NCBI RefSeq assembly: GCF_000003815.2
Contig: NC_049988.1
Coordinates: 735,679 to 799,678 of the forward strand
Origin: Branchiostoma floridae
Lineage: Eukaryota > Chordata > Leptocardii > Amphioxiformes > Branchiostomatidae
DNA length: 64,000 nucleotides
Direction: 5' to 3'
The notes beneath the pieces were generated by a model. It was not told the origin of the DNA, made no database searches, and saw nothing but the letters and a program-made list of their open reading frames with translations. The translations under genes and the position numbers were made by a program. Below are positions 1 through 64,000 of the stretch, piece after piece. How positions within the stretch are numbered: the first letter of the stretch is position 1; every line of letters begins with the position of its first letter.

Positions 1-73
1 NNNNNNNNNNNNNNNNNNNNNNNNNNNNNNNNNNNNNNNNNNNNNNNNNNNNNNNNNNNNNNNNNNNNNNNNN
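1..73. other. Assembly gap (N run)
   Basis: Unresolved bases. Earlier exons of the PTPRN-like gene must lie in or to the left of this gap. Confidence 0.99.
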
Positions 74-265
74 AATTCTTTGCTATTTTTTCTAACCAGA
101 CCTTTTTTGAAGAGTATTTATAAGTTTGCCTTTCATGTGTTTTTTCTTTGCATATTATTGACAAGACAGTTGTCAGGGATTGCATTCCTGTAGTGAATCA
201 TAATGGGAGATTTCTTTGATTTTTGGAGAGTAAGAAATGAACAAAAAATGTCTCTCTGTCTACAG

Positions 266-1739
266 TGATGGTTGTGGGCGTACAGGAACCTACTGCCTGG
301 TCGACATGGTCCTCAACAGGATGACTAAGGGTGAGTGTGCTGCAGCTCCACCTTGTGGTTTGTGCTTGCAATGCAGTAGGCTGTCAGCCACCTGACTGTA
401 TTGTCTGGTTCTGAAACTTGTGTTGCTGTTCACACCTTGCAGTGTCTAGTGGCACATACATGTAGTTCAGCAAGTTTGTTCTGTTCTGTAGTAGGGTATA
501 TTTTGGAGGCGCTGCCTGCCCTTCCCATTCAATATTCTCAAGACACCTCCTATGTCCTTTTTTAATATGAAATACAGTGTAACCCCTACCAAGCTGTCTT
601 GAAACCAGGACCTAAAACTCATTGGAACCAGGCACTTGAGTAAAGCTGCTACTTATTTTAGCCACAGGGATATCCCCTTTTGAGACTATTTTGCCCTACC
701 TACATGAAAGAACATTGACAAAGACAACAATGCCCCCTAGTATTTTGTAGTATTACTGCAGCTGCAGGGGTTGCATATCCTTGAAACAGATGGCTGAAAA
801 GAACTTGAAACGAACTACATTCTTCTGCTAAATCATAAACTTGGCCAGTCAATTCTGTTTTCTTTTTTTTCATAGATTTTTGGACTTATTTCTCATGATT
901 TTCTAACCATACGTAGGTGCCAAGGAGATAGACATTGCCGCCACGCTGGAGCATATACGTGACCAGAGACCGAACATGGTGAAGAGTAAGGTATGTCTCT
1001 GACTGTCTCAATATTAGATGGTACTCCCATAGCCTTCCTTATTATTTATTAGGCTGCAGGGCACTAGGTTGTTATCCAATGTTTCTAGGGCACCAGGGTT
1101 TAACAAATTTTCTAAAATTCACTTGTCCTATATATTGGGCAAGTACATAAAAAATTTACTTGTCTTAAATAACATTTGGCTTTCCCAAAAATTTTAAATT
1201 TTAAATTTCCAGTAATGAAATTCTTGTACTATTGGCCATTTTTTTGTTCTGTGTTGAACAATGCTTGATGCTATGACAGTGAAAATTAACAAGTACAATT
1301 TACATATACATATATATCAAAATCTAACTCATCGAAAAATCATGCACAAAGGAACATGCACTTGCCCGATTAGCAATTATTTCACTTGCCTCGGGGACAA
1401 TCGTACTTGCGGACTTGTCCAAACCTGGGCAAAATATTGTTGGTTATGCCAAAAGATCTTTCCCTTCAAATTACATTATACATTGTCCCCCACATGTACA
1501 CTTACTGTAAATGACATGCTATACCCAATATGTTGACTTACTCATACCTATAAATACATGTATACAATGTTTGGTTGTACTGTAAGTAGTTGTTATACAT
1601 GTAGACCTTACAAAAGTTGCTGTACTAAAAGATTTCTTTAAACCAAACTTTCTCATACCCCACACAGGACCAGTTTGAGTTTGCGCTGACAGCTGTAGCA
1701 GAAGAGGTGAACGCCATCTTGAAAGCCCTACCGCAGTAG
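266..1739 (+). CDS. PTPRN: Receptor-type tyrosine phosphatase N (IA-2/ICA512-like), last three coding exons
   Basis: Three exons are visible: 266-330, 917-990 and 1668-1739 (TAG at 1737-1739). All have AG/GT borders, and the phases join as TCT-GAT, G|GT and AAG|GAC. The first exon carries most of the phosphatase P-loop, [15 protein letters not shown]. The rest reads [16 protein letters not shown] and [20 protein letters not shown], ending LPQ, which is the C-terminus typical of vertebrate PTPRN/PTPRN2. In this family the protein spans dense-core secretory granule membranes and acts in hormone or neurotransmitter storage. The Asp after the P-loop Ser replaces the usual Ala, a known mark of the low-activity IA-2 group. 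The catalytic Cys, the proximal D1 part and the transmembrane region are to the left of the window. Two vertebrate paralogues exist, so a single ancestral gene is likely here. Confidence 0.93.
1055..1445. repeat. Probable miniature element in the last PTPRN intron
   Basis: This intronic stretch contains scattered inverted ACTTGTCC / GGCAAGT sub-repeats, with CAGGG-like sequence near the left edge. I could not define clean termini or a target duplication. It resembles a decayed hAT-type miniature element, but this is a weak call. Confidence 0.3.
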
Positions 1740-4700
1740 CGCTAACAAACAGAACTGTGGACGACGAGTCATGCTGGAAGAACGTTTCCTGACTTACCTA
1801 CAAGTCGTGTCAAGAGAACTCTTCAAGATACAAACCTTTGCCTAGTTGTTTGGTCCGACATACCATGTAGGAGCTGTGACTGTAAGAATGAGAGTATTCA
1901 TGTCTTCTTGGTACTAGGAGTTTCCAAGATTCTTTCCTTACATGTAAGTCATCATGTTTATTGCCTTCAACTTCCAGAGGGCTGTGAAAAATGCACAACG
2001 CTCATACAGAAACCCAACCTCCTCAATTACTTTATTACTAGACAATGATACTTCAATTGCCAAACATTGCCCAACAAAAAAGCTCTTTAAAGGTATAATT
2101 GTGGAATTTGGTGCCAAAAACTGCAAATATCGTGAATTTGAAAATCTCCATTCAGATGACATGACATCTGTAACTTACTTTCAACATATTCACATCATTG
2201 TTTAAGATTGCAGGTGGTAAACAATGCAAAAGCAAGCCACATCAAGTCCGACCAAAAAATGGCCAGCCAAAAGTAAGCAGAATGTAGATTTAAAGCCAAA
2301 CTTGAGTAAGCCACAGAATGTAAGGAGACTTTTCAATCAGCTGTTGCGGTTAGAGGTCTTGGAAACTTTGTGAGGGTTCATGTATCACAGAAAAACTCCA
2401 CATATGGACTTTGACAAACTTCAGTAACAATTTGTGCAAACCACCAAATGCATTTGAGCACATTCTGTTTATTTCTATCTGTTGACAGAAAGTTAGACAA
2501 AGTTGAACAAAACGGTAAACAACTGAAAAGCCTTGGGAATTGTGCATATTTCAAGATGTTTTCACAGCACAATGTTGCATTCTTACACTGTTAATATCGC
2601 TGAATATCATTTTACAATATGGTATGGAAGCCCAACTCATACTCATAATGTATAAATATGACAAAAATCAATGACTCTATTTCTAAGTTTGGATAATTGC
2701 AATACATACCTTTAAAAATACTCTGTCACCTCTCAGAGGATGAACTGAACATAATTATGATAATTGTGTTTCTTAATGTGACAGAGGTTTCGACTGCCAA
2801 ATAAACCAAATTTTCTGTTGGATTTACATGGAGAGAATCTTGGAACCGTAGTAACCACTGTGGTGTAAAATGTGGCTGAATTCAGGAACAGATTTAAACA
2901 GACTGTAGGTAGTAAAAAGAGACCAGATCTGAACTCCAGGCAGTGGATAAAAAAACTTCAGAAAGATTCATCTCAGAGAACTAAAGATTGAAAACATGTG
3001 ATTGTAGTAGTCTGAGGAGTTAGGACACGTGTGCAGCCTCTAGAGGGCAGGCATATCTAGATAGGGAGTGACGTGTAAAGGAATCCGTGGTTTTGAGATG
3101 GTTTTTGTTGTTCGCTGTGTCAATGTGTCAAAGTCAGGACTTGTGCAGACTGCAGGCTTACATGTATGTGTTAGTCACTTCCAGGGCTGTCTCCAGGACC
3201 CATCTGTCTCGAGACAGAAATTTGCTTCCGGAAATAACTACATCAGGTTGACATATATTCATATAGTAAGGTTCTTTAGGCACAAACAAGAAGTACTTAT
3301 ACTTCCGATGTTTCGATAGTGAGGAAAACAGAAGAACACGATGGATTAAGGAGGCAGTCTGGATCAGAAAATCAGCTCCTGTCATGAACAGAGATGAGGG
3401 GGGATACAAGCTGAGCCACGTTTGGGACGGCATTCTTGCTGCTGCAGCGCCACCTACATCGGCTATAAGTAGCAGCAAGAAGTAGTTTCCAGTCATTCTA
3501 CCCTGATGATGGTGTCTGATAGACATTGAAAAGTCGGAAGTAAGTACTCCTTGGTTGTGCCTAGAGAACCTTACTATAGGAAATTTGCTTCTTTGAACAG
3601 AAAATAATTTTACCCCATCCGTCCCCAAAATGATATGAAGCTGTTGAAAATGTACTTGATAAGCCAAAAATCATCAACTCCCAAACAATGAATGGAGGGA
3701 AGAAAGTTGAGCTGGAGACAGCCCTGGTCACTTCACCATCATCTTTCTCATGTGACCTTCTCCACATGCCCAATACAGCGTCTATCTCTACAAGCTTTTT
3801 GACGAAGAACACATACTGCAAGACTATAAATCTAACCTCTCCCAAAACATCCCTGTTCACATACAAACATGGCACATTCCTTACCTAATCTTACTGACAG
3901 CTGACAAAGCCTGATAGTTTTGTTAGATCAACAAGTCAAATTCTAAATTATACAAAAATGCCAGGAATTTTTCACATGATCCCCACCTTCATAGCATTCC
4001 ACTTAACACACAGCTGTTACCTTAGAAAATTTGCACCTGGCAGTCGGACATATTTTAGAACAGAAATATTGAAGATGCGGGAAGACAAAAAGGAAACAAA
4101 AGAAAGCTATTTTTGTACATAGCCCTGTAAGAAAAGGTTTAAACATGCTGCATGCAATGATCAATCTCTATATAAAGCTGTAAAGATATGAGCTGGGTTT
4201 GGGGAAAATTCAGGCTATAAGAAACTAAGCACTGAACGATTCCGTTCATAGAAAACAGTCATTTTGAAACTGGCTACCAGTGGTAATTAGATACTTCTTG
4301 ACCAATCAAAAATTAGAAGACATGATACTGGTAAAACTGAAATTTGATTGGCCAATGAGTTGTCCTAACTAACTAATGAGAATATCAGATTCTATTGTGT
4401 AGTGAATGTTTCCATATCGTATCTTAAAGCTGATTGGTGTAAATCAAATGCAACAGATGATCTGATTGGATGAATACACCTGTATCTACGTACCATGACA
4501 GTGTCAGTGCAATGAAGTACTATACAACTCAGAGTGACCAACTTTTTGTGATTGGATGTATATGACTATATAACATGTGATATATATATTTTATGTAGAT
4601 GTACGTAAGTGTACCTAGTAAATGTGCATATCATCATGACCAAAATGCAGTGGAAAATGCATAAGTATCAAGCATTTTATCCTAGATATTATATGATTTT

Positions 4701-5795
4701 AGTCCGTGTATATGTACCTAAGAGATGTAATTTTAATTGTGACAAGAGTTCTAAGGTGTTAGTGATCATTTATGATGGTAGACAAAGTTCCAAGTGTTGG
4801 CTGCAAGCAACCATGAAGTGTGTTGACAGAAATTAGTACATCCAAGTAGTTACAAAATACAGTCGTCAAGAAAAGCAGTAAAAGAGCAAATTTTCAGACA
4901 AGAATGATAAAAAATGAGGTACCATCATACATTCCTGTATCAAGTCATTCCCAGGATGTAACATGATTGACAACTATGGTTTTGTTGCAATCCCACAATG
5001 CAATGGTTGCCAAATATGGGCATGGCCAGATCACATGACTACAGGGTAAAGAATGTTGACTAGATTTGGTGTAACCATCACGGAGGATTGATTGTTTTAA
5101 CAGAAATGACAGAAATGGATGTGGAAGAATTCTACTAGAGTATCATGTTGCTATTAAACAGGTGTGAATGGATAAAGGGTTTTCTTGTTTTCTTTCAGTG
5201 GGATTTTTTGTGCTACACGGATTAATACATTATATATAATTACACTAGCAGACATGCATTATGCATAATTTTTTCAGCCCCTTGGAATTACAGGCATAGA
5301 TTTATAACAATGGTGCTGTATACTAGTATCACATGGAGTGAAATTAACAATCAAAAAGGGTCCAGAGGATATCATCTTTGGAATCAAGTCAGTTTGATCG
5401 TATTAGGCGTCCCAATAACACACACCTCTGGTATGTAAAGGCAGTGCCCATCTCTGCCTCTATCGCCCTTAAGCCACACAGGACCACTATAGTAGGGTGT
5501 TAGACCGCAGGTAGTGGTGTATATTTGACCTCCACACTCTCTCATTATCACTGTGTACAAAACAGAAAAAGCAGTATGTACCATTATTGTCTATTAGACT
5601 TAAGTAGTAACAAGTAGAAGCATGGCATATATCTAATGCCATTGAACCTGTCGTACAATGCCACCACACAGCGTCTTCTATAATCATAAAGACAAGGAAG
5701 TAATTCTGAGCTACCAAAGATATATTAATGGAATGATAAAGTGTTTATAAACAGTATGCAAGGCATTTAATTGTGATCACTGGTCAATGAAAAGA
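1740..5795 (+). other. PTPRN 3' UTR and gene-free DNA
   Basis: No conserved coding signal is visible. The sequence after the stop probably starts as 3' UTR; an AATAAA at 2800-2805 is one possible poly(A) signal. The remainder is AT-rich with a TA-rich run near 4575-4595 and the foldback repeat at 3267-3575. The open frames here are short and look random. Confidence 0.6.
3267..3575. repeat. Foldback copy of a dispersed repeat
   Basis: The left edge (AAGGTTCTTTAGGCACAAAC) reappears in reverse complement at 3525-3575, giving imperfect ~50-bp inverted ends. The interior holds a GGTGGCGCTGCAGC-like core. Related sequence, in single orientation, lies at 9225-9420, and a shorter relative of the core at 26155-26290 and 48300-48430. 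Confidence 0.6.
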
Positions 5796-5799
5796 AAAT

Positions 5800-6424
5800 G
5801 CCTTCAATGGCGCACCTGTTACATACTGGAATTTTCCAACCTCACCTGTTACACAATGTTGCATTTGCCAAGAGACACCTGTTACACAACGTGGCATTTG
5901 CCAAAGGCACCTGTTACACACTGGCATTTGTCAATGACACCTGTTGCACACTTTGGCATTTGCCAACGACACCTGTTATTGTGGCATTTGCCAATGGCAC
6001 CTGTTGCACACCGTGGTATTTGCCAACGGCACCTGTTACATCACTGACATTTGCCAACGGCACCTGTTACACACTTTTGTATTTGCCAACGGCACCTGTT
6101 ACACACTGTGACATAAAGCCAACAGCACCTGTTACACACTGGCATTAGCCAACAGCACCTGTTACACACTGTGGCATTAGCCAACGGCACCTGTTACACA
6201 CTGTGGCATTTGCCAACGGCACCTGTTACACACTGTGACATAAAGCCAACGGCACCTGTTACACACTGTGGCATTTGCCAACGGCACCTGTTACACACTG
6301 TGGACACAACTGTTACACACTGTGACATTAGCCAACAGCACCTGTTACTGTTGCATTTGCCAACGGCACCTGTTACACACTGGCATTTGCCACCTGTTAC
6401 ACACTGTGATACTGTGGCACACTG
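5800..6424. repeat. Minisatellite, ~32-bp unit, about 20 copies
   Basis: The unit is approximately CACCTGTTACACACTGTGGCATTTGCCAACGG. Copies differ by point changes, a TTTGCC to AAAGCC type variant and small deletions (24-33 bp). Each unit carries a CACCTG E-box core. The translated frames are shadows of the repeat. The array ends a few bases before a tRNA-like sequence on the minus strand. Confidence 0.93.
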
Positions 6425-6439
6425 AGTAGAGTCAGGAAA

Positions 6440-6551
6440 GCTGTGCTGAAAGGTGCCTTTACGGTGAAGGCAATGTCGAGCTAAGAACGGCGGAAATCGT
6501 GTCTGGATCTGGTGTCCGCCAGCCTAGCCACTCGGCCATTCGACGCCATAA
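6440..6551 (-). repeat. tRNA-like (possible SINE head) sequence
   Basis: Read on the minus strand this shows TGGCCGAGTGGCTAGG, an A-box of the Leu/Ser tRNA type, within a segment whose ends can pair (GTCGA/TCGAC). A convincing B-box is missing, only AGCTCGACATT at the expected place. It is therefore not a functional tRNA, more likely a tRNA-derived repeat or pseudogene. Confidence 0.3.
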
Positions 6552-7794
6552 TTCTTTTCATACCGTACGAATTCCACTGCAGTACATTTGACAGCCGCAA
6601 GTGTGCTCTTTGAGTATTACTAGAAAATGCGATAGGTAGATTCAAATCATAAAGAATTACACATACAATGATATTGGTGTCGCTGCTTACGGACTTTTCG
6701 AGTACCCAATTCAGTAATATACCTTTAAGATATATTTGCCTTTGACCTTGTCCCATGGCAAGTAATGAAGACAAAATAAAGCCCCGCCCCCAGTAGAAAA
6801 TAATCCTAACTTGAGCTAAGGGCACAACTCGCCGTACAATGTACGTGTAACTGCGTGGGCAATCTTTTGGGATACGTAAGTGGTAAGTACCGCCTCCGTA
6901 CGAAGGAATCCAACGGATTTCGGAGCACGCAGACACGCCGTAGAACTCTAAGTGCATGTGGAACTTTCTGTGCTATCGGGCTGCGGATTGCCCCCCATAC
7001 GAGTCGGGTTGTGCTCTTATATTTAATGCAAGTCATGGCTTTGTTCAAACGTTTGTAGACGGTTAGTTACGTGACCTTTGTCACGTAGTCGTGTTTGTCT
7101 GTCTGCGAGTTCTAGTCTTGAACTATGAAACTCCATTCCCTTGGACATTACTAAATTTAGGGTCGTCATTTACACTATTGACATGATCGACGAAGAGATA
7201 AGAAAAACAACTATTTTTCATATATAACAGATTTGTAGGGTCCGATAAGATAACATCGTACGATTGCCATACAACGGTAAAAAGTCTTGGGATAGATGTG
7301 CATGTGTCGTGCAAAATGTAACTGTCTTGAGTCGAAAATGATTGTCAAAGATTCTTTCAAGAGTTCAATTTTGCCTGTTCGAAAATCATACAGTGGCCTA
7401 CGCCGATTATGGTCGTCTCCTTTTGTCGTATTAGGATTTGTTTTTTAAACTGGCGGAAAACGCTTTTGCCAAATAGATATTGAATAATTAGGTAAATGGA
7501 TTCATGGCATTTTTGCTACTAAAAGAGTTTTCTTTTGCTTTATGAGTTTTCAAAGGATTATACAACCAGTGCAATGAAAGGTGAGGGTCAAGTGCAGAAT
7601 ACACAAAGTTCAAAGTACAGCGACACTATTTGTAGTGCAGGTCTTAAAAACACTGCTCTAGCGTGGGGTGACGTAAGGGGACGCTTCTCATAAGTTGTCA
7701 GACAAAGAAGCGTATTTCTACTCGAACTCCAAGCAGATGTTGTAAGGAGAGATCTCCCATTTTCTTCACTGTCCAGTTTTCCTGACTCTCTTCC

Positions 7795-7975
7795 CACACC
7801 ACAATCAGCGCCTGCGCCCAAAATTTGGACGATTCCAGACATTAAGATGGTCAAGGTTCCCAGACGGAACAGCAGAGAAGTAAAATGTATAGTGTATAAT
7901 CAGAGCTAGAAGCGACTGTATATAGTATATAATATGCTGAACTACTTTCCGGATGGTACCCAGGCTAGCCGCTAG
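7795..7975 (+). repeat. Dispersed repeat, partner of 49404-49600
   Basis: Shared with 49404-49600: CCAAAATTTGGAC, then CAGACGGAACAGCAGAGAAG, a variable TATAGTGTATAA-rich part, and ACTACTTTCC(G/A)GATGGTACCCAGGCTA at the right end. The two copies have the same orientation and are moderately diverged. The coding content is nil. Confidence 0.75.
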
Positions 7976-8499
7976 ACTAGTTATCTAACAACAAAAATCT
8001 TCGGCCGCAAACTTTGCCAGAGCCAACAAAATATTATTACGGAACTCGTACGGACTTGAATATGCGCAGAACTTAATTTGGTTACTTCTTAAGATGTCAT
8101 CGCCACAGCACACAGACTGTGATCCGTATTTGCACCCAGTATTATGTATTGCCAATTGGCCAAACTCCACACTACATAGCGTCGGTAAACACTAGTTGCT
8201 CGTGACCCCAGCGATATTGTTAACCCAAGAGCGGGACAAATATTGACACAGGCTGCAGTATTCGGCTGTATGGGACAAAATAGTAACATAAAACACTTCT
8301 GACAGAAAAGCTAAACTCCAACAAAGGTTTCTACATCTATGCGTTTGTTTTCCAGACTCGCACTTGTAAATGTGAAACAAAAACACCGAATTTATCATTC
8401 CCTTTAAATTATAAAGTGCTTGTGTTATGCCGTGTTGGATTATATTGATGACATCCGCGCTTGCATCAATATTCGGCCGTTTCAAAAGGGAAAAAATCA

Positions 8500-8855
8500 A
8501 ACATACTGTAAACCATATAAAGCAGATTCCAAATGAAGAAATATATGCCGTAGATTGCAAAAATGGTATACTCACATCATGGAATGTCAACTTCAATTCC
8601 AACGTCAAAGAAGCAAGATGTGAAAGAATGAAAATGAAGAATACATCATTCTGTATACCATACATGTGTTATGTCCTTTTTTTTAACCTTTCTGACAACT
8701 TAAATTTCATAAGAAAGCAACATTTTTTTTTATTCGCATCAGTTTTGGGGTTCTCAGAAGATGTCATCAATAAACAAAGCAATCAAATCAACATGGCCTT
8801 ACGAAAACTCAACATTTCCCGATTACATTCAGTCTTAACATTATCATTCGATTAA
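8500..8855 (+). repeat. Diverged dispersed repeat, partner of 10790-11130
   Basis: Collinear similarity to 10790-11130 is visible in several blocks, for example GCCGTAGATTGCA versus GCCGTGAATTGCA, and GGGTTCTCAGAAGATGTCAT versus GGGTTCCCAGAGGATGTCAT. The 142-residue frame over this copy is not kept in the other, so the similarity is not protein-coding. Confidence 0.55.
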
Positions 8856-9224
8856 TAATGACTGTGCACTTTTTGCGTCTCAAATGTACATTTTAGCCAG
8901 TCACTGTATGAGGTTAACGTTTAGAACCGACTGTCATGTTTATTATAACACCACGGGTGGAAATTAACTTGATTACCTATAAGCAGGAATCGAGAACTAG
9001 AAGTATACTTAGTAGTTTGTAAGGTTCGATGTGCAATAACATCAGAAGGACGGGAGACCTGGCGCATCCCCGTCTTGTAATTAGCCAGCGAAAGGGTATG
9101 TCACCCCATAAGGGGCGGTATCAGCCCGTCGTGTGTAAACATGTGCGAACATGTGTGATCACGTCGACCGATGACGATGATGATGAACATCAGAAGGGTA
9201 TATCTTTGGTAAATGTCCTTGTTT

Positions 9225-9420
9225 ATTTGATAAGTTTCTTTAGGCACAACCAAGGTAGTACCTACTTGCAACGTTTTGATGTCTGCCAGACACCATCATT
9301 AGAGTTAGAATGACTGGATGACTTTTCGCTGCTGTAGGTGGCGCTGCAGCAGCGAGAATGCTGTCCCAAACGTGGGCTCATCTTGTACCCCCCCCCCCCC
9401 TCGTTTCTGAAGAACCTTAG
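9225..9420 (+). repeat. Dispersed repeat with GTAGGTGGCGCTGCAGCAG core
   Basis: It matches the arm and core of the element at 3267-3575 in reverse orientation: TTTCTTTAGGCACAACCAAG, CAGACACCATCATTAG, then the GGTGGCGCTGC core and CCCAAACGTGGGCTCA. It ends at a C-run followed by GAAGAACCTTAGTATA. Confidence 0.65.
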
Positions 9421-9957
9421 TATATGAGCAATTGCCAACCTGAAAATTTACGGGTCTTTTGTCATTGATCACTTTGGTTGGTTTAATTGAGTATCAATGA
9501 CATTGGCACTCAAGATTACAAATATGAAGAATGCCAACGTTACTGAAAGAATGTCGACCTTAGTTATAGTTAGTGGCATTCGTTAATCTCAAGAAATTAC
9601 GTAAACTGCGATACCGCTATCACCAATAGGTTCAAGGTTGATGTTACGTTTCTCCGTGTTGGATGAAGTACTACATACTTCTCATCTGCTTTCATTTCCC
9701 ACCAATCAGGTCTAACGTTATGTTTCTCACAATGCATGCATAACATTATGCAAAATCATGGGTCAACTTTAACCTGAAAAATCAACTACACCTGGGTATT
9801 CTTATAGTTGAAGATATGAGAAAATCTATACTACTAATCTAAGATAAATCAACGGAGATCTGCAGCTGTATACATTAGACGTTTTGTCTGAATATTTTAT
9901 TCAGTACACTACTTAGTGTGCTTCAAAAGAGCGTCTGGACGCCTCGGTGGCGTGAGG

Positions 9958-9980
9958 TGACGTCATCGACTATGACGTCA
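9958..9980. promoter_or_regulatory. Two perfect CRE palindromes
   Basis: TGACGTCA occurs at 9958-9965 and again at 9973-9980; a third lies at 10332-10339. This is the CREB/ATF binding consensus. No start of a gene is evident nearby, so function is open. Confidence 0.3.
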
Positions 9981-10789
9981 TGCTCGGCACCTGTACACCT
10001 GTTTGTTGTGCCGATGCTGTCAGCTCAGGGTTTGTCGTATGAAAATATTTAGATAGCATGCATTTCAAACGATATAAAACATACAATTTAAAAACATGTT
10101 ACGCAGGGCCTGGAGCGCTGTTCTGCAAAGGAAAAGAAGAGGCGCTTCAAAACAAGAGTTTCTGAAAATCAGTTCCAGACCGGATCAGTTTTTTTACGAA
10201 ACCGGTTCATACCGACCTTTTTTTTTTTAAATCAGGTTCGTAGGGCCTGATGTTACCATCATGAAGATGAAGAGCGGCCCACAGCGATAACTGTAGCAGC
10301 ATGTCTTCTCCCTAACAAAAGACTGTTGAGGTGACGTCATATGATAGCAAATTGATCAAAATGGTGTCACAGCGCCTAGTATACCAAGGAGTATACTGCT
10401 TATATGCTTTCTTTCAAATAGTTTTACTGACATATTTACATTGCATTCCTCTGTGAGCATCATGGGGATATTTGGTAAACCCCCTATCACAGCCAGGACA
10501 ATGTTTGATTATCGAAACGTTAAAACAGAAGTGTAACGTTAATTGATTAATTAACTTCTTGAAAATGATCTGCCTTTCATATTCTAGGTGGAGGAAATTT
10601 AACAGCGTTTTAGGGTACTTAGAATATTGCATTCATAAAGCACTCGCTTTAGAGCACACGGAAAGAGTGGGATACGAGGATAGTGCTGTTACCTGTTATC
10701 TAGGTTTTAGTGACGTGTTATCAGCTTAGAGAATGATAATTTGATTATATGGACATCAATCTTAGTTCGTTCGCAGAAAAAAGAGTTTT

Positions 10790-11130
10790 CGACACTACTG
10801 TGAATTCGTACCAAAAACTTGCAAGAGAAAATTTACGCCGTGAATTGCACAAAATACCGGAAATCGGATACTGAACAGTCGTATAATGACGAAGTCAATT
10901 TCAAAGTTAAAGACGATGTGTAAGAACCAAAAATTTTTTTGTTTATATATCATACTTTGTATCTTAAGTCATGTGTTAACCTTCCACTTCCTTGGATTTG
11001 ATAATGAGGGCATTTGGGGGGGGGGGGGGGGGGGGTATTCACATAATCGAATCAGTTTTTGGGTTCCCAGAGGATGTCATTCATATAATCAAATCAACAA
11101 GCCTGGCCAGACTGTCGACTGTTGCAGCAA
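10790..11130 (+). repeat. Diverged dispersed repeat, partner of 8500-8855
   Basis: Collinear with 8500-8855 and interrupted by a G-run near 11016-11034. It carries stop codons in the frame that is open in the partner. Confidence 0.5.
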
Positions 11131-14100
11131 CATTTTATACGAAAGACATACATATACCATCTTTGTCCGGTTAGTCATTGTTTGCGACTCCCAAGTTTGC
11201 TTAAAAGCTCTAAGAGAACAGTCCTGACAATCTGAAGGCCAAATCTCACAGGTGTAAGCCGTGGGAGATGGCGCCTATTTTACCGCCCCAGCAAAGCAAA
11301 CAGCCAGTGTTGGTCCCTGTTAATCATTGCCCCCGTGCCTATCACAGTTTGCGGTGAATCAACAACTTGCGACAAGTCACTGTGTTCAAAATTCCTACCG
11401 CGTCAGGGTGAGTTTCAAGCATTTTTTTTTTTAATTTACGTTACAAGTTATTGCAGCGGGCGAAGGAAAATTCCAGTCACAAGAGCTCGGCGGGATTTTT
11501 TTCAGGCAATTTGTGAGGATTTCTGTCAGCCAATTTCTATCGTCTGCAACAGGTCACGTTAGCTCTTATACTAAACAACTGGCAATGATGTTACTTAGCA
11601 ATTCTACGTGAAACAAGGAACGTTAATTTTGTTTCATGAACAGAAAATCGACACAAAACTAGAATTGTGCCAACAAATCCTGACAAAAATTGACTTTTGG
11701 ACTGTTTTCTCCACATAGTGAATATATCTTTTCACATTTTGTTTGTCACGAGATGGCAACCAAGCGTAACATATTTGTATGATATGAAAAATAAATGGAC
11801 ATTTATATTTTATTTTCAGGTCGCGTCTTAGGGGAAAAAATCATACATCGTAGATAATACCCAAAATATTACCCGACAGGAATATAAGTTTGTACTCTTT
11901 CTGAAAATTCATTGGAGAATTTTTTTAGTTCGGTGTCATGATTGCGCCACGCTTGTGTAAACACGTCACACCCAATAGGAATCGGTGGCAAAGGTTCCCT
12001 TGATTCAACATTACTGTAACGGTCACCGCAGGTTTGAACGGCGTCACCTGCCCACTGGACTGCTTTACGAGCGGGCGCCATAGTGCGGGGCTGCAAGCTG
12101 TAGGAGGGTTCCATCGGACGACATTTGATTCTGACGTACACTCGGGTAGAGTTACAACTCTCTGAGGCATGGGGGATGAGAAGTAAGTATCACTGGTCAT
12201 TACTGCAACAATTTCTGCCAGAAAATGAGAAATGTTGAGGTAAGAAGTGGAGATTGAGATCTAACACGTGTCCTTGCTGGGTTTTGTGCAAATTGTCGTA
12301 CTTTGAGGCTCTGGCAATATGGCGGCCATTTCTCATTTTGCGCGCCATTGTTGAAAACTTGAAAAGTTTGAAAGTATTTTGAAACAGAAGCAAGGCGTGA
12401 AGTGCAACATGGTCTTGGTTCAACAACGTCTTAGTTGCGTGGCACAAAAGATGGGAATGGAAGCATTTTCACTTAATTCAAAGAAAGATAACCTTACATA
12501 AACTAGCTTCATAATCGGTAACGTTCTGCTTGAAACTTCCTCAACGTTCTAACGCTACGTTTTAAGATGTTGCCTTAAATGAACTAAGTCAGGAATTTTC
12601 TAAAAGGTAGCAGATAAAGTTGTTATCATTAGTAATGAAATGGTCAATTTTGAACCGAATTCTCTCTAGAAATTTCGAACATGAGGGGGACATTCGATCG
12701 TCAATTTACGAAAGAAAAACGTTTCTTTGTACACAAATACTCAACGTTAACATTTTCATGACCGTCACAAATTTCATTTCCTTTGCACAACTGAATAATA
12801 AATCTTTAATAATCTTTATGAAAAATAGCGTTCGGTTGTCTTCAGGAGTTTTTCGTAATTGTTGTTCAGAATGTGGGATTCCGTTGGTGAACTTTGGACA
12901 TTGTGTGTACGACCATTTCTGAGCGGGAAAAATAACTGTTGCTCGTCACACAAATATCGAATCAACGTTTTTTTATGATTTACAATATCGTTTGCATCCA
13001 TCATTTTGGCAACATAGTAATATGTTATACTATGTGTATTCATTTTAGATATCAACATATTTTTCATTTGTTTGCCGCTAGGAATAGGAGTAACTGTGTT
13101 TACCGTTTTACGAGAGCCGCACATATTTTTCGTTATAATATTTGATCTGAATTAGAACTGATCATAACGGCACACAATTGAAAGACTGCCTGGCTAACTG
13201 ATAACTGAAAATAGTGTAGTGGTACCCAAATGGCAATGAAATACTCGTTGAGTAAGGTAAATACTTGAAGGCGCCATCCTTGTTTTAAAAGTAAATATGG
13301 CTGCGTATAAACGCATTTTCTAAACATTTTCCAACAAGACGTATTGAATTGTTCTGCCAGTTCATTCTTGTGCCACTGAAGAAGAGTGATGGATGTCACT
13401 CAAAACGCCTGGTGTTAAATCTCCTATTTTTAGTTGTGGAGATTGAATCGCTTTTTAACATTTTCTAGCACCTCTAAAGTTTACCGTGTTTAGATTTAGA
13501 CTCGTTCTATATTGACCCCTAAAGCACAAGTCTATACAGAAAATTTGTTGTCCAACGCAAAATTACAACATTTTAGCTTGATGTTATTTAATGTAACTTT
13601 CTTGTAGGTATGCCTGTTACTTGAGCTTCCCGCCATTTTAGATCGAATTAGGAATTTCATCAGAATGTGCTTATCATCCTTCAAGTGTTTCATTAGTTGT
13701 CCTAAGTTTTCTTGTGTGCGTTTAAGAAATCCTAGGCAGACTTAAAATACCGTTCTGTCATTTTACCTTGAAGCTTTAGGAGCGTTAGGATACCTTTACA
13801 TTCCAACCGTGCACGTGTTTGCAGAAAATTTGGTTTCAAACAAGCGTTAGAATGAGATTTTCCTAGCATTCGATGGAAGATTTGAATGTTGGATGATCGC
13901 AGTGTGATGATAGTGGCTGATAGAAGTGAAGATAGCATCCAATCTTTGACTGTGGGTTACGGTGGAGTAGCTTTTGTAGTGGGGACCGTATCAGTTGCAT
14001 GTTCATTTGCATACAGCTACTCAGTGAAAAATTACTCTTCCGTATACACGTGTGCGTGTTTGTTTGTTGGTAGAGACACCCATTGTCCTATGGATCAAAA

Positions 14101-15029
14101 TTGGACTTACGCATACCATTCGAAGAAACTACACTGAACCGACAGTCAAATTTTACAGCAATTTAGCTTTCTTTATACTCGACGGGATATTGGTAAGAAC
14201 AAGAGGATTTTCCGCCAAATTGACTGAAAATGCATAGTACCTACAGTTGGTTGATCCTAGCTTGTGCTAACAGATTATTTTCTATTCAAACGTGAGACAA
14301 GGGTCGAGACAGGGTCAACCATGGGACATGTTAGCTAACCTCCGACACGGCATGTTACAGGATGGTACTGTTTAGGGAATGACTCAGTGCTTCGGATTCT
14401 CGGCATTATACAGGCGCTGTTAAACATTAACCGTTGAATTATACCCTCCCTTTTAACAAAGGTAATGGTAAAACTAATCTTTCCATTCCAAATCGAATGG
14501 CGCCTTCAAAATCCACGGAAAGGAAAAGAGCAGGTGATGTAGGGATTGTAGAAGGATTCAGATCGTCCAAAGATGTCTGTTTTGGTCGGGAAGTTTTTTA
14601 GGCACGTAACGTGGCCTCTAACCTGGCAAGACTTGCGCGCCTACGTTTTGTTTGTCAAGGTGCCCGCCAAATAAATGGAGAACAAACAAACCCGTTGCAC
14701 CTGTCGCACCCCTGACCACCATATAAGGCAACCCGTCTCACAGATCTCAGACGTGACGTGTCACGACGAAAATGGCGGGATGTAAAATAAAATGGCGGAA
14801 GGTTATCAGCGAATCTAACGTTAACATTCTTATCGCTGTAGAGTATTTTGATACCTCAAAATATCAGCTAAATTTTGCACTGTAAACAGAATTCCACCTG
14901 ACATCCTCTAATGAAAGCAACGCTTACAAAACATTCTCCTTTTAATAAGCTACAAACATAAATTGTGATGTGGCGGTTCAAACTGACTCTCGGGAAATAT
15001 TTTTGAATTCAAAAGGGTTGGGGTTGACT

Positions 15030-16777
15030 AGATATATCTGAATATATTATACCTTTCTTATTTTAGTAAAGTAGCCGGCCCCGAACTCAATCTCAACAAA
15101 ACACAAGCGATATGGGCAGGTTGTTGGAAGTTTAGAAAAAAGAAAATTCCTGGAATCTCCACACCTGAAACAGCAATCAAATCCTTAGGCATATATTTTG
15201 GTTACGACAAAAAAGAATGCGAAGAAAAAAACTGGAACAATAAAGTCACTAAAATAGAAAATATTCTAAACATGTGGAAAAGTAGAACCTTAACCCTGTA
15301 CGGAAAGGTAACAGTATTAAAAACCCTAATCATGTCTCAAATAACTTATTGTGCAACTTCGCTTGTAGTTCCAGAGAATATTATTGTTAAGTTAAATAAT
15401 CTATTCTACAATTTTCTATGGTCGGGGAAAAGAGATAAAATTAAAAGAACTGTCGTCATTGCAGAATATGAAAAGGGAGGTCTAGGAATGGTAGATGTTA
15501 AATCACAAATCGAAGCTTTACATGCTAGTATTATTAGACGGTTAATGGACAACACATCAGGCGATTGGAAACTTATACCACGTATGTACTTAAACAGTCT
15601 TGGGAATGACTTTCTTATTTTAAAAATGCACTTTAAAAACAGTTCAGACTCTCCGTGTCTGAAACACATACCACTTTACTATAGAAAGGTAATATTAAGC
15701 TGGCACAAGGCTGGAGGGGGGAATGTATCTGAACCACTCACTCCAGAGGAAGTAAAAAATCACATTATTTGGGGTTCTAGTCATGTCATTAATCATAGGA
15801 GCAAGAAAAGGAGCACAACTTTGTACTTTAAGAATTGGATAAATTCAGGAATTATATATGTAAGAGATCTGTTGGACGAAAATAATTGTATTAACGAGAA
15901 AAACATACTCGACAAATTAAGAGATAAGAAAGATTGTTTAGTCGAAATATACAAAGTGAAAAATGCAATTCCTAGAAGTTGGATAACACTACTGAACGAC
16001 GTACACTGTCAATCCACTGAACAGAGTAGACAAGAATTTGACTACAAGAAGTACACATGTAAATATCTGTATAATAAGCTAATACTAGATAAACTTGATA
16101 GCCCCCATAGCTTGGAAACATGGGCGTCCACTTTCGACAGAAATCTGGAATCGTTTCAAATTCCGTGGATTGACAGAACAATCTACTTCACAACTGAACG
16201 AAAATTGTCAAATTTCATGTACAAACTACTACATAGGATTCTGCCATGCAATAATAATCTCTACAAATGGAAGATAATAGACTCTCCTCTCTGCAACATT
16301 TGTAAGGTGACAGAGAATGAGGAACATATGTTCTTTAGTTGCGCCAGATTAGAAAACTTTTGGGAAAGAGTATCTAGATTTCTATATGTGATCAAGACAA
16401 ATAGTAACATTAACAATTTTGAAACATGCATTCTTGGAATTCCGAGAAAGGTACACAACTCAAAAGCAGGGAACCATATACTAGCTATAGCGTTGTACTC
16501 TATATTCAAATCATGGGTTTTATACAAAGATAAGAAATGTTTCAGTAACACAAATTGTTTTACACTATTCTATAGAAACTTGAAAAATGCCATAGTTACA
16601 GAAAGAAATTTATCAGAATCTAGAGCTGGACAAAAATGGGGAGAAATAATCCCTTTAGTAATGTAATTATATCATTGTACAATATGTAAATACCGAATTT
16701 GTATACCTGTAAATAAAGTTCATGGATTGGACCATGAAAAGTTAAAAAAAAAAAAAAAAAAAAGATATATCTGAATA
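15030..16777 (+). mobile_element. 5'-truncated LINE with 15-bp target-site duplication
   Basis: The 15-mer AGATATATCTGAATA flanks the insertion at 15030-15044 and 16763-16777. The element body runs 15045 to 16762, ends in a ~20-nt poly(A), and has AATAAA at 16712-16717. These are the marks of target-primed reverse transcription with 5' truncation. The intact reading frame and exact duplication indicate a young insertion. Confidence 0.95.
15047..16666 (+). CDS. Non-LTR retrotransposon ORF2 C-terminal part (reverse transcriptase end)
   Basis: The frame enters from the truncated 5' end and stays open to TAA at 16664-16666. It starts after the catalytic YxDD motif, with GPELNLNKTQAIW, the conserved segment following the palm. 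It continues through KSLGIYFGYD and the thumb/connection-like WKSRTLTLYGKVTVLKTL. Near the C-terminus CNICKVTENEEHMFFSC gives the C-x2-C-x7-H-x4-C knuckle of the zf-RVT type. Endonuclease and most of the polymerase are absent, so this copy cannot move by itself. The layout suits L1/Tx1-group elements, but I did not fix the clade. The family would copy LINE RNA into DNA at nicked chromosomal sites. Confidence 0.9.
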   Translation, partial: LYLSYFSKVAGPELNLNKTQAIWAGCWKFRKKKIPGISTPETAIKSLGIYFGYDKKECEEKNWNNKVTKIENILNMWKSRTLTLYGKVTVLKTLIMSQITYCATSLVVPENIIVKLNNLFYNFLWSGKRDKIKRTVVIAEYEKGGLGMVDVKSQIEALHASIIRRLMDNTSGDWKLIPRMYLNSLGNDFLILKMHFKNSSDSPCLKHIPLYYRKVILSWHKAGGGNVSEPLTPEEVKNHIIWGSSHVINHRSKKRSTTLYFKNWINSGIIYVRDLLDENNCINEKNILDKLRDKKDCLVEIYKVKNAIPRSWITLLNDVHCQSTEQSRQEFDYKKYTCKYLYNKLILDKLDSPHSLETWASTFDRNLESFQIPWIDRTIYFTTERKLSNFMYKLLHRILPCNNNLYKWKIIDSPLCNICKVTENEEHMFFSCARLENFWERVSRFLYVIKTNSNINNFETCILGIPRKVHNSKAGNHILAIALYSIFKSWVLYKDKKCFSNTNCFTLFYRNLKNAIVTERNLSESRAGQKWGEIIPLVM

Positions 16778-16999
16778 AACATGAAAAACTTGCAAAAGTA
16801 GAATATTGACGGATTCAATCGTATGATCCATTTGCTATATGTTGTATCATTTTACATTTTTTGTAGTGGAGAAATTGGCTTTTTTACTTGGAAGTTAACG
16901 TTGACAGAGCTTGGTGTTCACGCATGTGCAACCATGCAAGGCAAATTGATAATACATGGCAACATCTTTTAAAACACTGACTAGCATTTATCGCTAATG

Positions 17000-17130
17000 T
17001 GAACACCGGTTCGCCATTTTACACCCCCTTATGAAAGACGGGTGCAGCCCCAACCATAATGCCCTTCCCAGATCGAACCTGGGTCTCACAGTTACCAATT
17101 GATTGTGACTAGGAGCTGAACTGTGAGGCT
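17000..17130 (-). repeat. tRNA-derived SINE-like copy, family B
   Basis: On the minus strand CAGGTTCGATCTGG matches a Pol III B-box (GGTTCGANNCC-type). It is followed by GGGAAGGGCATTATGG and GGGGCTGCACCCG. The same order of blocks is present at 23400-23560 on the minus strand. Confidence 0.6.
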
Positions 17131-17705
17131 GCTTTTTTTTTTTTTTTGTTCGTTAGAGCTTTCACGAATAGTCAGAAGACTGTAAAAACTTTCCACAATT
17201 CCTATAATGAAGAAGTAATACTATCCTACCGAGCGTGCTCTCACAATGATTTTACTACAACAAAATCCCAACACAAATAAAGTTTTGTCCACGGCAAGTT
17301 ACAACACTTATTGGCAGTTCCAGTTTTATTGTTAAGCTTTGTACTGGGTGGTCCGTGCCACCGCGTACCGCCTATGTACAGAAGTCATGTAGTCTTGAAA
17401 TTGGCCACCATTTATCATCATAAATAGCGGACAGAAGTGGAAGTACTTTGTGCCGTTCTGTGGCATTTCGACTCATTGTTCAAAGCTTGGCAACGTTGTG
17501 TTCATAAATGTCGGGGTCCTGATAGGGACAAAATGGTCAGCCGGGGTTTTCCAGTGAGAAGTCGTATGCAAGTTTTCGCGTTCACCATGACTGAAAATAG
17601 TCTGTGTTATGACTTCCCTCACATTTGCACCGGTGCCGCACGGGGAGATGTAGCCCCGGCAGGGCTCTGAGGGTGGATCGCCGGATGGGGGGAAGGGATC
17701 CGGAG

Positions 17706-17864
17706 TACTGTAAATGCATTTAAGTCGCGGGGATTTAATTTCGCGGTAGCGGGGAAAATGACTTTTCGCGGTGGTTTTAATTTCGCGGTAACACCATAGG
17801 CTGCAGTCTAATACAATAATAGAAAAGACATTAATCCACCGCGAACATCTCTGCATTTACAGTA
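17706..17864. mobile_element. Miniature inverted-repeat element, TACTGTAAATGCA family, copy 1
   Basis: Begins TACTGTAAATGCA and ends TGCATTTACAGTA, the exact reverse complement. The interior is rich in TTTCGCGGT blocks. Related copies are at 54574-54798 and 62936-63140. Insertion at TA is suggested by the ends; the superfamily is unassigned. Confidence 0.9.
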
Positions 17865-18444
17865 TCTCTCTGTGTTTTCACGATTTTAAAACAGTTCCGT
17901 TGGAAATCAGGCCGAATCCTGATCAACATGTATACTTTTACAAATTTTACGGAACGGAAACATGTCGTTTCTGCTCAGTTCCTTCTTCTTCTCCAAACAT
18001 AAGGTTACTGACCTGTACCTGCTGGCTGTTAACATGATTGCTGTTTAAGTAGGGTTGCGTTGAATTTTAGCTAGTGGCAGGACAGAGCTGGAGGGGCAGG
18101 TCATCATGTATTGAGTTTGAGTAACAAAAAACTGCAGTAGTTTCTAATGCTAGACCATGCAAAGGTAAACGTTATGTCTTTGCTTACAAATGTTGCCATT
18201 CTAAAACATATTGCTCCTTCTTGTTATTTTTGGCGACGCCTCAGGGACGAGCCCTTTTCCTTTCTTTTTTTAGCGATGCCTCAGGAGTGAGTCTGGTTAT
18301 ATAGAATTGAGTGCAAGTAGCTTGACAATGGGCAATTCATTACGTAGGAAACATCTTGTATTTTCTGGAAAATGTTGCCTGTCTATCGCTGAAGAGATTT
18401 ATTAGTCACGTATGTACACAGTAAAAAGGATTTTCATCAAGCAG

Positions 18445-18560
18445 TGACTACATTTTTAAAGGTAAACACACGTACCTCTAAATTTTCGATGGCTATCAGT
18501 CCATCTTGATCACGGAGTGACCCAGTTCTCGCGAGAGTTGTGAGAACTAGGTTGAGACTT
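18445..18560 (+). repeat. Dispersed repeat containing TCTCGCGAGA
   Basis: Highly similar to 22990-23115: ATTTTCGATGGCTATCAG, then CCATCTTG, TTCACGGAGTGAC and CAGTTCTCGCGAGAGTTG. Both copies lie around the MYORG-like gene in the same orientation. Confidence 0.75.
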
Positions 18561-18615
18561 GCGGGGATCTCGCCTTTCTAGTTTGGGTAACATGTTCTAT
18601 TCTTTTTTCCTCCAG

Positions 18616-20287
18616 ACGGAAAGGCGGGCTGAAGAACTGGTCCACCAAGAGGCTGGTCCTGCTGGCCCTCGTGGTGGTGATCCTGTGTGTGGGCCTCGCC
18701 ATCATCACCTGGTGGTTCGCCAAGCCTCACTACTGGGTGTGGCTGGGAGAGCGGGACTTCAGGGGAACCTTTGAATACGATGCAGTGTCGTAAGTAGCTT
18801 TTTTTTCTTTGCCATAACGACCGACAAGAAATAGTCACGTCAAATGCTCAAGGGAGGTGAGGTGAAATGTTTTGATAAAATATGCCTTTATTGTTATTGT
18901 GTCTACGAGTATGTACGTATGCTAAGGATTGCCTGAAAAGCAGGTCTAGTCTGACCTGAGTTGTATGTTCCTGGTAAAGTGAAAGTGAATGGTATTCAGG
19001 AAGAGCCTGCATTATAGAACTTATTATGCGCATTATGTAACTTCAGATTTACACAGCAACCGTTCCAGGTTTTACCATCAAACATGGCGGGCAAAGTACG
19101 TCATAGTCACGTGGGCACAAACACCCAAGGAAGGGATGTGCATATCAAAAGCTACTACATGTATTACTTAGGGATGATAAGAGTAAAGTAGTATACTACG
19201 ACCTAATAGAAACATATTGTTCAGGAGGATCGTGAAGACATGTTTCCAATAATTCATTACCACAGGAAGCAGCTAATAGTTAGAAACGAGACCGGACACG
19301 AAGTCCAGCGCGCCACGCTAGGATACCGCATGCCCAAGGTGGAGTGGACGTGGGACGACCCTTGGATATGTAACGAAGGGGACTACTGCTTCGACTGGGA
19401 GAGGAGAGGTGTTCTGTCCCTCGTGTACGAGGAACTGATCGAAGAGCGGAACTTGCACTGCATGAATGTCACGTGGCAGGTATGTCAATCATCCAGTAAG
19501 GTCAGGTCAGAGGTTAAGGCCCCTGAGATGGAAACAATATCCAAGTGACCAGTAGTCCAGGGAAACGATTATTTACAAGTCAAAAGCCTTGAACTTTGAC
19601 CATAGACCACAATGCATCACGCTACACATGCGCACTTATAACTGTTAGGTCTCTTACAGACATGTTGCAACTATTTGATCCAACTTTTTTGACTTGTCAA
19701 AGAATATTGGCGATTAAAATGAACGCCTCGTTTACCGTGTGCAATGTGAGAAAAATCCCACAGTATGCTCCTGATTCTTGTGGACAAATACAACAGCGAA
19801 TATTTTGAGGTTACAAGGTCCTAAAACTGAAGTTATATCATTTCATCTTCAAGAAAAATCGTATAATTTTTGTAGGTGAACTGGGAGGGAAGAACAGAAC
19901 AAGAGACGTTCTACCCGTATGACTGTTTCGACACGACCCGAGCCCACTGGTACGGCGGTGCCGAGGTCTTCAGTCAGCGGTGGCCTGTCAACAACGGCTC
20001 CGGGGAGATGCAGCCCTACATCACCAACGACTATCTGAGCTGGGGCACCTCCAACAGGGACCGCTACGGTAAGACTGCTGTTGTAGTCTGCGAGCAGATG
20101 TTTCGGGGAAAGGCAGTATCCATGGGAGTAAACAGTATCGGGGGCAAATTGGATACTAAATTTATGTAGGACACTGCTTGGAGTTTGTAAGTCTGTCTGA
20201 AAATTTGCGCGCTGGTGTGTGTCTGAGTGTGTGTGTTTGCTGCAGCGTGTTTGCTTTTGTGTATTTTTGCTTGTTTGTGTGTGTGTG

Positions 20288-20323
<36 letters not shown>

Positions 20324-23300
20324 ATGAGTGGTTGTGGTTGTGTGAGTGCGCGTGCGTGTGTATATGTGAATGGAATGTACACAAATGATTTTGTTTAATG
20401 GTTACGTATGATTGAATCACAGTATACTCTAAAAAATTCTTGAATGATGTATAGAAACTTATCAGTCAATCTTTCGCATGTTTTATTTAAAAGTGCGCCG
20501 AATCGGCTGCTATGTTTACAGGCAGCGTGATGGAGAGGCTGTTCGTGACGTCAGAGGGCGTGGGAATCGTGATTGAAGAGGATGTTCCCCTGCACCTGTC
20601 ACTCAACGCCAGTGGTGATGGGAGGATGTGCATCTTGTCCAACTATACCTTTCACTTCCCGAACCCTCGCGGCAGGCTCCCACATTTGAAGTAAGGAACC
20701 TTCAATGTGGTTAATAGCTATAAGGGGGCTCCTTTTTCCTACTGCACATGCGCTGCGAAATGCATTCTGGGTAATATTTTAAAGGTGAAGGCCCCGAGGC
20801 ATAAACAAAACACGTTGGGACATCCATCAAGTCTAGCCAAGATCTATTTACAAGTTAGGGGCTTGTAACTCTGACCTATTACACATAAGATCACATAATG
20901 CATCAAGCTTAAGCTACTCATGCGGAATTCGAACTATGGACGCCCTTGATAGAATGTATCGTTTAGAATTTGCAAGTCATCAATCCCTATATGACATTAG
21001 AAGACCACATTAAAGCTTGCGTGCTAAAATCATTCTTAAAATCGCGTAATATCCAAGATTCCTTTTATTCTATATTCATGGAAGATGCTACCGAATGATT
21101 TTCCCACATTTTTCAGATCTAGAGCCGCGTACAAAAAAAACTCCTAAAGTACACAATGTTGAGTAGATTCCGTGTTATAATGGTTCATATTTAGACTAAT
21201 TTCTGAAATTCAGATGATGGTGGAACACTTTATCTACTCTGTTTTCCTCAGGTATTCGATCTGTGTGGGTGAGAACGCCCGTCAGGTGCACGAGTACATG
21301 TACCATCGGTACTACCGCCAGCCCAGCGGTCTGCCCGCGGACCTGGTGCTCAAGCGGCCCATCTGGTCCACCTGGGCCCGATACAAGAAGGACATCAACC
21401 AGTCCGTGGTGCTGGAGATGGCGGCTGACATCGTCTACTGGAACATGTCCGCTAGTCAGGTCAGTTATCCTCTTTTAAAATCAGGGCCTGAGGAAAATTT
21501 GTAGGAATCATTTTCCTCACATACATTGTTTTGGATTCGGCTAGTATGAAAGTATCAGAAAAGAGCTAAGAAAAATCATACGTCACGAAAATGATTGTTC
21601 TGTTAGCATGATGGAAAACAATGACAGACAAGAAATCGAATGTAAAATAGTTGAATTTTTTTATATATATATTATCCATAGCCTTAGCATACGCTAACAG
21701 TTGGTGTTCATACAAGGCCTACGTCATTGACCTCCCCTGGCAACTAGCTGTCTACAGACTACATCGTATACCACGTTATTTTCAGGAGAGGGTGTCGGTC
21801 TGTAATGCTGTATACATGTATATAATGTTGTATCTGAAAATACTACCAGGGGACAAAAATCGCCAGATTTTTAAGACCTCAGTACCTACCCACATACAAA
21901 ACCCATACAAGTTCATCAAAGTATCCAAGGATCCGAGCTTTGTATGAGAACACGTTTAGTTTTCGTCCCTTTTTTTCAGAAACTTAAGCTAAATAGTAAT
22001 AAAAAGAATAAATGAAATAAAATGGATTCTATTCTACGTTCTAAGATATAGCAAAGGGAAACATCCTTGTAATGACTTGTTGTCCATTAGTGTCATAGAT
22101 AATAACTTTAGATGATCGTATTTTTTGATTGACAGATCGAAATTGACGACTTCTGGGAAACGCGGTACGGAGAGCTTCACTTCAACGAGACCAAGTTCCC
22201 GGGCCCGAAGGATATGTTCGACTACTTCCACCAGAAGGGTTGGGACGGTACCGTCTGGGTTCACCCTTTCACTAACATCGACAGCTTCACTTTCGAGGAC
22301 AATGCCGCTTTTGGCGAACCAGGTACATACATGGTCCTAAGATTTTGTCTAAGTTCACATTTTCATGGGATGTATATGTATTACTATAAGTATCAAATGA
22401 ATTATTGCTATCAATTTATCTTAGTTTCTGTCTCAAGCAGCAGACATTTTCTGAATCTCCTGTACTTTCCAACCAATCCTTCATCATCATCATCATCAGT
22501 CACTGTATTCTGCATCTATAGTCCTTGGAAAGTCCTATAGCTGCATTCAGTCTTTCTTCATCTTTTTTCATTGTGCTTTCAATCCTACAAGCTTCCTTAG
22601 CTCCTGGAGTTTCTTTACTGTTGTAGGAAGGACTCGACCTCTGTGCTTTAGGTCTGCTTTCAGCAAGCTAAGGAGGTTGGCACAATGTCATCCTTTGCGT
22701 GCCTTGAATTTGTTCTCGGTAATTTATTGGTAATTGTTTAAGGGGTTGGAATTCCGACAAAAAAAACACGTTTTTTCTTGTTACTTTAGACTACTGGGTG
22801 TCACAAGCGCCTCAAAAAGCGACGGGCCAACCGGACGTGCCGGGCTTGACGAAGTGGTGGTGTGGGACACAGTACGCTGCCCTGCTGGACGTCACCAACC
22901 CTCTTGCCCGGCGCTGGTTCGTGTCTCGGTTGGAGGTACGTGACACCAATTTTTTTCTATTCTATTTGGTTAATAGAATTTTCATCAATCTGTGACTTTT
23001 TAGAGGTAAGCACACAACCCTCCAAATTTTCGATGGCTATCAGACCATCTTGTTCACGGAGTGACACAGTTCTCGCGAGAGTTGCAAGAACTAGGTCAAG
23101 ACTTGCGTGGACTATTTTATTATCTTATTATTGCGTGACAATGTGGCACTACATACACTCAAGTTTGTAACTTATATCAACAGTGCTACATACACAGTAC
23201 AGACAGAAGGTAAATGTAGTCTTTCCTTTTACTTCTTCAACCGAAGTCAGGTACCCATTTTTTACACCTGGGTGAAGTGAGGAAGGTCGTGTAAAGTGCC

Positions 23301-26300
23301 TTTCCCAGGGGCACAACGTTTCTCACCCTGCACTGTCTGATGGCGCACGGGGCAGAAAATATCTTTACTGTTTCTGTATCAGTGTATTTTTTTACAGAGA
23401 AAGGTTGCCAGGCTTTCGCCTTTAACGTATTTGAGGCATCTTCTCGAACATGGGACTCCTATTTTACATTCCTTCCTAAATACGGGTGTAGCCCCGCCAA
23501 CCGAGTTGTCCTTCCCCGAATTGGAACCGGAGTCTCTTCTTCTTACTTCCATGTATACGATGAGGTGTACGTAATTTTACTGAAATGTGTTCATTTGTGC
23601 ACAACAAAAATACATGGTAAAACACGAGTTCAAGTTGTAAATAAGTGAAAGACATTCTAACATACACTCGCTGTTGCTGCCCTACTGTACATGTATGGAT
23701 GGGATGCCTTTACAATTTCTTTGTGTTTTTGTTTCATTCCAGGAACTTCGTACCAACTTCACGATTGACTCATTCAAGTTCGACGGAGGAGAAGCCCAGT
23801 ACCTTCCGGATGTGAACTATCGAACCTACAACACTTACACCAATCCTAACTACTATACCAGAGACTACGCGGAGATGGCCGCCATTTTTGGAGGACAAAC
23901 GGAGGTGAGTTTACATCTGAAATTCATTAAATATAGTCACCTAGAGTTTCCACTATTTTTCTGCACAGGGAATACAATATTAACCCAACTCGTGAAGACT
24001 AGTTCTGATGGACCACAGCACTCAAAAATTAAACTATAAGCTGCATCGGATTGTCGATGGTTGAAGCAGAGAATACAAATGGACCAATGAGAGCTACTCT
24101 TACAACAAACAGTGATTCATGTCTCTTTTCTCCCAACGGTATCACGTGACTGAGTCATGATCATTGCAACTAAGCAACCAATTACAATCTTGGTGTCACG
24201 TGATCGACACATGGCTATCGACATAGCGTTAAACAATTGGTTAGATAACTGATTGGCGTGTCAAAACCACGTAGTTGATTAACGATTATTATTTGTGTGT
24301 GTTTTTCAGGTACGTGTGGGTTACAGGTCGCAGGAGTTACCCCTATTCGTGCGAATGTTCGACAAAACCTCGGACTGGGGTTACGACAACGGTCTGAAGA
24401 CCCTGATCCCCACCGCTCTGCTGTTCTCCATCCTCGGCTACCCGTACATCCTGCCCGACATGATCGGCGGGAACGCGTACGACGGCCAGCTGCCCGACCG
24501 CGAGCTGTACATCCGCTGGATGGCCATCAGCACATTCATGCCGACCATGCAGGTTAGTGGCTTTCATGTACAGGTCGATATCTGTGTGGAACACTTTGCC
24601 ATAGGACATTAGTCTCTACCAGACTCCATAGGTCGCTGGGAAAACCATAGAAATGGAACAAATAGAAGTAAGCCGGCCAGAGAAGTACAGCCGGCTAGGG
24701 AACAGTTTGCGACCTACGGAGGTCATAGTGAGGAAATGATTGTTCTGGCCAGCTGACCCCCCTAGTGTACTATGACTCTATTTGTCCAATTTCTACAATT
24801 AGACCACCGATCCACAGAGCCTGTTAGAGGCTAATATGACATGCCATCAGCAACTAAGACCAAGTTTCAAAAGATGATTCCTAGCCATATGTCGACTTGA
24901 TTATGAATATCTATTTGCAAAATCATGCTCAAAGGCTAATTGCATGTAAGTTCAGCTCTCATAATTCCACCAGGTGCTATAATACCACCTCATGAGAAAA
25001 CAAATACATAAATTAAAAAAAAATCAAAGATACATGTATGTACGAATGTAGCATCAATTCAGATATTCAGTTATACAAAACGGTGTTGAGAAGTCATTTT
25101 TGATGTGGCAGTATTATGGCACCTGGTGGAGATACATTTGATGTTACAGTGTCGGAGAATTTAGCAAGTACTGTAAGAGATTTTTCTTATAGATTCATTT
25201 TAATCGAAAGAATATAAATTTGAAACAAATCTAAGGTAAAAGCTCATAAAAGCCTCTTGAAACATCTGATGAGTAGCAGTGTGGTGAGTAGCAGAACTGA
25301 TTGTGTCGTCTGATTTTTCCCGCCAGTTCTCCATCGCACCCTGGCAGTACGGAGCCGGCGATGACGAAGAAGTCATCCGCATCGCCCGTAAGTTCCTGGA
25401 GATCCACGAGCGGGACGTGTACCCGCAGCTCGTCACCTTCGCCAACGAGGCCGTCAACGGCCGCAGGTACGTTAACGGTTTATACAGAGCGCCTCCAAAA
25501 TGCAGATTTGTTGTCATTAGTGTTCGTCAACTTAACCGTTCCTTTTGGACTCTACCTTTCAAGTAGAGTTTCGGCTACGGCTGTTTTTGACGTGTTTTAT
25601 GCATGACGTGGTGTGTTTTGTAGGTACGGATTGATGACGCGGTGTGTTTTGTAGGTACGGATTGATGACGCGGTGTGTTTTGTAGGTACGCCCCAATCAT
25701 CAGGCCGCTGTGGTGGGAGGACCCAGAGAACATCCTGGCACAGACCATTGATGACGAGTTCCTGGTGGGAGACCAGATCCTCGTGGCGCCCATCGTGGAA
25801 AGGGGCACAACTACCAGGTAAACAAACACAAACAATTGTTTTTCATGGGACTAGTTAAACTGTGATATCCAACACAAAAATTGGACTCACACAAATTTTC
25901 TATAGACTTCCCACGACATATGATCCACTGCTTATTGAGTCACGTGTTCTATCTGCATAACTTGACGTCACGACAGCAATGGATCGTTCATTCCTTGACA
26001 AAGACTGGTGTTGTTTAGTTGAAAATTTCGGTGGGTTCAATTTTTGTGTTGGATATTACAGTTTAACTAGTCCCATAATGACTTCTAACCACACAGATGA
26101 ACTTTTTCTTTATCCTCGAATAGTTTCATCAGGTCGGTAAGTCAGTAAATAACAAGATTGTTTGCACACACCAAATTTTTTATAACATCGACGTTTCGGT
26201 GACCGTCTTACATCTTCCTCAGGACAATTCTGACTGGGTCACATTGTACTGCAGCTATAGGTGTCGCTGTATATGTTTGGGAGCGTATCTGTAAGCAGCA

Positions 26301-26599
26301 ATGCCACATTGCAATGTGAACCACTTTGTGTATTTGGATTAGAAGAAATTACCTACCTAGCCTTTCCAGTGTAATCTTTTAGAAGAAAACAGAAGGTTAT
26401 ATTTCTTTGGTTTTGTATATATAAGATGCAGACATTTTTCTGACGTGAAATAATTTATACCTTCTGCAGGGAGGTGTACTTCCCGATAGAGGGCGTTAGT
26501 TGGCAGGACGCCCGTGACCGAGGCCGTGTGTACCGGGGCGGGGAGTACCGTACCATTAGGGTGGAGCTGGATGAGGTGGCTTACTTCTACAGAAATTAG
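18616..26599 (+). CDS. MYORG: MYORG-like family 31 glycoside hydrolase (type II membrane protein), N-terminal exon missing
   Basis: Twelve exons: 18616-18789, 19266-19479, 19876-20068, 20522-20690, 21252-21459, 22136-22322, 22790-22935, 23743-23904, 24310-24552, 25327-25466, 25686-25817, 26470-26599. All phases join, giving about 698 residues plus stop (family about 715). The first exon has a signal-anchor (LVLLALVVVILCVGLAIITW) after basic residues. Family landmarks follow: HWYGGAE, RPIWSTWARY, IEIDDFW, and FKFDGGE with the nucleophile Asp at 23782-23784. GYPYILPDMIGGN has the acid/base Asp at 24457-24459; then come ELYIRWM and the end LDEVAYFY. Vertebrate MYORG is an ER/Golgi-luminal alpha-galactosidase, and all catalytic landmarks are kept, so activity is likely. 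The initiator exon was not found. Repeats sit in introns, including a triplicated splice acceptor at 25601-25690. Confidence 0.95.
20226..20380. repeat. GT-rich microsatellite in an intron
   Basis: A broken (TG)n tract interrupted by TTTG and GCGTG steps. Open frames on the opposite strand (His/Thr-rich) are products of the repeat. Confidence 0.9.
22990..23115 (+). repeat. Second copy of the TCTCGCGAGA repeat
   Basis: Intronic copy of 18445-18560, with the CTCGCGAG palindrome conserved and scattered substitutions elsewhere. Confidence 0.75.
23225..23345 (-). repeat. SINE fragment, family A
   Basis: On the minus strand the body reads GGGAAAGGCACTTTACACGA, then CTTCCTCACTTCACCC and GGTACCTGACTTCGG. 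It is the tail part of the same family whose tRNA-like head is preserved at 56555-56705. Confidence 0.7.
23400..23560 (-). repeat. tRNA-derived SINE-like copy, family B
   Basis: The minus strand shows GACTCCGGTTCCAATTCGGG (degenerate B-box), then GGAAGGACAACTCGGTTGG and GGGGCTACACCCG, the same block order as 17000-17130. Confidence 0.55.
24612..24740. repeat. Foldback element in a MYORG intron
   Basis: The left arm TCTCTACCAGACTCCATAGG pairs imperfectly with the right arm near 24710-24738. An inner AGCCGGCC / AGCCGGCT pair lies at the tip. The left arm matches the arm of the larger element at 30203-30537 (TCTCTACCAGGCTCCACAGG). Confidence 0.6.
25601..25690 (+). repeat. Three tandem 31-bp units, each with a splice-acceptor sequence
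   Basis: The unit is about TTGATGACGCGG, TGTGTTTTGTAG, GTACGGA. The three AGs end at 25623, 25654 and 25685, and only the last keeps the MYORG reading frame (exon start 25686). The AG|GTACG at each acceptor resembles the preceding exon's donor (25466/25467). Confidence 0.92.
25845..26076. mobile_element. Miniature inverted-repeat element, ATGGGACTAGTTAAACTG termini
   Basis: The ~55-bp ends are inverted copies with few mismatches (ATGGGACTAGTTAAACTG at the left, CAGTTTAACTAGTCCCAT at the right). It is 232 bp long, lies in the intron before the last MYORG exon, and encodes no protein. Confidence 0.85.
26155..26290 (+). repeat. Dispersed repeat, GACGTTTCGGTGAC family
   Basis: Shares TCTTCCTCAGGACAATTCTG, ACTGG(G/T)TCACA(T/C)TGTACTGCAGC and a TAGGTG(T/G)CGCTG core with 48300-48430. 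A looser relation to 9225-9420 and 3267-3575 is likely. Confidence 0.65.
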
Positions 26600-29380
26600 A
26601 ATAAGCCCTTTCTTAGAAAGAATGTGGAGGAACAGAATGCACTGTAATTACACAATAGTGCAGCAAATGAGCGATGCGATGTACTATAACTTTGCTGTAA
26701 AACTAGGTTAATAAGCATCCACTGCGGCTTGAGTCTTCGTTTCTTGAGTACACTCAGTGATGCTACTAGGGCGAGATATTCTCCTTTTTTTCTGAGAAAA
26801 ACTTTTGTTTCATCTGTTACCCAAGAATTTGAACAGAAATGCCCACATAGGTGGCAAAGAACACAACGTTCATTTAAGATATGAAATGTAAAAAAAAGTA
26901 CAAAAAGAAAAAATCGAAAAAAAAAGAAGAAATGTGTTTGCTTCGGCTTTTTAGCGGTCTTAAAGAAGGTCAAGTTGCACCTGAATAACATCCGTTAAGA
27001 TAAGCCGACAGCTCACCTTCATATGTGTGTTGTTATTGGTGGTGGGAAGAAGTTTAGCTGGATTTAGAGTGTTATTAGAACAATGGATTTGGTATTGTTG
27101 CCATAGATCTAGACACTAACGTTTTAGAGTTAACCTACTAACCCCTACTAACATTTCGTGTTTTGTGCTACTAACCCTTCTAATATTTCTGGCTGTCTTT
27201 TGTGTGGCTCCGCTTCTACTAACACTACTAACAAGTTACTGGTAAAAATGTGTTGATCAGACACAGACCCTAGAGTAGTTGTTGTAATGTTAATTTCAAA
27301 ATCCATAGCACTCATGATTATCACAACTATAAGAAATCAAACAGAATGATGCTCTACTTGCTTGAAGATTAAGGATCACATTTAACCAACTTTCTTCTCT
27401 TCTGTCGTTCCGTTCATGTCATTTCATAACGTAACAATTCATTCATTTGCGCCACGTAGAAACTTTCTTTAAGAGCTTTTTTGTACTTACAGTTTACTTG
27501 GTAAGGACTTTTAGTAGACGTAAGAGACAAAGAGGATGAATTAGGGAACCTATTTTTAGAGTTGGTGTCTCTCTTCATCCGAATTGAGTACATTTTATTG
27601 AGTTCTAGTCTGTGCTGTTAACATTTAAGGTAATAAATGAATCATTTTGAGATTCTTTTGGCCACTAAAAAATCTATTTATGTTGGTGTTCTTCTAATGT
27701 TTTATTCATTGTGTGAACGAAGCAAACAAGATAGCATTCCAACATATGTCAGATTAAACATTGAATAGTGTTAGTATATTTTAATTTTTAGCATATTTTT
27801 CTTGACATCAACAACATGTTAAACACATTGATTTAGAGATATAAGTTGATATGGGCGCATTAGTTGTATAGTGTATCCTGGCATGTGTAGAGATGTAGCG
27901 ACGCTTTTCAAATTTCAAAATGGCGGCTGCAAATTCGCAGTGGCTTGTGGGAAAAGTTGTCATCAGTATGTGTACTGGTTTACTGTAAGTTTTCAGTCCT
28001 GGTATTTCTGATGACGACATTTATATTGTAGAGTGCGTTGTGACTGTTTCTTAATAAATGGGTGCATCTAGATGATCGTTTGCAATGTGTCATGAATGAA
28101 AATATGAATTGCAAACATATCAGCTCATATGCCACAAATCACAATGGGGTAAATCATATGCTTACATATATTCTACAGTTTCAATGTAGCTGCCACTAGT
28201 TTATTGACCCGAAATTTGTTGACTTCCTAATTGCGAAACTGAGCGGCGTTTGAGGAGGCCAACCCGACTGGCTTGGTAACTTTAATAGCACTGTAATTTC
28301 AAAAATCTTCACAGAATGCAGAAAACGCTTTCAGAACGTTAACCAACTAGAGTTCCACGAACACATCCCTTCGCCAAATAATCATGACTTTAAGGTCTTA
28401 TTCATGCATTACTGAAGAGTACCTACCCAATGGCAAACGGCGAAATGAACGTGTGTTTGTAGCGGTTGGAAATTCCATTTCATCCATCCCAGCTAACGCC
28501 GAGCAATATTGTTCACAAACAAACACACACACATACACACACAGCACGCTACAATACGGTAGGAAAACGGCAGATAAACGACTTCCCTTTCCACAACAGG
28601 TACTTCTCAAGTCCACATCTTCTCAAGTTATGTTGTTGACATACATACAGATCCACACCATTGTCGCTGCACCATTTTACAACTGAAAACATAACCATCT
28701 TGGCAAAAGTGAAAAGGTGAAGTGACGCAAGCGTGACGCAAGTGCAGTGAGAGTGCACATTTAGATATCAGCTATACTGTCACTGCTAAAATGTGCTGTA
28801 GTGCAAATAGCGCACACGTGGAAGAAACATTCAAATATATGTTGATCAAATAAAGAATGTGGCGAGCTGTTACTTGCTCATATTGACATAATGCATTAAT
28901 GATGTACACATACGTGATATATGTCCAAGGTACACGGAAACTAATTGCTTCTTAGATAAGATTAAAGAATCTTTTACTTACGAACCTTGCACGGCCTCAA
29001 GGGTTCTTCAGTGATTAGTACAAACATGTACATTTTCTCCAAACTTTCTAGTCTTGTGATTGCAGTGTTACAAAATTATGCTCTATGAAATATTTCGAAC
29101 CGTTTCAAGCAGTCGCAGTCACAATATTGTAAGTCAGGAATTGAAGTTTGAGCCTTTGGTACGAAAAGACGTCATGCACAACAACCTCAGCACCATCGTG
29201 ATGACCTTGCGAAATAAGCATATAACGGTAGTTCATCTTGATCCGTGGTGTCCCTTATGTCAGTTGTTTTTTAAAACAGGGTATTTAGTGTTATCTAGTC
29301 GGTGGATATTGCAATATTTTGAAAATAGCCACAATATTTTGAAAATTCAACATGTTGAAAACCATCGTCCGTGGACGTGA
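26600..29380 (+). other. MYORG 3' UTR and gene-free DNA
   Basis: Sequence after the stop, probably 3' UTR at first; AATAAA at 27632-27637 is a candidate poly(A) signal. An A-rich tract lies near 26885-26935, and irregular CTACTAAC runs lie at 27130-27235. The part at 28380-28700 shares short motifs with the repeat at 33180-33900. No gene is seen. Confidence 0.55.
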
Positions 29381-29963
29381 TACGAGGGGCATTCAATAAG
29401 TAATGTCCCTGACCCATTTCCCATAGCAGGAGATTAATGAAACTTGGCACAGTTATTAGTCTTTCTCTGCATAGGAACCACCCAGAGTTTTGCATTTCTC
29501 CCATCATTTGATGTAGCTCTGGACACCGTTCTTGTAGGACAACCCAGGTTGGTCCTCCGACAGATGCCTCATCAATGGCAGAAGAGGGACGACCAGGTCT
29601 GGGAGCTGTTTCCACAGATTTCCGACCTTATTTGAATTCAGGATGCCAGCGTTTTACAAGGTCATATGATGGGGCATCATCACCATAAGTTTTTTTTCAT
29701 TTCATCAAAAGTCACCTTTGGTGTGCGTCCTTTCAAATACAAAAACCGGATCACTGCGCGACACTCAACTTGCTCCATTTCACACCTGGTCCATTTCACA
29801 CCTGACTCAGTTCAAACACCAGTAAATCAGTAACCACAATTAGTTCAGAGCTGTTTTTTGCAACATAACCCATAGAGATATGATTCATTACACATGCAAA
29901 ATTTCATCTAGATCAGACAACTGGAAGTGGGTCAGGGACATTACTTATTGAATGCCCCTCGTA
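29381..29963 (-). mobile_element. Decayed mariner-type transposon with 40-bp inverted ends
   Basis: Both ends start TACGAGGGGCATTCAATAAG and stay inverted-complementary for about 40 bp with one mismatch. The insertion is at a TA. Minus-strand fragments between about 29785 and 29540 resemble the N-terminal DNA-binding part of mariner transposases (PRPGRPSSA linker motif), with stops and a shortened interior. The DDE/D catalytic part is absent, so it is non-autonomous. Confidence 0.88.
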
Positions 29964-30202
29964 TCTACAAAAACCGATCTTTTAAAACAACGGATTTAGG
30001 CTACCCTACGGATAGATGTGAACTAGCGTTAAACATAAGTAGGTCAAAGGATCCATTGTTTTGAAGTCTGGCAACAGAACTCAATTAGATTTTTGTCGTA
30101 TTGTTCTGACTACTTATTCACCAAGAAAACAATGGCGGCAGCCTTTTTTCACAACTCTGTATTTGTGTACGGTTACGTTTTTCGGTTGGGGGCACCTCGA
30201 GC

Positions 30203-30537
30203 CTTAAGGTGGGGTCACACATGCGTACGAGTATATATTCAAGTCCGTTTGAGGTGTTTATAACGCTCTTGTCTCTACCAGGCTCCACAGGTCGCGGGAA
30301 AAATAGTACAAATTGGACAAATATAGACATATAACATGCCAGATGAGTTAGCTGACAGAGATGACAGAGAAGTATGGTTAGCGACCCAGCTAACTTGTCT
30401 GACATGTTACCTGTTTACGTTTGTTCAATTTCCATTATTTTTACAACGACCTGTGGGTCCTGGTGGAGGCAAATACTCCCATGCGCACCTCATACGGACT
30501 TATATATATATACACGCAGGTGTGGCCCCACCTTTAG
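30203..30537. mobile_element. Foldback element with ~150-bp inverted arms
   Basis: The left end CTTAAGGTGGGGTCACAC is mirrored by the right end (reverse complement CTAAAGGTGGGGCCACAC). Similarity then continues through AAGTCCGT(T/A)TGAGGTG and CCACAGGTCG almost to the centre. A short loop separates the arms. The interior is noncoding. Confidence 0.88.
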
Positions 30538-30910
30538 AAACGTTATGTTGATCGCCGCAAGCCTTTTGCTTTGTCCTGGCTGTTCTGTTCTTCAAAAAAG
30601 AACCTGAAGGCGCGCAGCACACGTAATCGACTTGTATCAACGGTTTGAAAGCTCAGGGAGGTAACACAACCCAACCACCCGTATATTCAAGTCTAATCTT
30701 AGACTACTAAGCTGGTGTGTTACGCCGAAGAGTGCACGTGGTTATACTGGCTATAAAGATACAGACGCAGATACAGATACTCATTTCAAAGTCGAAGTTC
30801 AAAGTAAATTACATCAACATGAAAGGTATTTAATAGACACAAATAAAGGACACAATAAAAACGATAAAACGATGTTCACAATGTTGTGTCTGGAGAAAAA
30901 AAACTTTACT

Positions 30911-31400
30911 GAAAACTTACTCCCGGACTACACGCCAACTTTTCCTACTGGACACCAAACCAAGCAGCTTACCGATAACTAAACATTAACATCACAAAAG
31001 TCTAATCAATCATAGATTTAATGTTTGGGGCAAACAGAAAACTTCCTCCCGGACTACACGCCAACTTTTCCGACTGGACACCAAAACCAAGCAGCTTACC
31101 GATAACTAAACATTAACACCACAAAAATCTAATCAATCATAGATTTAAATGTTTTGGGCAAAACAGACCCAGTGCCTCTTTAAACTGGTATGACTTAAGT
31201 GATACCATTACTTTATAACTGTAAATAGCACTTTATTGATAACTTTCTCCCGGGCTAAACACCAACTTTTCCCACTTAACAACAAGCCAAATATATAATA
31301 ATGAAAAGTTAATATCCCCTATGAATCAACACTAGTACTAACACCACAAGACTACACAATTATAGATATTATTATGAGCAAAACAGAGCCAGCGTCTAGG
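30911..31400. repeat. Tandem duplication, ~126-bp unit, plus a third diverged copy
   Basis: Unit 1 starts at 30911 (GAAAACTTACTCCCGG) and unit 2 at 31037 (GAAAACTTCCTCCCGG); they differ at few positions. A third copy from about 31236 (TTTCTCCCGGGCTAAACACC) is clearly older. It lies in the likely 3' UTR of the 14-3-3 gene. Confidence 0.9.
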
Positions 31401-31956
31401 AAAACCGGTGTGACTGTCACATTTAAAAAAAGAATGATATGAAATGCATCAAAATACACAAAATGTCAAAATAAGATTCATGGTATGTTTCTAGGTATAC
31501 ACTGTAATTTTTCGTTTCTTAAAACATCCCGGCCGGGCCCCGGTTTGGAAATGTGACCTAAGCCTAACTGGACGTCTTGCCTTCATCCACGAAAGTGGGT
31601 TTAGTTGTGGAAATGTATGGAAGTAAAAGGGGATACTGCCACAGTAACCTTCAAAGTACAAAGCACATACAGATTGTGAAATCGATGGACCAAGTAGCAT
31701 GATATTATGCAAAGGGCTCAAAATGTAGTTTAGAAAAAGATAAATGATCAAGTAAACAATGGTTCATTATTTCTTGTCAAAAAGAAAGGACGTTCGTAAT
31801 TCCAACAGTAGTAAAACAGTGGTTATAAAAGGCAGAACCAGCGTCAACGTCAAAGTTAAAACTTTGACGTTGACGTTAACTAAAGAAGTATGAGAAGAGT
31901 TGACCCGATTGTGTGAAATGCGCTTGCTATGTTGGAGGGGAGGAGGCGACTTAGTC

Positions 31957-32970
31957 CTATCCTTGATCTTCAGTCTCGCTATTCCATAGTGTGGCGTTGT
32001 CTCGGAGTTGCTGCATGATGAGGGTGCTGTCTTTGTACGAGTTTTCATTTATGCCGCCCGGATCCGCTGTCGAGTCCTCAAACGCCTTCAGCGCCAGCTG
32101 GAACGCTTCTTGAGGATTCTTCCTGATCTCGTAGTGGAACGATGCGAAGTTTAGCGCCACTTTCAGTCGAATGGGGTGTGCTGCTTTCAGCTTGGCAGCC
32201 ATTTCGTGCGCTTTCTCGTAGGACTCCTTGGCCTTCGTCACCATGTTTTCTTGCTCTTCGCCTTCGCTGATCTCCGCCAGGTACCGGAGGTAGTCTGCCT
32301 TGAACCTCTGGTAGAAGACTTTGCCCTCATCATGATTGCACGTGGGGATGAGGAACTTGTCCAGCAGCGCCACGAATTCGCCGCACATCTCCTTCATCTC
32401 GGTCACCACCTTTTGCTTTTCCGAGCCGTCGGCCGCCTTCTGCTCGGCGGACGCGATGGTCCGCAAGGCGGCCCTCCGGGACCCCACCATGTTGTTGTAG
32501 GCTAAGGCCAGCAGGTTCCTCTCCTCAGCAGTTAGCTCCTCGCCCATCTCCACCACTTCCTTCATGCACAACGCCATGTCCTGCCACCGCTCTTCAGCTT
32601 CACACAGCTGGAATGATAACAAGTATTACTCACTCACTCATCAGAGATGACAGACTTCACCCCCTTCACACTTCCCCAGTTTTGCTCTTGTTTTGCACTT
32701 TTAAATAGATTTTGTAGTGATCCCGTACATGTTGTGTTACCTAAGTATGTTAATGCAAACAGAATCACTGTCACTCACACATACACACACGTATGTATAA
32801 CACATAGACTCACAAGTTCACACACGCACACAGAGACCATGGACCCCCCCCCCCCCCCCCCGCACACACACACATAAAACACACACATACACAGGAAGAA
32901 AAAAATACCTCACCGTCATTGTAACGCTACGTACCTTGGCCTTCTGTATCAAAGATTCCTTGTCAGCCAT
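31957..32970 (-). CDS. Divergent 14-3-3 family protein
   Basis: Two exons: 32935-32970 (MADKESLIQKAK, donor GTACGT) and 31957-32607, phase 0, giving 228 residues (usual about 245). The start is fixed by family alignment. The fold is complete: ERNLLALAYNNMVGSRR, FLIPTC, KVFYQRFKADYLRYLAE, HPIRLKVALNFASFHYEI and SYKDSTLIMQQLRDNATLW. Family members bind phospho-Ser/Thr peptides as dimers in the cytoplasm. Here the first groove lysine (usually AYKN) is Asn (AYNN). The Leu of MQLLRDN is Gln, the Leu of DNLTLW is Ala, and the conserved Trp after GARRSS is Leu. The Arg of GSRR and the RY pair are kept. The acidic C-terminal tail is only ETEDQG. This suggests a fast-evolving paralogue with altered ligand choice. 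Its intron contains a CA/C-run microsatellite. Confidence 0.95.
32770..32900. repeat. CA-rich and poly-C microsatellite in the 14-3-3 intron
   Basis: ACACACAT-type repeats on both sides of an 18-nt C-run near 32845. Reading frames across it are low-complexity shadows. Confidence 0.9.
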
Positions 32971-33179
32971 TGTCCAATCTTTAGTGTTGTCAGTAATACA
33001 CAACTGTATTGAAAACAACAACAGCTCAGTAATGTATAAGCCGTCTCCCACGAGTAACCACGCATGCACGGAAAATTTCTCCTGCAGTTTATGTAACTTC
33101 CGCTAGATGTCATCAAGACCTATGTTTGACATTTGCAATAAAATATAGATCATCAGTCATTGTATTTACATACTAGTAC

Positions 33180-34345
33180 CAAATATCTTGCCGACCCTTT
33201 CCTGAGTTATTTTGTCTCAAAGTCTGCAAAAAAAATTGGCTCCTGCAGTTCGGAACAAGCCGCCATGGGTCCCAAACCTACACCACTTATTTCTTGCCCC
33301 AAGACCTAGTACCTATCGACCACTTAAAATCATGAACCTGGCATTTGCAGAAAATTTGACCTCTAACTTTAAAGCGCCGCTGCAGAACCGCAACTTTCCG
33401 CTAGGAGACTCATTATTGAACCTGATCTTCCTTTTTGCCACCCCTACCCATCTACTAAATGGAAATCCATCCGCAACATCTCGAGTTATTTTGTATACAG
33501 ACAAACGCACTTACATACAAAGCCGGCTACAGCACCGTAGGTAAGAGCCAGTCAGACCTTTTTCGCCCTTGACCTTCCTCTTTACAACCGCTTAACACCT
33601 ACCACATATCATGAAGATGCGTCTCGAGTTATGCTGTTCACAAACAAGCGCACAAAAATACAAAACTCACAGCAGTACCGTAGGAAAACGCCATGTAAAC
33701 CGTTTTCGAACTTGGCATTCCTTTCGACAACCGCTACACAACTACCAAAAATCACAAAGTTCCATACACAATTTCTCGACTTATATGCTGTTGACCTACA
33801 TATAAACCCATCACTCCATGGAATAACCGAAAACATACTCTTCTTGGCACGAAGGAACCAGAGTTTTGAGACCTCATCAAACCATGAAACATCCAAAGGT
33901 TTATAACCTCTATATAAGCTCTGTAATCACAATCCGCCAGCACAAGGTTTTCATCTTTTGCTGACCTCAAGGATCTAGAAACACAAACAGACACACCCCT
34001 CTTTGTGAATGGCATAGCCCACTTGAGGAATCTTCAAATGACGATGTCAATGAAACCTGGCCCTTCCCTGGTTAAAGCAACAGAAGCCATAATTGCTAAC
34101 CAAGCAGTTGTTGGTGGGGAAGATTGTGACCAACTACCCCTGCAGTTCTATGGCATGCCGCTAGGGGGCCCAAACTTACATCGCTTTCACCTTACATTAA
34201 ATGCGATGCGTTACCATAAAGCAAGACCTCAGCATGCCCAGGGCCAAAGGAACTAAATCAGGAAATACTGCTGCAGTACCAAGGTCAACCACAAGGAGGC
34301 GCAAAATCGAGCCTGACCGTTGGGCCAACCCACGTACCAAATATC
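33180..34345. repeat. Block of diverged dispersed repeats
   Basis: Sub-copies recur inside the block, e.g. ATCTCGAGTTAT..GT at about 33478, TCTCGAGTTATGCTGTT at 33620 and TCTCGACTTATATGCTGTTG at 33775. CCTGCAGTTC followed by CCCAAACCTACA occurs at 33242-33280 and again, altered, at 34138-34180. The segment 33175-33365 recurs in reverse at 42325-42530. No coding sequence is evident. Confidence 0.6.
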
Positions 34346-34974
34346 AATTGTAATGTATTGCCGTTATCTAACAGTCAGTAATCGACGGACAATGGGTGTG
34401 AAGTATTCCTCCCTACCTCTCGCGTGCAACCAGTTTATTGTTAATTAGTTACTCTGCATCTGAAAGAACGGACTTCATGGGCGCTGACCTCGCTAGAAAT
34501 CTAGTTCACGTGAATTAGAGACGAGTATACCGATCTAGACGTACGGAAGAAATTCAAAATAGCATGCGCTTGGGTTGAGTTTAGGACATTTATATGAAAC
34601 TAGGGGGGGCTACGAGGGGTGCGATTAGCCCGTAACTACCATTGGGTAATTGTCGACGGCGGTCAGTGACTTGCTAGCAGCCATCTGATTGGCCCTCGCT
34701 AGAAACCGCCAGAAATCTAGTGCATGTCAAATTGTGTACACGGGGGGGGGGGGGGATCAAAGGGATCGAGATCTTTGTGACACCTTTACCCAGCCCTAGT
34801 TCTGAATAATCATCAGGAATACGGTTAAGGAAAAGGGACTGTGAAAGGCTCCGGTCACATACATGTACATAGACAATTTAAGCCACACACAGCTCTAGGA
34901 ATTTCATACAGACTTCATACGTACTATCATCGCCGTACATAGCAGTCTTGGGACGCCGTGGTTTTTTCTATCAT
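34346..34974. other. Gene-free stretch
   Basis: No feature that I can name except a G-run at about 34743-34755. Nothing coding is seen. Confidence 0.5.
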
Positions 34975-35625
34975 TTATCTTTATCTTTATTCGTCAAATC
35001 AACATTGCAGAGCTACCCATGACTAGAAATACCTCTGAATATCGTTGATCTTACAGAAATGAATAAAATCATATTACATAATACCTATACAGTATGTAAG
35101 GCATGAACAGTACATAAACAGACAAAAACACTTAAGCATCAGTCAATGATTTGTTATATAGTCCGATGGTATAGTGTAGAAAGGAGTTGTGCAGTCTAGT
35201 GGTCCTTGCTTTTGGGACAGAGAATGAATGAATGAATGAGTTTATTGCTCAACAATCGCACAGGGTACAATGCATGGCAACCAATAACAACTAATAGCTA
35301 TACAGACAATAGTACTAAGAGGCTACATACAAAACAATAACAAAACATTATCGATAACAGTACAGTTATATATGAGTAATCTGTTCTCGCATTTGGAATA
35401 CATTATGAAGAAACTGGCCGACGTAGATGGATATATGAGTTGAACATGAGAGCTATATATTGAAAATATCGTTTTCTGCAGCAGTAAGAGATATGTGTGT
35501 TTTGGTTCTAATATTCTTAAACAATGTTTCTCTCTCTTTACTGTAGGTAGGACATTTCATAACAAAGTGGAATTCATCTTCTATATTTTCATGACATGTA
35601 GGACACAGTCTCTGATGCTACCTGA
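34975..35625 (-). mobile_element. Two LINE 3'-end remnants
   Basis: On the minus strand 35500-35620 encodes CPTCHENIEDEFHFVMKC, a C-x2-C-x7-H-x4-C knuckle typical of LINE ORF2 ends. Its 3' end runs to GAGCAATAAACTC and an ATTC repeat at about 35225. A second fragment at about 35220-34975 encodes a TRTTRLHNSFLYTIG-like ORF2 tail and ends in AATAAAGATAAAGATAA. Both are truncated relics; the first probably inserted beside or into the second. Confidence 0.75.
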
Positions 35626-35684
35626 ACTTCGCAGTGACCTCCCTGTGACCTCTGACCTGGTCACAAACGTTGTAGACCATCGTA

Positions 35685-35761
35685 GGTTTCCCTGGGATTG
35701 TCGTTGGTACGCTCAACTAACTAAGTTAGTTGAGCGTACCTACGACAATCCCAGGGAAACC
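35685..35761. repeat. Near-perfect 77-nt hairpin (37-bp arms, 3-nt loop)
   Basis: Pairing 35685 with 35761 inward gives 36 of 37 base pairs; the only mismatch is T35705/T35741. The loop is TAA at 35722-35724. No terminal duplication was seen and it does not code. Confidence 0.93.
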
Positions 35762-36812
35762 ATAAGTAAACGAAGCTATCGCAAAGATGAATAGAGCTGA
35801 AATGGACTTTGAACATGTTCAAAATTTCTCCATCGTACAATTTCTGTTACCCCTCTGGCAAGATTCACTACGACTAAGGCTAAACTTCCCATGTGTCAGA
35901 TCGCAGGTGATGCATACAATTATATTGTTTGATTTGGTAACTCATTTGCTACAAGAATGAGATGTACACTAGTCATTATCTATACGACTCAAAACAATCA
36001 TGGCGTTACCAAAGGACGTAACTTTTCCGTTAGCGGCGGCGTTCTTCAGACGAAATAAAACTTTAAGCACACCGCTCTGGATCTTAAAATCACAGAACTC
36101 AATTGTTACAACTAAAGTGGGGGAGGGGGGTCTTACAAAGGGGTGGATTTTACAAAAGCAGGCTGCCAGAAGAGTCAGTCCGCAAGACCGAAGATTATTC
36201 CTTCCGCACCTGCGCCTCGCTAATAAAACCCTATATTTGACAAACGTCCCTGAATGTTAGGATTATTTCCCTACAGCCAGCGTAGTTTGACAACTTCGAC
36301 CACGTTGTCATCACATTCTTCTAGAACGTTTTTCTTTTTTTAATTTCAACTAGCATACACACAAGATTGAGTAATAAAGTTGTTGATATTTTTAGAAATT
36401 CAAGATGGCGAGCGAGCGCGGCAGTAAGAAGCCTGAAAGATTTTAACCGTTAGCGGTTGACTGCTTAATAACGAGCTAATATGTGTAATAAAAAAGATGA
36501 TAAATTCACTGGAATGATTACACAAAGTCAAAGATCGTTTAACGCGTATAACAATGGCATTTTTCGAGCTATTTTGGTAAACAAAATATCCAGCCCCTCC
36601 CTCTCTGACTCGACTTCAGCTAGCAGACTAATCTGGTTCGGAAGGAACGAATCCATCAAATCACGTACGATTAACGCCCAATTGACGTAATTTGGGAATT
36701 TCCTTTCCATGGCAACCGCACAAAAATGTCATCTTGCCTTGAGACGTAATGATTTCCGCCAGCTCTGGGCGTTATAGGGCGTTATTGGAGAGAGGAAGTC
36801 TGCAGGGGAGCG
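35762..36812 (+). other. Upstream region of the LRR membrane-protein gene
   Basis: Likely promoter and 5' UTR of the gene starting at 36849. A 13-codon open frame with a strong start context (CAAGATGG) lies at 36405-36446, and CCATGGCAACC, an RFX-like half site, is at about 36708. No larger gene is visible. Confidence 0.4.
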
Positions 36813-36848
36813 GTGATACAGAAAATCCTTCCTCAGCAGAGACCACAC

Positions 36849-39800
36849 ATGGCTGAAAAATCCAACATGGAAGTTCGGAAAGTGATCGGGAATTTGGAAG
36901 CTGAAGATGAAGAAACCACCAGAACTCCATCGGTAAAAGTGAAGAAGAAACCGCCATTTCTACAGAAGGAGAGTGTGAGGAGTACAAGGCGGGTACAGGT
37001 ACAGGCGGGTCCGTCCTGTGGAGACGACGAGTTGGACAGACTTTATGCAACTAGGAAGACAGCAGGTACGGCGAAATTTTATCAACGCTATATTGATGTA
37101 AAATATATATTTATTGTTGCTCAAGCCATTTATAGTTTCCGATACACGACGATTTGTCTGCACTCATTTTTACACCGTCGCTACTACAGTTGTTTATTCA
37201 ACAGCCGGCGAATATTACTCTTTAGAACCCAATTAAAGTACAGAATACAGGATAGATGATGCAGTTATGTAAGAATATGCGTATGAATACAGATACATGT
37301 GATACTACCATTAATTTCAACTTATAGTTTTGACGTCGACATCATATAAGAAACAACAATTGCAAGAGAAATAGACACGCCTTTTCACTTTTTTTCAAAA
37401 TGTCCCTTTCAGTTTTTATTAATGGTAGCAGTTACAGTTTAAAACAGTGTTGAAAGCTGGTATCTCAAGTTAAGTTTGGAAAATTTTGAATGTCTCTGCG
37501 TAGTTAATTTCCAGTTAACAACGCACTAGATTTATCTCGTTGCATATACATACTAATAGACTAATAATGTGACGTCATTGTGTCTCACAAACAGGCTGAA
37601 ATTTTGCACATTTTCCGACCACAAACGATAATTGCCGATTTGCAACATCGTAACATCTCGCTGAATTTACCGGAAAATCCCGACAGCAAGCCTTCGTGTT
37701 TCTGTAACGAATCGGCTAACATAATGTCATGTACCACATATATTTGGAAATTATTCTTGAACTACGTTGGTAATATGCGAAAATCTTGTACTTATTATGT
37801 GCCCGGACACAAAAACTTACAAACATATTTTATGTGGCCCGGTGTAATTTCTTTGAGGTTCGACCATGTTTATAAACATGTACATGCACCTGCATCAACT
37901 TAAGTAAACGTGTAAACAATACAGGTTTGGGCAATACGTTCTTTGCAACACAGCCATAACGACAGTTCGGAGATTTCATACCCCAAGGAACTTTTTGGAA
38001 CCTTCGTACTAGGTTAATAACTTTGTTTTTCTAATTGATCATGCAACTTACACTGTAATTAACATAATTTATTTTATTCAAATCGGTTTTCTTAAGCAAA
38101 AATACATATATTCTCCTGGAGACGTCTTCTCGTTTCAAATTTGGCAAACTTTTATGCATAAATCCTATCATAAATTATGCAAATACCGTCTACATTTACA
38201 TAATCTATGCATTGTGGTGAACACTTTCGACAAAGGTGTCCCCCAAATGTCTCGAAGTCGTGATTGTGTACATGTTCCCAATTTCTATTTAATTCCTCAT
38301 TTCTATACAGTATTTCCACCTGCTGCTGTTCGACCGAAGGAGCCACCACCTCAGCCGGCCGATGTGCCCTGCCGCCCGCCGGACCCGCTCTACGTCAGGC
38401 GGGTGGGACAGAGGTTCTGGTCTACCAAGCGGATCCTCGACTGGCAGAGACAGGCACTGCGTGCAATGGAAGACCCAGAAGCACTTTTGAAGCCTGTTAG
38501 AGAATATGGGGAGGAGCCAAAATTGCAGAACGCTGAAAACGGAGAGAGCGATGCAAATCACGGACATCCCAAGAATTATGAAGAACACAAATATTTCCTG
38601 TACGATAAAAATCACGGACATTATGAGAACGATGAAGAACACAAATATTTCCAGTACGATAAAAATCATGGACATTACGAGAACGATGAAGAACACACTG
38701 CCAGGCATTACGAGAACGATGAAGAACACACTGCCAGGCATCACGACAATGGTAGACATCACGAGAACGATGAGGAAAATTCCAACTTATCCATGCACGT
38801 CTATGCCGATTTAGACCCAGACTTCCTGGCAGTACAAGACGCGATCCAAAATGCCTCAGCTCAGCCATTCTATGAGATGGACATCTCCCCTGCTGATGAA
38901 GAACAAGAACAGCCATTTTACAAGATGGACGTCACCGCTGCCAAAGACAAAGTGGAAGAAGAACAGCCTTTTTACGAGATGAAAGCTGCCTCAGCTGATG
39001 GGGAAAACGAACAACAGCCTTTCTACAAAATGGACGATAACCAGCTGGGCCAGCCAACACCAGATAACGTGTATGCAGATTTGGATGCTGAGTTTGTGGC
39101 AGCACAAGATGCAGTGTGCATGAGACACCGAGTCAGGGAAGACAGCAGGGGTGAGTAACAGGCATATACAAATCGTAATCCAATTTCCATAGTTAACGAG
39201 AAAATTGCCTAATCCCGCACTGCTCTATCATAGGACCCTTGCAACATTGAAAATTGATAGATATACATTATGCAAATAGACCTAATTTGTATGATTAATG
39301 AGTAAATGCTATACTCCCATTGTGGTAAATGACGGAAATTTCTTACTTGTGGCCTTTGCAAGTGAACTGGTGAACATCATTGCACATTACTTATGCTTGT
39401 TTGCATAAGTTATCAGAAAACGCTGTTACAGCCTTTGTTAAGAGATGTGCGTCTGTTATTTGGGTGGAGACGATCAACTAATATGATTTATGCAAATGAG
39501 GACCATATTTGCATAATGAATGACAAACGCACATACTACACCAGTTTTAGAGGTTGAAATAGATAAACAAGAGGGTAACATTCCACACTGTTCTTCTCTT
39601 ACATTGCAACTTGTTTGTTTCTCGACAGATGGCGCTGACCAGAGGTGCAGTCAGAACTGCCGTGAGTTCTGCAGGTCCCGTCCAGGGTGCGTGTTGGCTG
39701 TCTGTGTTGGTGTCATCATTGCCGTGACTGCTGCAACAGTGGTGGCCGTCATCTTCAACCAGCACAGCAGACTGAGATTCCACCACAACGAAAGCCCGGT

Positions 39801-41865
39801 GGTATGTTTTTTACATACTCATCAACAGAACCAGTTCACTGTTTGGAAATAGAAAAAGGTCGGTACCGTAATGTACCAGCCAACCTGAGGCGATGTCCTT
39901 CATGTAAGATGGTGTTGAAGATGAGCATCATTTTCTAATGACATGCCCTACATATAGCGTAGATGGACAAAAATTAATGGATATGATCACATGTAAATCT
40001 AGCACACCTTTACCAAAGACATGTACTTTCAATCTACCTATGCCATATCCAGACTGCATATCTTCGTATTTATGCCAATACATATGTAATGCTCTAAAAA
40101 GAGAGAATCTATTGTACAGTAACAGGCCGACTTGTTTAACTTGTGTATTACACAATGTCAATACGCCATTTATGTTCACATTCCTGAACTATACATGTAT
40201 GTAGTTATATACTGCCTTAGACGAGTATGATTGTATTAATTGACTTATTACTGTTGCCTTACAATTGTACCATGTACAAATGTCGCGCAATAAAGTTCAT
40301 TCACCCAAGGTTACGGTACAATAGAACACAGAAATGAGTGACAGAATTACTGAAAATTTACTGAATGTGATTTGTGATATCGCAATGAAATTGTTAATTG
40401 TTTATGTCTCTAAAATGTTTGTTTTTTTCTCGTTTCTAGCTGAACCATACAACACTTTCAACCGTCTCCACAACGCCGTGTGCACACCTGGTTGTGACGT
40501 CACCAGCTACTTCCGAGACATCAGGTAATAGATCGTTCCTGACGTCACTCCCCACGTGACTAAATTCCTCAATCTCATTGGCTAAACAGCTGAATCTGTA
40601 TGTTGTAACAACGTACGCTCTATTTATTTCTGCTATTTCTACTATCACAATAAACTAAACAATGTGATTCAAACAGGTCCATTTCAACGAAACGCTTCAA
40701 TTCTGTCTAAGCAACTGCGTGTAGCTCTCAACATTGGACACGAGCCAAACCACACTTGACTCACAATTCTTCACCTATTCTGTTACACCACCTCCTTTAT
40801 GTTGTCAAACTTAGTTTTTCAAGGTGGTAAAATGTTTTTCAACATTTTGCAGATTGGAGAACTGAGTGGACACTCTACATCAGAGAGTATTTCCAGCAGG
40901 ACAGTGATGCCGCCATGGGTTTGGAAGAGCGCTATCCTGACAATGAAGTTGTGATGGCCCTGCTGGAAGATCGGTTCTTCTGGCCCTGGGTGTGTCTGTA
41001 CTGGGAGCACAAAACCGCCCTCCCTCACACCATGTTAGATGCTGTAGCCTCCTGCATAGTGGATGGAACAGAAAGTACGTACATGGAGTCACACGGCTTC
41101 TCCACATAAATGGAATTCTTCTCTTCCATGCTTGGTGCATTGAAGGCACTGCCAAATATCACACAATCTTCCCAAAGCAGCGACAACAGGTACCTATCGT
41201 TGTCAGAACGTACTCTGTCTAACAATGATGTTGAGGCGTTGGTCAACCTTTTCCCATACCTGAAAGGACTGAAGGGGCTTTTCCTTCAAAACTGCGGACT
41301 GTCTGGGAAAGCAGCAGCCACGATAGCCGGACGGCTCCCTCTGCTGCGTACAGTGACAATCATATTTCTCAGCTCGAACAAGATCGGAGATGACGGGGTG
41401 GAGGCCATTTCAGAGGCCTTTCCTCACCTAAAGGCTCTCATGAGATTATATATCGCTAACAACTCGATAACAAATGTGGGAGGAAGAGCCATGGCCAAAA
41501 GGCTGGGTTACTTGCAGGAGCTACAGAGTCTCAACTTGAAGGACAATGAGCTGGCGCTCAGTCTCTCCTCACTGGCAAAGACGTTTGTCAACATGACACA
41601 ACTGCGATCTGTCCGCTTGTGGCCCATCACATGTAGGGCAGCCTCCTTCCGCATGGCGGCGCAACAGGTACAGGACGCCGTCCACAGGCTTGAGGGCCAA
41701 GTACGCAACACTCGGAACGTTTTGCTATATGATGGCTCAACTGGAAGCAGAGTTGGTACTTTGGGAATGGCGTGGAAAAGAGTAGAGCACGTTTTGACCA
41801 CTGGGGTTTACATATCAAAGGGACATATAAAGATGTCTTTAGAAATCAAGCTGTTAGAAGAGTAA
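36849..41865 (+). CDS. Novel single-pass membrane protein: tyrosine-motif tail, TM helix, RNI-type LRRs
   Basis: Six exons: 36849-37065, 38311-39150, 39629-39801, 40440-40524, 40853-41078, 41181-41865; phases join without error to 741 residues. An upstream in-frame ATG at 36813 would add 12. I do not recognise the family. Residues 1-352 have no signal peptide and are charged. HYENDEEH repeats have Tyr at about 177, 195 and 206. Four PFY(E/K)M motifs have Tyr at 260, 276, 294 and 311. VYADLD(P/A)(D/E)F is seen twice (Tyr 237 and 327). A Cys/Arg-rich stretch precedes one hydrophobic span, about 373-395. A Ser/Thr-rich linker and a WTLYIREYF to PWVCLYWEH segment follow. From about 515, about four 28-residue LRRs of the ribonuclease-inhibitor/NLR kind occur (LFLQNCGLSGKAA, IFLSSNKIGDDG, LYIANNSITNVG). 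YxN and YxxL are known SH2-docking forms, so signalling is inferred. The last intron is uncertain. Confidence 0.82.
39845..40310 (+). mobile_element. LINE 3'-end remnant inside an intron
   Basis: Encodes RRCPSCK, then after a one-base frame shift VEDEHHFLMTCPTYS, the Cys/His knuckle of a LINE ORF2 C-terminus. It ends at AATAAAGTTCATTC near 40305. It sits in the intron after the TM exon of the LRR membrane-protein gene. 5'-truncated and broken. Confidence 0.75.
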
Positions 41866-42068
41866 TCAAATGTATCATTGTAGACTTGGGCACGTGTGTA
41901 CGTCCAGGGTGACTCTTGACTGTTCATGTTGTCATAAAACACAACAAAATCCCTGTCATTGTATCACTAAAAGATGTGACATACGTGCTGGAAAGAATTT
42001 TTCAAACTTCCTATCATATTATGTATGGGGTGTCGTGAAACTGTGTATGTGTAAGATTTTGTATGAAT

Positions 42069-42074
42069 AATAAA
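42069..42074 (+). terminator. Poly(A) signal of the LRR membrane-protein gene
   Basis: AATAAA about 200 bp after the TAA at 41863-41865. It is the first canonical hexamer downstream and marks the likely transcript end. Confidence 0.55.
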
Positions 42075-42089
42075 CTATTTTATCAAAGT

Positions 42090-43306
42090 TCGTGTGTTGG
42101 ATCGGATCTGTACGTATTTGTGGCAAATGTAAACATAGTCTGGGTTGGAATATGTCAAAGATTCTAATTAGTTCGTAATCCATGGCAAAGGTATAGTATT
42201 ATTAAGTTAACATATTAAGTTTTTAACGTATCTGTTGAAAACCATTTTTTTCGGATTTTGTCGTATATAGCTGTGTCCGACGATCGGATATGTTTCGGAT
42301 TCTTTGTCGGATTCACCTGTTGGAGGTCAAATTTTCTGCAAATGCCAGGTTAATTATTTTTTTAGTGGTTGATAGGTCTTAGAACTGGGATTAAGTGATG
42401 TAGGCGTGGGCCCCCTAGCGACTTGTTTTGAAATGCAGGGCCGATTTTGTCGTACACTTTGAAAGAGAAAAATTCAGGAAAGGGTCGGCGGATTGTCATC
42501 ATATTTGGTCAACTATGTAGATACATCGAGTGATGATTCATATAATCAAATGCTAATGATGTTGATCAGGTGCTTATTCGCATAATTGATATGAAAAAGC
42601 TTTACAAATCCCCTGCATTATAGGGTAAGACTTGATTTCGGGAACACCAGATGCACTCATGTAGGTTATGAAAACAGACGTACATAAATAGGTTAAGTAA
42701 ACAGCTAGAGCAACCAAACATAGAAAATACCAGAATGTAACATTTGAGGAACCAACAAAATTCCTGGTTTGCAGTTTGTACTGTTGAATTATTGAGACAT
42801 AACACTTTGGCGTGTCCAGAAGCTCAGTTAACGCCGTGGTCAGGGGTGAGCTAGGAATATTTCCAATATTGATACATAAACACAGTGGAATTGATGAAAT
42901 ACTATACTGGCTTAGATTACATAGTCTTTCAAACTCGCAAAGAAAGCTTATAATACTTCTGTTGGTCATGCGCTACAACACGACTAGGCTGCCCATATGC
43001 AAGGCATGCCATGTAGACATGTGCACCGCTTCCAAACTGCCATGCACATAGATGTAAAAGTGGCACTGCCGTTAATGCCAATCAGTTTGGAAATATATTC
43101 AAGAACCGCCTGATAGACACGTTTCTCTCTGGCTGGAGACAAGAAAGTAAACAAGAAAGCTTCTAAAAAAAGCTGGCCAGTGCGTATTTTGGAAAAAGCC
43201 TGGATGTTAAACAAAATCACACGAAAAAAAGAGTTTTTAAACATCGAATTACTGAATTGGTCTTTCTTCTATTAAAAAAACACTACATGAGATTTGTCTA
43301 ACAAAG
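42090..43306. other. Intergenic DNA, 3' flank of two convergent genes
   Basis: The LRR gene (+) and the Kelch gene (-) converge here. Apart from the repeat at 42325-42530, no feature is recognised. Confidence 0.5.
42325..42530 (-). repeat. Inverted copy of the repeat at 33175-33365
   Basis: Reads GGAGGTCAAATTTTCTGCAA, ATGCCAGGTT, GTGGTTGATAGGT and AGGAAAGGGTCGGC. This is the reverse complement of 33175-33365 with about 20-25% differences by eye. Confidence 0.75.
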
Positions 43307-43378
43307 AAAAAAATTTAGCAAGTGGGGTTCGAACCTACGCTCTACGTACCGTGCTGTAGACCGCTCGGCAACGCTGGC
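43307..43378 (-). repeat. tRNA-like sequence with A-box, B-box and T-run
   Basis: The minus strand starts GCCAGCGTTGCCGAGCGGTC (Leu/Ser-type A-box). A perfect B-box (GGTTCGAACCC) follows, then TTTTTTT at 43313-43307, a Pol III terminator. It is only about 65 nt, a proper anticodon arm is not visible and the acceptor stem pairs over about 4 bp. A tRNA pseudogene or a SINE head is more likely than a working tRNA. Confidence 0.6.
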
Positions 43379-43592
43379 TCGATTACGCAATAGCACTTAT
43401 AGGAGGGCTATTTGGTTAAAGTGACCGATCCATGCATCCATGCATCCATTGAAAATGCATCCATTGAAAGACCCGCTTCTCCTGTCTCAAAGCCGGTGCT
43501 GACGCACTGGCAAAAAAAGAATTATGTCTTCAGAACAAATCTTTAAGAAATATCATAACAAGACTAAGTATAAGTTAAACGTTTAATCACCC

Positions 43593-43598
43593 TTTATT
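43593..43598 (-). terminator. Candidate poly(A) signal of the Kelch gene
   Basis: TTTATT on the plus strand is AATAAA on the coding strand, about 340 bp past the stop codon at 43936. Confidence 0.4.
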
Positions 43599-43935
43599 AA
43601 TTAGCTATTCAACCAAAATCTCGCATTCATTTGCATACAACAAGGATTTTGAGACCTCGTACTAGTACTAGTACTGATATAGTTTTTTAAACTTCATCTT
43701 GATATTCCAGCCCATCCCACTATATTAAAAGCTAAGAGCTACACCAGGCCTTACCACAACTCAGACAGTAGAAGATGTCCTCCCCATGAATTAATAGTCT
43801 CTTCGATGTAAAATCTGCCATATCTTATTGATGACAAGTCTCCAAGTTGAGATTAGGCTCCTGTCTGTTTTGGCGGACGGACAGTACCGCGCAATACCGA
43901 AAACATCCGTACAGCGCAAAACCGAAAACATAGTC

Positions 43936-45831
43936 CTAAGGTTCATCTCCAAAGACCTCTCTGTTACAGTTAGTGACATCACTTCCACCTTGTAAATAAC
44001 CTTCGTACACAGCCACAGCTCCGTGCATGGCTATGGCTTCCGGCATTTTTCCTATCTCGGCCCAGCATTCTCCGGACGTGACGTCGCCTAAGGGATTGTA
44101 ACAGTGGATACTGTCATGCGCCATCGCACCCATGAGTCGGGCCCCGGGGTCCTGCATACCCCCCATCACATAGATCTTATTGTCTATCAGTACAGCGGCA
44201 TGGTCCGCACGTTTAAAGTTCATATCTGGAGCAGACGAGATCGATCCATCCTTCGGTTTGAAGACTGTGACCTGTTTGCTGAGTTCTCCCCCTAGAATAT
44301 AGATGGTGTCGTCCAGAACCACGGCAGGTGCAGCAATGTGATCCAGTTCGAGGGAGGTCAGGAGAGTCCATGAGTCAGTAGAAGGGGTGTAGATTTGGAT
44401 ATAAGGACACGGGTGATGGGCACCCAGGCTGCCACAGATGGCGTACAACTTTCCATGAAGGGAGGCAACACTGGGGACTCGAACTGGCTGGGGAAGAGGG
44501 GCGCACCACTGCCACTCGTTCTTGCTTGGGTGATAACATTCAACTGTATCAACAATGATTGGACCTGCTCTGCCACCTAGAACATACACCTGTCCTTCCA
44601 CTACCCCACACCCATGCGCGCGTCTGGGCTGCTGCATTGGCGCTAGGGTTTCCCACGTGGAAGCGAACAGGTTGTACCTCAGAACTTGACTGAGAGATTT
44701 TCGTTTGATCTTCCCGCCCGTGATGTAGATATGATGCTCATGGACCACTACACCCATCATCTGTACGGGGGAGGGCAGGGTTGATATCGTGCAATGTGAC
44801 ACAACTGGAGTAGTGTTACTTGTTAAATTGTCTGTCCTGTTAGACGACAGGAAGGACTTTCTGGTCCTCACAGCCTCCCTTTTTATCGAGAGATCATAAC
44901 ATCTCATCTCAAGGACGGGCTTCCATCCAGTGGCTTCTCTCTTCCTTCCACCAACAACTAAAATCATCTGTTTGCTGAAACGTCTGGGTTTGATGTCTCG
45001 TAGTGATCCAAAACATGGACTCCAGTAACTTTTGGCTGTCTCCGTCATCTGAATACATTCTTGCGACTGCCTGACGAGTGGATGCGTCTGGACAGTGTTG
45101 ACTAGATAGCTGTATTGTAGAAACGGAAGGCGGACTAAAGCCAAGAGATCCTTTATCCGACACCTGCTTTCCTTTTCATGAGTCTTCATCCACTGCACTA
45201 GAGTCTCAAACACTAGCTCTTCATTCCTTGTCTTCAGACTGTCATGGGCAAGATACTCTTGTAACTGATGGATAGGAATTTCCGCAATCTCCTCCTCACG
45301 TGCAACATCTGCAAACATCTGCAGTGCACATGCCCTCGCAGCGTCGCACAAACCAGTACAGCCTAGAGCATCGGCAAGGTTCCAGATACCAAGGCAGTTA
45401 CTAGAATCGAGGTTTTTCTCCAGAAACTGGCAACAGGCGTTGGTGATCTTGGTAAGTTGGAACATACAGGACGCCTCCAGGAGTGACTGTACATTTGTAT
45501 GGTGGATTAATATAGCTCCTGTGTAGATAAAGTCAAGAAGGATTTTCACAGTTTCCTTGTCAACTCCTTCGAGACGTACTTTCCCTTCTAGGTGTTCCTT
45601 TAAGTCCATAGAGAACATTGCCGCAAAGTATGGATTGCTTGATAACACGGCTTTGTGGCAAGGAAACCTGCCATCACCAACACTCAACACGACGTCGGTG
45701 AGGATGCCAGTAGTTCTCTGTTGGTTCAAAACCCGGAGAATTTCCTCAGCATGAGTGGTATCTCGGAATTCACAGTCTTCAACTTGCAACAGTTGTGAGA
45801 CGGCTGGCTCTTCTGGGATTGAGGAAGCCAT
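43936..45831 (-). CDS. BTB-BACK-Kelch protein (KLHL family)
   Basis: One uninterrupted coding exon, 631 residues, typical KLHL length. The ATG at 45831 is preceded by TTTCAG|GACACAAG, so a 5' UTR intron ends at 45840. Domains in order: BTB about 44-150 (GILTDVVLSVGDGRFPCHKA, FSMDLKEH, FIYTG), BACK about 155-265 (CLGIWNLADALGC, IKDLLALVRLPFL) and six Kelch blades about 300-610. Blade glycines are seen in LVVGGRK, IYITGGK, VYVLGGRAG, IYILGGEL and YVMGGMQD. The fourth blade has LYAICGSLG, with Cys in place of the first Gly. Such proteins are usually Cullin-3 substrate adaptors: BTB binds Cul3 and Kelch binds the target. The substrate is unknown and I cannot name the vertebrate orthologue. No frame damage was seen. 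Confidence 0.95.
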   Translation of the reverse strand: MASSIPEEPAVSQLLQVEDCEFRDTTHAEEILRVLNQQRTTGILTDVVLSVGDGRFPCHKAVLSSNPYFAAMFSMDLKEHLEGKVRLEGVDKETVKILLDFIYTGAILIHHTNVQSLLEASCMFQLTKITNACCQFLEKNLDSSNCLGIWNLADALGCTGLCDAARACALQMFADVAREEEIAEIPIHQLQEYLAHDSLKTRNEELVFETLVQWMKTHEKESRCRIKDLLALVRLPFLQYSYLVNTVQTHPLVRQSQECIQMTETAKSYWSPCFGSLRDIKPRRFSKQMILVVGGRKREATGWKPVLEMRCYDLSIKREAVRTRKSFLSSNRTDNLTSNTTPVVSHCTISTLPSPVQMMGVVVHEHHIYITGGKIKRKSLSQVLRYNLFASTWETLAPMQQPRRAHGCGVVEGQVYVLGGRAGPIIVDTVECYHPSKNEWQWCAPLPQPVRVPSVASLHGKLYAICGSLGAHHPCPYIQIYTPSTDSWTLLTSLELDHIAAPAVVLDDTIYILGGELSKQVTVFKPKDGSISSAPDMNFKRADHAAVLIDNKIYVMGGMQDPGARLMGAMAHDSIHCYNPLGDVTSGECWAEIGKMPEAIAMHGAVAVYEGYLQGGSDVTNCNREVFGDEP

Positions 45832-45840
45832 CTTGTGTCC

Positions 45841-47811
45841 TGAAATTTATGAACAGAGCAGTTAATTCAAATAAGCTTTGCTGTGTACGTGAAAATAGTT
45901 TAGGCTATGGTCAATTGTCAAAGGACCCTGCCGGAAAGTTCGCGGGCTTTTTTGTTGTCACTTTTGGGCTCGACCGCTACATGGCCCAGTGGGACCTTCG
46001 GCTCCCCGGGATATCTTTCAGAACAGCCGGGCCCCGTGTTCATTTAAAGTCGGAGTTAAAGTCAGCCCTGGACCCGGTGGGGTACACTGAGGGATGCTTT
46101 GTAAGATTTACAGTATGGTTGAATACTTTTTAAAGGACCATGATGCTTGTTTAGATGCCGTGCATATATTCGAATTAACATGGTCACAAAAAGAAAACAA
46201 GTTAAAGCTGCCATGCTTTCTATCAAATGAACAAAAGTTGAAGTGATAAAACATGGTAGCACAGCCAACAAGGCACTCATTCCTGTATTCAAGAAGTGAA
46301 GTAGCCGTGTAGTAAATGCGACACTAGTGTGGACACTGGTACAAGCATGGCTTCAATACGGGTGCCACTTATACAAACAAGATTCACTTCTGCAAATACA
46401 GTCATGGCTACTTCGCTAGCGTCACTTCTACAAATACAAACATTTGGCCGCAACACACCATTACTTTTTGCCCATTTTGGTACTTAATGGTCATGTTGAC
46501 CTTCCCCGAAGAAGAAAAACAATTTTTCCTGAAATCTGGTGAAACTGAGTGAGTGTGCTGATGTCATCAATAAAATTTACTTGTTGTGGCCTTTTAGCGA
46601 CTCCTGAGTGACGAAGCTTCTTTACATTAGATATTATGCTTGAACTGGAGGTACAGACCATACATGTATTCTAAAATGCACCGATGCATTCCTCAGGGAA
46701 TAGGTCTTTTTGGCTTAAACTGACTTGAAATTTCCTGCTTTGGGCGGGGGTAGAAAAGTAATAAGTTATACATAATATAGGCCTTTCAGCTGTATACATT
46801 TTTCTTATATCGTTTGATTGTGTACAGAACGATCTCAGACTTTGAATAGAAACAAAGGGGCCATACGTAAGTCGTAACCCAGTGGGACCTCCTGCTGCTA
46901 CCGGTCTATTTTTGAGCAGTAGAAGACTACGATGTGTAGTACTACAGTTAAAACTACAAATGTAAATTGGGCCTTAGAATAGTTAAAATACATTTAGAAT
47001 ACACTTTGAATGCCGTTCGATATTTCTCCACTTCAAATGCACCTCGAAAGTTTTCAACATATCAAAAACATTCAGGCCAGCCAAAAGAACGGGCACAAAT
47101 ATCTGGAATGCAGTGAAAATTTCTAGAATGCACTACGAATTCCCAAGAGTAGGAAAGAATGTTCATTCTGGTGGCATTCCGGCTCATTCTTGCTCTCGTG
47201 TGAAGGGGCCTTAAGGGCTGGTACAAATGTTATCGGTATCAAATGACGCAGGACCGAATGGGCAGGAGGAGGCCCACGGTAAACAACGCCACTGCGACAC
47301 TGGACAACCGGGACCAGGGTACAAGTGCTACTGAGGCGAACTGACCTCCTATCCAACCAAACCGGTCCGTGATTTTCAGCACCCTTCACCCTCGGGGTCT
47401 GTGTTGACCGCGTCAGTTGTTGGACGCCCCTGACATACGTGTATGTTACATCCGGGTCTTCTCTTTACAGTATTTATAGATCAGAATGGGATTCGATATT
47501 CATGGTGTTTAAGCGACCTCTAGCGGCTTAAGTCAACAACACAAGAGGTCACTGACGTCCAGAATACTAGTAGACACATTATTGTATGCATAGCATACGT
47601 GGAATGTTGACGCTTTAATTAGTCTAAATTACTATAATTATAACATTAGAATGGTTTCACCTGTAGGGTTCGTACTTTACTGTGTGTATGTCAGTTCTGA
47701 CTCCATGCGGTTTCTTGTGGAAGAACGTTTTACAGTGTATGGGTGGTCTTCACTGTGTTATAATCCAAACGTCTTAAAACCAATGAAACTTTTCCCAAGC
47801 TCTCACACCTC
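45841..47811. other. 5' flank of the Kelch gene and intergenic DNA
   Basis: Probably contains the Kelch promoter and first exon; a GC-richer stretch lies at 45925-46085. The dispersed repeat at 46216-46600 follows. A phrase like CCCAGTGGGACCT occurs at both about 45985 and 46879, suggesting another small repeat. No further coding sequence is seen. Confidence 0.5.
46216..46600 (+). repeat. Dispersed repeat, partner of 62055-62310
   Basis: Shares AACAAGGCACTCATTCCTGT near the left end and GTGCTGATGTCATCAATAAA near the right end with 62055-62310. This copy is longer, with extra sequence in the middle. Confidence 0.7.
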
Positions 47812-47911
47812 NNNNNNNNNNNNNNNNNNNNNNNNNNNNNNNNNNNNNNNNNNNNNNNNNNNNNNNNNNNNNNNNNNNNNNNNNNNNNNNNNNNNNNNNN
47901 NNNNNNNNNNN
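47812..47911. other. Assembly gap (100 N)
   Basis: A scaffold gap of conventional length, so its true size is unknown. The sequence right after it has CAGGTTTGAGCCCCC at about 47949, a B-box-like string that may belong to a SINE cut by the gap. Confidence 0.98.
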
Positions 47912-48299
47912 TTGGTTGTAGGTAGATCTTGGTGTAAGGAAGAAACTGCAGGTTTGAGCCCCCGAGCAGAGTGCACTAAAATGCAGGGGAAGTTTTATTA
48001 TTACTGATAATTACACAAAGGAACGGCAGATCTCTGTGTTATCCAGGTAGCTTGGACATATATTATGTAAATGTAGGCTTCATCTACATGATTAATGAGG
48101 AAAATCTATGATTGAAGTGTTAACTATACCAGAACCTCAAATACATCCAACGGTTTTTTTCCAACCAATGTAATATATGTCAGTTTGAGCACTTACAGCT
48201 ACCAGTTACACAATTATGAACCTGATTTGCATAATAAATGCAAATTTGCCAAAATTCATAAAAGTGCATCATTTAACTATTTCCTGGAGGTATGAGGCG

Positions 48300-48430
48300 C
48301 TGAATAAAAAGACTCTTTTTACACAACCCTTGCTTTGTTTCAGTGACTGTCTGTCACCTTCCTCAGGGCAATTCTGACTGGTTCACACTGTACTGCAGCA
48401 ATACACTGTAGGTGGCGCTGCTTACAGATG
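48300..48430 (+). repeat. Dispersed repeat, GACTGTCTGTCACC family
   Basis: Shares CTTCCTCAGGGCAATTCTGA, CTGGTTCACACTGTACTGCA and GTAGGTGGCGCTGCTTACAG with 26155-26290. Confidence 0.65.
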
Positions 48431-48814
48431 TGGTCACAAATGTTAAATATTTACATATATACAATGATTGTTTTATGCAATGTTTACAATGTGGTCCCAA
48501 ACTTAAAGGAGTACAATATGTACATAACAGTTGTTAATCATCAGTAATATTACAGTGCAACAATTTTCATCTACTAATTGAATGCTGTCCCCAATGTGAC
48601 TGTGTCTGTATCCCCCCTCATGACTGGAATAGATTTCTTGAAATTCCTTTATTCAACAGGAGCATCTGTTGTGGTCTCTGTAAAGCCAAGGTGACACCCA
48701 CACCTTGTAGCAGGTGAGTGGGTACCATCCGGGGAGTAGTTCGCTCCTATGTTTGCTTCTGCTACCCGTCTGGAGACCTGCACATTCAAACTTTTTGGTG
48801 CTAATGTCAGTTAA

Positions 48815-48951
48815 TGAGCGAATTAATTAAGGAATAGGTTATAGAGCGCTCGTTCGATGACAACAGGCCCTCCCGCAAGTGGACGGAGGGCATTTCGGGT
48901 GTTGGAACACCAGTTCGAGGGAGCGCTTGAACCCATTCCTTAATTCGCTCA
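48815..48951. mobile_element. Foldback element, TGAGCGAATTAA termini
   Basis: The left end TGAGCGAATTAATTAAGGAA is mirrored at the right end (CATTCCTTAATTCGCTCA), with a further matching GAGCGCT block. It is 137 bp and noncoding, and lies 3 bp from the target duplication of the next element. Confidence 0.85.
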
Positions 48952-48954
48952 TGT

Positions 48955-49403
48955 GTAGGGACTAGGGCTGGGTACCGGTACAGAAAATTCAGGTCCAGGT
49001 CCGGTTCAGGTCCAAAGGATCAGGTCCAGGTCCGGACCTGAACCTGGACCTGATGCAGTATGACTCATACCAATGGTCCATTTCACTAAAAAGAAATCTG
49101 TTTGGTGGAGTATTAGACTAACACTGGGGTTTTAAAATCCTACAACACTAACTGCACCTGTACGATTGGCTGTAAAACTTGGTAGAAATAACTATAAACT
49201 CTACACTACTTCACTCTTGATATTTTCTTCCACCTGCAAGCGCCAAAACGTGTGAATGCCTGATAAAATAATCTGTTAATTTTCTAATCGGTCCAACATC
49301 CGGTCCACCTAATTTTTTCAGGTCCGGTTTTTCTGGACCGGTCCAATAAGAAAAACCGGTTTTGTATCGGTACACTGTACCGATACCCAGCCCTAGTAGG
49401 GAC
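48955..49403. mobile_element. hAT-type miniature element with 8-bp target duplication
   Basis: The identical 8-mer GTAGGGAC flanks the element at 48955-48962 and 49396-49403. The body (48963-49395) has termini TAGGGCTGGGTACCGGTAC and the reverse complement of TAGGGCTGGGTATCGGTAC. The interior has repeated CAGGTCCAGGTCCGG motifs. An 8-bp duplication with such ends is the hAT signature. No transposase frame remains. Confidence 0.93.
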
Positions 49404-49600
49404 CAATCAGTGCCCTTATCCAAAATTTGGACAATTCCAGACGTTAACTTGGTCAAGGATCCAAGACGGAACAGCAGAGAAGCAACTGTGTATATATATA
49501 TAGTGTATGACAAATGTCAGAGCGTGAAGCATCTGTATATAGTGTATAACATAGTGTAACGGAGGGAACTACTTTCCAGATGGTACCCAGGCTACACACC
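49404..49600 (+). repeat. Dispersed repeat, partner of 7795-7975
   Basis: Carries CCAAAATTTGGACAATTCCA, AAGACGGAACAGCAGAGAAG, a TATA-rich middle and GATGGTACCCAGGCTA, as in 7795-7975. Confidence 0.75.
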
Positions 49601-49883
49601 TTGTGCATGATAAAAAATACACCACACTTCTTGAAAAGACTTGGGGTCCATCCAGATGTGAGTAGATCAAATACATCTCTCCAGATATGCAGCTTGTACT
49701 CTTCAGTACAAACCTAGTGTTATGCAATCAGGCTGTTTACCAGGTATGCAACACAAACAAAACAACAAAAAAACATTTACATAATGACGATATGTGAATA
49801 TTACAAGGAAGGTATCCAAGATATTGACTGATACCATTGACAATAAAGCAATTAATCACAGTGAAATAATTGAAGTCAATTTC

Positions 49884-52800
49884 CTAAAATACCTGAATTC
49901 TGTGATTTTCCCTATCACTGACTACAACATTACCCCTGGACATGAGTGCAACGCCCTCTAGTCCTTTGACTTCCCCGTCCCCACTACCCCATGTCCCAAA
50001 CGCACACAGAAAGCTCCCATCTTGCCTGAAGACCTGTAACCGGTTGTTTCCACTGTCTCCCACAATGATATGGCCTTCCTGGTCCACAGCTACCCCACGT
50101 GGGTACTTAAACTGACCATTCCCACTTCCCTCACTCCCAAACTTTAGCACAAATCGTCCATACTTGTCGAAGACCTGTATCCTGTGGTTGCTGCTGTCAC
50201 TGACGATGACTTTGTTATCCCTCGCCACAGCGATGTAGTGCGGGTTTTCAAACTGACCGTTACCGTTCCCGAGGCGACCAAACTTTCGTACGAATGCACC
50301 GTCCAATCGGAAGACCTGTACTCTGTGGTTGTCTTTGTCGCAGACGTAGATGAACCCCATTCTGTCCGTAGCGACCCCCCATGGGTAACTTAGCTGTCCA
50401 TCGCGGCTGCCTTCCTGGCCGAATTGACGAATGAATCTCCCGTTACTGTCGAATATCTGGACACGATGGTTGTATCTGTCTGCTGTCACAATCCAACCCT
50501 GAAAAAAAAAAATATATATAATAAGTTAGAGCATCACAAAAAGCATATATCCATGTATCCTCTAGATTAGGGCTGACTCCTGAGCTTTAGATTTTTTTGT
50601 TCCATTGTTTGGGAGCCCATGTTGGTAATACAAATTACATATTATGTACAGTACAACTTCCTTTCCCAGCATAGAGTACCTTAGCCCATTCTGAATATCA
50701 CAAGTCAGCGCTAGCAACAATAGCTAATATGTAACCTAAGCTCTAGTTTTTATATTTTCAATGTAAAACTTTAATTTTGTGCATAATGGTCACTAATACA
50801 AAGCTGTTGGTACATGATCCTTCATCAGTTAGGACAAGCAGTCTTTTACCTTGAAAAGAAGCAAGCTAAAAAAAATCTAACTGGAAACTATATGTGCCTC
50901 CACTGCCTACCTAGAAAAATGTCTAGGGTCGGCAGGTTTTTCTAAGGTAGTTAGGGAAACAGGAAACACAACATTTTTTTCCTACTTGGGAAAATAAAAT
51001 AAAGGGAATGAAATTCAACACCAACAGTACATTGTATCGAAAACAATCTGTAGAAGTTAACAACGATAGTCCTTTATAACCCTTGCCAAATGTTGTGTGG
51101 CTTAATGGATTGTACAATTTACCATTCAGCATGAATGGAGGCCAAGTTCTCAAAGGGTCAAGTTTTTATTCATATTCCCCACCCTCTGGGTAGCATTCTT
51201 TCCATGGACATCCATGATCCCACTAAGAGGATAAAAATTCTGCCCCAATTAACCACTGAAAAATAATTCAGACCGGAAGAAAATCACTGTGCTCTGGTTA
51301 AAAGTATCATTCATGCCAAATTAAGTATTTGATAGGATTTCACTTGTAAGCAGTCTGTAATTCAAGTAGGCTGTCCCATTATTGTCAACAACGTGTCCTT
51401 CCTTTGTGTTATTCTTTGTGGGCACAGCTGCAGTTCAAGGGCATCTGCAAGAGGGACTTGAAGGCTCTTGATATCAATGCACTGGGAAGACCTTGCAAAT
51501 GACCGTTTCAACTTGAGATGCATACTGTCCAGGCAGCTAAAATCAGGAGATGCTAGACCCTTTTCTATTTTTGTTTTGTCTTTCTACATCAAAGAAGGAA
51601 GAGAAAATAAAGAAGAATAACAATACACCAGCAAAACATAATATAGGAGTGGTTTGATGGAGAGGATATGATTATGAAATGAATAACCTGTGAGTTGACG
51701 GTGACACCAGCTAGACAGTCAAACTCTCCCTCTCCTGTCCCATAAGAACCGAACACTCGAACCAGCTGTCCATTGGGGGTGAAGACCTGGAGAAGAAGGG
51801 AAGGTGGACACAAAATGGATCTTCATTTGACACTTCATTTGACACTTAACTTGACACTTCATTTGACATTTGACACGATCAATGAAATGTATGACTGGCC
51901 CTTAGATCATATTGCACAGTCATGAACACAAACATTATTTTTCATAACATGTCAATTTGAATATATTTCAATACATGTATGCAGTAGCGAACTATTATCA
52001 ATAATGTTGTTTTTACATTTTTACTTTACAGGTTTTTGATTTTGTTAATATACATGCAACATAATATAGTTAGTAGAAAACACAAAAGCTCAGTGATGAA
52101 CACAACAGCAGCAATTTAATGTCTTTGTCTTTATCCAGATTCCAGCACAAATTTCATAATGTACAAATTTAAAGGTTTTTGATGGTTAAGAACAAAAAGA
52201 CAATATAAGTGAGAGAAAGCTTTTTGCAAGCCTAGAACTAATTCCTTACATTAAGTTTTTTTTCCGCACTGTACCAAAAACGTTTTTAAAAGCCCAGTTC
52301 AGGCCCAGTATACAGCACAAACTTGGACCTTATAAAGATCACACTCACCTGAACTCTATGGTTGCTGCTGTCTGCCACAATGATGTAATTTTCAGGAGAC
52401 ACCGCCACCCCCCGGGGCCATGTGAAGTGCCCCAGGTCGCTACCCTTGGACCCAAACTTTGTCTGGATCAACCCTTTTGTGCGGTAGAACGCCGACGTCG
52501 GGCTTCTGCGCTGAACACGAGAGAAATCCGAGACAATGTCGTTCAACGGGACATCATAACTGGTGAATTCAAGCGAGCCGTTGTTGTTGTTAGCTCTAGC
52601 TCTGTTCTGTTCACTTCTACTCGTTGTGGAGATGTGAGACACTCTACCTGCTACACTGTTCGACTGGGCAGGGGAGGGTGTACTATTGGCAGGCTGTGGA
52701 GAAGGCACTTGGGGCGAGACACTGACAGTTCTTGGAGAATGTCTCAGAACGGGAGGGGTCGCGTGGAGCTGAGAGGAGGTACGAAACATCTCCACCGCGG

Positions 52801-53770
52801 GATGACCTCGAAACGCTTCATTTGAGAGCGACGCTCTGGGATTCCTCACAGGAGCATTTGACGAACTGTTTGGGTTGACAGTATTGATGACGAAGGCTGA
52901 TGATGATAACTCTCCTAATGTAGCAATGTTGGAATGTAAGGTTTGACTGTTCTGAAGGGTGAACTTGACTGTTTTGCAGTCATCCACGGCCGTATCGATG
53001 GTCGTGTTCTGTAACTGTATGAGATACTCCTTACCCTGCTTGTGGAAGTTGAGCAGTTCTGCATCGGTGACATCATTTACAGCACTTGGACTGCTTTCGG
53101 TTATTTTTGATTCAGCCGAGTCACAATGGCTCGCAATGCTGGCCAGCTCCACTTCAAGGTTCTCCTGTTTCACTTTCAACAAGCGTAACTCCGACTGCAG
53201 AAACAAGTCCACCTCGTTCAACAGTATCTGCTCTCGCTCTCGGAGCTTCCGTATGTTCTGATCTATAGAACTTTTGATGTCCATCTTCACCATCTCTCCG
53301 CTCTGTTTGATATGAGTTGCCGTCTTCTCCACAATATTTACCGCCTCTGTCAACTTTGGTAACTCTCTCCAAATCAGGCTTATCTGTTGTCCTATGTCCA
53401 GCTTCAGTTGGCCGGCGTGTGCCTTCTTGCAGGCATCGCACAATCTCTTCGGACAGTGAAAACATTTTGAAATGGCCGTCGATCTTCTGCACACCTGACA
53501 GCTCTCTGTGCGCGAGCTAAACTGAGCCTCCGCCGGCAGGTCTAGGAACTTGAGAATTGTGATGTTGTTGGGGAAGCCGGAGATCCCCTTGGGGGGTATG
53601 TTGTGCATGGCACGGCATTCCGGACACTTGACCTTCCGTCGGACGGGATCGGCTAGCTGCTGTAAGCAGGGGTCCTGACAGAAGGTGTGCTGACAGGGGA
53701 GAATCTTGGGCCTCTTGTAACGATCCAAACACACTGGACACGTCAAGAGCTGTTCAATCTGCTGCTCCAT
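49884..53770 (-). CDS. TRIM-NHL protein: RING, B-box, coiled coil, six NHL repeats
   Basis: Three coding exons: 52349-53770, 51688-51786 and 49884-50498, all phase 0, 711 residues. The ATG at 53770 follows CTCTCTAACAG|GATCTCGAAGC, so a 5' UTR intron exists. RING about 11-52 (CPVCLDRYKRPKILPCQHTF, CPECRA); B-box-like CQVCRRSTAISKCFHC with CDACKKAH; coiled coil about 130-240; Ser/Pro-rich linker about 300-430. The C-terminus has exactly six NHL blades, each FG..G..G.F then (D/N)(N/S)HR(V/I)QVF, closing at HRIQVF*. Blade 1 and 2 are split by the introns. The architecture matches invertebrate NHL-1 / Drosophila thin and resembles TRIM32: E3 ubiquitin ligases whose propeller binds RNA or protein. 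RING zinc ligands are intact. The exact orthologue is not settled. Confidence 0.95.
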
Positions 53771-54573
53771 GCTTCGAGATCCTGTTAGAGAGGAAATAAA
53801 CAGATTTTGAGATAACACCTACGCTCCATATACACAAGGCTTGTCCTCATTGAAATGTTAAAAGTAGCAACTTAGTAGTAAGGTTTTACAAATAGAACAG
53901 CTCATTTTTTAGCCACACATACCTAATTGTTCGGGAAACGTCTTCAGGAATGATAGCCATAGCCAAAAAATGATGGCTTATTTTTCTATTTGACATAATA
54001 ATAATCATTAATGTGTTTTATAGGCAAGTATAACAAAAGGTCCCGGTAACACTTGTTACAATGTACATTTTAGCTCTTTAACTTAGAGGACGCATGTAGG
54101 GACATTAACTATGATTTAAAAACTACACTAGGTCAAGTCAATGTTGTAGAAAGAATCCAACAATGGAAACATTGTTGTCACAGTCATTTACTGTAAGTGT
54201 AAAACATTTTGCTACACAAAGCGAGTTACAGAAGTTGGCAAATACCAGCAATCAATCATTTCTTCTTCCTTTTGAGAGCCAGAAAAACTGTCACAAAGAT
54301 GACAATTTCCTTTCATCGATGTGACTAATCTTTAAATGTTAGGTTACCATCATATTGAAACGGTGATGTTTGGATGTTTGTTACTGACTTTGGCGATACA
54401 TATAAACCAGGTTCAGTGAGGGGAGTGATCTGATCGACTCAAATCTGCCTGACTGAGGCATTAAAATATTATATTATATTATCTAGAGTATCTCAATTTG
54501 TAACTTACATTTGTAGTTCAGGTTTTAATAAACGACTGAGTTGATTTCTAATACAGTGTAATACTACTTTGGG

Positions 54574-54798
54574 TACTGTAAATGCAGAAACTTTCGCGGT
54601 GATTTTATATTCGCAGTTTTCATGGTGGTCGCTGAACCAAGAACTTCAAACCACCGCGAATATTCATAATATAGTACAGTACAGTACTGTAAATAAGTTT
54701 GCGATATGGGGCTATCGCGAATTCAAAACCACTGCGAACACCCCATTTTCCTGCTGCCGCGAAATTAAAGAACAGCGAATTTCAATACATTTACAGTA
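54574..54798. mobile_element. TACTGTAAATGCA-family miniature element, copy 2
   Basis: Starts TACTGTAAATGCA and ends TACATTTACAGTA. An inner TACTGTAAATAAG at about 54683 suggests two merged or nested units. The interior has several CCGCGAA / TTCGCGGT blocks. Confidence 0.85.
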
Positions 54799-55058
54799 CC
54801 TTACCGTCTTATTGTACAATGTTGGTATTGACCAATGACATCATGGTAAATATTTCTTATGCTTATGCTTATGCTTATGGTTATGGTAACGTTACTGACA
54901 TGCTGTTCCCTGTTAATAAATTATGCAATAAAATATCAAAAATAATTCTTAACGACAGGCTTAGTGACCTTAACTTTATAAATCATTAGTCATGATCAAC
55001 AAAGGAATTGGTCCAATGTCTCAACTGGTAACTTACCTTTTGACTTAGTTACTCAAGA

Positions 55059-55086
55059 CAAGGACGTTACTGATGTAACGTCCTTG
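55059..55086. repeat. Short perfect hairpin
   Basis: CAAGGACGTTAC, loop TGAT, GTAACGTCCTTG: 12-bp arms without mismatch. No role is apparent. Confidence 0.8.
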
Positions 55087-55910
55087 CTCAAGAGAAGAAT
55101 ATTATAAGACATCAAAAAAGAAATACCTGCCTTCTTTTCTTAAGACGGTATTCAGGTGTTCACAGTCTACGTCCCCTCGCGCCACAGACTTGAACCATGC
55201 ACCGACAGGCTCTCAGAGTTATGCTTGATTGGTTCAGATAACATTCCACGTAGTCAAATTATAGAAAAAATAAGTCATACACACCCAGGTAATACAATAA
55301 GCAAGATCTCAGCTTAACTCACATAACTAGATCAACCAGGACGACAACAAATAAACCAATTTAGACGCGCTTTTGTTAACATATTTGCATCTCTGTCTCG
55401 GTTCTGCTACAAATCTGAGGGACTGACGTCAGCTAACAAAAGTTTGGGGTATCAGTTCGGAGTTTTCGTGACGATTAAAGGCCGCTCTGGATCTTTCCCA
55501 GAAATGCATTTTGTCAGCTTCTACAAACATTGTTTTACGTACAATAGAATGCTTCTGTTGGAAAGAGGTGCATTGACACTGACTAGCAGTCTCAGTTGAT
55601 ACTTGTTGTGGAAACTCTAGGGCCAAAACTATCGAGAAAACCTTTAATTTACGTCTTATTTTTAGGGACTTCAGAACTGCGTACCTGAACCATTTCGCGG
55701 ATTTTTGAACGCCGGTCTGAGACTACCAACTTGTTTATTTCCTTTCCCTTCCGCACACAAGAAAAACAACAGCTATCTCCCCATCTTTTATTATCCATTT
55801 CTGGTGATTACATGCTATTTAAGAGTATTTGAACGTTAAAATCGAAATTTCTCTAAATCAAAGTAGAAAACTCTCCGCAATGCCAAAGACTGCCCGGGAC
55901 ACAAGACTGC

Positions 55911-55925
55911 GACCTTTGACCTTTG
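55911..55925 (-). promoter_or_regulatory. DR1 nuclear-receptor-type site
   Basis: The minus strand reads CAAAGGTCAAAGGTC, two AGGTCA-like half sites one base apart, the form bound by HNF4/COUP-TF/RXR dimers. Prediction only. Confidence 0.25.
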
Positions 55926-56554
55926 TTCTAGTCGTCGTACCCAGGGTAGTTCCCATGGTTACATATTTTGGTGTCTCCGACTGAGCAGAAACTTTCTCTT
56001 TGTTTATATATCAGCCGCTTGGATAAAACAACGACAAGTTCATACATATGAAGTCGACAACTCGCTGATATTTTTCCATTTACCAGGTAGGTGTTTTCGA
56101 AATCATACTGTTGTTGCATGTTGCCAAGGTAGGCTTGATTGGGAGGGGGGTCCTTTTTACTCATGATGAATGAGTGAAAATTCTGATAGAAAAACTGTGA
56201 TAAAGCAAGATACTGAATATTACTACAAAAGGAGTCGCTTATCTCGCATCCTGACGTATCCAGGGCTACCAAATCATTATATAAATTTTTAGAGTAGAGT
56301 TACACTAGAATCTTTGTATTATGTGGGGTTAGAATAACACAAACAGTGACACAAACAGTGAAAGGCAACCTCCAATTTATTTTCCTGGGTGGAGGAGATG
56401 ATGTACACAAGTCTTGAACCTAGCCTAGTTCTATAGAGACACTAGGTCACTCCGTAAATAATGTGTGCTGCTAGACATAAATGTTTTGTTCGTCTTCTTC
56501 TTTTGTTTTGAGGCTACCAACTTCAACTTGCTGAAGACTGTATATACTCATTTT

Positions 56555-56705
56555 TCACTTGAGTGAAGTGAGGAAAGTCGTGTTAAGTGCCTTTCCCAGG
56601 GGCACAAGATCGGTGACATGGCGGGGTTCAAACTCGGGACCTTCTGGGCCTGAGTCAAACGTGCTGCTGATTGCGCCACACGCGGGTCCCACAATGGTTT
56701 CTTTA
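56555..56705 (-). repeat. tRNA-derived SINE, family A, with head
   Basis: On the minus strand an A-box-like GTGGCGCAATCAGCAGC and a B-box-like GAGTTTGAACCCC precede CCCCTGGGAAAGGCACTTAA and CGACTTTCCTCACTTCACTC. The body equals the fragment at 23225-23345. Confidence 0.75.
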
Positions 56706-57385
56706 ACGTGTTCATGCCTAAAAGTTTGAAGTGTCACATATTCTATAACTGTATTCATGTATTCATACATGACTGATGAACAATTTTTACCATGATGGAA
56801 TTCAGGTTTCCAGTTTTATCTGTGCACTTTGTGCACTGTCTGGAGTCCTGTATCCAGCGCCCGGTCTATATATATTTGAACAAGGAAAATTGCGGGATGC
56901 ACATGTACGAAAACAGTGTACGACTAGGTCTTACATCCATGGTCGTACAACGTCTTTTGTTCTGCTGCATGTAAATTGGCATATATGGTGTCATATGGTA
57001 GGCCACCTCCAGGATAAATACTATTCTATTAAGCAGGGAATAGAAATTAATTCCCACCATGATATAACCGCATGACAACCCGGGGCAATTCATGAACTCA
57101 CCGTATATATTGCTGTTGTTGTAAACAATATAAAGTGAGTGTGTCAGTCAGTGGCAAGGCACCCCTCTCCACCAGACACATTGGATTATCCTGAAAACCA
57201 TGTTTAAAAAAGCACCTTTCTGAGAATGAGAAAAAACTCTGAACTGAGACCCTAAAGTTGATACAAACGAAGAAGCTTGCAATTTATATTCCCATCCAAG
57301 CTTGGAGAGTGAAGATGTTTTCTGGAACTGATGACCCTGTTTCTTGGCTTGAATTTTTCCACAGTGCACGTGATCTGATGTCAGG

Positions 57386-60300
57386 ATGAATGGCTCAACA
57401 GTCCAACCAAGCCAGGACACCATCCAGTTCCTACAGACTATAGGTAATGGTTTGGTACTTACATTTGCCATTTAGAAGCTTATGATTAAAAGGTTCTCAG
57501 TTTTTGGTTGTGCTATATATGGTGCCTGTCAGGTCAGATACCTGTACTGTATGTGTGCAGGATCGTGAGTACTACTGGATACATGAAATAAGAGACTCAG
57601 CATTTTGCAAAAGGAAGTAGTTTCATAAGAATTTTCACACTAACAGTGTATATGATTTGGGTAGCAGAGACCTTCAATGGACATTATGTTAAACAGGACC
57701 TTATTTGTGTGATAAGTGGGATACAACTTTTATTTAGCTAAACATTTCATGAAGGTATGAAATCTTCAATCTCATGTGTTTTATGATGAGTCTTTACTGC
57801 TAGATAATACAATTGTTTCAGACGTTTCAGACAGCATCCAAGATGTCTTTTCGCAGTGAAAAGAAAATGTTACTTTTTGAAGTTTTTCCATCACAGGTAT
57901 TCAGGAAAAGCAAGTTGTATAGTATGCTGTTTGTCCGTCCCTCACTGTGAAACTTTGTATCATCAGCCACAATGTTGTGAAATGTTGCTAACAGTCAACT
58001 CAACTTCTCTCCAGAGCCAGAAGACCTGTCCCTGGCCACCTTTGTAGACTCCCTGGTTACCACATCCGACACTGGGAAGGAGCTGGGGGAGTTCACAGTC
58101 AGTATCCAGTATGCAAAGTACAAGGGTGAAGATGCCTACCTGGTGCATGCCAACAGCCATGGAGCCATCGATAATGTGCCGTGTGGCACTTCCATCACAG
58201 GTTAGGCGTCACATTCTTTCTGTGGTACATGTCTCGTACCACAGGCCTGAAGTGGGTGTTAATTTACCCTCTATTAAACACCTTGAAATAAGAATGTATA
58301 GCATTTCATATTGTTTCATATTTTGTTGTTGGGCCATACCAATTTAATTGATTGGTTCATGGATTCGCTCGCTCCTATTTAAAAAAAATATCACCACTCA
58401 GCAAATTTTCACCATTAATGAAACCATTCACCAACTTTTTGGTGTAGCAAATTGGCCTTTATATTATAAGCTCCTTAAAATGTGGGTATTATTATTGCAG
58501 TTATATTTCTCATTCATGAATAATGGGAAGAACATAAAAACTGACAATTCTTTTGTAATTTTCAACAAACAGGTGCTGTTTAACCCTCTCAACACGTCAT
58601 AAAATTTTTTCTTGTATACCATATACGACATATAATTTCAGCCTATACAGGTGCTAATTAGTACTTTTTGTTTATTATTATTACAGCTGTTATGTAAGGA
58701 GTAGACTAGGAAAACTATATATTGCTGGAAAGCTCACAAAATGGCCTTTCCAAAACAAGCAAAATAAATATCATACCATCAATCTGAGGACAGCAATCGT
58801 CATGGAAACTACTCAAAAACACATTTGCAACACCAACAAAAAACGTTTCACAAAAGAAAACATTTGGCTAGGGGCTGAGTTTTTTGTGTCATTTATCATA
58901 AAACTATGTAGAAATACTCAAACATACATACACAATGCTGGTATGCTGTTAGAATGACCAAAAGCTAAAAATCAAAGCATGATTTCAAATAAGTTCAGTG
59001 TTGATAAACAAATGTTTACCCCAATAAACAGTTGTGCCCCCCTCCCCACACCTGTAGTTGTACTATTAAAAATAAATAAAAATAATGGATATGCCTTGTG
59101 CTAAATGGCAAATTATTTTTTCTGGATGTTCTCCACATATCAGGGAGTCAAATAAATTCACTTACTATGACTTGGGTAGAGAGACAGGTATCAGAGTATT
59201 TAAAATGTCAATTGGGACCAGTGACCTATCTGACCTGACCTGGTCCACCTCATGCCCCAAGAAAAACAACAAGGAAGCATGCATGTAGAACTCATTAGAC
59301 ACGGTGATATCAGCTCATTTGATCTCAACAAAAACAGCTGGGTGTTTGCCTTGCTGTCCCTCAAGGATTTCCATGTCATCACTCCTGTAAGCCTCCAACA
59401 AAATTATCCACCAAACTGTCCCCATTTCTGCTAAATTTACTAAATAAACCTGTAGAAAACTGAAGCCAAAACACACGCTGGAGGCCTCAGCAACAGGGCT
59501 CAAATGCTACATCCCTTCTGGTTGGTCAAAGATACAAGCATCCTGATTGGCAGACTCTGCCAAATTTCTTATTTCACAGTAGTCAGTTTGAATTTCCCGC
59601 CGGAATTAAACCTGAAGCCACGATCGTGGCTTCTCGCATCCTATGGGAAAGCCACGATCGTGGCTTCTCGTGTTGAGAGGGTTAACTGTATAGTAATAGT
59701 GTTTTTGTACTTTTTTCAAGCTGAAAGCTTTTTATTCTTTATGTATTGGATTAGCCCTTATCTTTACCCCAACCGTTTTACAATTTTTTTTTTCACCCTG
59801 TCGCTCCATATTTTTTATGAAAAAATCCGTGAACCAAGAAATTAAATTGGTGTGGTCTTAGGTTACCTGTTGGTTGGAGAATTCTGCATATGACGTGTGA
59901 AATCCTACATACATGAATGTGTATGGTTTTGTAGAATTCTGCAGTCAATTGCAAAATCATCAAGATTTTTTCTACAGGGAAGGTCTGTGATTAATGCTTG
60001 CATCTATAGGAAAGTTTTCGGTGACTTGAAGAGGTGACCACAATTAGGCAGTTTGACTGTATGCAGTTTGTGTCATTGCTATTGTGTGCTTTAACCTTAT
60101 TGCTGATCTGTATATGACTTACAAGTATATCCTTTACTCTTCCCCAGCTTATGTTTCACCAAAGCTGGAAACTTTGGAACAGCAACACCACGAGTATGTA
60201 AAAGTAAGTGACTTGCCGCTACACTACATACTTTCATCAGTCATCATTTTCACAATTATATCTAAGCCTGCAAGTAAGTCAATTGTTTACTTGTGAGTAT

Positions 60301-63300
60301 ATCGTTGTTTTTCCTGCCAATGCCAATAATGATGTCTGTCCGTGCAGCTTGCTGATCACCCATTGGACAGAAAGACCTTCATTGTTATTCAGGACGACAA
60401 GATGGTCATCAACAAGGTGGTGACACAAGGAGAGGTCAGTCTGGCTGATATCATTATCACTAGTTGGTAACTCCTATTCCACTTATTGTTCACTTTGTTA
60501 TTGTATCATTATCGTCATACTTTCATACAATGTATGTTTGCAATTAGCCTTTGGGCATGAGTTTGCAATAAAGATTATATATTATAGAAAAAATGCACTT
60601 AACTTCTAACACTTGATTAGACTTTAGGGACTTATAGAAGTATCGTAGAGTGGACTTTGATGAATTTCTATGTTACAGCATCATAACCAATGAAGTGGGG
60701 CCTTCTGGTTGGTCGACATGTCCTGGTTTTATCATAACATCAATATCTTACTACATTTGTATACAGGGCTCGAAATACTGGGTGCATGTGCACCCAGGTG
60801 CACCCAAAATTTGAGTTGTGCACCCAATTATTTTCTGTGGGAGCACAGGGTGCACCCAAACATTTTCTTAGGTTTATGTATGTAAAGATATCAAAGTATA
60901 CCAGTTTACATCATATTCTTGACATCTAAGTGTTAGATAATACAAATGTCTGTCATGGTACATGTTTAAGAATTTGATAGCTTGTTAAGTTGTAACTAAG
61001 TTTTATTATTAGGCTATTACTTCAATTTAAATTTTTTTGGTGCACCCAATTTTTTAAGCAGGGTACACCAGTGCACCTAATCCCAAAAATGAATTTCGAG
61101 CCCTGGTATATGTTAAACCGATGGGCATGACTGTATCCATAATAGATACATTTGTATTTGTTATTATTATTATCATCCAGGAAGTCAGCAGAGGTGCGGA
61201 GACCTTTGATCTATCTACCATGAAGGGGTTCATATCAGAGGGTAGGTGTGACACAGTATGTGTGCATGTTTATGTGAGGTTCATGTATGGCCACAGCTTG
61301 TTAATGTGTGTGTATTATGCCAAGTAAACTGATCTGATATCAGTGAATTGTAGCAAGCAAGTTTTTAAAAATAATTTTTAACTGCCAATGAAGATGACAA
61401 ATTACTAGTAATTCAACAGACAAACATTTAAATGTGACTTAGCAAATAAGTTGACAGAAACCAAAATCTTCCTTTGTCTTGTTTAAGAAACTGCAATTAG
61501 CTGACTCACCATGAAAAAACTGTGACAGTTGTTTTAAATGCCATTCCACAATTTTTTGTATGCACTGTACTTTGTAGTAACATCAGATCTGTGCATCATT
61601 ATATATAACTGTATGCACAATGATCACTGAAAACATAACCTTGGCATGTCTATATTAACCTGTACACTTATGTTCTGAATGCCATACAAACTGTTGTTGG
61701 CAATGATTCATTCATGTATACCCGTATCTTTGTTGTTGTTTCAGGATCTAACCTGCTGTTACAGCGGATCCTTGTTCGGAAAGGCCTCCCCACCACTCTC
61801 TCCTTCCTGTCATTTGACTCTGAAACCAACCTTTGTACTACCACTTATGTAAGGATGTTAGACTTCTTTAATTGTAGTTATTTTCATCTTTCTTACATAT
61901 GATTATAATAGGCTGCAAGTGTTTATACGTTTATTTGCACTTAGGCCACAGCAAGTAGATTTTAAGGATGACATCCTATGCAGAGTGCAGAAATAATGAG
62001 ATATCGCACAAAAAAAACGGTCGATAAAAAACCCAAGATGGCTGAATTTTCAAAATAGACAACCATAAACATTTAAAGTGACAAAACGGGGCATCACAAC
62101 TAACAAGGCATTCATTCCTGTATGAAAGAAGTGAACTGATATAGTAAATAGTATGATTATTAGGCTACAACAGAACATGTTTGCCTATTTTGCTCTATCT
62201 GACCATCCCCAAAGAGGACAAAAAGTCTTGTTTTTTTTCTCAAATCAAAAAAATTAATGCATGTGCTGATGTCATCAATAAAATTGACTTGCTGTGGCTT
62301 TGAAGTAAAAGGAAAGAAAAATGAAAATTTTCTTTAGGAGGGCTCAAACCCTGCCAAAAGCTTGTACTACAATTGTAAGTCCCATTCACATAGGCAGGGG
62401 GGTTTGGAGAGTTTGGATGAACGCACACTTGGGTATGCCCCCCCCCCCCAAAAAAAATTATCAATGAATTCTGTCTTATTATCAACAGTCTCCCTTTTTA
62501 TTACTTTCGATCCTCTCATCAAAAACACAGGAAATATCATTTCATTAGCCAGGTTGAATGTCAGATTTTCCAAGAATGCATACCCACAGACCCCCTTAGA
62601 ACTTAGCTTGTTGAATAAATGTTCTGTGGCTCTCACTAGTCAAAACACAACAAAATCATGGCTGCGGGCATGAGAACTCCTCTAATAGCTAACTACAATG
62701 TAAATACTAACCTAGTACATGACAAATTATCAATAGATCAATATCAGTAGATAACTATACAATGAATAAAACAAGACATATTTGAAAATACTGGTAAAAC
62801 TTTAAGTTCTTTATTCTTTAGTTATGACAATTGACAAGAAAGACATACAAAATTCCCCCAAATCTTGCTTAGCACATTGAGCCTGGCTCTATACATGTTA
62901 ATCTTTGTAATCAACTGGTCAGGCATAAGGCACGTTACTGTAAATGCATTTAAGTTCGCGGGGATTTATTTCGCGGTGGCGGGAAAGAGGACTTTCCGCG
63001 GTGGTTTTAAGTCTGCGGTAACACCATGCTCTCTAGTCTCTTACTGCCATGGAAAATGTTCGCGGTGGTTGTAAGTTTGCGGTATCCACCGTGAAAACCT
63101 CGAAAATTAAAGCACTGCGAAAGTTTCTGCATTTACCGTATCAGGCGCCCTTTATTTGAAGACCAGGGTTAATGAAATTGGGCTCGTTTTGTACAGAAAT
63201 CCCTTGAAGAGAGGACGGAGACGGTAGGGAAGGAAGAGGTGGAGGTTGTCGGGATCGAGCGCACGATCCACTCCACTGCCGACCTCCCCACTACATGGCA

Positions 63301-63990
63301 GTCCTACTTTCTTAAGGACGGGTAAGTATTCATTCATCCATCCATGCATTCATTCATTCATTCATTCATCCATCCATCCATCCATCCACCCATTCCATCC
63401 ATCCTTCCATCCATCCTTCCATCCATCCTTCCATCCATCCATCCATCCATCATTCATTCATTCACTCACTCACTCACTCATTCACTCATTTACTCATTCA
63501 TCCATTCATTCATCCATCCTTCCATCCATCCATTCATTCATTCATCCATCCATCCATCCATCCATCCATCCATCCTTCCATCCATCCATCCATCCTTCCA
63601 TCCATCCTTCCATCCATCCATCCATCCATCATTCATTCATTCACTCACTCACTCATTCACTCATTAAATCACTCATTTACTCATTCATCCATCCATCCAT
63701 CCATCCATCTTCATTCATTCATTCAGTCATTCATTCACTCATTAATTCACTCTCATTTACTCATTCATTCTTCCATTCATTCATTCATTCATTCATCCAT
63801 CCTTCCATCCATCCATCTTCATTCATTCACTCATTTACTCATTCATTCATTCATCCATTCATCATCCATCCATTCATTCATGGATTCATTCATTCATTTA
63901 TTGACATGTGGTACATTGAATGCATTTCATGTCTGTACTGTTTCCTACCCAGACATCTCTGCAACAGGGTGCAAGTAGGTTCCCCTGTCA
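57386..63990 (+). CDS. CATIP: Ciliogenesis-associated TTC17-interacting protein (CATIP), runs off the right edge
   Basis: Visible exons: 57386-57443, 58015-58200, 60148-60203, 60348-60434, 61181-61241, 61745-61848, 63197-63321 and 63953 to beyond the right edge; all phases join. The start [19 protein letters not shown] is inferred from an ATG that fits the phase of exon 2. Conserved blocks are [79 protein letters not shown] and [16 protein letters not shown]. All follow vertebrate CATIP closely. CATIP partners TTC17 and promotes actin polymerisation needed for cilium formation; it is cytoplasmic/cytoskeletal with no membrane span. Introns host several transposons, and one contains ~570 bp of ATTC/ATCC repeats. 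Confidence 0.95.
58580..59685. mobile_element. piggyBac-type nonautonomous element with TTAA duplication
   Basis: TTAA at 58580-58583 and 59682-59685 flanks a 1098-bp body with 13-bp inverted termini CCCTCTCAACACG. TTAA targets and CCC-starting 13-bp ends are the piggyBac hallmark. Near the right end GCCACGATCGTGGC, itself palindromic, occurs twice. I recognise no transposase remnant. Confidence 0.9.
60764..61105. mobile_element. hAT-like miniature element, CAGGGCTCGAAAT termini
   Basis: Left CAGGGCTCGAAAT and right ATTTCGAGCCCTG are exact inverted copies; inside, GGTGCACCCA is repeated in both orientations. An 8-bp duplication is not clear; only GTATA is shared by the flanks. Confidence 0.85.
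62055..62310 (+). repeat. Dispersed repeat, partner of 46216-46600
   Basis: Shares AACAAGGCATTCATTCCTGT and GTGCTGATGTCATCAATAAA with 46216-46600. It ends beside GGGCTCAAACCCTGCC, a reverse B-box-like string at about 62341. Confidence 0.7.
62936..63140. mobile_element. TACTGTAAATGCA-family miniature element, copy 3
   Basis: Starts TACTGTAAATGCA and ends TGCATTTACCGTA (one change in the inverted end). The left part is nearly the same as 17706-17864 (TTAAGTTCGCGGGGATTTA). It lies 57 bp before a CATIP exon. Confidence 0.9.
63331..63896. repeat. Tetranucleotide satellite (ATTC/ATCC/ACTC)n
   Basis: About 570 bp of ATTC, ATCC, CTTCC and ACTC units fill the intron between the last two visible CATIP exons. 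The Ile/His/Pro/Ser-rich open frame over it is an artefact. Confidence 0.97.
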
Positions 63991-64000
63991 CCATGAAACT

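Follow-up and report, generated by a model that had tools for sequence, protein, structure and literature searches.

A multicopy amphioxus gene family predicted to encode membrane receptors with a tyrosine-motif tail and RNI-type leucine-rich repeats

We describe a gene in a 64,000-nucleotide stretch of Branchiostoma floridae DNA (contig NC_049988.1; hereafter the window) that, by sequence comparison, is one of about sixteen related copies uniting a tyrosine-motif tail with leucine-rich repeats (LRRs). With a probability of roughly 60%, the family encodes type II receptors (N-in/C-out, signal-anchor) with a multi-Tyr tail and an RNI-type LRR ectodomain. The window gene itself is genuine, but its 3' end had been misread in the preliminary description. 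Its features are as follows.

36849..37065, + strand: exon 1, from the start codon through tail residue 72, placed by frame, donor and paralog exon 1
38024..42509, + strand: duplicated stretch, with an inverted copy (L009) ~88 kb away at 97.7% identity; exons 2 and 3 100% identical
38311..39150, + strand: exon 2, acidic tail with the conserved block VRPKE...VRRVGQRFWSTKRILDWQRQAL and nine Tyr motifs
38555..38746, + strand: minisatellite built of 54- and 33-bp units; it codes for the YEND (pYxN) array, which varies in length among paralogs
39629..39801, + strand: exon 3, juxtamembrane segment (basic, Cys-containing), then the single transmembrane (TM) span
40440..40524, + strand: exon 4, stalk, in which 13 of 28 residues are Ser or Thr
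40853..41865, + strand: exon 5, whole ectodomain: a pre-LRR region of 84 residues, then about six RNI-type LRRs and a C-terminal region
41107..41109, + strand: in-frame TAA, in this copy only among those compared; the frame ends at 523 residues, before the LRRs
41188..41649, + strand: LRR repeats, whose most diversified sites are concave-face positions
42069..42074, + strand: AATAAA polyadenylation signal, ~200 bp 3' of the last stop

The four junctions first proposed (37065/38311, 39150/39629, 39801/40440 and 40524/40853) were all in frame. Scored with a splice-site matrix, the donors of introns 1-4 ranked 3, 1, 7 and 6 among 403 GT sites and the acceptors 5, 3, 1 and 2 among 405 AG sites (positions 36000-43000), with sums of 8.5 to 10.8. 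In-frame codon scores were positive for exons 1, 2, 3 and 5 (0.18 to 0.36), and each of the four introns scored below zero in every frame; within exon 1, another frame scored higher than the gene frame (0.29 against 0.19). Because the in-frame score of the 28-codon exon 4 was negative (-0.12), its support comes from splice sites and paralogs. In all ten mapped copies GT stood at the aligned donor place after exons 2, 3 and 4, and AG at the aligned acceptor place before exon 5; the exon 3 acceptor was absent from its extrapolated place in seven of the ten. Homologues of exon 1 were present at five loci (L010, L011, L013, L014 and L039).

The six exons and single 741-residue frame of the preliminary description did not hold up, given the in-frame TAA in exon 5, the weakness of the candidate introns around it and the paralogs, in which exon 5 is one continuous exon without an intron. 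There is no sixth exon; the LRRs belong to exon 5. Where this copy has the stop, all 14 others have a Tyr or Phe codon, within what is conserved coding sequence in the paralogs, and it is very unlikely that an intron of ~100 bp removes the stop to give an intact 741-residue protein. Frame-keeping introns are available around the stop, three of them yielding 741 residues, but all three have weak sites: 41078^41181 pairs a donor ranked 183 of 403 with an acceptor ranked 81 of 405 and sums to -6.0. When 243 artificial stops were placed in coding sequence, a phantom intron of at least -6.0 appeared in 87% and one of at least 8.5 in none. The best donor in the stretch, 41074, ranks 16 of 403; paired with the acceptor 41267 (rank 8 of 405) it sums to 4.8, near the level reached by 12% of artificial stops, and use of this pair would remove an LRR unit, lowering the match to 4per from 72.2 to 65.6 bits and that to NLRP14 from 40.9 to 30.2. 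A fifth intron, for which frame-keeping GT-AG and GC-AG pairs were listed and the GT-AG pairs scored, was rejected on the continuous exon 5 of the paralogs. The codon score of 41077-41178 is not decisive by itself, 0.35 of 473 null segments scoring as high. Some chains keep their score when 41074^41267 is deleted (5irm, 51.5 to 52.5).

Since the stop is private and the parts recur at other loci, the architecture is a family trait and the window copy is truncated, a null allele or the product of a base error. Apart from the stop, exon 5 is open over 251 codons, a length at which none of 20000 mononucleotide shuffles stayed open, and the nearest copy is intact at 97% identity. These observations speak for a stop that is not fixed (a heterozygous site, or a base error in the assembly), with the locus making a full receptor, as does the 100% identity of exons 2 and 3 to the nearest copy, owing to which the window copy and L009 may have arisen by recent duplication or gene conversion, or be a haplotype artefact. 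Against this possible but not favored explanation, genuine decay is common: of the other 14 LRR exons, 3 are likewise broken. A stop in the last exon should let the mRNA of the window copy escape nonsense-mediated decay, and that mRNA could yield a 523-residue protein of tail, TM and stub.

The genome (513 Mb) contains at least 16 tail loci, and 15 of these 16 have a TM exon and then an LRR exon after the tail, in unchanged order; the LRR exon is intact in 11 and broken in 4. These counts rest on tail loci, and more distant LRR relatives lie outside them. Because 15 of 16 tail loci repeat the combination, the original proposal of a membrane protein joining a Tyr-motif tail to RNI-type LRRs is strongly supported. 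At the one tail locus that lacks an LRR exon (C7, L044/L045), where there are N gaps, no other ectodomain was seen by eye. Four partial LRR matches lie on C10. A scan of the LRR part against viral and prokaryote contigs found no relative, and among the literature matches listed for amphioxus LRR or tyrosine-motif receptors, no title or abstract describes the family.

The acidity (pI 5.0 on the N side of the window copy) and the nine Tyr motifs (three YEND, four FYxM and two YADL) were as initially described; their regular spacing comes in part from the minisatellite. Over the 16 tails, every copy has two Y[AT]DL and four or five PFY.[MI] motifs, and the number of YEND motifs ranges from 1 to 22. 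We take YEND to be a pYxN site, the Grb2 SH2 consensus. In the window copy alone, motif counts were not beyond composition: exon 2 holds 3 YxN against 0.96 expected (0.063 of shuffles have as many) and 2 Yxx[LIV] against 1.65 expected. Duplicated tail motifs diverge mainly by silent changes, with 4 synonymous and 0 replacement differences in the six codons of the VYADLD pair, and protein differences at E/K only among the QPFYxM copies. Omega for the group A tail was 0.29. Tail dS (0.20-0.31) was below that of the ectodomain (0.45), so gene conversion may add to the conservation of the tail.

Matches to classical signaling motifs were also sought in the window copy. Exon 2 contains no ITIM of the form (I/L/V/S)xYxx(L/I/V). 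The YxxL motifs are VYADLD, at Tyr 237 and 327, and no DGYxxL hemITAM lies near the N-terminus; these YADL tyrosines are 90 residues apart, a spacing unlike that of an ITAM (two YxxL 6-8 residues apart). LAT-type adaptors carry several pYxN sites, and the tail resembles them in having several such Grb2-type sites in an acidic context (three in the window copy; YEND numbers 1-22 across the 16 copies); LAT differs in lacking a large ectodomain.

The presence of RNI-type LRRs was borne out by a match of the 11-copy profile to 1dfj (E = 1.9e-29). Pfam LRR models matched all 11 ectodomains, which gave only three other matches, in one member each (E 0.05-0.09). Pfam gave no NACHT match for either exon 5 or the spliced 523-residue part, and no LRRNT or LRRCT match for exon 5 or 11 paralogs. 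No TIR match was obtained, and the TM span precedes the LRRs, so that the order differs from the type I order of TLRs; nor is the C-terminal domain C-type-lectin-like in the ectodomains, 11 of 11 of which match LRR models. AlphaFold, run on exon 5 as a single sequence with the stop read through, gave a model with a mean pLDDT of 44.1, which was set aside.

Replacement changes concentrate on the concave face of the LRRs. In a test that compares paralogs and ignores the tree, pN was 0.384 at concave sites and 0.141 elsewhere, a level matched by none of 500 random site sets. Concave sites were also higher in pS (0.446 vs 0.355), and the excess in pN/pS was weaker, with random sets as high in 6 of 500 cases for group A and 31 of 500 for group B. 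Omega for the group A ectodomain was 0.43, below 1.

The single TM span stood (KD19 2.82), and the protein start of the window copy is hydrophilic by eye. By sequence rules (flank charge and Ser/Thr stalk), N-in/C-out is the better topology: the flank with the higher net charge is the N-side one in 13 of 15 copies, with a margin of only 1 in the window copy. In the opposite orientation the LRRs would lie in the cytosol, like those of NLRs, and the Tyr-rich region would be extracellular. The nearest solved LRRs, those of ribonuclease inhibitor and NLRPs, are indeed from cytosolic proteins, but N-out would require a 373-residue acidic tail to be translocated without a signal peptide, and it would run against the flank charges, the retention of YADL and PFYxM motifs in all 16 tails, and the position of both the stalk and conserved sequons on the C side of the TM. 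We regard it as highly unlikely. The sequons are N-M-T/S in 11 of 11 ectodomains and LPNxT in 10 of 11, and RI/NLR-type LRRs often carry Asn at these positions.

In the type II arrangement that we favor, a long acidic cytoplasmic tail would present a pair of YADL (YxxL) motifs, four or five PFYxM motifs and a YEND array of variable length, and one TM span with a short Ser/Thr stalk would hold the pre-LRR region and about six RNI-type LRRs outside the cell. Ligand would bind the concave face, clustering would lead to phosphorylation of tail tyrosines, and SH2 proteins would dock there, Grb2-type at YEND and others at YADL and PFYxM. Of the immune or recognition role first suggested, recognition is supported by the conserved tail motifs and the diversified concave face, and nothing separates immune from other roles. 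A role in adhesion, in gametes or in allorecognition, for proteins built in this way, seems an unlikely alternative. A binding face that has diversified and a copy number that changes would suit any recognition role, and the data do not distinguish these roles from an immune one. A further reading, also unlikely, is that these are germline-diversified type II receptors of an invertebrate chordate, with extracellular NLR-type LRRs as the variable face and a minisatellite-set YEND number (1-22). On that reading the minisatellite would set the number of Grb2 docking sites, so that signal gain would differ from copy to copy.

The predicted plan resembles that of type II C-type-lectin-like receptors (CLEC-2, Dectin-1, NKp80), which have an N-terminal cytoplasmic YxxL tail, one TM, a stalk and a C-terminal recognition domain (PMC3819593). 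It differs from theirs in that LRRs replace the lectin-like domain and that the tail has ~370 residues, at least nine Tyr motifs and no DGYxxL hemITAM. In amphioxus, BbLcLRR is likewise an LRR membrane receptor; Lck phosphorylates its tyrosines, and it binds SHIP1 and SHP1/2 (PMC8211107). Its order is LRRNT, LRRs, WSC, LRRCT, TM, with typical LRRs and with Tyr sites after them. The Grb2-associated amphioxus FrLRR (PMC10199209) shares a proposed signal anchor, an LRR ectodomain and the lack of a signal peptide, and differs in its folate-receptor domain, LRRNT/LRRCT-capped LRRs, C-terminal TM and the lack of a cytoplasmic tail. NLRs and ribonuclease inhibitor share the RNI-type LRRs; the present family differs in being membrane-anchored and in showing no NACHT domain.

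Recognition receptors with tyrosine motifs are familiar chiefly from the leukocytes of vertebrates, where they carry Ig or lectin-like domains. A chordate family that follows this plan but has LRRs of NLR type for its diversified, probably extracellular part would represent an independent solution. The variable YEND array makes it testable whether the number of Grb2 docking sites sets signal strength in natural receptors. If the reading of copy-specific signal gain is true, such tails could partner tail-less amphioxus receptors such as FrLRR in reaching Grb2. The authors of the FrLRR study suggest an unknown co-receptor (PMC10199209), and members of the tyrosine-tail LRR family are candidates for it.

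The preliminary description had claimed nine Tyr motifs in an acidic tail, a single transmembrane (TM) span and NLR-type LRRs, an architecture that was borne out and proved to be a family trait. In the window copy it is laid out as follows.

36849-37065, +, exon 1 (tail)
38311-39150, +, exon 2 (tail)
39629-39801, +, exon 3 (TM)
40440-40524, +, exon 4 (stalk)
40853-41865, +, exon 5 (ectodomain with LRRs)
42069, AATAAA (polyadenylation signal)

The window's own genome (513,431,437 bases, 431 contigs) was searched with exon 5, giving 21 matches, itself included, and with the tail, giving 49 matches grouped into 16 loci, counts that are lower bounds. Seven of the tail loci lie on C10, three on C7, two on C2 and one each on C1, C4, C5 and C9. 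At 15 of the 16, the tail is succeeded by the TM exon and then by the LRR exon; for the sixteenth, L044 (C7:25938500-25948400), no TM or LRR exon was found in the fetched stretch, which has N gaps downstream. Also downstream in L044 is a frame that by eye resembles a RING-CH domain. Exon borders were mapped in 10 copies (nine and the window copy), all of which have GT donors at exons 2, 3 and 4, always gtgagt at exon 2, and the exon 5 AG acceptor at the same place (10/10). The extrapolated acceptor place held in 3/10 for exon 3 and 8/10 for exon 4, so that the starts of these exons are shifted or unsure in some copies. Some copies also share conserved upstream sequence with the window copy (87% over 246 bp for the paralog in L011).

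Six exons within 36849-41865, encoding 741 residues, had been proposed for the window copy; the first four junctions stand, but the last junction, and with it the 3' end of the gene, does not. The frame is open with exon starts at 38311, 39629, 40440 and 40853. Under a weight matrix of the general animal splice consensus, the donors of introns 1-4 rank 3, 1, 7 and 6 of the 403 GT sites in 36000-43000, and their acceptors 5, 3, 1 and 2 of the 405 AG sites there. A codon score with four coding stretches elsewhere in the window as its training set gave positive in-frame values for exons 1, 2, 3 and 5, and values below zero in every frame of introns 1-4. Counting against the model, exon 1 scored 0.29 in another frame vs 0.19 in its own, and exon 4 (28 codons) scored -0.12 in frame.

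Exon 5 of the window copy runs in frame into a TAA (41107-41109), directly followed in the same frame by the LRR frame (41110-41865, 251 aa). Four junctions had been named for six counted exons, and 741 residues are obtained with three candidate introns, all with weak sites. As a control, artificial stops were placed at 243 positions in five coding stretches, including two of the window gene: at 87% of these stops a phantom intron arose that equalled or exceeded -6.0, the value for candidate 41078^41181 (donor^acceptor). A score of 4.9 was reached at 12%, the best real candidate, 41074^41267, scoring 4.8, and 8.5, the weakest score among introns 1-4, was reached at none. With the query shortened to begin at 41269, the score against ribonuclease inhibitor 4per dropped from 72.2 to 65.6 bits, and that against NLRP14 from 40.9 to 30.2 bits, indicating that the stretch removable by 41074^41267 is LRR; some chains showed no drop (5irm, 51.5 to 52.5). 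In the paralogs, exon 5 reads end to end with no intron, which makes an intron around the TAA very unlikely. The stop position holds Tyr in 13/14 other copies and Phe in 1/14 (transposon-split copy counted); the stop is thus seen in the window copy alone, whose predicted product is a 523-residue tail-TM-stub, or nothing.

LRR exons are open over 336-345 residues in 11/15 copies. Besides the window copy, the broken ones are L012, with an internal stop; L017, where the frame ends at 275 and the remainder of the exon matches ~17 kb away; and L038/L039, where exon 5 is split by a 6.87-kb insertion whose ~1.35-kb terminal inverted repeats, 95% identical, identify it as a foldback DNA transposon.

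C10:3236704-3243573, insertion in L038/L039 exon 5

This transposon sits within a few codons of the window's stop position. In L048, a 575-residue open frame (reverse complement, 1463-3187) lies upstream of an LRR-exon remnant; by eye it resembles a type I membrane protein with LRRs, and its tail repeats the motif EPYARSxVFDVPQY.

The nearest copy, ~88 kb away and inverted, has an intact LRR exon.

C10:863200-871000, L009 stretch

The two have 38024-42509 in common at 97.7% identity; identity is 100% in exons 2 and 3 and 97.1% in exon 5, with exons 4 and 5 differing by 3-5%. Exon 1 of L009 was not found in the ~6.7 kb fetched upstream. This identity pattern suggests gene conversion or an assembly effect, though the pair may instead be a genuine inverted duplication.

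Other features of the window were recorded alongside the gene.

15032-16666, longer frame with a zf-RVT match
22133-22540, +, glycosyl hydrolase family 31, weak match below the curated cut-off
31957-32625, -, 14-3-3 coding stretch (domain match)
35453-35617, -, short Cys/His-pattern frame, by eye resembling a LINE reverse transcriptase at its 3' end
35685-35761, near-perfect palindrome, 38-nt arms 97% complementary and 1 nt apart
39908-40204 (intron 3), short frame of the same Cys/His kind and by-eye assignment
43936-45846, -, BTB-BACK-kelch coding stretch (domain match)
49884-50525, -, NHL repeats coding stretch (domain match)
52286-53818, -, RING and NHL coding stretch (domain match)
63316-63978, long simple repeat, open frame reading SIHPSIHP

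All 16 tail copies carry two Y[AT]DL and 4-5 PFY.[MI] motifs, and YEND varies from 1 to 22, counts that are less sure for L014, L039 and L040, where the first tail part lies outside the same open frame. The window's YEND array is a 54/33-bp minisatellite. In exon 2 of the window copy, the long repeated forms HYENDEE, PFYxM and YADL lie far beyond composition shuffles; bare YxN (3 vs 0.96 expected) and Yxx[LIV] (2 vs 1.65) do not. Differences between duplicated motifs in this tail are mainly silent: the VYADLD pair shows 4 synonymous and 0 replacement differences over six codons, and the four QPFYxM copies differ in protein by E/K only. YEND fits the Grb2 SH2 consensus, pYxN. No canonical ITIM matched at the YADL sites of window exon 2, and their spacing of 90 residues does not fit an ITAM (definitions as in PMC3819593). 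A strongly conserved block at 38313-38530 in exon 2 (VRPKE...PPDPLYVRRVGQRFWSTKRILDWQRQAL) occurs in the window copy and 10 aligned paralogs, was not found in L014, and has no Pfam or NCBIfam match.

In 13/15 copies the N flank of the TM span carries the higher net charge (K, R, D, E), though the window copy has a margin of only 1; for the two exceptions, L010 and L012, the reading may extend beyond the exon. Ser/Thr make up 12-15 of the 28 stalk-exon residues in seven copies with clean borders (14 in L016 and 17 in L017, borders unsure). The sequons N-M-T/S and LPNxT are kept in 11/11 and 10/11 copies, though Asn is in any case common at such positions in RI-type LRRs. Together, flank charge, stalk and sequons make a type II topology likely.

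A profile of the 11 intact ectodomains matched ribonuclease inhibitor (1.9e-29) and also NLRP chains; Pfam LRR models match 11/11, with no other domain convincing, and the sole match to the first 84 residues was MASE2 (one hit, E = 0.15). In group A (7 copies, but 6 for the first part of the tail), each of the two tail parts had an omega of 0.29, vs 0.43 in the ectodomain; the group B values (4 copies) were 0.36 and 0.22 vs 0.61. Tail dS is lower in group A (0.20 and 0.31 vs 0.45), so that part of the tail conservation may come from gene conversion or a lower rate. Thirty positions were assigned to the concave face by the LxxLxLxxNxL consensus, with the alignment already seen but with variability left out of account. 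Their pN exceeds that of other LRR sites (group A, 0.384 vs 0.141; group B, 0.215 vs 0.071), a value reached by 0/500 random sets of 30 non-core sites in either group; in group A, pS at the concave positions is slightly raised as well (0.446 vs 0.355). Concave pN/pS was 0.86 vs 0.40 in group A (6/500) and 1.41 vs 0.48 in group B (31/500). Because the test compares paralogs and takes no account of their tree, it supports diversifying selection on the concave face but does not prove it.

Architecture, conservation and pattern of change are directly evident from the sequence comparisons. As a proposed mechanism, the concave LRR face would bind ligand, and clustering would lead a Src-family kinase to phosphorylate the tail; YEND sites, differing in number from copy to copy, would dock Grb2, and YADL and PFYxM would dock other SH2 proteins. 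Signalling parts for such a mechanism are present in amphioxus. BbLck-dependent phosphorylation of the amphioxus LRR receptor BbLcLRR goes with SHIP1 and SHP1/2 binding in Jurkat cells (PMC8211107), and the tail-less amphioxus receptor FrLRR associates with amphioxus Grb2, its authors suggesting an unknown co-receptor (PMC10199209). The family would be of the same kind as the tyrosine-motif type II receptors, differing by its unusual ectodomain.
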